Source: a virus
Virus record (IMG/VR): IMGVR_UViG_3300032084_002184
Span: 1-33,450 of that record
Length of the DNA: 33,450 bases
Direction: 5' to 3' (one strand)
The translations under genes and the position numbers were made by a program. Shown in pieces: positions 1-33,450 of this stretch. The stretch's first letter is position 1. Each line of letters opens with the position of its first letter. The notes under the pieces were generated by a model. The model saw nothing but the letters and a program-made list of their open reading frames with translations, did not search any database and was not told the origin of the DNA.

Positions 1-3000
1 TCACCAGCACTCAAAGCAATGACAGGCCAACTCGCTACAATGGTAGGTATTAGTGCTTTGACAGGACTTTTTTCAGGCTTTTTTAGCTTTTTTATGGGTT
101 CGGCTGAACGAGACAGGGCTATTCTACAACAACAATTGCAACAATTAGAGAATTTAAATACATTGGTTGGTAATCAGCAGTCTATGGATGTAAGAAATGA
201 AGCTTTCGCTGATAGACTAATACCTGCTGTAGATGCAATCGAAAATTCTGGTTTGTCTATGGATCAGAAAGAAATGCAATTTGGTAGATTTAGAACTCCT
301 GGTGGTAGAATGAATGATGCTAATCTTTTAGGAGAGATGACAGCTCGTCAAGCTATCGGAGCAGATGCAGACCTAGAAGCTGTAGGACAGAATCAGTCTG
401 TACAAGAATATTTAGATAGTCTAGATCCTACACAAAGACAAAAAGCTAACGCAGCTATTGATAAAGCTCAAGGAGAGTTATTAAGAAGTACTTTTATAGA
501 AAAAAGAAAAAGAGAAGGAATGGATGAAGTTGAGGCTTCGAGAGTTTATGATTCTGATCCTCAGGCTGCCAAAGCAGAGGCTCAAGAAGCTCTTGGAGAA
601 AAGTCTAGGGCTGAGGGATTAGCTAAACGTATGCAAATTATCAATAGGTCTATTAATAAATTTACTCTTAATTTAGTAGATGTAATGAATCGATTAGGCA
701 GCGTTATGAATCGAACAATCGGAGATTTAAATGCTAATATAGATAAAATGAGTCAGGTTTCTGATATTTACAGCGGAGGTCAAGCTGGTTCGCTAAATCC
801 TAACGAAGATAATGTAAGAATTTTATCTAATATTACTGCTGCTAGTAATGCAGAATTAGCGCAAGCTGTTGGTCAAATTAATAAAGATCTTGGAGATACT
901 AAAGAAACCCAAACGATGGCAGGTCTTATCAAGGGTATTCAAGTCTTGCAAAAAGAGCTGCCTTTAATTCTTAGACAAACAGGAACTGGTGGAGATTTAG
1001 ACGCTGGTTCAGAAACTAGTATTCGTGGTAGATTAGACACTATGTTTCAAGGTTTAGATATTGGTGAAAATTTAAAAAGAGATCTTAAGAGTAATGTTAT
1101 TAATTTTATTAATGATAAAACAGGTTCGAGACAAGGAGACTCTTTTGAAGATTTAGCAAACTATATAGATGGACTGAAGGAATTAGATGAGGCTGCTGAG
1201 CAAGCCAGAGCAACTTTTGAAAAGTATGCTAAAGAACAAGCTGATTTTAATAGAAAACTTGGAGGCTTATCTAATCAACTAAGCGCTCAACTATCTAAAC
1301 TTGCAGATAACGCTATTAGAGTTAAAGATATTCAATTAAATAGTGCTTTACAATTATCAGAAAAATTTAATAAAACATTATCGTTAAGTAGTCTTAATGC
1401 ACCATTCATGAATTCTGTATCAGGATTAACCGGAGGTACCACAGATCCTGAAAAAATTGGTAGAGAGTTAGCTTCTGCTATCGAAAGACAAAGACAAATT
1501 GAAGCTGATCCTAATTCCCAAACGACTGCTTTAGGCTCTGGTGAAGTTGCTAAATTAACTTCTAAAATTAATAAATATCAAAAAGCTTTAGATATATTAG
1601 CAACTAGTACAGATAGAGCATCTAATGCATTGAAAAAGATTGATGAGCAACAAAGAATTTCTTCTGGACGAAGAAGTGGTGTTATGAGTTTTCTTTCTAA
1701 CATAAATAACCCAGAAGCTTTGTTAGGTATGAGGCAAGAACAACAGTCTTATTCTAATGTTATGGCAGGTACAGGAACTATTACAGATATTGCTAGAGGT
1801 ACTAATAGTCTTAATATGATGGAGTCAACTCAAACTCCTGAGCAGTTCCAGAAAACGCAACAAAAATTCTTTGAAAATGCTATGCGTATTTTAGAGGCTA
1901 ATGGTGCTAATCCCGCTGTCTTTAAACAATTTAGAGAATCATTCGCTGGTGATTTCGCCGCTCCTGATGCAAATCCTGCTGTTAAACCATTTATTGATGC
2001 GTATCAAGAAGCTGCTAGAATACAAACAGAAGCTGTTAAGCAACAATCTAATTTATTAAATAGTGGAGCAGTAATAGCAGCGGATACTTTAAAGAAAAGC
2101 GCAGACGCTTTCGCTACTAAAATGAAAGAAGCCACTGCAGAAATTGTTAAAGAGTTTAACGCAGTTGCTGATAGACTAGGTTTAGGCAAACCTAAGGACT
2201 CTAATAAAATGTCTAGTGGAGGTGTGGTATATGCTTCTGCTGGTCAATTTGTTAATTTTACGCCTAAAGGCACCGATACTGTTCCTGCTATGTTAACGCC
2301 TGGTGAGTTTGTTGTTAATCGATCAGCAACTTCTAAGAATTTACCTTTATTAAAATCTATTAATAGTGGTGGCTATAGTAGTGGTGGTAGTGTTGGTTAT
2401 TATGCTGATGGTGGACAAATCGGACCAGGTTTAAAAACTGTTAATCGTAATTTTAATCTTTTATCTCCTTATCCAGAAAAAAGTTTAGACAATTTCCAAG
2501 AATATAAAGATCATGTACCATATGGGTATATGGATAGGTATTTTGGAAATAAAGATAGTGCTGTTTCTGAACGAGAGCTTAAATCAATGAATCAAGCTAT
2601 TCAGAAACATCAAAAACAATACTTTACCACAACTAAGGTTAATCGCTATAAAAGCTTAAGATCATTAGTGCCTGAATGGGAGAAAAACGAGAAAAACCAA
2701 GACAAACAAGCTAGTTTTTGGGATTGGATTACAGGGTCTAGTCCTGATAGAGGCATGAAATTTAATTCTGGTAATTTTAAAAGTGTTAAAGATGCTAAAA
2801 TTTTTGCTGGAACAATGGAAGCTGCTCATGGTATTCCTTTAGGGCGGGGTGTTGGTACTGGGGATATAGGAAGTTCTACATATAGTGGTAGATTTTATGG
2901 TGGCGATTCTTCATTTCCTATGGATAGTGCTACAAGTCAAGGATTTGGAGAGCTTTTACAACAAAGAATTATACAATCTCGTTCTACAGATTGGGAAGCG

Positions 3001-6000
3001 TTTTTCTATGGTTTAGCTTCAAAGGCATTGCCTACTATTGGAGGTATTATTGGCGGTGGTATTGGTGCTGTTTTAGGTGGTACGGCTGCGGTAGCTTCAG
3101 GAGGTCTGGGTGCGTGGGGTGTTCCCATCTTTACTGTAGCAGGTGCTATGGGTGGTAATATGGCTGGTCATGCGGTTAATAGTTTTGCATACAGTATGTT
3201 ACCTGATTCATGGCAAAAGCGTATTGAGCAAAAGGTTAATGACAATCCTGGTTCGTATAATGCCGGACAATGGTTAGGCTTCGGAGCTGATGTGGTAGCA
3301 GGTGGTATGGGCGCCAATGCTGTTGCGAAAGGTATTAGCAGATCTATACCTCCAAGAGCAATAGTTCAACAATTTGTCAGACAGGGTGGTACTACAGGAG
3401 TTAATGCGGCTCGCCCGACTGTAGAAGATGCTATTGATATGGCTACAAAATCTGCTGGAACTAAAGCTGCTAATAATTCTAGAAATATTGGTAATAAAAT
3501 ACCAGTTACAGGTCAGCCAAATGCTACATTAAATATTGGTTCTGTAGATGATATATTGAGTTTACCACCAGGAATAAAACCATCTGGAGGAGCTAGACCT
3601 ACTGGGTTACCTGGAGGAGGAGCTAGACCTACTGGGTTACCTGGACCTACTGGGGCATCTGGTGCTACTGGTGGTGCAGCATCTGCTACTGCTAGAGCTG
3701 GTGCAATTCAAATGAAAAAATTAGCTATGGCTCTAGAAGAAACTTTGTATGCAGGTAAACCGCAACAATTAGTAGATGATATTATGTCTCCTAATGGTAA
3801 AGGTATATATGAGGTATTAGGTAGAGACCCTCAAATTCAAAGTGCTACTTTTAGAAAATTACAAAAACTTCTACATCCAGATATGATGAGACATTCTAAA
3901 ATGTTTGATGGTATGGGTTTAGATGATGCTGCAATAAAACTTTTCCAAAAACGATTGAGCTCAATGAAAACTGTTTTAGATAATAGTCTCATGCGAGCAG
4001 ATTATGATCAGCTTTTAGGGAGAGGTCATTATGCTGACGATCTTTTAGATAATTTATCGCGTAATGGATTTAATGTTAGACAACTGTTGCAGCCAGGGTC
4101 GAGAGCTGCCGCAGCAACACCTAAACCTAAACCAGGTAGCCAAGCGCCGCCAAAACCAAAGGCTGAATCACCAAAACCTAAACCAGATCAACCTAAACCG
4201 GGTCAGCCTAAACCTAAACCAGATCAACCTAAGCCAGGGCAATCTTCTAAACCTAAGCCAGGACAATCGTCTAAACCTAAGCCAGGACAATCGTCTAAAC
4301 CTAAGCCAGGACAATCGTCTAAACCTAAGCCGGGTGAAACACCTAAGCCGAGTCAACCTAAACCACCTACTGGTAGCGGGTCAAGGACTTGGTCACAATT
4401 TCTGGACGATTGGATGGGTGGTAGCGTTGGTCGGGGTTACTATACCGGTTCAGGTATTGGTGAAATGCTTAGTGGCATGCTCGGTTTTGGTTTAACACCT
4501 GATCCGTCTAAAAGATCATCATCACAAAGCGAATCACCTAAGCCTTTACCTGGTGGTTATCCAGATAAATCTTCTAAAGCTAAAGATCAAGCAGCTAAAG
4601 ACGCTATTGAGCAAATGACAGAAAAAACCAAAAGAACATTTGGAACAACAGATAGGGGTATTATGGACCAAGTTCAATTTGGAACAGACGGTCAATACAA
4701 GTTCGGCCAGGTTCAAAATGCTGCAGCCTCTTTAAAGCTAAAAGATCCACTTAAAAGAGTTAATTTCTTATATAGAAATATTAGTATTCCTGAATTTGAA
4801 CTAGGTATGGGTGGTCAGGGTTCTACAGGCGTAGCTGAGGGTCAGTTATTGACACAAAAACAGCGTAAAGATGCCGAAGAAGAATATTTATTCATTAATA
4901 AAAAAGTCTCAGATATGTATAGTAACCCTTCTGCTCATGGGAATACCTTACAAGCTTACCTCCAAAGAAGAGGTCAGCTTAAGACTATGCTAGATAGTGA
5001 TTTTAGAGCTCAATATAATCTTGGTGTTCCTACAGGAGATAAGCCTACATTTAATCTGAAACCTCCTGTAAAACCCAATACAGAACCGCCTACAGAGAAA
5101 GAAAAAAGAATGCTTAGAGATGGTGTTATAGATGATAATGCCACTCTTCAAGGGCTATTAGCACAGCAAGATACTGGAACAGCAAATAGAAAAAACTCAA
5201 CTGTTATGGCTGGTTTTACACAAAGATTTTCAGATCTTGAAGAGACTAAAAATACAGAAGGCGCTAGCTTTGCTCTCTTAAAGAAATTTAATTCTGTCAA
5301 ATTAGATTATATTAAAGCTTTTGGTCAAGTTAAAGGAGTTAGTGATAAAGCTATAGACCCAGGTTTATTAAGCGTTGCTTCTACTCAAGAACAGGTAGAT
5401 GCTGAAGTAAAAGCTTTAAAAACAGATATATCTTCTAAGACTAATAATAAAGATTGGATGGCTGGAAACTCACAAGCTCAAGCTACAGATAAGCAAAAGA
5501 TTAAAACAAAAGCAGATATAGCAAAAATGGTTGCAAAATATTCTGAACAATCTGGAGTTACAGATCCTAAAAAACTTAAAGATTGGTTACAGAAACAATC
5601 AGGAATTCGTCAAGAGCTTAAAGGTAGACATTCTTTATGGGATAATTATTATACAAAAGAAAAGGAATTTAAAGACAAAGAATTAGAACATTTATTCCAA
5701 ACAGAACGATGGGGATATAGAGATGAGTTAAAGAAAAACCCTGAAGGAAGAATGTATGGTGATGGTAGTATGGGTATGAATAGTTTAGAGTATTTACTAT
5801 TTAATCATCCTGCTAAAGTTGCTCATAATTTTATTAATCCTTTTAATCAAAACAAAAGTACGGATGAATTATTATACGGGGCTCCTCTAGGCACTGTTAA
5901 ACCAGAAACACATGCTACCAGAACTCAAAATGCTATTAGAAAATATCTCAAATCTTTTGGTAAATCTTTAGGCATACAAGCTCCTATCGATGAAAACACC

Positions 6001-7995
6001 AATGTCGATGAATGGTTTAAGAATTTAGATCCTAATTTAATGACAGACTTAAATGCTGAAGGAAATCTAAACCAATTAATGAAGGTAGGCAATGAAAGTC
6101 AAGGCGCTACCATGTTAGATATTCTCAAAAATATGTATCAGCCAGGTAGTCAAGAAGTCACAGACAATGTTGCTGCTCGTTTTGGTCTTTGGTCTGTGGT
6201 TGGTGCTGATGATGCTAGAAACAAAGATTTTGGTAAAGAATATCAATCAGAATTCTTAAGAAGACTATACAAATATGTGGAGAGTACATCTACACAGAAA
6301 AGTAAAGAGTCTTTCCAAATGACTGAAAGTGTTGATACATATCTTAAGATGATCGATGCTTTAGCTGCTTATACGGGTCAAATGGATCCTGCTATTTATG
6401 GTAAAGCTTCTGATAATTTCGGACCTTTAGTAATTCCAAAACAATTAAAAGGTAAAACCGAAAAAGAACAAATGAAAAATCTTTCTAGAGTTATTGGGAG
6501 AGATTTTTATAAATATACAAGATCAACATTTGATTATGAATTTGGTGGCATCACGAGTGCTGAAGATTATGGTAAGGTTGGAGATCGCTTAGGTATTCAG
6601 GGTTACAGTCCAGAAGATCTTAGAAGAACAGTTTTTGCTGATAGAAATACTTTAAGACGTATATATGAGCGTAAAGCTTATAGCGTTGGTGGAGGTTTAA
6701 CAACTGCTGATACTTTAGTTAATACTGGTATGGCCACATTATTTAATGCTAATAAAGACAAAACCGTTGATTCTGGGGATTTAGCTAATTTTTATGATTT
6801 AGATGGTAATGTCTTGAGCGAAGGCACTACTATAATGGGTTTGATATCTAAAGCTTTAGATTTTGGAAAAAGAATGCCTGTTGCCAATAGACAGGGTATG
6901 ATTGATTATGCTAAAGACTTCGATTTCAAGGGAAACCTAGCAGACGATAGTTACGCTAAATATGAGGAAAATCTTGATAATAATTTACACGCTTTAAAAT
7001 CCACATATAAACTTTGGGATTCGCTTGTTTATTACAGTAAGCCTAACCCTGGAACAACCAAAGCAGAGACTGTTGATTTAAACGCAGCAGGACCTGTTCT
7101 ACAATCAGCTACGGCGGGAGGTTCTATAAACATTGCTGGTACTCAGATTCCTTCAGTAGATTTCTTAAGTAAGTATCAAAACGCATTGGAAACTACTGGC
7201 GCTAAGGCTTATGGTCAAATTGTAGAAGCTGGTAGTATTTTCAATGATCATGTAGGAGGTAGTAGCAACTTTACATTAGCTGGTGCTCCAAATCCGTTTG
7301 ATAATCCAGAATTTATTGCTTTAAAGAAATTCAAACAATTACAAGAAGTTGGTACTGTTAATGCTGCTACCGGTGGTCATATTTCTGGAGGTATGGGTGC
7401 AGGCAAAGCGTCTCTAGTAAACTACAAACCTGTAGGAACCGATACTGTACCAGCCATGCTCACCCCAGGTGAATACGTTATCAATAGAAGTGCAACGCAA
7501 CAGCACTTACCTTTATTAAAAGCTATTAATAATGGTGGACTATCTTATGCTAGTAATGGAGGAATGATTCAACCTCAGTATAAAAACATTGGAGGTTTAG
7601 CATCGTCTGCTCTTAGTTATATGGGTGGTGGAGGTTTGGATATGGGGAATGCTTCCAGAGTATTTGACGGCTTCGTGTCAAGTTTTAGTAAAGAAATTGC
7701 ATCTTTTGGTGGTTTAATTAATAATTTAGCCAAAGTATTCCCAGCACTATCCGGTCCTGTTAATAATTTTGGTAATCATGTAGATAAGTTAGCTAAATCC
7801 TTAAATGATCTGCAAAATATTGAGATTAAAGGACCGAACATCCCAGAAACCATTAGGTTGAATAGTGATGCTATTAGGGTTGAGATAGACTATGTTCCTG
7901 GATCTAATAAGCTCTCACCAGATGCTGAGGATAAATTAGCAAGCCAGGTAGCAGCTAAACTTAAGACATTAGTTGATTTGGGTAGAATAAGTTGA
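1..7995 (+). CDS. Tape-measure-like tail protein with internal J-domain (5' partial)
   Basis: The frame is open back to base 1 and the first ATG is at 19, so the true start lies upstream; 2664 residues are visible. The call rests on size, position before tail genes, a hydrophobic stretch at about 45-100, coiled-coil-like helical sequence over the first 2 kb, and two Gly-rich motifs typical of tape measure proteins (TDTVPAMLTPGE followed by V-x-N-R-S-A-T) at about 2215-2420 and 7370-7560. Between them lie a Gly-zipper membrane-like region (about 3000-3190), a short collagen-like PTG/GGA stretch (3586-3660), a J-domain-like module (about 3781-4032), Pro/Lys-rich repeats (4110-4370) and one EF-hand/dockerin-like loop (6745-6780). 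Known role of the family: it sets tail length, occupies the tail lumen and often enters the host during DNA delivery. Linking the internal modules to those steps is inference. No peptidase or lysozyme domain was recognised. Confidence 0.8.
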   Translation, partial: SPALKAMTGQLATMVGISALTGLFSGFFSFFMGSAERDRAILQQQLQQLENLNTLVGNQQSMDVRNEAFADRLIPAVDAIENSGLSMDQKEMQFGRFRTPGGRMNDANLLGEMTARQAIGADADLEAVGQNQSVQEYLDSLDPTQRQKANAAIDKAQGELLRSTFIEKRKREGMDEVEASRVYDSDPQAAKAEAQEALGEKSRAEGLAKRMQIINRSINKFTLNLVDVMNRLGSVMNRTIGDLNANIDKMSQVSDIYSGGQAGSLNPNEDNVRILSNITAASNAELAQAVGQINKDLGDTKETQTMAGLIKGIQVLQKELPLILRQTGTGGDLDAGSETSIRGRLDTMFQGLDIGENLKRDLKSNVINFINDKTGSRQGDSFEDLANYIDGLKELDEAAEQARATFEKYAKEQADFNRKLGGLSNQLSAQLSKLADNAIRVKDIQLNSALQLSEKFNKTLSLSSLNAPFMNSVSGLTGGTTDPEKIGRELASAIERQRQIEADPNSQTTALGSGEVAKLTSKINKYQKALDILATSTDRASNALKKIDEQQRISSGRRSGVMSFLSNINNPEALLGMRQEQQSYSNVMAGTGTITDIARGTNSLNMMESTQTPEQFQKTQQKFFENAMRILEANGANPAVFKQFRESFAGDFAAPDANPAVKPFIDAYQEAARIQTEAVKQQSNLLNSGAVIAADTLKKSADAFATKMKEATAEIVKEFNAVADRLGLGKPKDSNKMSSGGVVYASAGQFVNFTPKGTDTVPAMLTPGEFVVNRSATSKNLPLLKSINSGGYSSGGSVGYYADGGQIGPGLKTVNRNFNLLSPYPEKSLDNFQEYKDHVPYGYMDRYFGNKDSAVSERELKSMNQAIQKHQKQYFTTTKVNRYKSLRSLVPEWEKNEKNQDKQASFWDWITGSSPDRGMKFNSGNFKSVKDAKIFAGTMEAAHGIPLGRGVGTGDIGSSTYSGRFYGGDSSFPMDSATSQGFGELLQQRIIQSRSTDWEAFFYGLASKALPTIGGIIGGGIGAVLGGTAAVASGGLGAWGVPIFTVAGAMGGNMAGHAVNSFAYSMLPDSWQKRIEQKVNDNPGSYNAGQWLGFGADVVAGGMGANAVAKGISRSIPPRAIVQQFVRQGGTTGVNAARPTVEDAIDMATKSAGTKAANNSRNIGNKIPVTGQPNATLNIGSVDDILSLPPGIKPSGGARPTGLPGGGARPTGLPGPTGASGATGGAASATARAGAIQMKKLAMALEETLYAGKPQQLVDDIMSPNGKGIYEVLGRDPQIQSATFRKLQKLLHPDMMRHSKMFDGMGLDDAAIKLFQKRLSSMKTVLDNSLMRADYDQLLGRGHYADDLLDNLSRNGFNVRQLLQPGSRAAAATPKPKPGSQAPPKPKAESPKPKPDQPKPGQPKPKPDQPKPGQSSKPKPGQSSKPKPGQSSKPKPGQSSKPKPGETPKPSQPKPPTGSGSRTWSQFLDDWMGGSVGRGYYTGSGIGEMLSGMLGFGLTPDPSKRSSSQSESPKPLPGGYPDKSSKAKDQAAKDAIEQMTEKTKRTFGTTDRGIMDQVQFGTDGQYKFGQVQNAAASLKLKDPLKRVNFLYRNISIPEFELGMGGQGSTGVAEGQLLTQKQRKDAEEEYLFINKKVSDMYSNPSAHGNTLQAYLQRRGQLKTMLDSDFRAQYNLGVPTGDKPTFNLKPPVKPNTEPPTEKEKRMLRDGVIDDNATLQGLLAQQDTGTANRKNSTVMAGFTQRFSDLEETKNTEGASFALLKKFNSVKLDYIKAFGQVKGVSDKAIDPGLLSVASTQEQVDAEVKALKTDISSKTNNKDWMAGNSQAQATDKQKIKTKADIAKMVAKYSEQSGVTDPKKLKDWLQKQSGIRQELKGRHSLWDNYYTKEKEFKDKELEHLFQTERWGYRDELKKNPEGRMYGDGSMGMNSLEYLLFNHPAKVAHNFINPFNQNKSTDELLYGAPLGTVKPETHATRTQNAIRKYLKSFGKSLGIQAPIDENTNVDEWFKNLDPNLMTDLNAEGNLNQLMKVGNESQGATMLDILKNMYQPGSQEVTDNVAARFGLWSVVGADDARNKDFGKEYQSEFLRRLYKYVESTSTQKSKESFQMTESVDTYLKMIDALAAYTGQMDPAIYGKASDNFGPLVIPKQLKGKTEKEQMKNLSRVIGRDFYKYTRSTFDYEFGGITSAEDYGKVGDRLGIQGYSPEDLRRTVFADRNTLRRIYERKAYSVGGGLTTADTLVNTGMATLFNANKDKTVDSGDLANFYDLDGNVLSEGTTIMGLISKALDFGKRMPVANRQGMIDYAKDFDFKGNLADDSYAKYEENLDNNLHALKSTYKLWDSLVYYSKPNPGTTKAETVDLNAAGPVLQSATAGGSINIAGTQIPSVDFLSKYQNALETTGAKAYGQIVEAGSIFNDHVGGSSNFTLAGAPNPFDNPEFIALKKFKQLQEVGTVNAATGGHISGGMGAGKASLVNYKPVGTDTVPAMLTPGEYVINRSATQQHLPLLKAINNGGLSYASNGGMIQPQYKNIGGLASSALSYMGGGGLDMGNASRVFDGFVSSFSKEIASFGGLINNLAKVFPALSGPVNNFGNHVDKLAKSLNDLQNIEIKGPNIPETIRLNSDAIRVEIDYVPGSNKLSPDAEDKLASQVAAKLKTLVDLGRIS
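3781..4032 (+). other. J-domain-like module (HPD motif) inside the tape-measure-like protein
   Basis: The encoded segment starts near Y-E-V-L-G (Y at 3808-3810), continues with FRKLQKLLHPD (3850-3882) and ends with RADYDQLLGRG. This matches the DnaJ J-domain helix by helix: YEILG, then Y-K-R-L-x-x-x-Y-H-P-D, then a third amphipathic helix (here A-A-I-K-L-F-Q-K-R-L onward), then R-A-A-Y-D-Q-Y-G. The HPD triad, which in J-proteins stimulates DnaK/Hsp70 ATPase, is intact at 3874-3882. Low-complexity linkers lie on both sides, so it looks like a separately folded module. The match is seen in the sequence; recruitment of host DnaK is inference. Confidence 0.75.
4237..4332 (+). repeat. Four tandem 24-bp repeats (PGQSSKPK coding)
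   Basis: Four in-frame 24-bp units at 4237-4260, 4261-4284, 4285-4308 and 4309-4332. Units 2 and 3 are identical; unit 1 differs at two positions and unit 4 at its last base. Each encodes an eight-residue Pro/Lys/Ser unit, and looser copies of the same motif lie just upstream (4170-4235). They form a flexible basic linker directly after the J-domain. Perfect tandem units of this kind can vary in copy number by slippage. Confidence 0.9.
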
Positions 7996-8048
7996 CAAAG
8001 ATAAAAAATAACCATAATATATATTATATATAAAGAAAAGGATATTTA

Positions 8049-9644
8049 ATGTATAAAGTTCAAAATGAAACCACCACAGAAAATGTATCTACACAGGCTA
8101 TAACTCCCGGAGGAGCTTCTGTAAGTGTTAACGGATCTAATTTATCACCTTCTCCTTTTGTTTCTATTTCTATAGACCAGTTTAGGTCTGGAGAATTAGT
8201 TTTGGGTGGAGTTATGAATGTGTCTTTGAACGGAACTGTTACAGGTGATAGCTTCTCTGAGGTTGTGAGTGCAGTTAAAAATGTTTTAGCTATAGGTAAG
8301 TCCGGGGATTGTGTAAATGTAAATATTAACTGCGGGGGAACTCAATTAGTAAATGGTTATGGTACAATTAAAACTATTAGCGCTAATGAAGGACCTGATC
8401 CTACTTGGGTTCAAGTTGCAACATATAATATAGAAATAGAATTATATGTTAATGAATCAGATTTAGTTGTTAGACCTAATACTAACGCCAGCTCACATGT
8501 AACTGCTAATGAAATTATTAAAGATTTGAGTGAGTCTGTTTCATTAAACTTAGATAATGATGGTTTTGAAACAGATAATATGAATGGTAGTTATGTAGGT
8601 AAAGCTCATGCCAAATATAATTTTTCTATTAGCGCAACAGGGGCTGCTGTGGGTTGCTCTGCTGCCGGTAAATTAGTTGGTATTGAAGCAGCAGAACAGG
8701 TTTTACAAAGAAGAATTAATTCTATTAGCAATGGCAATATAAGTAGCGGTCTGGGTAATACTCCGAATATCTCAAGTCAATTAAGCACATACCATAGTGG
8801 TCAAAAGTTTGCTCACGTTAGAAGTGTAGACGTAGACCCTGTTACCGGAACTGTTAGTGCCTCTGGAGAGGTTATAATGAGACCTTCCGGCTCTCTTTTC
8901 CCTCAAGTTTTTATAGATGTTAGTGTAGACTCTCGCAGTGATAGCACTCAGGTTGGTAGGGTGGTTGTAATTTCTGGTACTATAGAGGGTTTACATGCTC
9001 ACGATTTTAGCTCTATTATTAGTAACGGAACTTTTCATGGAGCAAGCACTGATAGAGTTGGTGTTGCTATTAACGCTTACAACACTTTGAAATCATCTTT
9101 TCCTTCTATTGCCAACGCTTATCAAGAGGCAGAAATTGAAGATGCTTGTTCATTATCAGATCTTTATAATATATGCTTTTCTCAGGTGGATCAAACAGAA
9201 TGTACTATGAGAGAAGTTAATAGTAATGTTACTAGAAATTTTGGTACTGGTAGTGTTTCTTTTACTACAGAGTTCTCTACTGTTCAAAACTGTACTATAG
9301 TAGGAGCCGCTAAAGTAGAGTTGGAGTGTACTCACACATACCCCACAGATGTATTCGCAGAATTTGTGATACCGTTCAGGTCATCAGGCCCTTTAACTCA
9401 AGATTTAGGCACATCAACCAAGGAAGTAATTAGTTGCACAGGTTCTGCTCAAGTAGAAAACCAAGGCTGTGACTCAAGAGATTTATCTAATATTTCTAGT
9501 TGTCTAGAAGGAGCAGTTGATAGTAAGGCTTACGGAGAGGGTGCTGATGCTAGTTGGTATATTACACAAAGAACCAAAACTTATTCGAATACCGGTGTAT
9601 TAAGAATAACTAAGGAATGGACCAAGAGATACGATTGTTCTTAA
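8049..9644 (+). CDS. Virion structural (tail/baseplate-type) protein, Cys-rich
   Basis: 531 aa, preceded by an AAGGA Shine-Dalgarno and a very AT-rich 53-base gap (7996-8048) holding the palindrome TAATATATATTA. No family was recognised with certainty. The first 130 residues read as beta-strand-rich sequence ending in an I-x-I-E-L-Y strand, as in tail-tube or distal-tail proteins. The middle is Ser/Gly/Asn-rich. The last 170 residues carry many Cys (for example C-S-L, I-C-F, E-C-T, N-C-T, E-C-T, S-C-T, G-C-D, S-C-L) and the protein ends D-C-S. Its place directly after the tape measure gene fits a distal tail or baseplate component, which is inference from order. No signal peptide is seen. Confidence 0.55.
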   Translation: MYKVQNETTTENVSTQAITPGGASVSVNGSNLSPSPFVSISIDQFRSGELVLGGVMNVSLNGTVTGDSFSEVVSAVKNVLAIGKSGDCVNVNINCGGTQLVNGYGTIKTISANEGPDPTWVQVATYNIEIELYVNESDLVVRPNTNASSHVTANEIIKDLSESVSLNLDNDGFETDNMNGSYVGKAHAKYNFSISATGAAVGCSAAGKLVGIEAAEQVLQRRINSISNGNISSGLGNTPNISSQLSTYHSGQKFAHVRSVDVDPVTGTVSASGEVIMRPSGSLFPQVFIDVSVDSRSDSTQVGRVVVISGTIEGLHAHDFSSIISNGTFHGASTDRVGVAINAYNTLKSSFPSIANAYQEAEIEDACSLSDLYNICFSQVDQTECTMREVNSNVTRNFGTGSVSFTTEFSTVQNCTIVGAAKVELECTHTYPTDVFAEFVIPFRSSGPLTQDLGTSTKEVISCTGSAQVENQGCDSRDLSNISSCLEGAVDSKAYGEGADASWYITQRTKTYSNTGVLRITKEWTKRYDCS

Positions 9645-9661
9645 AGGAATTTAAATAGGAT

Positions 9662-11602
9662 ATGAATAAAAAATATGAAATAAACTACACTTTTCCTAAT
9701 TGCTTATCAGAATATAGTGGTACTATATCTATCACAGATTTAACGAATGGTAATTTATCCATGACATGGTTGAATTTACCAGAAACAGCTGTGATAAATA
9801 GTAAAGGTATGTCTGTTAATAATTTACAATGCGGCATATATGAATTGGATATATACGACACTAGCACAGATCAAAACCACAAAGAAATTATAGATATTAC
9901 ATGCTTTAACGACCTAACCCTCGATCTTGTACAAATAGATGACTTAAATTGTATAAATGATATGGGCGTTTTAAATATTAGTTGGTCTGGAGGACAGGCT
10001 CCTTATAAAGTGTCTTTAAATTCTGATAGTGTCTCAACTAACGATACTCATTTATCTTATGATATTATAGCTAATAAAAAATACAAATTAACTATTAAAG
10101 ATAGTAATAACTGCATACTGAGCAAATCAGATATTATAAAAACTATTAAACCCATGAAAGTTGAAATAGGTTGGGAATCTATTAAACATAATGGTGGTGT
10201 TTCTGGAGATGTTTTTTATAAAATTCAAGGAGGTGTTGAGCCATATAAAGTAGCTTGGTTTACCCAAAAAGATACCAATCATCCATTAATTATAAATCAA
10301 AATCATATTCAAAATAAACTACAAAGTAATCATTATAAACTAATGGTAACAGACTCTGTTGGATGTTCTATAGATAAATCTTTCTATATTTCAGAACCAC
10401 CTCCTATTATTGTACAAACTAAAGAATCTGCTGATTATAGTTTTAAAGCAACTTATCCTAATATCAAATCAAAAAGTTTCTATAATTTAATATTATTAAA
10501 TAATTATGATAAACCTATAAAATATTTATTAAATAAAAAAATTACTTTAAAACATAAAAATATTAATAGTAAACAAAAAATTATTATGAATTATGGAAAT
10601 ATAACACTAGATGGTGTTGATTATCAGTACTTTTATATTAATCCAGGAATACCTGCTCTTAAAAGCTCGAACTCTGAATTGATAATAGAAGATGGTGATG
10701 ATTCAGAAGCATTGCTTTTATCTCATGATATAAATTTTAATAATCAAAATAAATTGCTGGTAGGTTCTGTTATATTATCAGATATTTATGATTATATATT
10801 TCATGATAATGATATAGTAGAAATTATAGATAATGATGGAAATACGCTAAAAACTTGTATAGATCAAGCACATAACCAGGCTCAATTGTATGACAATATT
10901 AATGCTTCTACAGTAATTAATTTTATTAATAGGGATAATTCTGAATCAGAAGATATTCTTAAATTATTAAATAATAGAAAATCACTTAATAATAATCAAA
11001 TTAAATGCTTAACAACAAAATATAATAATAAGATGGGTGAACTACATTGTTTAATTCACGGTGGGGACAAACAGACTCTTAAGTTAGATATTCTATATTC
11101 AGATGGTAATGTTGATACTTATGATATAGACAATAATAGTATTATTTTAAAGAATTTAACACATGGTACGTATAGAATTAAAGTTTATGATAAGTATAAT
11201 ATAGCGCATGAATATAATAGAATATATACAGGTGAATATTATGAATTCGACATTATGTCTTCTTTTGATGAAGAACAGGAAAATTGTAAGATAGCAGCTA
11301 TATCTAAGTATAATTTAGATCCTAGTTTTCTGAATAGATATGATCAAACTCCTAGTAAATTATTATTTACATCACCAGAATTCAAAAACGGGGTATTAAT
11401 TAATATATCTCCTTCAGAGTCTTGTTATGATATTATTGATGATGAAGGTAATGTTATAGAGGATTGTGGATATAAGGTTATAAATTTGGAATATGGTAAG
11501 TATAAAATATATGCACAGCACGAAGGACATGAATCTGTTGAAAAAGTGTTTTTCGTAAATTCTCCTAAGGAATTAGTAACTATAGTATTAGAAAAGGAAT
11601 AG
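9662..11602 (+). CDS. Tail protein with SprB-like Ig-fold repeats
   Basis: 646 aa. The first 245 residues form three repeats (about 10-85, 90-160 and 165-245) with the SprB/PKD-like pattern: opening Cys or Gly, then G-G-x-x-P-Y-K-V (GGQAPYKV, GGVEPYKV), then a G/K-x-Y-x-L-x-I/V-x-D strand, then a D-S-x-x-C ending. Repeats of this type are known from Bacteroidota surface adhesins such as SprB. The rest is AT-rich and Asn/Asp/Ile-rich with two looser repeats (around 470-525 and 575-640) sharing the ending G-x-Y-x-I-x-V/A. Codon use is noticeably more AT-rich than in the flanking genes. The position among tail genes suggests an exposed, possibly receptor-facing protein, which is inference. The nearest AGGA lies only two bases before the ATG; the AAAGGA further upstream is the likelier ribosome site. 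Confidence 0.5.
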   Translation: MNKKYEINYTFPNCLSEYSGTISITDLTNGNLSMTWLNLPETAVINSKGMSVNNLQCGIYELDIYDTSTDQNHKEIIDITCFNDLTLDLVQIDDLNCINDMGVLNISWSGGQAPYKVSLNSDSVSTNDTHLSYDIIANKKYKLTIKDSNNCILSKSDIIKTIKPMKVEIGWESIKHNGGVSGDVFYKIQGGVEPYKVAWFTQKDTNHPLIINQNHIQNKLQSNHYKLMVTDSVGCSIDKSFYISEPPPIIVQTKESADYSFKATYPNIKSKSFYNLILLNNYDKPIKYLLNKKITLKHKNINSKQKIIMNYGNITLDGVDYQYFYINPGIPALKSSNSELIIEDGDDSEALLLSHDINFNNQNKLLVGSVILSDIYDYIFHDNDIVEIIDNDGNTLKTCIDQAHNQAQLYDNINASTVINFINRDNSESEDILKLLNNRKSLNNNQIKCLTTKYNNKMGELHCLIHGGDKQTLKLDILYSDGNVDTYDIDNNSIILKNLTHGTYRIKVYDKYNIAHEYNRIYTGEYYEFDIMSSFDEEQENCKIAAISKYNLDPSFLNRYDQTPSKLLFTSPEFKNGVLINISPSESCYDIIDDEGNVIEDCGYKVINLEYGKYKIYAQHEGHESVEKVFFVNSPKELVTIVLEKE

Positions 11603-11604
11603 TA

Positions 11605-12531
11605 ATGTCTAGCTCTAAAGCTTTTAATTGTGAAATTGTAAATATATCATGTAATTTAGGTTTTGGTGCCAGTGAGTCTAGTGTAAATTTAACATTAGTA
11701 GAGTGTGGTACTCCTTATGATGGCTCTTTAGGTTGTGTATATACTATTAATGTTGGTGGTTTTAATTTTACTGGTGTTTTAGCTGATCATACTTATCAAC
11801 AGTCTTCTTCAGGTTTGGTGTGGACAGTTAGACTTACTGATGGTAGGCAAAGTTTAACAAATGTTTCGGTGATACTAAATGACTATTACTGTAATATTGA
11901 TACTCCTAATTTAATTAATGTTTTAGCTTTGTTGGAGCCTTCTATTTGTGAATTCAGTTGCAGTGACTTTATGGCGTCTTTAAAAGACGATACCGGAATA
12001 TTAATGCTGTATATTCTAAGAGCTCTTAATGGTCAATCATGTTTATTACCCGTTTGTGGTGTTACGCTTAATATAGATTTGTCTCAGGTGATTGATATAT
12101 GTCCGGCATATTTAAAGATTAATGATACGCACTCTAATGTTTTAAACATAATAGATCAAGCTTGCCAGGAAGCTGGTTATGACTTTTTTATTCAAATTGA
12201 AGGCAGTTCTTTTGTAGCTGTTCCTATTAGTAAAAAAGTTGCTCCTCCATCCGGAGCTTTACAAACTTTATTAAATACTATCTCTGCAAGTAACTGTGGT
12301 GGTGAAGCCAATATTGATTTTAGATATGGTGAAGAAGCAGCTTATGAACCAAGCAAAAAATTTGTCATTGGAGAAAATATACACTATTTAATGCAAATAG
12401 ATAAAGCGGGGGATTGTGATAATAAACCCAATGACGGAACAATTGGAGGCGTTCCCGATACTGGTGTCATTGACGATCCGGTTGTTACAGGTTTAGCTCT
12501 AACACCATTACCAGAATATAAAGGAGATTAA
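11605..12531 (+). CDS. Baseplate/tail hub-like protein
   Basis: 308 aa, starting two bases after the previous stop, with AAAAGGA seven bases before the ATG. The N-terminal 110 residues are beta-rich with Cys at regular spacing. Residues about 165-215 read L-K-I-N-D-T-H-S-N-V-L onward, then a G-Y-D-F-F-I strand, a layout seen in hub proteins of tailed phages (the Tal or gpD-like domain that threads the tail tip). The C-terminus is a Gly/Asp/Pro tail ending in Y-K-G-D. Identification as a hub component is tentative and leans on gene order (tape measure, then baseplate genes). It contains at least a dozen Cys, as do its neighbours. Confidence 0.4.
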   Translation: MSSSKAFNCEIVNISCNLGFGASESSVNLTLVECGTPYDGSLGCVYTINVGGFNFTGVLADHTYQQSSSGLVWTVRLTDGRQSLTNVSVILNDYYCNIDTPNLINVLALLEPSICEFSCSDFMASLKDDTGILMLYILRALNGQSCLLPVCGVTLNIDLSQVIDICPAYLKINDTHSNVLNIIDQACQEAGYDFFIQIEGSSFVAVPISKKVAPPSGALQTLLNTISASNCGGEANIDFRYGEEAAYEPSKKFVIGENIHYLMQIDKAGDCDNKPNDGTIGGVPDTGVIDDPVVTGLALTPLPEYKGD

Positions 12532-12534
12532 AGT

Positions 12535-15500
12535 ATGGCATGTTCAGTCAATATGTTTTTTGGTGAAAGGTTATTAGCCAATGGCACTTTTGAAATATTC
12601 ATGTCTGAGCAAGATCAAGTATATATAGAGAATTATGATTGTACCATGATATCTAAAGCTCTTGGTTTAAATTTTACAGATTTTACATTAACAGAGGAAG
12701 AACTTTTAGCCACTGCTAGTATGTCGTGTTGGACTTCTTACATAGGAACCCCTACCGCCAACCAAACAGAGCTTTTTGGGTATAAGGTTTTTGAATCTCT
12801 TTTTGGTGCTGACGGCTTAGCTAAGCTGCGTGACCTAGTAGCAGATAATTTTGAAGATTTAGCATTAAACCAAAATACTGGAGCTATGAATTCTCATATG
12901 AACTCTATAGCTAAAGAAGATGCGGCTGTTAATATCCCTAAATTAGAACAAGCTCATGCTTGGATTTCTAGTATACATAGTGATTTTTATGGAAAACAAT
13001 ACTTAATACAAATAGGAGACGATACGGCTGGGGTTTGTATTAAAGATAGATTTGGTAATATTCCAGCAGGTAATATTAAAATTGAGTCTGAGGGTGGTTT
13101 ATATTATTCTAGCGACTCTCCTGCTTCTGGTGGGGCGTGGCCAAATGCTGGACAGGTTCAGGTATTAGGTTTAAATGTAGGTTCTGAAACTTTATTATTT
13201 CAAGAATCGGATAATCGTATAGGCGCTTTTGTTAAACTATCAGATTATAAAAATGTTTCTAAGTATAATCATACATGGGAAGTTGATTTATCTTCTTTAA
13301 GTGATGATAATTTTTATAAACAGGGAGAAGACTTATTTATTAAAGCTGGCTTATCAGACGCCTTGTATCAGTATGATAACAAACAATATATTTTACTAGA
13401 AATGTCTGCTGTCCCCAGATTGCAGATTAAAGGGGATGGTGAGCTATGCCCGGCTAATCTTATGAGTCAAGGCGCTATTGCTGTGATGGCTTTATTTGAA
13501 AGTCATTACAGTGATGTTGATACAGCTCTTCAGGATATATTTTGTGATGACCCAAATAACACTAAGAACGGTACTGTTCCTAATAGATCAGCATTTAATG
13601 TTTTAAATAGTAATAAGCCTTCTATAGTTCCAGATAATTTTATCTGTCCTATGAAAAGCAATTTATTTGTATATGGTCCCTGGTTTCATCAAACAAATCC
13701 AGTTGGAGGCACAATAGTAGATCCTAATAAAGAATTATGTCCTTGGAGATTTAGCGATGGTAATGATGATGGTTATACTAGAATGGATGTATATGGAAAC
13801 TTAATAGCAAATGATGGACCTAGAGGTTTACAGAAGCAAGAATCTGGTTCTATTACAGTAGCAGCATTACCTTCTTATAATCTCGGTCATATAGTTGCAC
13901 AAAATGCGGCTACTCTTACTGATATTAGTATTAGCATAGGTGAAAGTGGTTATACAACTACTTATAATTTTCAAACATATACTCCAAAATTCGGTAGTCC
14001 TGGTAGAGCATTAAAGGATTTATGGTCTAAAAGCTATCAATCGATGTCTTATTTAAATAAATATTTTAAAGATCAAAAATTAGAATTAAATAAATTAATT
14101 AATAATAATGATATCAGATTACAAGATGCACAAGCTAGAAGATTTGATGTTGATGGTGCTGTTAGTAGTGGCGTTTCTGAAGATGCTGGTAAAGGAGCTA
14201 CAACATCATCAAGTAGTCCGGGTGTTATTTTATTTTCTGGATTTTTCTACAGAGATAAAGAAGATAATGCGCAAGGAGGTGCGGATTCACATGATGGATC
14301 GTCAGTTGAGATGACTCCTTGTTCTAAATGTAGAGACAGCACTACTGACCAAAACATCCCTGAGAAATCTGTAGACTCTGACGGTAATATTTTACAGAAT
14401 AGACCATTTTCTATGTTGGAGAAAGCATATAGTTGGGAACATATTAAAGAAAATACTTTTAAAAGATTAGCTTTATCAAGTTTAGATTTAATTTTTGGAG
14501 GCATTAGCACGAAAACTCAAGAGGATCAAGAAGCAGAACTACCCAGACTATCATTATATACAAATTATGATGCCGATTATTCAGAATGGTCGGATAAAGA
14601 AGATGATGAGGATCCTGGAAGACCACCTAAGTCTAGACCAAGATTAGAAATACCTCCTTTTGAATTTATGAATGAATTAGAGTACGACCTACCCATACAT
14701 CAGCAATATTTAAATAGTGTTACTTCGGGAACCATGTTAAGTAGCTGGGACGATAGATCTAATTCTAGCACTAAAGGATTTATTGCGTATTTAATTAGTG
14801 CTGGTGAAACATATGAAGATTTTAAATTAACTATTTTAGATGAAAATGAAACCGATAGACAAGAATTTGATAATTTTAGATATAATGCTTTAAGAGGACC
14901 TTTAACTCTACAGTCTTGGGGTTACGACACATCTGGAAAACCTATCCCTAACGCCATAGACTCAGCTAACAACACAGAACGAGGTAAGTTTAGAAGAAAA
15001 GGACTCAAAGACAAGTTTTTAAAAGATTGGCTTGAAAATCCCAAATCATGGCCTGTAGGACCTATAGATTTAAGATGGGACAGAGAAAGAGGGGTTTGGG
15101 TATCTCCTCCAGCCAATAAAATTGTGGTAGCTAGATTGACGCAAAATTTGAATAAATTTGGTGTCGCAGAAGCTGAGCTTATAGATCCAGAAGCTGGTTC
15201 AGCTTCGTTCTACGAGTATTATGATATATGGGATAAAGATGGCAGAAATATTAAAGTTGCATTAACTAAAACTAAAATTAAAGTATATGATTTTCTTGGT
15301 ATCGACTTATGTAAATGCGATCATGTTTATGCTTACTATGACGATAATAGATATATCGTTTTAGAAAGTAGTAGAGCTTATAAAGACCCCAATGAGCTAT
15401 GTTGTACAACAGCAACTCCTGTTCCTTCGCCTCACACAACAATACCAACTTCGTGTTGGTGTAATTTAGAATGTCTACAGACTCTTAAAGGATATCAAGA

Positions 15501-15612
15501 AGGTAAGCATCAAGCTTTGGTTCATAAGTCTGAAACTGGTGGTCCCGATTGTTTAGTTTGGGAAGATATTGTTGAATGCTATACACCCCCTCCTGAGCAT
15601 TTTATAGAATAA
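12535..15612 (+). CDS. Large tail/baseplate protein, probable hub or host-contact component
   Basis: 1025 aa, preceded by a strong AAAGGAGA Shine-Dalgarno, and the last gene of the + unit. Mixed alpha/beta sequence with no catalytic motif recognised. Around residues 465-500 it carries I-S-I-S-I-G-E-S-G-Y-T-T-T-Y-N-F-x-T-Y, a beta motif I associate with the central baseplate or hub proteins of long-tailed phages; this is followed by a coiled-coil-like helix (about 505-535). The C-terminal 110 residues are Cys-rich (C-K-C, C-C-T-T, C-W-C-x-x-x-C and further Cys) with a Pro/Thr linker. Order and size fit the largest baseplate or tail-tip protein, downstream of the tape measure gene. The exact role is not determined. 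Confidence 0.45.
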   Translation: MACSVNMFFGERLLANGTFEIFMSEQDQVYIENYDCTMISKALGLNFTDFTLTEEELLATASMSCWTSYIGTPTANQTELFGYKVFESLFGADGLAKLRDLVADNFEDLALNQNTGAMNSHMNSIAKEDAAVNIPKLEQAHAWISSIHSDFYGKQYLIQIGDDTAGVCIKDRFGNIPAGNIKIESEGGLYYSSDSPASGGAWPNAGQVQVLGLNVGSETLLFQESDNRIGAFVKLSDYKNVSKYNHTWEVDLSSLSDDNFYKQGEDLFIKAGLSDALYQYDNKQYILLEMSAVPRLQIKGDGELCPANLMSQGAIAVMALFESHYSDVDTALQDIFCDDPNNTKNGTVPNRSAFNVLNSNKPSIVPDNFICPMKSNLFVYGPWFHQTNPVGGTIVDPNKELCPWRFSDGNDDGYTRMDVYGNLIANDGPRGLQKQESGSITVAALPSYNLGHIVAQNAATLTDISISIGESGYTTTYNFQTYTPKFGSPGRALKDLWSKSYQSMSYLNKYFKDQKLELNKLINNNDIRLQDAQARRFDVDGAVSSGVSEDAGKGATTSSSSPGVILFSGFFYRDKEDNAQGGADSHDGSSVEMTPCSKCRDSTTDQNIPEKSVDSDGNILQNRPFSMLEKAYSWEHIKENTFKRLALSSLDLIFGGISTKTQEDQEAELPRLSLYTNYDADYSEWSDKEDDEDPGRPPKSRPRLEIPPFEFMNELEYDLPIHQQYLNSVTSGTMLSSWDDRSNSSTKGFIAYLISAGETYEDFKLTILDENETDRQEFDNFRYNALRGPLTLQSWGYDTSGKPIPNAIDSANNTERGKFRRKGLKDKFLKDWLENPKSWPVGPIDLRWDRERGVWVSPPANKIVVARLTQNLNKFGVAEAELIDPEAGSASFYEYYDIWDKDGRNIKVALTKTKIKVYDFLGIDLCKCDHVYAYYDDNRYIVLESSRAYKDPNELCCTTATPVPSPHTTIPTSCWCNLECLQTLKGYQEGKHQALVHKSETGGPDCLVWEDIVECYTPPPEHFIE

Positions 15613-15632
15613 ATTTATACATTTCAAAGTAT

Positions 15633-15666
15633 AAAAAAAAGGCAACAGAATTAACTGCTGCCTTTA
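15633..15666. terminator. Terminator between convergent units
   Basis: An inverted repeat with arms AAAGGCA (15638-15644) and TGCCTTT (15659-15665), with inner CAG/CTG pairing after one mismatch. On the - strand it is followed by eight T (15633-15640), a classical intrinsic terminator for the replication unit ending at 15693. On the + strand the hairpin is followed only by a short TTTAAAAT, so it may also stop the tail transcripts, less strongly. Confidence 0.85.
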
Positions 15667-15692
15667 AAATATACTATAAAGAGATAATAGTA

Positions 15693-16016
15693 TTATTTTT
15701 TATTAGGCTCCCATTTGTACCAGCCGTTATTAGGAAGGTATTTACCATCTGCATCTTTTCTTTTAGGAAAGAGAGTTCCTCCTTTTTTGTGCTGGCCATA
15801 CGATAGAAGAGCGCCACAATCCATGCATCTTAATTCATAATATTCGTTGTCATCTACAACCCTTACTACAAATTTGATATTCTCAGATCCACATACTCCA
15901 CATTTTTTTTCAGAAAAAATTTCTTGAACCATTGCAAGTTCTTTGAAAATCTCTTTCTGACCAGTTCCTTCTAGTTCGAATTCCAATTTATCATTAGGTT
16001 TAAATTTTAATTTCAT
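15693..16016 (-). CDS. Zn-ribbon protein, recombination-associated
   Basis: 107 aa. The centre holds a four-Cys zinc ribbon, C-G-V-C-G and, about 25 residues on, C-M-D-C-G, followed by G-Q-H-K-K-G-G-T-L-F-P-K-R and a Trp/Asn-rich end. I know this arrangement from small phage proteins encoded beside recombination genes, but no biochemical role is assigned. The start codon overlaps the stop of the Rad52-like gene (ATGA), so the two are probably translated together. It is the last gene before the terminator. DNA or RNA binding is inferred from the zinc ribbon only. Confidence 0.5.
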   Translation of the reverse strand: MKLKFKPNDKLEFELEGTGQKEIFKELAMVQEIFSEKKCGVCGSENIKFVVRVVDDNEYYELRCMDCGALLSYGQHKKGGTLFPKRKDADGKYLPNNGWYKWEPNKK

Positions 16017-16747
16017 ATTATACTCCAGTTGTTAACGTATCCTCGAAATACAGTAGGTATTTCTTCTGTTTTTTGTTGATATCCAGATAACTCTCTAATA
16101 ACCTTCAGAGCGTCCCCATGCAATATGCTTTTTATATTATCTGTTTTTATATCTAATGATTTAATAATTTCTAATACATTAATATCTAATCTTTTAGCTA
16201 TTACATCAATAAAATTGATCTGATTATTAGTAATTTTGGTAACATTATCTGCACCGATGTCGTCTTCTGTAGTATCTACAACCTCTTCAGCAGCAACAAC
16301 TTTTCTTAATCTTAAACCTCGTCGTAATGCCCTACCTTCTGCTCTAGTTTCAGCTACCGCAACAGGATGATTTCGAAAAACCTTGTCGCAATTACCCCAA
16401 TATACATCTGCTGCGCCATTAATAGTTCTAATTCTCAAAGAATCGTTTAAAGATTTATCGTTTAGGTAATAACTTAAAGAGTGTATGACAGTAGCTCTTT
16501 TTTCATTACTTGGTTGAGGAGACTGCACAACTTCTGATGTAGATTCTATAATAACACAATCTAGTGCTAATTCAAATATTCTCCTCAATCCATCGGTTGT
16601 TGGGTTACCACTGATTTTCTCATCTTCCGATAAAAAACCTAAAACATGGTCTGTCCATCCTATATCTGTGATTTTAGGCTCTTCTAGTTTAGTAGCCTTA
16701 GTCGTTGTTGTGGGTTCTTCTTTTTTAACCGCTTTAGTTCTAGGCAT
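16013..16747 (-). CDS. Rad52-like single-strand annealing protein (probable)
   Basis: 244 aa. After a Lys/Thr/Pro-rich N-terminal 28 residues, the core (about 45-155) ends in V-A-E-T-R-A-E-G-R-A-L-R-R-G-L-R, resembling the A-x-T-R-A-x-x-R-A-L signature of Rad52/Rad22-type annealing proteins. It also contains S-E-V-V-Q-S-P and R-A-T-V-I-H-S strands and a G-A-A-D-V-Y-W motif. The C-terminal 70 residues contain a helical I-T-N-N-Q-I-N-F-I-D-V-I-A module, a small domain often appended to phage annealing proteins. A Rad52-like annealer would act with SSB in recombination-dependent replication. The family call is from motif memory, without alignment. The start overlaps the upstream stop by one base (TAATG). 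Confidence 0.5.
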   Translation of the reverse strand: MPRTKAVKKEEPTTTTKATKLEEPKITDIGWTDHVLGFLSEDEKISGNPTTDGLRRIFELALDCVIIESTSEVVQSPQPSNEKRATVIHSLSYYLNDKSLNDSLRIRTINGAADVYWGNCDKVFRNHPVAVAETRAEGRALRRGLRLRKVVAAEEVVDTTEDDIGADNVTKITNNQINFIDVIAKRLDINVLEIIKSLDIKTDNIKSILHGDALKVIRELSGYQQKTEEIPTVFRGYVNNWSII

Positions 16748-17532
16748 TATTTGTCCTCTATTTCTATAGATGTAGTTGAAGATTTGTTTATAGTATTAAT
16801 CGCCTCAATAAGTTTATGGTACAACATTAAAGATCTAGAATTAGAAAAATCATTGGTTTGCTTCACTCTAACTAACTTCCAACCCCTACCTATGATAAGC
16901 CCGCTTTTCTTTTGGTCGTATTTTCGATTTCTATCGAGAACATCTTGACCCCAAACTGGCAGAAAGTGTGAAGGACCATCAACCTCTATTGCTATATTCA
17001 TTGTAGGTAGAAATAGGTCAATTTGCAATTTAGTATTTGCTAATACTTGTTCTTTATGAAATTCTACTTTATATCCGTCTTTGATAAGTTCTTGTAGGAT
17101 AAAGTGTTCAAGCTTCGAGCCTATTTTACTACTATTTCTTACAGCATCATTCGCTTTAGCAAGCATATCAGCTTTTTGCTCTTCGCTTTTTTGTTCCCAT
17201 AATATTTTAGACTTTGCTCTTTTTTCGTCCTTAGTTTTCTGATCGGCCTTCGCCCAATTCTGTAAAATTTTAGTACCTATTTTATCTTTTTCCTCTTGAG
17301 ATCTTTGTTTACCTTTTGTTGGATGTTTATGAACACCCTTTTCTAAGGCATTCTTTTGAGCTTGTGATTTACTTCTAATTGGTATATGAAGTCTCTTTGC
17401 GTCTCGCAAAATCTTATTAGTATAAGTATCAAATTGTTTTGCAATAGCCTGAAAACTTTTAGACTCGTCTAGATATAAGTCTGTAATAATTTTTAATTTT
17501 TCTTTATCGTTTAATGAATCATATTTACTCAT
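16747..17532 (-). CDS. Homing-type endonuclease (VSR-like/EDxHD) with NUMOD3 region
   Basis: 261 aa. Residues 1-55 look like a helix-turn-helix (S-F-Q-A-I-A-K-Q-F-D then K-I-L-R-D-A-K-R-L). Residues 70-125 carry basic NUMOD3-like sequence (K-G-K-Q-R-S-Q-E-E-K-D-K-I-G). Residues 140-235 form a VSR/PD-(D/E)XK-like nuclease core: L-E-H-F-I-L-Q-E-L, then Q-I-D-L-F-L-P (D172), then I-E-V-D-G-P-S-H (E183, D185, H189) and a final W-K-L-V-R-V strand. Proteins of this kind are free-standing or intron-borne homing endonucleases in phages. It overlaps the upstream gene by eight bases, so it sits inside the operon rather than in an obvious intron. No intron structure was seen around it. Confidence 0.7.
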   Translation of the reverse strand: MSKYDSLNDKEKLKIITDLYLDESKSFQAIAKQFDTYTNKILRDAKRLHIPIRSKSQAQKNALEKGVHKHPTKGKQRSQEEKDKIGTKILQNWAKADQKTKDEKRAKSKILWEQKSEEQKADMLAKANDAVRNSSKIGSKLEHFILQELIKDGYKVEFHKEQVLANTKLQIDLFLPTMNIAIEVDGPSHFLPVWGQDVLDRNRKYDQKKSGLIIGRGWKLVRVKQTNDFSNSRSLMLYHKLIEAINTINKSSTTSIEIEDK

Positions 17533-17896
17533 TAATAATCTCCTGAATACTTTTTATAAAATTTTCATCTTCTTGTTTCACAGATACAGTCCTATAGTCT
17601 TTTAGTTTATCCCCACCTTCATCTTCTGATAATAAAATTATATTATCTTTAGTGAACCCTAAATCTACAAGTACTTGAGCATCCTTTTTGTCTGCAACAA
17701 TGATATAGCTTGATGCTTTGTTTATATACTGTAAATAAAATGTATGAAAAATAACTATATTTTGTTTATAAATTTCATACTTATCACAAACAACTATACT
17801 AGAACCAATGCTTATATTTGATGTTATAAATTCAAATATTTTTAATAAATTATCGTCTGTTTTCTGTATACAGTTTTTATAAAGAATAAGTGTCAT
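17525..17896 (-). CDS. Hypothetical protein in sugar-enzyme cassette
   Basis: 123 aa, ATG start, overlapping the preceding gene by 20 bases and the following endonuclease gene by 8. Alternating beta and alpha segments are visible (S-S-I-V-V-C-D, N-I-V-I-F-H-T, S-Y-I-I-V-A-D, D-N-I-I-L-L-S), suggesting a small Rossmann-like fold, perhaps one lobe of a GT-B glycosyltransferase. No catalytic motif was recognised. Function unknown; context places it with the glycosyltransferase group upstream. Confidence 0.6.
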   Translation of the reverse strand: MTLILYKNCIQKTDDNLLKIFEFITSNISIGSSIVVCDKYEIYKQNIVIFHTFYLQYINKASSYIIVADKKDAQVLVDLGFTKDNIILLSEDEGGDKLKDYRTVSVKQEDENFIKSIQEIINE

Positions 17897-18575
17897 ATTT
17901 TTTTATCAATCTTTTAATTTTTTTTAGTTGTTTGCTATCATATAAATGTAGTATATCTTCATTAATGTCATAACCCTGTATATCAACCCCGTGTTGTATC
18001 AGAGTATTTATAATCTCAAATAGGTACATTCCCTTCTTACTATATTGTTTAATAATATGTTTAAAAACATGAATATCTTTTTTATGTATATAAAGGAATT
18101 CACATACTTTATTTTCTAAATCATAAAATACAAAGTTTACTTTTTTATCACGGTCTACTGTACAACCTATTTTCGATTCGAATTTCTTATGTTTACTAAT
18201 CATAATTGCCGTACTCATAAGTTTCAAATTAGACATAAGATTGGGATTAAAAAACATACATAGGTTCATTATTGCTATATGACTATTAGGGAATTGCTCT
18301 ATGGCACTATTTAAATAACTACCAACATTACTCATGTCATCATGAGATTGTTCTAAGTAACTAACTCTATTAGTTTTTATCCCCTCCCGCACTTCTGCAA
18401 TAGACTTTGCATCACTAATCACCATTACTTTTGATCTTTGATGAAATTTTAATATATTTTTAATTTGATGGGTTAAGAAAAAATCCTCACCAATTTTATA
18501 GGTGATATCGTTTTTAGTAATGTTTTGACATATATTAGGATTAGCTAATAATATAAAACATGTTTGTTTATTCAT
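17877..18575 (-). CDS. Degenerate sugar nucleotidyltransferase-like protein
   Basis: 232 aa from the ATG at 18575, which overlaps the upstream stop by eight bases; a TTG at 18602 in the same frame is less likely. The outline follows NTP_transferase (GT-A-like) enzymes: a first strand C-F-I-L-L-A-N, a helix leading to an I-G-E-D-F-F-L-T-H-Q-I segment, a V-M-V-I-S-D strand, an I-A-I-M-N-L-C-M-F-F-N-P segment where active enzymes carry N-G-D, and a C-terminal F-E-I-I-N-T-L-I-Q-H-G helix typical of the family. The Gly-rich NTP loop and the metal-binding Asp of N-G-D are missing, so catalysis is doubtful. The fold call is inference from pattern. Confidence 0.5.
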   Translation of the reverse strand: MNKQTCFILLANPNICQNITKNDITYKIGEDFFLTHQIKNILKFHQRSKVMVISDAKSIAEVREGIKTNRVSYLEQSHDDMSNVGSYLNSAIEQFPNSHIAIMNLCMFFNPNLMSNLKLMSTAIMISKHKKFESKIGCTVDRDKKVNFVFYDLENKVCEFLYIHKKDIHVFKHIIKQYSKKGMYLFEIINTLIQHGVDIQGYDINEDILHLYDSKQLKKIKRLIKKYDTYSL

Positions 18576-18993
18576 GTTTATAAGCTTTAATGTAGTATTC
18601 AAATACGTTAATATATTTTTTATTACTGACTCTAAAATCTAAATCTTTTAAATATTTAAGAATATCTGACATATTGCGTATTGATTTTTTATTAGGGTAT
18701 AAAACTTTTTTAATTATATTTTCATCAACCATACTAAAAGTAACAGCAATACATAACTGCTTTAAATCTGAAGCTTGTATATATAAATTACCATTAGAAT
18801 TAAGTTTTTGAAATATTTTACCCAAAAGGTTAGGGACCTCGTCTTCGGTCAAATAATCGCATAAATCTTGAATAATAATTTCATCAATACTATTATCTTT
18901 ATATTCATCTATTTTAGATATGTGGCAATAGTCACTATTAGAAGGAGATAGCTCCTGTTCGGCAACGTGAAATAATATTGATTTTTTATCCAT
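18568..18993 (-). CDS. Truncated methyltransferase-like protein
   Basis: 141 aa from the ATG at 18993, which overlaps the upstream stop by eight bases, as elsewhere in this cassette; an in-frame ATG at 19053 would add 20 residues and a long overlap. The middle, with D-N-S-I-D-E-I-I-I-Q-D-L-C-D-Y-L and then L-L-G-K-I-F-Q-K-L-N-S-N-G-N-L-Y-I, matches motifs IV-V of class I SAM-dependent methyltransferases found in sugar clusters (D-x-S-x-D-E-I, then L-K-x-G-G). The SAM-binding Gly-rich motif I is absent and the protein is shorter than usual for the family. It may be a non-catalytic remnant or a binding partner. Confidence 0.5.
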   Translation of the reverse strand: MDKKSILFHVAEQELSPSNSDYCHISKIDEYKDNSIDEIIIQDLCDYLTEDEVPNLLGKIFQKLNSNGNLYIQASDLKQLCIAVTFSMVDENIIKKVLYPNKKSIRNMSDILKYLKDLDFRVSNKKYINVFEYYIKAYKHE

Positions 18994-19462
18994 AATACTT
19001 AAATATTCTCTTTGAAGTTTTGAATATAATATCAGACCACATAGCCTGATCATAATCTTTTGATTCTAATACGTAGTCATACCGAGTTGATTTTTCCCAA
19101 GACTCTGCTATTTCCTTTGACATGGCCACATTTATAGAGCATGGTAGGTCATATCTAATGATAGAGCTTTCCTTATCACTCGTCATTGTAGAAGGTTGTT
19201 TTAAATGATCTATTAATAATACAGGTATATGAAATTGTATTGATATATTTTTACATGTTTGGTGATATAGGATTTTATTATTACACACTATGAGTTGAGG
19301 TATTTCTTTTCCGAAATATAATTGATCCATAGTAATTAATTTATGTTTAAGTTTTTTAATTTTATCTTCAAATAATATATTATCTACATTAGTCCATAAT
19401 ATATTTATACTATCTGATTTTGTTATGTATTCTCTAGAAAGTATTCCTGATACTGAGTTCAT
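18986..19462 (-). CDS. Glycosyltransferase N-terminal-domain-like protein
   Basis: 158 aa, its start overlapping the stop of the upstream glycosyltransferase (ATGA). The segment L-I-V-C-N-N-K-I-L-Y-H-Q-T-C onward, then I-P-V-L-L-I-D-H, then D-L-P-C-S-I-N-V-A-M-S-K-E-I-A-E-S-W resembles the acceptor-side Rossmann domain of GT-B enzymes, where a search-and-hide strand order ends with an S-x-x-x-x-x-x-W helix. The donor-binding C-terminal domain is missing. It could be a remnant or a partner of the full-length enzymes upstream. Function not assigned. Confidence 0.45.
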   Translation of the reverse strand: MNSVSGILSREYITKSDSINILWTNVDNILFEDKIKKLKHKLITMDQLYFGKEIPQLIVCNNKILYHQTCKNISIQFHIPVLLIDHLKQPSTMTSDKESSIIRYDLPCSINVAMSKEIAESWEKSTRYDYVLESKDYDQAMWSDIIFKTSKRIFKYYG

Positions 19463-20565
19463 TTAAAAAGCTCTTTTAAAAAGTGTTGTTCTGTAAATAT
19501 TTGTTTATCAAAATTATTAAGTTTATCTTGTTTTTGTTTTTGATCCATTTCGTATGCTTCTCGCATAGAGCTTCTGATTGAATCTAAGAATGGCTCTCTC
19601 CACTTTTCATATATTGTGAATGTATTTTCCATATAAAAGTCTTTACTGTACACATTCGTTAATATGCTTTCTATTTCGATACCGTTTTGGTTATTAATAT
19701 ATGTATTGGCACCGGTTCCAGAATTTACTATTGTAATATTATCAAATAACATAGATTCTATAGAGCTTGCTCCAAAATTTTGAGCTTTACAAACATCTAC
19801 ATAACAGTCGCACTGGTTATGCATTCTCATAATATATTCTTGTTCGTAATGCCCTACTATAATTCTTGGTATTTGGGATGTTTTAGCATCTATTCTTAGC
19901 GACCTTTCTATCTGCTTTATGTCATAGGCTATCATTCTTTCACTTTCCTGATCATCAAAACCCTGCATATCAGTTTTAATTAACAACTTAACATCATCGT
20001 TTTTAGTAAACTCCATTAAAAAAGCCGCTATTAAAGCTTTTATATTATTTTTATCTTTATGTTTCGCAATATAGTAAAAAACAAAATCATTATCTTGATT
20101 ATCAAATAGATCAGGATGATCTTTATTAAAATGCTCCATATTAAATGGCTCAGGTATTATATTGGTTTTAATATTTACACCAGCATCTAGAATAGATTGA
20201 CGAGACCAAACAGAAGGAACAATCACCCTATCCATCATATTGATTCTTTCAGCCCATCCCGTATGTCCAATATTGTATGTATCTACTATAGGTATGCATA
20301 CATTTTCACCAAATTCTTCTCTATATTCAAAACAATTAGCAAAACCATGCTGAATAACCATATCATAATTTTGACTGATATTATCTTCAAATTCCACATA
20401 GTCTTTACCTGCTTCGTTACTATTATCTAAGTAGGGAGTAAAATATATGGGCCTAATAGATAAGTTTATATCAAAATCATAGCCTAAAGCATCTATGTAT
20501 CTTCTAGCAGATCTTCCCAGACCAGTATTTTCTTTATAGGGTCCTATATATAGTATATTCTTCAT
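19459..20565 (-). CDS. GT-B glycosyltransferase (family 4-like), E-to-Q in EX7E
   Basis: 368 aa. Two Rossmann domains are visible. The N-terminal one opens with Y-I-G-P-Y and the T-G-L-G-R-S-A acceptor loop. The C-terminal one starts near residue 160 (F-V-F-Y-Y-I-A-K-H-K-D-K-N-N) and contains the donor-site signature Q-N-F-G-A-S-S-I-E (262-270). In the family this is E-x7-E; here the first Glu is Gln (Q262) and the second is kept (E270). It presumably transfers a sugar from a nucleotide donor; acceptor (host glycan, phage DNA or virion protein) unknown. It starts eight bases after the upstream glycosyltransferase stop. Confidence 0.8.
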   Translation of the reverse strand: MKNILYIGPYKENTGLGRSARRYIDALGYDFDINLSIRPIYFTPYLDNSNEAGKDYVEFEDNISQNYDMVIQHGFANCFEYREEFGENVCIPIVDTYNIGHTGWAERINMMDRVIVPSVWSRQSILDAGVNIKTNIIPEPFNMEHFNKDHPDLFDNQDNDFVFYYIAKHKDKNNIKALIAAFLMEFTKNDDVKLLIKTDMQGFDDQESERMIAYDIKQIERSLRIDAKTSQIPRIIVGHYEQEYIMRMHNQCDCYVDVCKAQNFGASSIESMLFDNITIVNSGTGANTYINNQNGIEIESILTNVYSKDFYMENTFTIYEKWREPFLDSIRSSMREAYEMDQKQKQDKLNNFDKQIFTEQHFLKELFK

Positions 20566-20573
20566 ATTGTCTT

Positions 20574-22184
20574 TTAATAGTTAAGAAAGTCTTTTTGAGC
20601 AATAATATTTCGATCTTTTAAGAATCCATTAAGCATTTTTTTATTATTAAACCATACTTCCAATACTTTTTTAGCATCTTCTCTACCATAGGGTTGAGAT
20701 TGATTATCTCCGTTTAGAATATAACCTAAATCCAGAGCTTTAACCATTTGCTGTATAAAAAAACTATCTTTAAGAGATTGCTCTTGAATAATATTATCTA
20801 TAATGTAGTATATAAACTCACGATTATTCTCTAGATCTGGTACGGACTTGTTGATTTGATCGAAATAGGAACCAGGTAAAGGTTTCCATCTTTTATATGA
20901 TAGTTTCTCAGTATTATCAAAAATTTCTTCAAATATATTACAAGTCTTATCCCATGAGTGTTTATCTAACACACTTTGCCTTATTTTAGTTTTAATATCT
21001 AACATATCTATATGTGGCATGTTTAGATAATTTTCTATAATCTTTACACAATCTTTGTTGTTGGGTAAAACTCTTATAGCACTACTTTCCTGCTCTGTAA
21101 ATAATGACTGCACGCTCACAGAAGCACAACTTAAATCTTCTGCAAGCTCTTGCATTGCTCCGTGGTCTATATTAATAAAAGGTATCCCGCACGACGCTGC
21201 TTCTAAAGGAGGTATACCAAATCCTTCGCATATGGCGTATTGTAAGTATACATCGAATATATTGTATATCTGACATAAATCTACATCTTCGACCCCATGA
21301 GATACTTGCGATAATATCATGGATTTATTACCGCATTTAGGACAGATAGATTTTTCACCTTTCCAAACCATAGGTTGCCAATTCTTGCATTTTTTGCAAA
21401 AATATGTGAAAAAGACTTTATTGCAAATGTCGTATCTTAATAAAAGCTCTGGTATGTCCCAACCATGAGTCTCTGGGTAGCTGGTATGTAAATATAAGTA
21501 CGCATTGTCATGCTTGGCGCTAATTTGAGAAAACACATCTAATACGTCTGGTATGAGTTTTCTTTTCTGATTTCTCATAACACTCCCTATTACAAATGCA
21601 TCAAGAGGAATATTATGTTTTTGACGTACTGTGATTTTGTTTTGAGGTTTAAAAATATCAGTATCTATAGAATCTTTTACGACACCGTCAACCCTTAGAT
21701 TATATCTATTTTCTATCTCTTTTTTTGCCCACAGGGTATGAGTTAATAGGGTGTCGCAGTTTTTAATACAATCCAACCACTCTGCTCGAACAGGGAAGCT
21801 ATCTATCGTTGGTGCTAATATCCAGTGAAATTTCTCTCTAAAAACAGAAGCTCTTTGAAAAAGAGCCATCATCACATCTCTGAAATCTACAACAATATCT
21901 GGTTGAAAATCCGCCACCACTAGATCAAAACGCCATTGACCAAATTGATTAGAAAAATTAGATGAATAAGAATTAAATCTTTCGTCTTTTTGGTCTACTG
22001 CATTGGGGTAGATCTTCCATTTTTCCGATTCTGCTTTTGAAGTCTCCACTGTTCTATAACAGGAGAGTTCCGCTATATCGTATTTATTGGTTTTATATAA
22101 TCTACTCAGTATAGATTTAGTATAATTACCATAGCCAGAGTTTACTTGACCCGATTCGGTGCAAAAAAGTATTTTCTTTTTCAT
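20574..22184 (-). CDS. GT-B glycosyltransferase with inserted zinc ribbon and C-terminal extension
   Basis: 536 aa. N-terminal Rossmann domain with the S-G-Y-G-N-Y loop (15-21); C-terminal domain from about 195 with the intact E-x7-E donor signature (E320 to E328 in C-E-G-F-G-I-P-P-L-E). Between the strand ending V-F-F-T (260) and the I-Y-N-I-F-D-V-Y helix (306-313) is an insertion with four Cys, C263-x2-C266 and C281-x2-C284, a clear zinc ribbon not normally found in GT4 enzymes. About 110 extra residues follow the GT-B fold. The start has no clear Shine-Dalgarno; the upstream bases are A/T only. It is the first gene of the sugar cassette, after the SSB terminator. Confidence 0.85.
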   Translation of the reverse strand: MKKKILFCTESGQVNSGYGNYTKSILSRLYKTNKYDIAELSCYRTVETSKAESEKWKIYPNAVDQKDERFNSYSSNFSNQFGQWRFDLVVADFQPDIVVDFRDVMMALFQRASVFREKFHWILAPTIDSFPVRAEWLDCIKNCDTLLTHTLWAKKEIENRYNLRVDGVVKDSIDTDIFKPQNKITVRQKHNIPLDAFVIGSVMRNQKRKLIPDVLDVFSQISAKHDNAYLYLHTSYPETHGWDIPELLLRYDICNKVFFTYFCKKCKNWQPMVWKGEKSICPKCGNKSMILSQVSHGVEDVDLCQIYNIFDVYLQYAICEGFGIPPLEAASCGIPFINIDHGAMQELAEDLSCASVSVQSLFTEQESSAIRVLPNNKDCVKIIENYLNMPHIDMLDIKTKIRQSVLDKHSWDKTCNIFEEIFDNTEKLSYKRWKPLPGSYFDQINKSVPDLENNREFIYYIIDNIIQEQSLKDSFFIQQMVKALDLGYILNGDNQSQPYGREDAKKVLEVWFNNKKMLNGFLKDRNIIAQKDFLNY

Positions 22185-22213
22185 ATTAATAAATATAATA
22201 ATGTTGAGTATAT

Positions 22214-22256
22214 AAAAAATGTATGGGGGCCTATCATATTAATAAACCCCCACACA
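22214..22256 (-). terminator. Intrinsic terminator after SSB
   Basis: On the - strand, TGTGGGGG (22256-22247 plus flank) pairs with CCCCC-A-TACA (22229-22220) with one bulged base and a loop of about 17 bases, followed by six T (22219-22214). It lies 22 bases after the SSB stop and separates SSB from the glycosyltransferase cassette. Confidence 0.75.
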
Positions 22257-22260
22257 TCAA
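22233..22260 (-). promoter_or_regulatory. Possible promoter for the sugar cassette, overlapping the terminator
   Basis: On the - strand, TTGATG (22260-22255) and TATGAT (22238-22233) are separated by 16 bases, a fair sigma70 match. The predicted start, near 22226, falls inside the terminator's second arm, so a transcript begun here would lack the hairpin and run into the glycosyltransferase gene at 22184. This is a suggestion; such matches are common in AT-rich DNA. Confidence 0.3.
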
Positions 22261-22277
22261 CAACAACACACTAAAAC

Positions 22278-22673
22278 CTAAAAAGCAACTGCTTCCTCGG
22301 TAGTCTCTGTCGTACCACTAGTTGTGGGCTTATTGCTAGATTTAGCAACCTTTTGAATTCGAGCAAAATTATTTACTCTGATCTTCATGGTTGATCGTTT
22401 TACACCATCTTTTTCCCAGGAGTCATTTCTAAGAGAGCCTTCAATCATAACTAAGTCTCCCTTCCTGAAAGATGAGGCAATAGCCTCTGCCCCAGTATCC
22501 CATGCTTCACAATTAACAAAAGTTGTAACCTTATCTCTTTCTCCATTATTTTTAGTAAATTCTCTAGAAACAGCTACAGTAAAATTTACTACGGCGGTTT
22601 CTTTACCTGACGGATTTACATATCTAATCTCAGGATCTCTAGCGAGGTTACCTCTCAAAATTACTAAATTCAT
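22278..22673 (-). CDS. ssb: Single-stranded DNA-binding protein
   Basis: 131 aa. Residues 1-105 are a bacterial-type SSB OB-fold: M-N-L-V-I-L-R-G-N-L-A-R-D-P-E-I-R-Y at the N-terminus, V-V-N-F-T-V-A-V-S-R, then F-V-N-C-E-A-W and G-D-L-V-M-I-E-G-S-L-R. A Ser/Thr/Lys linker leads to a C-terminus T-E-E-A-V-A-F, less acidic than the usual D-D-D-I-P-F tip but still ending in Phe, so partner docking may be altered. It would coat single-stranded DNA during replication and recombination. AAGGAA stands before the ATG. It has its own promoter and terminator, unlike the packed genes upstream, which suggests it is made in greater amount or at different times. Confidence 0.95.
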   Translation of the reverse strand: MNLVILRGNLARDPEIRYVNPSGKETAVVNFTVAVSREFTKNNGERDKVTTFVNCEAWDTGAEAIASSFRKGDLVMIEGSLRNDSWEKDGVKRSTMKIRVNNFARIQKVAKSSNKPTTSGTTETTEEAVAF

Positions 22674-22720
22674 AATAAATTCCTTCCAATCTATAAAGTA
22701 AAGGGTTGCTGACTACATTT

Positions 22721-22749
22721 ATTATACGGCGAGATCTAGTCGTAGTCAA
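22721..22749 (-). promoter_or_regulatory. Near-consensus sigma70 promoter for ssb
   Basis: On the - strand, TTGACT (22749-22744), a 17-base spacer and a perfect TATAAT (22726-22721). The predicted start is near 22714, about 40 bases before the ssb ATG at 22673. The -35 box begins two bases after the stop codon of the polymerase C-terminal gene. Confidence 0.85.
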
Positions 22750-22750
22750 G

Positions 22751-24358
22751 CTAGACTTGCCAACATTTCTTAACAATATAAGAATCACGATTTTTAGATT
22801 TATCTAAAGTTATTAATACGGTATTACCTTCTATCAGTAAATCTTTATATTTGATGTATTCTTCTGGAAATATAACAAGATCGGTGATTCCTGTAGAATC
22901 TGCAATTTTAACAAAAGCCATTTCTTGTCCCGGATTTAAACCTCTTTTAGTTTTTATAACATTAATATCACTAACTTCTGCGCCTACGATAGGTGTTTTG
23001 GGACATTTATCATTATTTAGATCTTTACATTCAGAATTAGCCGAGTAAATATCACACCCATCTATTTTATGGCATGTTAAAGAGGTCCCCAAATGAAACT
23101 TTTCGTTATCTGCTATCCATTCAGGAGTATCGTCAAGATTGTAAGGAGGGTTGTTAATGCTTTTAATAATGGAAGATATTATGTTTTTTCTTTTAGCTGT
23201 AATTTTTTTTACGTCATTATTTATTAATTTATCAAGTATTAACGATATCTCTGTGTTTTTATCAATAAATTGTTCAGCTATAGTAAGCTCTCTATCTGTC
23301 AAACTATTTAAACAATCATAGTAAAATAGCATACGATTTCTTGATATAGTTATATTATCTATAGCTCCTACGGATATTAAGGCTTTAGCTGCTGTAGAGT
23401 TGATATGTCTAAGAAATTTATAATATAATTCAATAAATGTTATATTGTCTAATTCTATATTAGATAATAAATCTTTTATTTTTTCAAAAACAGAGTTGCC
23501 AACTCCTTTAACATTTGTTAAACCAAAACATATATTACCTTTAGTAGATATAAAAAAATCTTTTTCGGGTTGTTGGATAGAGGGTCCATATACTTCTATA
23601 TCCATCTGATTAGCATTGCCTATAAGCTCTTGTATTTCTCTCAAAGGATCCATTTTATCTTTAGCAAATTTTAAGTAAGATGCAAAAAAATGTTTAGGGA
23701 AATGAGCTTTAACATAAGCAGACAGGTAGGCGTTGTAAGCATAGCTAACAGCATGGCTTTTATTAAAAGAATATCTTTGAGATTTTTCAATCCAACCAAA
23801 AATCTGCTCAGCCTCATCTTTATTGATAATTTTGGCACTTGATGACTTTTTCATAAAAAGTTTTTTAATTTTCATCATCTCTTCTGGCTTCTTTTTACCA
23901 ATAGCTTTACGTAGCTTATCTGCTTCTGTCAAGTCAAATTCTGCTACATGTTGACATATTTGCATCGCTTGTTCTTGATATACCATTTCTCCATATGTTG
24001 TTTTTAAAATAGGCTCTAAAGAAGGATGAAAGAAATCTATCTCCTCTTGTAAATTTTTCTTATCTATATAATGATTGCTAACAGATTTACCATCTCTGTA
24101 AGCCTCTAAACAACCCGGTCGCATGATACTAATTAGCGCTGATAATTGTTCTATATTTTCTGGCTTAAGTTTTTTAGACATCATTTGACCCAACCTAGAC
24201 TCTAACTGAAAACACCCCTTAGTGTTTCCTTCAGCTATTAGTCTCCATGTTTGTGGACAATCCAAGTCTATTTTCTCTATATCAATATCTATATCGATAC
24301 CACCATCAGCATTTACATCAAAACAGCAGTTGCACTCATTAAAAGATATATGTTTCAT
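22751..24358 (-). CDS. dnaE: DNA polymerase III alpha, C-terminal fragment (fingers, thumb, OB)
   Basis: 535 aa. It begins in the linker after the third catalytic Asp of DnaE: a short new N-terminus, then D-L-D-C-P-Q-T-W, G-C-F-Q-L-E-S-R, I-M-R-P-G-C-L-E-A-Y-R-D-G, then Y-G-E-M-V-Y-Q-E-Q-A-M, K-L-R-K-A-I-G-K-K-K, and S-F-N-K-S-H-A-V-S-Y-A-Y, all standard DnaE landmarks. The C-terminal 90 residues are the OB domain (K-T-K-R-G, M-A-F-V-K-I-A-D, V-I-F-P-E-E-Y). With the 622-aa fragment at 25223-27091 it totals 1157 aa, the length of a complete bacterial DnaE. The start overlaps the exonuclease stop (ATGA). No intein C-terminal motif (H-N before C/S/T) is present at its start. It presumably assembles with the other fragment non-covalently; that is inference. 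Confidence 0.92.
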   Translation of the reverse strand: MKHISFNECNCCFDVNADGGIDIDIDIEKIDLDCPQTWRLIAEGNTKGCFQLESRLGQMMSKKLKPENIEQLSALISIMRPGCLEAYRDGKSVSNHYIDKKNLQEEIDFFHPSLEPILKTTYGEMVYQEQAMQICQHVAEFDLTEADKLRKAIGKKKPEEMMKIKKLFMKKSSSAKIINKDEAEQIFGWIEKSQRYSFNKSHAVSYAYNAYLSAYVKAHFPKHFFASYLKFAKDKMDPLREIQELIGNANQMDIEVYGPSIQQPEKDFFISTKGNICFGLTNVKGVGNSVFEKIKDLLSNIELDNITFIELYYKFLRHINSTAAKALISVGAIDNITISRNRMLFYYDCLNSLTDRELTIAEQFIDKNTEISLILDKLINNDVKKITAKRKNIISSIIKSINNPPYNLDDTPEWIADNEKFHLGTSLTCHKIDGCDIYSANSECKDLNNDKCPKTPIVGAEVSDINVIKTKRGLNPGQEMAFVKIADSTGITDLVIFPEEYIKYKDLLIEGNTVLITLDKSKNRDSYIVKKCWQV

Positions 24359-25053
24359 GTTTTAAACGCATCCTTAAATTTAATTTTTTGACTCAAGCTT
24401 TTATGAAGTTTTAAAAATCTAATCAAGATATTAGCACAATCTTCTACATCTTTAATAGCGTCATGAGCATTATCCTTACTAAGACCTAAATAATCTCTCA
24501 TATTATCCAGAGATAACGATTTGACTTCGGAGATATAGGTTGTCCACATAAACATCACATGTAATAAGTCGATTTTATCCCTGGGGTGAAATAGACAAGT
24601 CTCTCCCTCCCTATTAGTATTATCATATTTTTGACTTAGCCTATTTACAATAGTCATGTCAAACCTGAGTATATTATACCCGCAAGCTATAGGTGCTGTA
24701 AACTGTGATTTTTTACCGCCATAACCTTTATAATGATATTTATCTAAATATGATACAAACTGAGCCCATGATTGTTTCTGTTCCGGATATTTTTTCCAGT
24801 CTTTTAAAATCTGTGCTGCCGATACCGATTTAACCTTGCCGTGCCAATCTAAAATATCAGAATCAGTATAAGGGTTATCTATAGAGCAGTCTTCTAGTTT
24901 TTCGGGCTTGATAAATGTATTAAACTGAGATTTATCAATGATTTCTAATCTAATTGGGTCTACCATCACCGATGATAGTTGAACAGGGCTGCACAGCGAT
25001 GGATCCTTGCCATCTGTTTCAAAATCAAAGACACAAATTTTATTTTTAATCAT
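24355..25053 (-). CDS. DEDDh 3'-5' exonuclease (proofreading, epsilon-like)
   Basis: 232 aa. Exo I is D10-F-E12-T-D, Exo II has N-I-L-R-F-D132, and Exo III is H197-D-A-I-K-D202, so all four DEDD acidic residues and the DEDDh His are in place. It resembles DnaQ/epsilon and would remove misinserted nucleotides for the polymerase. It lies between the two polymerase III alpha fragments and overlaps both neighbours by ATGA, so the three are very likely translated in a coupled way and may form one complex. Confidence 0.9.
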   Translation of the reverse strand: MIKNKICVFDFETDGKDPSLCSPVQLSSVMVDPIRLEIIDKSQFNTFIKPEKLEDCSIDNPYTDSDILDWHGKVKSVSAAQILKDWKKYPEQKQSWAQFVSYLDKYHYKGYGGKKSQFTAPIACGYNILRFDMTIVNRLSQKYDNTNREGETCLFHPRDKIDLLHVMFMWTTYISEVKSLSLDNMRDYLGLSKDNAHDAIKDVEDCANILIRFLKLHKSLSQKIKFKDAFKT

Positions 25054-25226
25054 TTAATCTCTTCTACTTTCTTTTTATATTCGAATAAAACATTTTTGTT
25101 GTTTTCTAAATCGACAGCATTACTTTGTATTTCACAACAACTTTTTTTTATTTCTGGTACCTTCAGATACTCTCTATTTTTATATGTAAATCTTTGTCCA
25201 GTTTTTAGTTTAGAAAAATCTATCAT
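25050..25226 (-). CDS. 58-aa protein between polymerase N-half and exonuclease
   Basis: A short gene read directly from the sequence: ATG at 25226-25224 overlaps the polymerase N-fragment stop, and TGA at 25052-25050 overlaps the exonuclease start, both as ATGA. The protein begins M-I-D-F-S-K-L-K-T-G-Q-R-F-T-Y and continues R-E-Y-L-K-V-P, with two Cys (S-C-C-E), then N-A-V-D, ending in a charged K-K-K-V-E-E-I-K. The pattern F-x-x-L-x-x-G-x-x-F-x-Y with a later N-A recalls a family of tiny beta-rich phage proteins of unknown function. The double overlap argues strongly that it is real. A role in the polymerase complex is only suggested by position. Confidence 0.75.
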   Translation of the reverse strand: MIDFSKLKTGQRFTYKNREYLKVPEIKKSCCEIQSNAVDLENNKNVLFEYKKKVEEIK

Positions 25227-27091
25227 ACTATAGCCTTTATTTTTAGTGTTCTTTGAGTGTGCATTATTTTATCAAGTAAAGCGATACCTAAAATATCGAA
25301 CTTAATAACACCTATAGATTCTAGATCTCCCATTTCGAAACCAGCGATACTTTGTTTTGTCTTAGTATCCCATAACATAGGACATATAGAGCTTAATTCG
25401 TTATTAGCGATTGCGATACCAGCAGCATGTTTAGATTGATTATATTTCGACCCTTCAAGCCTGATTGCTTGTTCAAACCTTTTTGAAAGAGGACCTTGCA
25501 ATTCTCCTTTATCATCTATATAACACCAGTCTTTTAATTTTTTAGAATTATTTTCCAAAGACCATTTGATAATGGAAGCATCTTCCATTTCCTGTAATTC
25601 GTCTGCAATTTTAGCTTCATCAGGAATATTTTTAGTTATACGATTCATTTCTTCAAAAGAAATATTACCGTATACTCTTAAAACTTCCTTCAGAGCCCCT
25701 CTACCTTTAAGTGTATTAAAAGTTATCATTTGAGAAACTTTGTCATTGCCGTATTTATCTTTAATATAATTAATGATAGATTCTCTATATTCGATAGGGA
25801 CATCTACATCAATATCGGGCATAGATATATGAGATTTAGTGTTTCTGCCTGTGTTATAGAATCTTTCGAAAATTAAATTATATTTAAGAGGATCAATTGC
25901 TGTGATACCAATCAAATAAGAAACCAAGCATCCCGCAGCACTACCCCTACCGGGACCAGGCAAACAGTTTTGAGATTTAACATATTCTACAATATCTCTG
26001 ACAATTAAAAAGTAACTTGCAAGGTTTGCAGCTTCTAGAACTTCAAATTCTTTCTTAACCCTATCTACATATATTTGATGTTTATCTTTGGGTATTATGT
26101 CTTTTATTTTTTGCTTCCAACCTATTCTACATAATTCTCGAATATATTCTATGGGGGTTTGTTTGTTTGGACATCTAAAATCTGGAAGTTGTGGAGAGAT
26201 TAATATATTGTAGTCCTCGCAAAGACTGTCTATTTTTAGAGTATTTTCTAATTCTTCCTTGTCGTGTATTTCAGACATCTCTTCAGCCGAAAGTATATAA
26301 TATTTATCGGAAGTAAAGAATGATGACAAGGGAACTTTTTCTTCATTTATTATTTTTTTTGATATTTCAGGAAGTGTTGTCTTTAAAGAACTACATAACA
26401 AAACTCTTTGATCTACAGCATCCGCCATTTCACAGTAATGAGCGTCTATAGTAGCGACTCTTTGTAAATTATTATCTATTGCTAATTGTCTTAGATTTTT
26501 ACCAATAGTTTGTTGATGGGTATTATCTGTGTCCATAAGCTGTATTTCTACATAGACATTGTCTTTACCAAATACCTCTTGCAATTGCTCAATATGTTTT
26601 AATCCTTTATCTTGCCAATTGTCTACTAAGGATTCTTTTTCGAAACTATAAATTTCATTACCTAGAGTAGAACCCGGATGTCCAGATATACATATCAAAT
26701 TCTGTTTATTTATTATTTTTTTTAATATTTGAATATCGAGTCTTGGTTTATGATAAAAATATTTTTCGTTATTAGATAAAGATACTATCTTAATCAGATC
26801 TTGCCAGCCATCATAATTTTTACAAAGGACTACGAGATGTGATAATGATTTTTTATTTTTATCTTTTATTGATGCGTCGCTATTGGTAATATACAACTCG
26901 CAACCCATAATTGGTTTGATATCATTTTTCTTCATGGTTTTATAGAAATCTACATTTCCAGATATAGTACCATGATCTGTAATAGCACAGGACTTAAAGC
27001 CTAACTTTTTACATCTTTTGGCTATTTGTTCAGGTTTGGAGAGCCCGTCCAATAAGCTATAATGACTATGCACATGTAAAGGGATGTACAT
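25223..27091 (-). CDS. dnaE: DNA polymerase III alpha, N-terminal fragment (PHP and palm)
   Basis: 622 aa from the ATG at 27091 (a TTG directly before it is not needed; TGATG overlaps the nuclease stop). The PHP domain opens with L-H-V-H-S-H-Y-S-L-L-D-G and has A-I-T-D-H-G-T-I-S-G. The palm has G-P-G-R-G-S-A-A-G-C-L-V-S-Y, the metal-binding Asp in P-D-I-D-V-D-V (about 426-430), S-K-H-A-A-G-I-A, and the third Asp in I-K-F-D-I-L-G (about 599). The protein stops 23 residues later in the linker where bacterial DnaE continues with I-P-L-D-D. It has no intein N-terminal motif. All three catalytic Asp are here; the fingers and OB fold are in 22751-24358. Confidence 0.92.
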   Translation of the reverse strand: MYIPLHVHSHYSLLDGLSKPEQIAKRCKKLGFKSCAITDHGTISGNVDFYKTMKKNDIKPIMGCELYITNSDASIKDKNKKSLSHLVVLCKNYDGWQDLIKIVSLSNNEKYFYHKPRLDIQILKKIINKQNLICISGHPGSTLGNEIYSFEKESLVDNWQDKGLKHIEQLQEVFGKDNVYVEIQLMDTDNTHQQTIGKNLRQLAIDNNLQRVATIDAHYCEMADAVDQRVLLCSSLKTTLPEISKKIINEEKVPLSSFFTSDKYYILSAEEMSEIHDKEELENTLKIDSLCEDYNILISPQLPDFRCPNKQTPIEYIRELCRIGWKQKIKDIIPKDKHQIYVDRVKKEFEVLEAANLASYFLIVRDIVEYVKSQNCLPGPGRGSAAGCLVSYLIGITAIDPLKYNLIFERFYNTGRNTKSHISMPDIDVDVPIEYRESIINYIKDKYGNDKVSQMITFNTLKGRGALKEVLRVYGNISFEEMNRITKNIPDEAKIADELQEMEDASIIKWSLENNSKKLKDWCYIDDKGELQGPLSKRFEQAIRLEGSKYNQSKHAAGIAIANNELSSICPMLWDTKTKQSIAGFEMGDLESIGVIKFDILGIALLDKIMHTQRTLKIKAIV

Positions 27092-28155
27092 CAAACTTCT
27101 CCTGGGGCTTTATATTTATCAACTGAATGTCCTGGCATGGTATAATTATCAACAACATAATTCATTCCGTTTAACTCTGTATCATGCTTGAGTTGTTCAC
27201 ATTGTGTCATAAGGCCGTCTTTAGGGCTTCTTTGCCCATCTCTGTACTCTATCATAGGCGATACTTCTGGATCATTCAAGAAAGTATTTTTACCAAAGTG
27301 ACATAATTTACTACACTTCCATGTTTTACTTAGCTTGGGTTTTGTGGTCTTCCTAATTCTATCGAATTTTTGTCTAATCATATATTCTGCATGTACGGCG
27401 TTATCTTCATTATCAAAGCATACAGAGAATGGTCCTCCGTCGTTCATAAAATTAATAGTCATAATAATATGTTTAAATTCTGGAAACAATCTATGAATAG
27501 CATAATGATATATTCTTAATTGAGGATCTTGTTCTAATTTTTCCTGTGTTTTTTCTTCACCTGTTGCCCAGTTTAATCTTCTACCTGTTTTCCAATCAAT
27601 GATTTCTAGAGTGTCCTCAGATACTTGCGTAATTAAATCAACTGTTCCTTTGATAGAAAGATTACCTTCTAATTTTTGTTGATTGTTGTCGTAAGTATAT
27701 TTTGCCCACTCTTTTTCAATAGGTATATCAAAATGTTGTTCAGCTCTAAACACATTCCTTAATCTAGGATCAAAAAGCCTATTGTTTCCCCTAAGAGTCT
27801 TGCTGACCCATTCGGTACAATCTTTTCTGTCTTTTTCATACCACTCATGATGTGTAAATTGGGATGTGTAATAGTCGTAGACGGCGTTACATAAATATAA
27901 AACATATTTATTATCAAACATATCGCATTTATCTAGGTCTATATTACCTATGATCTCATCTTCTATTGATGGTTCTTTATCTTGTATGCCTTTTTTCATT
28001 AAAGCTAATATTTCTAATACTTTATGAACTATAGTACCCTTGTCTGCTTTTTTATTTGATAAACCCCTTCTACCAAGAACATATTCGATAAAATATTGCT
28101 GCTCACACATATTATGGGTACCATACGAAGAGCTTCTGAAGTATGTAATTATAAT
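27091..28155 (-). CDS. PD-(D/E)XK nuclease, RecB/Cas4-like, probable non-AUG start
   Basis: 354 aa if begun at the ATT at 28155; 339 aa from the first ATG at 28110. The in-frame sequence upstream of that ATG reads T-Y-F-R-S-S-S-Y-G-T-H-N and joins M-C-E-Q-Q-Y-F-I-E-Y-V, the conserved N-terminal helix and first Cys of this family. No ATG, GTG or TTG precedes it in the stretch examined, but AAGGTG lies five bases before ATT 28155. Nuclease motifs: G-T-I-V-H-K-V, K-G-T-V-D-L-I, I-I-D-W-K-T-G and Q-L-R-I-Y-H-Y-A. The N-terminal Cys plus C-S-K-L-C and Q-C-E near the C-terminus could hold a 4Fe-4S cluster as in AddB/Cas4. Likely DNA end processing in recombination or replication. It overlaps the dNMP kinase end and touches the polymerase start. 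Confidence 0.85.
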   Translation of the reverse strand: MIITYFRSSSYGTHNMCEQQYFIEYVLGRRGLSNKKADKGTIVHKVLEILALMKKGIQDKEPSIEDEIIGNIDLDKCDMFDNKYVLYLCNAVYDYYTSQFTHHEWYEKDRKDCTEWVSKTLRGNNRLFDPRLRNVFRAEQHFDIPIEKEWAKYTYDNNQQKLEGNLSIKGTVDLITQVSEDTLEIIDWKTGRRLNWATGEEKTQEKLEQDPQLRIYHYAIHRLFPEFKHIIMTINFMNDGGPFSVCFDNEDNAVHAEYMIRQKFDRIRKTTKPKLSKTWKCSKLCHFGKNTFLNDPEVSPMIEYRDGQRSPKDGLMTQCEQLKHDTELNGMNYVVDNYTMPGHSVDKYKAPGEV

Positions 28156-28745
28156 GATATCACCTTTTCTTGTATGAGTAGATTGTGTATCTGTCCTTCT
28201 TTTTCTTCTATAGATAAGTTTGTATTATCTATAACTAAATCAAAGTTAGACTGATCGTAATTATTTTCATCTAAAGCACTTTCACTTGAGTGCTGTGAAT
28301 TAAAGAGATTTCTATTTAATTTAACAACTAAACCTCCTACAGACTTAACTGCTTCAACTTCGTTGGGAAATCTACAATCTGCAATTAATGCGAGATTCGG
28401 ATTTTCTTTTTCAATGAGTCTTATAGTAGAATCCGCCCAAACATTATTTTGCATAGACCTAAACACATCAGTTCCAACATACTGTAAAACTTCTCTGGCG
28501 GTCATTTCTGCATTTGTTCCAGGCCAATAGCAATTCACTAATTCATTTTTATGATCATCTGTGCCGTAGCATTGATGGCGTTTTAAACCAAAAATATCCA
28601 TACACATTTGTTTTAAAGGATCTGCGAAATTATATATTTTAGCTGTGTTGCTAGTCAATGGCGTGTCGTAAATGCTTTGTACAAATTCACACGAACTGGT
28701 TTTCCCAGATTGTTTTCTACCAGCGAAAGCTATAATTTTAAACAT
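28149..28745 (-). CDS. Deoxynucleoside monophosphate kinase
   Basis: 198 aa. The P-loop G-R-K-Q-S-G-K-T is at residues 9-16. Family landmarks follow: F-A-D-P-L-K-Q-M-C, A-R-E-V-L-Q-Y-V-G-T-D-V-F-R, W-A-D-S-T, and I-A-D-C-R-F-P-N-E-V-E-A-V with the Arg used in nucleotide binding. This is the phage-type dNMP kinase (as T4 gp1), which turns deoxynucleoside monophosphates into diphosphates to feed phage DNA synthesis. It overlaps the primase stop by eight bases. Full family length, no anomaly. Confidence 0.9.
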   Translation of the reverse strand: MFKIIAFAGRKQSGKTSSCEFVQSIYDTPLTSNTAKIYNFADPLKQMCMDIFGLKRHQCYGTDDHKNELVNCYWPGTNAEMTAREVLQYVGTDVFRSMQNNVWADSTIRLIEKENPNLALIADCRFPNEVEAVKSVGGLVVKLNRNLFNSQHSSESALDENNYDQSNFDLVIDNTNLSIEEKEGQIHNLLIQEKVISL

Positions 28746-29904
28746 TGGAAACCTCCGGTGTAATAATATTTTTAATTTCTTCTACAGTCATTTCAGCTAT
28801 ATCGTCTTTAGGTAATTCTATAGTTTTAATATTATAGGTTCTGGAACATTTTTCTTGTATTTTTTTTATACCATCTTGACCTGCTTGATCTGAATCTAAT
28901 AATACTAATAAAGACATAGCTCCAGAACAATCTAATAGCATTTTTTGCCTATCGCTTAATGATGTTCCAAAAATAGCTATTGAGTTGTGTATACCAGCCT
29001 CTTCTAATCTCCATACATTACCTGGGCTTTCAACAATTATAGCTGTGCCAGATTTCATTATATAATCTTTTGCAAACCAGATGTTGTAAAGGTGGTCTTT
29101 GGATTTAAAAGATTTATTATGTTTCCATTTAGAATGTTTCCATGCCCATTTACCATCTACACAATCGGAAGAAGGATTATGGTAATAATCGCATTTATCA
29201 CATTTTTCGTGTATACTCCTACCTGTACAACCAACCATAAATGTGTAATCTTGATTATATACCGGTACAACAATTCTATCATGCATTTCTTTATTGACAT
29301 TATCGCATAAACCGACATCATATTTATCTAGTATTTTTTCTGAGAATCCTCTATCGATATAGTATTTTGCAGGTATCTGTAGGGTCTTTCTTATCAAATT
29401 TTTTGTAACTTTACCAATAGTTTTTATTTCAGGTTGCTCTATCGTTTGAATATGTTTAATAAAATTAATTTTTTCTTTATTGACTTTTTTAACTTTGATA
29501 TCTTTAATATTTTTATTTAATATTTTAAGGGCAAATTCTAGAGTTCTATTAAATGGAAATGTTTCATCTCCTTTTTGTGACCAATTATTTTCTCTAACAG
29601 ATAAAACACCTCGTAAAAAACCTATAATAGAAGGTTGAAAGATTTCTTCACAATGATGGGTTCTACAAACCCAGTTACCACGATAATCTTCTCCTGTATG
29701 ATAAAGATTCAAAGCTGAGGGATTGTCTCCACCGTGTATAGGGCATGACATTGTTAGCATTTTATTACTTTCTTTACAGTCTAACTCAAATATTTCACAA
29801 AGAACATCCAAGTTATCGCAAAGATCATCGCATATAGCTTTAATTTCACTTTGGCTATACGAACGGTATTTCTTCTTTTGGGTCATAGTTTGTATTGTCG
29901 TCAT
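28738..29904 (-). CDS. dnaG: DnaG-type primase with extra zinc-ribbon insertion
   Basis: 388 aa. The N-terminal zinc-binding domain is C54-x2-H57, then C80 and C85 (C-R-T-H-H-C). The catalytic core has D-R-I-V-V-P-V-Y, C-T-G-R-S-I, and a TOPRIM fold with V-E-S-P-G-N and D-S-D-Q-A-G as metal ligands. Inside the core, right after C-T-G-R-S, is a second Cys group (C-D-K-C and a later D-C), a zinc ribbon not found in E. coli DnaG. There is no DnaB-binding C-terminal domain, so it is shorter than bacterial DnaG. It would make RNA primers for the lagging strand. Its start overlaps the helicase gene by about 50 bases; the ATG at 29886 is an alternative. Confidence 0.88.
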   Translation of the reverse strand: MTTIQTMTQKKKYRSYSQSEIKAICDDLCDNLDVLCEIFELDCKESNKMLTMSCPIHGGDNPSALNLYHTGEDYRGNWVCRTHHCEEIFQPSIIGFLRGVLSVRENNWSQKGDETFPFNRTLEFALKILNKNIKDIKVKKVNKEKINFIKHIQTIEQPEIKTIGKVTKNLIRKTLQIPAKYYIDRGFSEKILDKYDVGLCDNVNKEMHDRIVVPVYNQDYTFMVGCTGRSIHEKCDKCDYYHNPSSDCVDGKWAWKHSKWKHNKSFKSKDHLYNIWFAKDYIMKSGTAIIVESPGNVWRLEEAGIHNSIAIFGTSLSDRQKMLLDCSGAMSLLVLLDSDQAGQDGIKKIQEKCSRTYNIKTIELPKDDIAEMTVEEIKNIITPEVSNV

Positions 29905-31342
29905 TATTATCGTTAATCTTAAAAGTATTATTGTTAGAATTTGGGTTGTTTGACAGTTCTAGTTTTGTTTGACCTTCTGTAATTTTAGCACACCACCCTT
30001 TCATATGACAATTGATATAGTCATTGTCATCTAAACCCGCTCCATGTCTACTTGCTAAAGGTAGTAATTTTCTGTTTCCTCCTGTTGGGCCGTCTTCTGC
30101 AATCTCTTCATCTGTTTTTCTTTTAAAGATACTGAAGTTACTACACAACCATATAATTCTATCTGAACCAGAGGCAGTATCTGTGCTTTCCTTCGTAATG
30201 CCGTCACGATTTAATTGCACAAATGCTACTATGGGTAGTTTATATTTTGTGGCAAAATTATGTAATTGTGTCATCATAAAACCAAGAAGTTGGTATTCTT
30301 TAAGGTCTTGAGACATGCCTTGAGTATCCATGAGTTTTACATAATCATAAAAAATTACACAATCTTTGGCACTACCATCATCATTAAGACCAACCTCTTT
30401 TATTAACCATCTACGCATAATAGCTATCTGTTCTTCAAAAGGTTTACCAGCTATAGACTTATAATATAACTTTGTTTCTTTAAGTTCTTTTTTAGCTTCA
30501 TATATTTTAGTTTTAAGATCATTAGAGTCTTTAAATTTACCAGTTTCAATAGTAGACATATCTATTTCTGTTTTCATGGCTAGAACACGGTTTATATGAT
30601 CTTCAGTTGTCATTTCAGTATCCATATTCAATACAGGTATACCATTAGCAGCCAAAAAATGTCCCATGTTATCCGCTAAAAGTGTTTTACCCGTTTTAGG
30701 TCTAGCGGCTATAACATTAACTGTAGATTTACGCAGACCTCCGCCTATAGCTTTATCGTATGTGGGAAAACCAGTAGATAGACCCACTTGTTCTATAGGG
30801 TTATCTTCTAAATTTTGTATATATTCATCAATATGTTCACCAATAGATTCTGGTTCGTTATTATTCTCACCTAATAACTTACCTAAATCAAAAACCTTAT
30901 TCTCTGCTATATTCAGTATGTCTGTAATAGATTCAGAACCACTAATACTATCTACTTCAGTTTGTGCTGAGTGTAGCTGATCTTTAATAAGTCTAGCTAT
31001 TTCTAGTTTTCGTATCTTAATAGCAAATCTTCTTACATTAGAAGACTCTACAGGAAATACTAGAATCGCTTTAATATGCAGAGCCTCCTCCTTAGCTGTT
31101 AAAATATCCGAACAGCCAAGCTCTTGAGAAGCTGATAACAACGAAGCTAAATCTATATTAGACACCTCGGAATGTTCATAGATATGCTTGATGCAACTAA
31201 ATATTAACTGGTTGCTATCTATAGTGAAAGACGATGAAGAAATCAAGTCAGCTATATCCAAATAAGATGTTTCGCCATATCTACAAAGACCGGCCAACAC
31301 AGCTCTTTCTGCGGAGGGATCTGATAAGGTATTTTCTTTCAT
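29855..31342 (-). CDS. dnaB: DnaB-type replicative helicase
   Basis: 495 aa from the ATG at 31342 (a TTG at 31354 begins the same frame). N-terminal helical DnaB domain (S-A-E-R-A-V-L-A-G-L), linker, and RecA-fold motor: Walker A A-R-P-K-T-G-K-T (about 213-220), D-T-E-M-T catalytic Glu region, Walker B V-I-F-Y-D-Y-V-K-L-M, then A-F-V-Q-L-N-R (sensor Gln), and an R-H-G-A-G arginine-finger strand. A hexameric 5'-3' helicase at the fork, working with the primase encoded directly downstream. The C-terminal 40 residues are Asn/Asp-rich and low complexity. Confidence 0.93.
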   Translation of the reverse strand: MKENTLSDPSAERAVLAGLCRYGETSYLDIADLISSSSFTIDSNQLIFSCIKHIYEHSEVSNIDLASLLSASQELGCSDILTAKEEALHIKAILVFPVESSNVRRFAIKIRKLEIARLIKDQLHSAQTEVDSISGSESITDILNIAENKVFDLGKLLGENNNEPESIGEHIDEYIQNLEDNPIEQVGLSTGFPTYDKAIGGGLRKSTVNVIAARPKTGKTLLADNMGHFLAANGIPVLNMDTEMTTEDHINRVLAMKTEIDMSTIETGKFKDSNDLKTKIYEAKKELKETKLYYKSIAGKPFEEQIAIMRRWLIKEVGLNDDGSAKDCVIFYDYVKLMDTQGMSQDLKEYQLLGFMMTQLHNFATKYKLPIVAFVQLNRDGITKESTDTASGSDRIIWLCSNFSIFKRKTDEEIAEDGPTGGNRKLLPLASRHGAGLDDNDYINCHMKGWCAKITEGQTKLELSNNPNSNNNTFKINDNNDDNTNYDPKEEIPFV

Positions 31343-31354
31343 TTTTACTACCAA

Positions 31355-31783
31355 TTAACCTGCGTTAGAACAACATTTGTTACATTTATATCTTCCAGCA
31401 TCACCATGCAATAAACTTGCAGAAATTTCTTCTCTTTTACCACAAATTCTACACGTTGCTGTAATTTTTCTTTTTTGGGGTCTTCTTTTCATAGGCGGTT
31501 GTTGATATAGCTTTTTAGCAATCTTTGGGTCTTCCTTAAACATATTTGCCTCTGGCATGTCTAAAAATTTATTTTCTTTTGCGCTAGCGTTTTGCTTTGT
31601 TGAATGTTTAGCGTTAGCTGTTCTATGAGTTGTTTTTTTTGCAACTTTCTTTGTTGCTTTCTTACGAGTTTTTTTAGGATTATCTTTAGCAGGTTGTTCT
31701 TCTGGAAGCAATCCGCTAAGAAGCGTAATCAATTGTTTAATTTGTTCTGGATTTTTTAATAAATCATCAGGATTGATTGGCAT
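31355..31783 (-). CDS. Lys-rich protein with C-terminal zinc ribbon
   Basis: 142 aa. An acidic-hydrophobic N-terminal helix (N-P-E-Q-I-K-Q-L-I-T-L-L) is followed by a long Lys/Thr/Ala-rich linker (about 36-70) like histone H1 or phage DNA-binding tails. The C-terminus is a zinc ribbon: C-R-I-C-G and, about 24 residues later, C-N-K-C-C. It overlaps the upstream gene by 17 bases and ends 13 bases before the helicase ATG. DNA binding is likely from composition, but no function is known to me. A helicase-loading or fork role would be speculation from its position. Confidence 0.55.
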   Translation of the reverse strand: MPINPDDLLKNPEQIKQLITLLSGLLPEEQPAKDNPKKTRKKATKKVAKKTTHRTANAKHSTKQNASAKENKFLDMPEANMFKEDPKIAKKLYQQPPMKRRPQKRKITATCRICGKREEISASLLHGDAGRYKCNKCCSNAG

Positions 31784-32261
31784 TTTTCACCTTATTCCTT
31801 TGTATTGCGAGAATAATATCGGAAAGATTCTTTATACTATTCGATAAATAACTTAACCTATCCATTCTCTGTTTGGCATATTTCTGTATTTTATATAAAC
31901 TAGTGGCTTTATCGTTATTTTTTACTGCTTGGTAAAATTTTTCAATATATCCATAACCTTTATAATTGTTTAGATCTTCTGCTATAACAAGTTTAACAGA
32001 ATCTTCTGCCCAATTATGTCTAGCTATTTCACGATTTAAAGTTCTTTGAACGTGAAACGCAACTTGTCCTAATCTATACGATATTTGAGCGCAATCTTCT
32101 GGATTAAGTTTTTCTATAACATCTCTAGACATATTAAGATATTCATCTAATTCTTTACAGTTGTCAGCATTTTGAGCAACGTTAGGTAAACCCACGGAAT
32201 TTTCATATTCATCTAGGATTTGATCCCAATATTCAAGTTCTTCTTTACTAGTTTTAGGCAT
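31767..32261 (-). CDS. All-helical hypothetical protein in replication block
   Basis: 164 aa, predominantly charged and helical by composition, with segments such as S-Y-R-L-G-Q-V-A-F-H-V-Q-R-T-L-N-R-E-I-A and M-D-R-L-S-Y-L-S-N-S-I-K. No catalytic or metal motif. I recognise the general type from phage replication regions but not a function. Both ends overlap neighbouring genes, so it is part of the operon running from the RecA-like gene to the polymerase. Confidence 0.5.
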   Translation of the reverse strand: MPKTSKEELEYWDQILDEYENSVGLPNVAQNADNCKELDEYLNMSRDVIEKLNPEDCAQISYRLGQVAFHVQRTLNREIARHNWAEDSVKLVIAEDLNNYKGYGYIEKFYQAVKNNDKATSLYKIQKYAKQRMDRLSYLSNSIKNLSDIILAIQRNKVKNANQS

Positions 32262-32658
32262 TGTTAATAATCTCTAACCACTCTTCTTGTTTATTGTAAG
32301 GTAATTCTATATATGTGATATTATTAATATAGCACCACTCTTTTTTATCTCTATCTCTTTTTTGTTGTTTTAAGAAATCAATTTTACTTCTATGATAAAA
32401 AGGAATAAATTCATAATGTTGCTCTCCATGAACCTCAATACATTTTTTACTCATAGGTATAAAAAAATCCATATAAAGAGTTTCAGATTTACGTATTTGT
32501 ATCGATACTTCTTCTATAACTTGTAAAGTTGGGTATATATCTTTTAATAAATTTCTAGCAGATAAATGGAAACTGGATTTGTTGTTTAAACTACTCTTGG
32601 CGGTTAAGCCTGTTAGAGTCATATTAAACTCATTACCATCTAAACCAATAGTTTTCAT
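32254..32658 (-). CDS. Small VSR-like endonuclease-fold protein
   Basis: 134 aa. The core reads L-Y-M-D64-F-F-I-P, then C-I-E75-V-H-G-E79-Q-H81-Y, then F-Y-H-R and K-R-D-R-D-K-K, ending in a Y-I-E-L-P-Y strand. This is the phage VSR/DUF559-like nuclease layout (Asp, Glu-x-x-G-x-x-H), related to the larger endonuclease at 16747-17532 but without its DNA-binding regions. It may nick or cleave DNA in recombination or be a free-standing mobile nuclease. It sits between the RecA-like gene (ATGA overlap) and a helical unknown. EDxHD nucleases are known from introns in some phage recA genes, which makes this neighbourhood interesting. Confidence 0.6.
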   Translation of the reverse strand: MKTIGLDGNEFNMTLTGLTAKSSLNNKSSFHLSARNLLKDIYPTLQVIEEVSIQIRKSETLYMDFFIPMSKKCIEVHGEQHYEFIPFYHRSKIDFLKQQKRDRDKKEWCYINNITYIELPYNKQEEWLEIINNA

Positions 32659-33416
32659 TTTAGTCCCATGGCTTCTTTTGTCTGTAACAGTATTATATCA
32701 TATGCTTTTGGATTGTCAACAAAGAAGTTTCTAAGTTTTTCAGTTCCTTGAAATTTTTGTTTTTCTCCATCGATATCAAAACTATACCACGCTCCACCTT
32801 TAGTAATTAAACCGATATCAATAGCTAACATCATAATCTCTGTAATTTTATCTATACCAGCACCATATCTAATATATGAAGTAGTAACACCACCAGGAGG
32901 ACCTAAAGCAGAACATATTACTTGCCAATCTACTGTTTGTCCTATTTGTGTATTATCGGCGCTTAATGTCCAAGGCTTGAAGGTTTTTGCTCTCAGTTTA
33001 ATGTCTGTTTGGTAAGCTATAGCTTGACCGCTTTTCTCTTTAAATTCAGCACCATATCCTGTAGGATTACCCATTAAGTGAGTAATACCAATTACTATAT
33101 TTCTATTAACAGGAATAACATTGGCTACCTTTCTGCAAAATTTAGCCAAAAGCTTAGCACCATCTGCTCTTTGCATTTTAGACATTTCTGAAGTTATTTC
33201 AGCTTCTGTGCATAAAGCAGAATAAGAATCTATAATAACGATAGATCCCGGTTCTTCATTAATAATTCTTTCTCCGATAGATAGGTATTCCTCTCCACTA
33301 AGTATTTTACCTTCTTGAGATCCAATGATATCAAACCTATCTAAGTCTAAACCTTTAATACCTTCTAAATCCCTTTTTTTTAATCTACCCTCAATATTTA
33401 GGTAATACACATGCAT
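32655..33416 (-). CDS. RecA/UvsX-like recombinase lacking the Walker A segment
   Basis: 253 aa. It matches RecA from the strand just after the P-loop helix to the C-terminal domain: V-Y-Y-L-N-I-E-G (E9, the RecA A-E-H Glu), then I-V-I-I-D-S-Y-S-A-L (Walker B, D63), G-I-T-H-L-M-G-N-P (the N-Q-I-R region), K-S-G-Q-A-I-A-Y-Q-T-D-I-K-L-R, Y-G-A-G-I-D-K-I-T-E, and T-K-G-G-A-W-Y-S-F, then a C-terminal helical domain. The first 60-100 residues of RecA, including G-x-x-x-x-G-K-T, are not encoded here: an in-frame TAA is at 33443-33441. Shine-Dalgarno AAGGAG is 14 bases before the ATG. Either the gene is split, with the first part beyond the window, or it is interrupted. Confidence 0.8.
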   Translation of the reverse strand: MHVYYLNIEGRLKKRDLEGIKGLDLDRFDIIGSQEGKILSGEEYLSIGERIINEEPGSIVIIDSYSALCTEAEITSEMSKMQRADGAKLLAKFCRKVANVIPVNRNIVIGITHLMGNPTGYGAEFKEKSGQAIAYQTDIKLRAKTFKPWTLSADNTQIGQTVDWQVICSALGPPGGVTTSYIRYGAGIDKITEIMMLAIDIGLITKGGAWYSFDIDGEKQKFQGTEKLRNFFVDNPKAYDIILLQTKEAMGLK

Positions 33417-33430
33417 CGGTTTTTTTAAAT

Positions 33431-33436
33431 CTCCTT
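33431..33436 (-). promoter_or_regulatory. Shine-Dalgarno upstream of the RecA-like gene
   Basis: AAGGAG on the - strand, 14 bases before the ATG at 33416, longer than the usual 5-9. The bases between are ATTTAAAAAAACCG, with a run of seven A. The spacing is one reason to question whether 33416 is an ordinary start. Confidence 0.5.
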
Positions 33437-33450
33437 GATATTATGATTTT

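Follow-up and report, generated by a model that had tools for sequence, protein, structure and literature searches.

Tape measure proteins are very long proteins that set the length of the phage tail. These proteins are coated with chaperones before the tail tube forms, and the structure of the assembled protein and the trigger of its ejection are open questions (PMC9022992). J domains have been described in phages in several settings. Rki of phage RB43 is a phage-encoded J domain that uses the DnaK of the host; it is a stand-alone J protein whose interaction with DnaK has been demonstrated (PMC3486835), whereas the domain reported here is internal to a tape measure protein and its use of DnaK is predicted. 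Jumbo phages encode DnaJ proteins (PMC7824862), moraphages encode both DnaJ and DnaK, with no tape measure gene identified in them (PMC12619734), and the DnaJ-like proteins of large phages have been suggested to recruit host Hsp70 (PMC7824862, PMC12619734). Other phages carry a tape measure gene plus a separate DnaJ-like gene (PMC3853051, PMC9583779), and there is a report of a DNA polymerase whose central domain is a partial DnaJ (PMC9038755).

Functional modules inside tail proteins are also on record. The tape measure protein of mycobacteriophage TM4 contains a peptidoglycan-hydrolase motif (cited in PMC12619734), a module that attacks the cell wall, whereas the one described here would be co-chaperone-like. 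In the tail fibers of Litunavirus, an Hsp70-system (GrpE-like) domain has been proposed; it resembles a nucleotide exchange factor, not a J domain, and belongs to a tail fiber, not to a tape measure (PMC9786124). Within the accessible text of the open-access literature searched, no description of a J domain inside a tape measure was found, in agreement with the initial annotation of this DNA, which knew of none.

A search with a J-domain query matched 74 of 50,697 phage records, and among the 60 listed no annotation named a tail or tape measure gene (several of these records are unannotated). Eleven of the 60 listed matches were opened, and all 11 were stop-to-stop frames of 204 to 376 codons, unannotated or called hypothetical, with the start of the J domain among the first 45 residues. 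A J domain lying within a tape measure protein is arranged differently from these short frames, and in this it also departs from the DnaJ-like proteins of large phages, as the listed matches are not annotated as tail components. In Tetrasphaera phage TJE1, a 243-codon frame (L162 2001-2189) showed a clear J domain at a place where no gene is annotated, and it is probably a missed gene.

The window, that is, the whole stretch of DNA analyzed, corresponds to an entire IMG/VR record of 33,450 bases. Positions 1 to 7995 (+ strand) form a frame of 2664 codons that is open at the left edge of the window. The same phage was found in a second contig of 165,940 bases (IMGVR_UViG_3300031972_002446, hereafter G001), which aligned with the window in two overlapping stretches of 99.98% identity each and in which the frame comprises 4207 codons from stop to stop, or about 4205 residues from the ATG. 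The first 600 codons of the G001 frame matched PF10145 (PhageMin_Tail) with an E value of 2.9e-22 (80 bits, versus a cut-off of 33.2), and the part of the frame present in the window matched PHROG 25241, a tape measure family, with an E value of 1.3e-9. The large terminase ends about 12.5 kb upstream of the G001 tape measure on the same strand, and the frame is located downstream of the head and packaging genes. Judged from these matches, the window frame is the C-terminal part of a tape measure protein, which bears out the identity first proposed for it. The first of the two alignments showed 4 differences in 17,992 compared bases, at window positions 21, 61, 545 and 786; the domain described below is identical in the G001 contig, and a sequencing or assembly error is therefore unlikely.

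A motif of the form TD[TS]VPA[ML]L[TS]PGE was observed in one to five copies in 11 of 16 tape-measure-size frames (G001 and its relatives; L002, L089-L114). The only annotated phage matched by the window tape measure was EBPR siphovirus 1 (39.5%), and the match covers one place of this motif. Immediately downstream, the neighbor gene at 8049-9641, used as a query, retrieved the same phage only, and the second gene behind the tape measure (ORF 9662-11602, + strand) showed a weak match to Hoc-like head decoration proteins (E, 4e-6). An ORF on the opposite strand (16747-17532) resembled HNH/homing endonucleases. The DNA polymerase III alpha subunit appeared in two ORFs within 22751-27094 (− strand), one with the PHP and NTPase regions (25223-27094) and the other with the finger, HHH and OB regions (22751-24358), so that the split falls before the finger domain; the 232-amino-acid ORF between them has an RNase_T exonuclease domain and is a possible proofreading gene.

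The core of the J-like domain spans positions 3799 to 4020 (+ strand, as are all the features of the tape measure given below) and is supported by profile, shuffle and pair-alignment evidence. According to the translation, a collagen-like Gly/Pro linker is located just upstream of it (approximately 3586 to 3675) and a Pro/Lys repeat linker downstream (approximately 4117 to 4374), confirming the placement between two such stretches given in the initial annotation. An ORF in another frame (4064-4495) overlaps the Pro/Lys repeats. Further upstream, a hydrophobic glycine-rich (glycine-zipper-like) segment, possibly a membrane segment, was found at 2995 to 3201, about 200 residues before the domain, and a TDTVPAMLTPGEFVVNR-type motif common to related tape measures, at 2272 to 2325, is where the aligned segment carrying the domain starts.

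Translation of positions 3661-4140 placed GKGIYEVLG at 3796-3822, FRKLQKLLHPD with its end at 3882, and RADYDQLL at 3994-4017. With helix limits taken from a moderate-confidence AlphaFold2 model, the helix I motif would occupy 3799-3822, helix II 3844-3873, helix III approximately 3925-3981 and helix IV 3985-4020, with the HPD tripeptide (CAT CCA GAT) at 3874 to 3882. The model also predicted an additional helix on the N-terminal side, beyond the limits of an ordinary J domain, at 3760 to 3786 (model residues 7-15). The order of the elements is that of the J-domain family (PF00226), with a helix I motif, a basic helix II ending in HPD, a long helix III and an R..YD helix IV, and the residues preceding HPD are basic both in the window (FRKLQK) and in a homologue from a second phage, G006 (LKLQR). 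Apart from the additional front helix and the location inside a giant tape measure, the domain differs from the family in its spacing, since 17 residues separate the helix I glycine from HPD in the window and 16 in G006, versus 21 in an ordinary phage J domain (L164). The span thus lacks four to five residues, and helix II would be about one turn short. Consequently, of the earlier claim that the motifs occur in the order and at the spacing of a J domain, the reading frame, the motifs and their order stood, whereas the helix I-to-HPD distance proved not fully canonical.

The similarity to known J domains was low when standard family models were used. The Pfam DnaJ model (PF00226) scored 15.3 bits on positions 3781-4032 (E, 0.022), with a range over the runs of 13.1 to 15.3 bits and E values of 0.022 to 0.059. 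These values are below the curated cut-off of 27.8 bits, a detection threshold and not a biological feature, and the domain is for this reason called J-like here. DnaJ was the sole Pfam family reported for the domain at an E value of 10 or less, in searches whose HMMER filters discard most matches above an E value of about 0.1. In NCBIfam, HscB ranked first (E, 0.052), followed by DnaJ_bact (0.13) and, nearly level with it, by a CCT chaperonin subunit (0.14). By themselves, the Pfam and NCBIfam scores would not settle the identity of the segment as a J domain.

A hidden Markov model of 13 phage J domains gave 14.6 bits to the window domain, compared with 8.3 bits for the best of 5000 shuffles of its own sequence, and 7.4 bits to the whole long tape measure frame. 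For the G006 domain, which had no Pfam match at an E value of 10 or less, the same model gave 4.9 bits, a score exceeded by 11 of its 5000 own shuffles. When an alignment of the two domain sequences was compared with the 13 phage J domains by hhalign, a probability of 90.5 and a pairwise E value of 1.4e-6 were obtained, with HPD aligned on HPD.

A two-way search covered 195 loci with 8856 ORFs; 14 of these loci had been fetched as phage J-domain loci. With the profile of the domain, the highest-ranking ORF other than the tape measures was the phage J protein L153 (E, 0.017), followed by the J protein L154, which tied with a non-J ORF, L190, at 11.3 bits. With the phage J profile, the best match after the 14 J loci was this tape measure (E, 0.35). 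The search of the PDB with the pair profile yielded six matches up to an E value of 10, in which a ribonuclease inhibitor (4per) was first (E, 0.089), residues 21-90 of 1wjz were second, with HPD on HPD (E, 0.14), and 2ys8 was sixth (E, 1). We take 1wjz and 2ys8 to be J-domain entries. With a single sequence as the query, six weak PDB matches were obtained, none of them a J domain. The DnaJ model, run over whole records at an E value of 1 or less, gave no match in any of the three sets (0 of 1, 0 of 1 and 0 of 41); it missed the studied domain too, and others like it are possible.

The shuffles, the two-way profile searches and the homologue ruled out a chance occurrence of the motif. Several lines of sequence evidence and a homologue that keeps HPD thus support the presence of a diverged J domain inside the tape measure protein, and true J-domain ancestry of the segment is very probable.

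Structure prediction was less decisive, and the antiparallel hairpin of helices II and III, which the initial annotation had proposed as a check, was neither established nor contradicted by it. The single-sequence model of the domain had a pLDDT of 47 and was uninformative, the 50 structural matches listed for it being helical bundles and other folds, with no J domain. When AlphaFold2 was run with the two sequences, one of the five models reached a pLDDT of 69.1 (pTM, 0.59), while the other four remained between 41.6 and 49.0. The best model included helices at residues 21-26, 35-44, 46-50, 62-80 and 82-93, with HPD at residues 45-47; its helices follow the J-domain order, with HPD at the end of helix II. 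Foldseek against the PDB placed the J domain 2lgw first of six matches, with an E value of 4.9 and a root mean square deviation of 8.2 Å, and VIA-align placed it fourth of eight (Z, 2.3); over the two comparisons the deviation was 8.2 to 8.3 Å, a poor superposition. In BFVD, none of the 20 matches had an E value under 2, and one of them, with an E value of 3.8, was named as a J-domain protein.

The G006 homologue is located at the corresponding place in a tape measure frame of 5855 codons and is 31% identical to the window domain over query residues 20-121 (E, 3.2e-10), with an intact HPD. In the pair alignment, 33 of 129 columns were identical, and the densest window of nine columns was KLQ[KR]LLHPD (8 of 9); an HPD-covering window reached this value in a fraction of 0.0003 of 20,000 column shuffles. 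The tripeptide is encoded by CAC CCA GAC in G006, which departs from the window at two of the three codons, so that the tripeptide was kept while the DNA changed.

To establish the distribution of the domain, relatives were collected by two routes. The terminase led to 80 loci, in which the G001 and G002 terminases are identical, and 41 of these 80 records, mostly the longer contigs, were searched. The N terminus of the tape measure led to 25 records, all of which were searched with the two-sequence profile. With six records common to both sets, 60 were searched, many of them fragments in which the relevant part may be missing. The domain was present in 3 of the 60 (G001, G006 and G060), and G006 and G060 are the same over the 20,285 bases compared, so that the domain is known from two distinct phages, the window record being a further copy of G001. 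A candidate in G031 was set aside (E, 0.0208), given that it has an internal stop and lies in a 77-codon frame. For the terminase at L003:3173-5206, IMG/VR contains at least 600 relatives; those among the 80 listed are mostly about 70% identical, and the best match in an annotated phage, Microcystis phage MaeS, is 24.9% identical. These terminase relatives make up a large lineage, in which tape measure frames reach 5855 codons.

The search was also extended beyond these relatives. In the viral contigs, 30 stretches of DNA fitted the pattern GKG-x-[YF]-[ED]-x-L-G, and HPD followed in three of them, again G001, G006 and G060. The domain had no match at an E value of 1 or less in 50,697 phage records. 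In viral contigs, the domain and the downstream part of the tape measure, used as single queries, retrieved the same phage only, and when the species genomes were searched with the domain alignment, none of 73 pattern matches was confirmed.

The segments on both sides of the domain align in G001, G006 and G004. This last phage is a close relative, with a terminase 85% identical to that of G001 and 71% identity over the first 690 residues of the tape measure, and the domain is missing from it: its alignments leave out G001 residues 2808-2915, and a Pro-rich linker occupies that place. Thus, in the records searched, no homologue was found that had lost HPD while being otherwise conserved, since G006 keeps the tripeptide and G004 is devoid of the whole domain. 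The flanking segment was found in five records, three with the domain, G004 without it, and G009, which ends within the segment. Presence of the domain did not follow the relatedness of the N termini, as G006 is 68% identical to G001 in this part, while several relatives without a detected domain are 77 to 82% identical and others 57 to 63%. This patchy pattern would indicate that the domain was lost repeatedly or moved between phages. On this sequence evidence, the J-like domain is a real and unusual feature, carried as an optional module by the giant tape measures of a phage lineage known here from metagenomes.

With regard to function, both the recruitment of DnaK and the choice between assembly and ejection are matters of inference. 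We tentatively favor a model in which a diverged J domain held between flexible linkers recruits host DnaK to the tape measure that contains it, mainly for tail assembly. Docking of host DnaK would involve helix II together with HPD, and loading would occur in cis because the domain is part of the client chain itself. In the least certain step, DnaK would matter mainly in the cytoplasm, where a chain of 4200 to 5900 residues, including its hydrophobic glycine-rich segment, awaits wrapping by tail-tube subunits. Assembly is favored because domain, DnaK and ATP would meet there without passage through a membrane. The HSP70 model had no match in the eight phage records searched, all of which may be fragments, and the DnaK partner would accordingly be that of the host. 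The absence of the domain from the equally long G004 tape measure (4356 codons) shows that proteins of this kind have no general need for it.

An unlikely reading is that the domain acts during ejection. The tape measure would leave the tail C terminus first, the inner membrane would retain the glycine-rich segment, and the J-like domain would reach the cytoplasm and recruit DnaK to pull or trap the protein and help the DNA inward. In agreement with it, the order of glycine-rich segment, linker, J-like domain and linker is the same in both phages, and the location of the domain about 200 residues C-terminal to the segment is such that it could reach the cytoplasm if the protein exits with its C terminus leading. 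For phage lambda, it is reported that the tail tip holds a C-terminal helix of the tape measure (PMC10721106), and that during injection the tape measure associates with ManYZ at the inner membrane, being labeled by a TurboID fusion of the inner-membrane protein ManZ (PMC13190303). However, entry of the tape measure studied here into the membrane or the cytoplasm is conjecture, and the domain would have to travel, perhaps unfolded, inside a narrow tube, which in T4 is 4 nm wide (PMC9022992).

Neither does hydropathy single out the glycine-rich segment. It aligns in G001, G004 and G006, and its Kyte-Doolittle maximum over 19 residues in G001 was 1.67, against a threshold of 1.6; four other places in the G001 protein also passed, one of them with a higher value (1.79). 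The segment was the only passing place in G004, a phage that has it without the J-like domain, and it fell below the threshold in G006. Pam18/Tim14 is a membrane-bound J protein in mitochondrial protein import. It is similar in that a hydrophobic segment, a linker and a J domain follow in that order and would act beside a translocation channel, a likeness of arrangement only, and different in being a cellular protein. By this analogy, a membrane-proximal J domain on an ejected tape measure might recruit host DnaK to form a motor that pulls or traps the protein, the viral equivalent of the mitochondrial Hsp70 import motor, which we consider quite unlikely.

It is also rather unlikely that the segment is a relic or a look-alike, that is, a helical spacer descended from a J domain or resembling one that no longer works with DnaK. 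The sub-threshold profile scores, the short helix II, the weak score of the second member, the patchy presence and the poor structural match would all be in accordance with such a spacer. Nevertheless, conservation within a pair of sequences that are only 31% identical peaks at KLQ[KR]LLHPD, which would be expected to be lost first in a relic; moreover, the changes in two of the three HPD codons are silent, and the basic residues before HPD were retained in both phages. A role in host takeover or counter-defense, in which the domain would compete with host J proteins for DnaK or mislead a DnaJ-based sensing of phages, is very improbable, for although such roles are discussed for phage J proteins, and it is reported that an E. 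coli NLR-like defense protein needs DnaJ (PMC12619734) and that Rki stabilizes host sigma-32 (PMC3486835), the domain is here fused to a structural protein, and short phage J frames would be a better format for them.

If the segment were a relic, it would be no more than an oddity among the modules exchanged in the linkers of tape measures. The solubility of very long tape measures and the crossing of the inner membrane by tape measure and DNA are both unsettled, and a working J domain in a tape measure, if true, would tie the host Hsp70 machine to one of these two steps.
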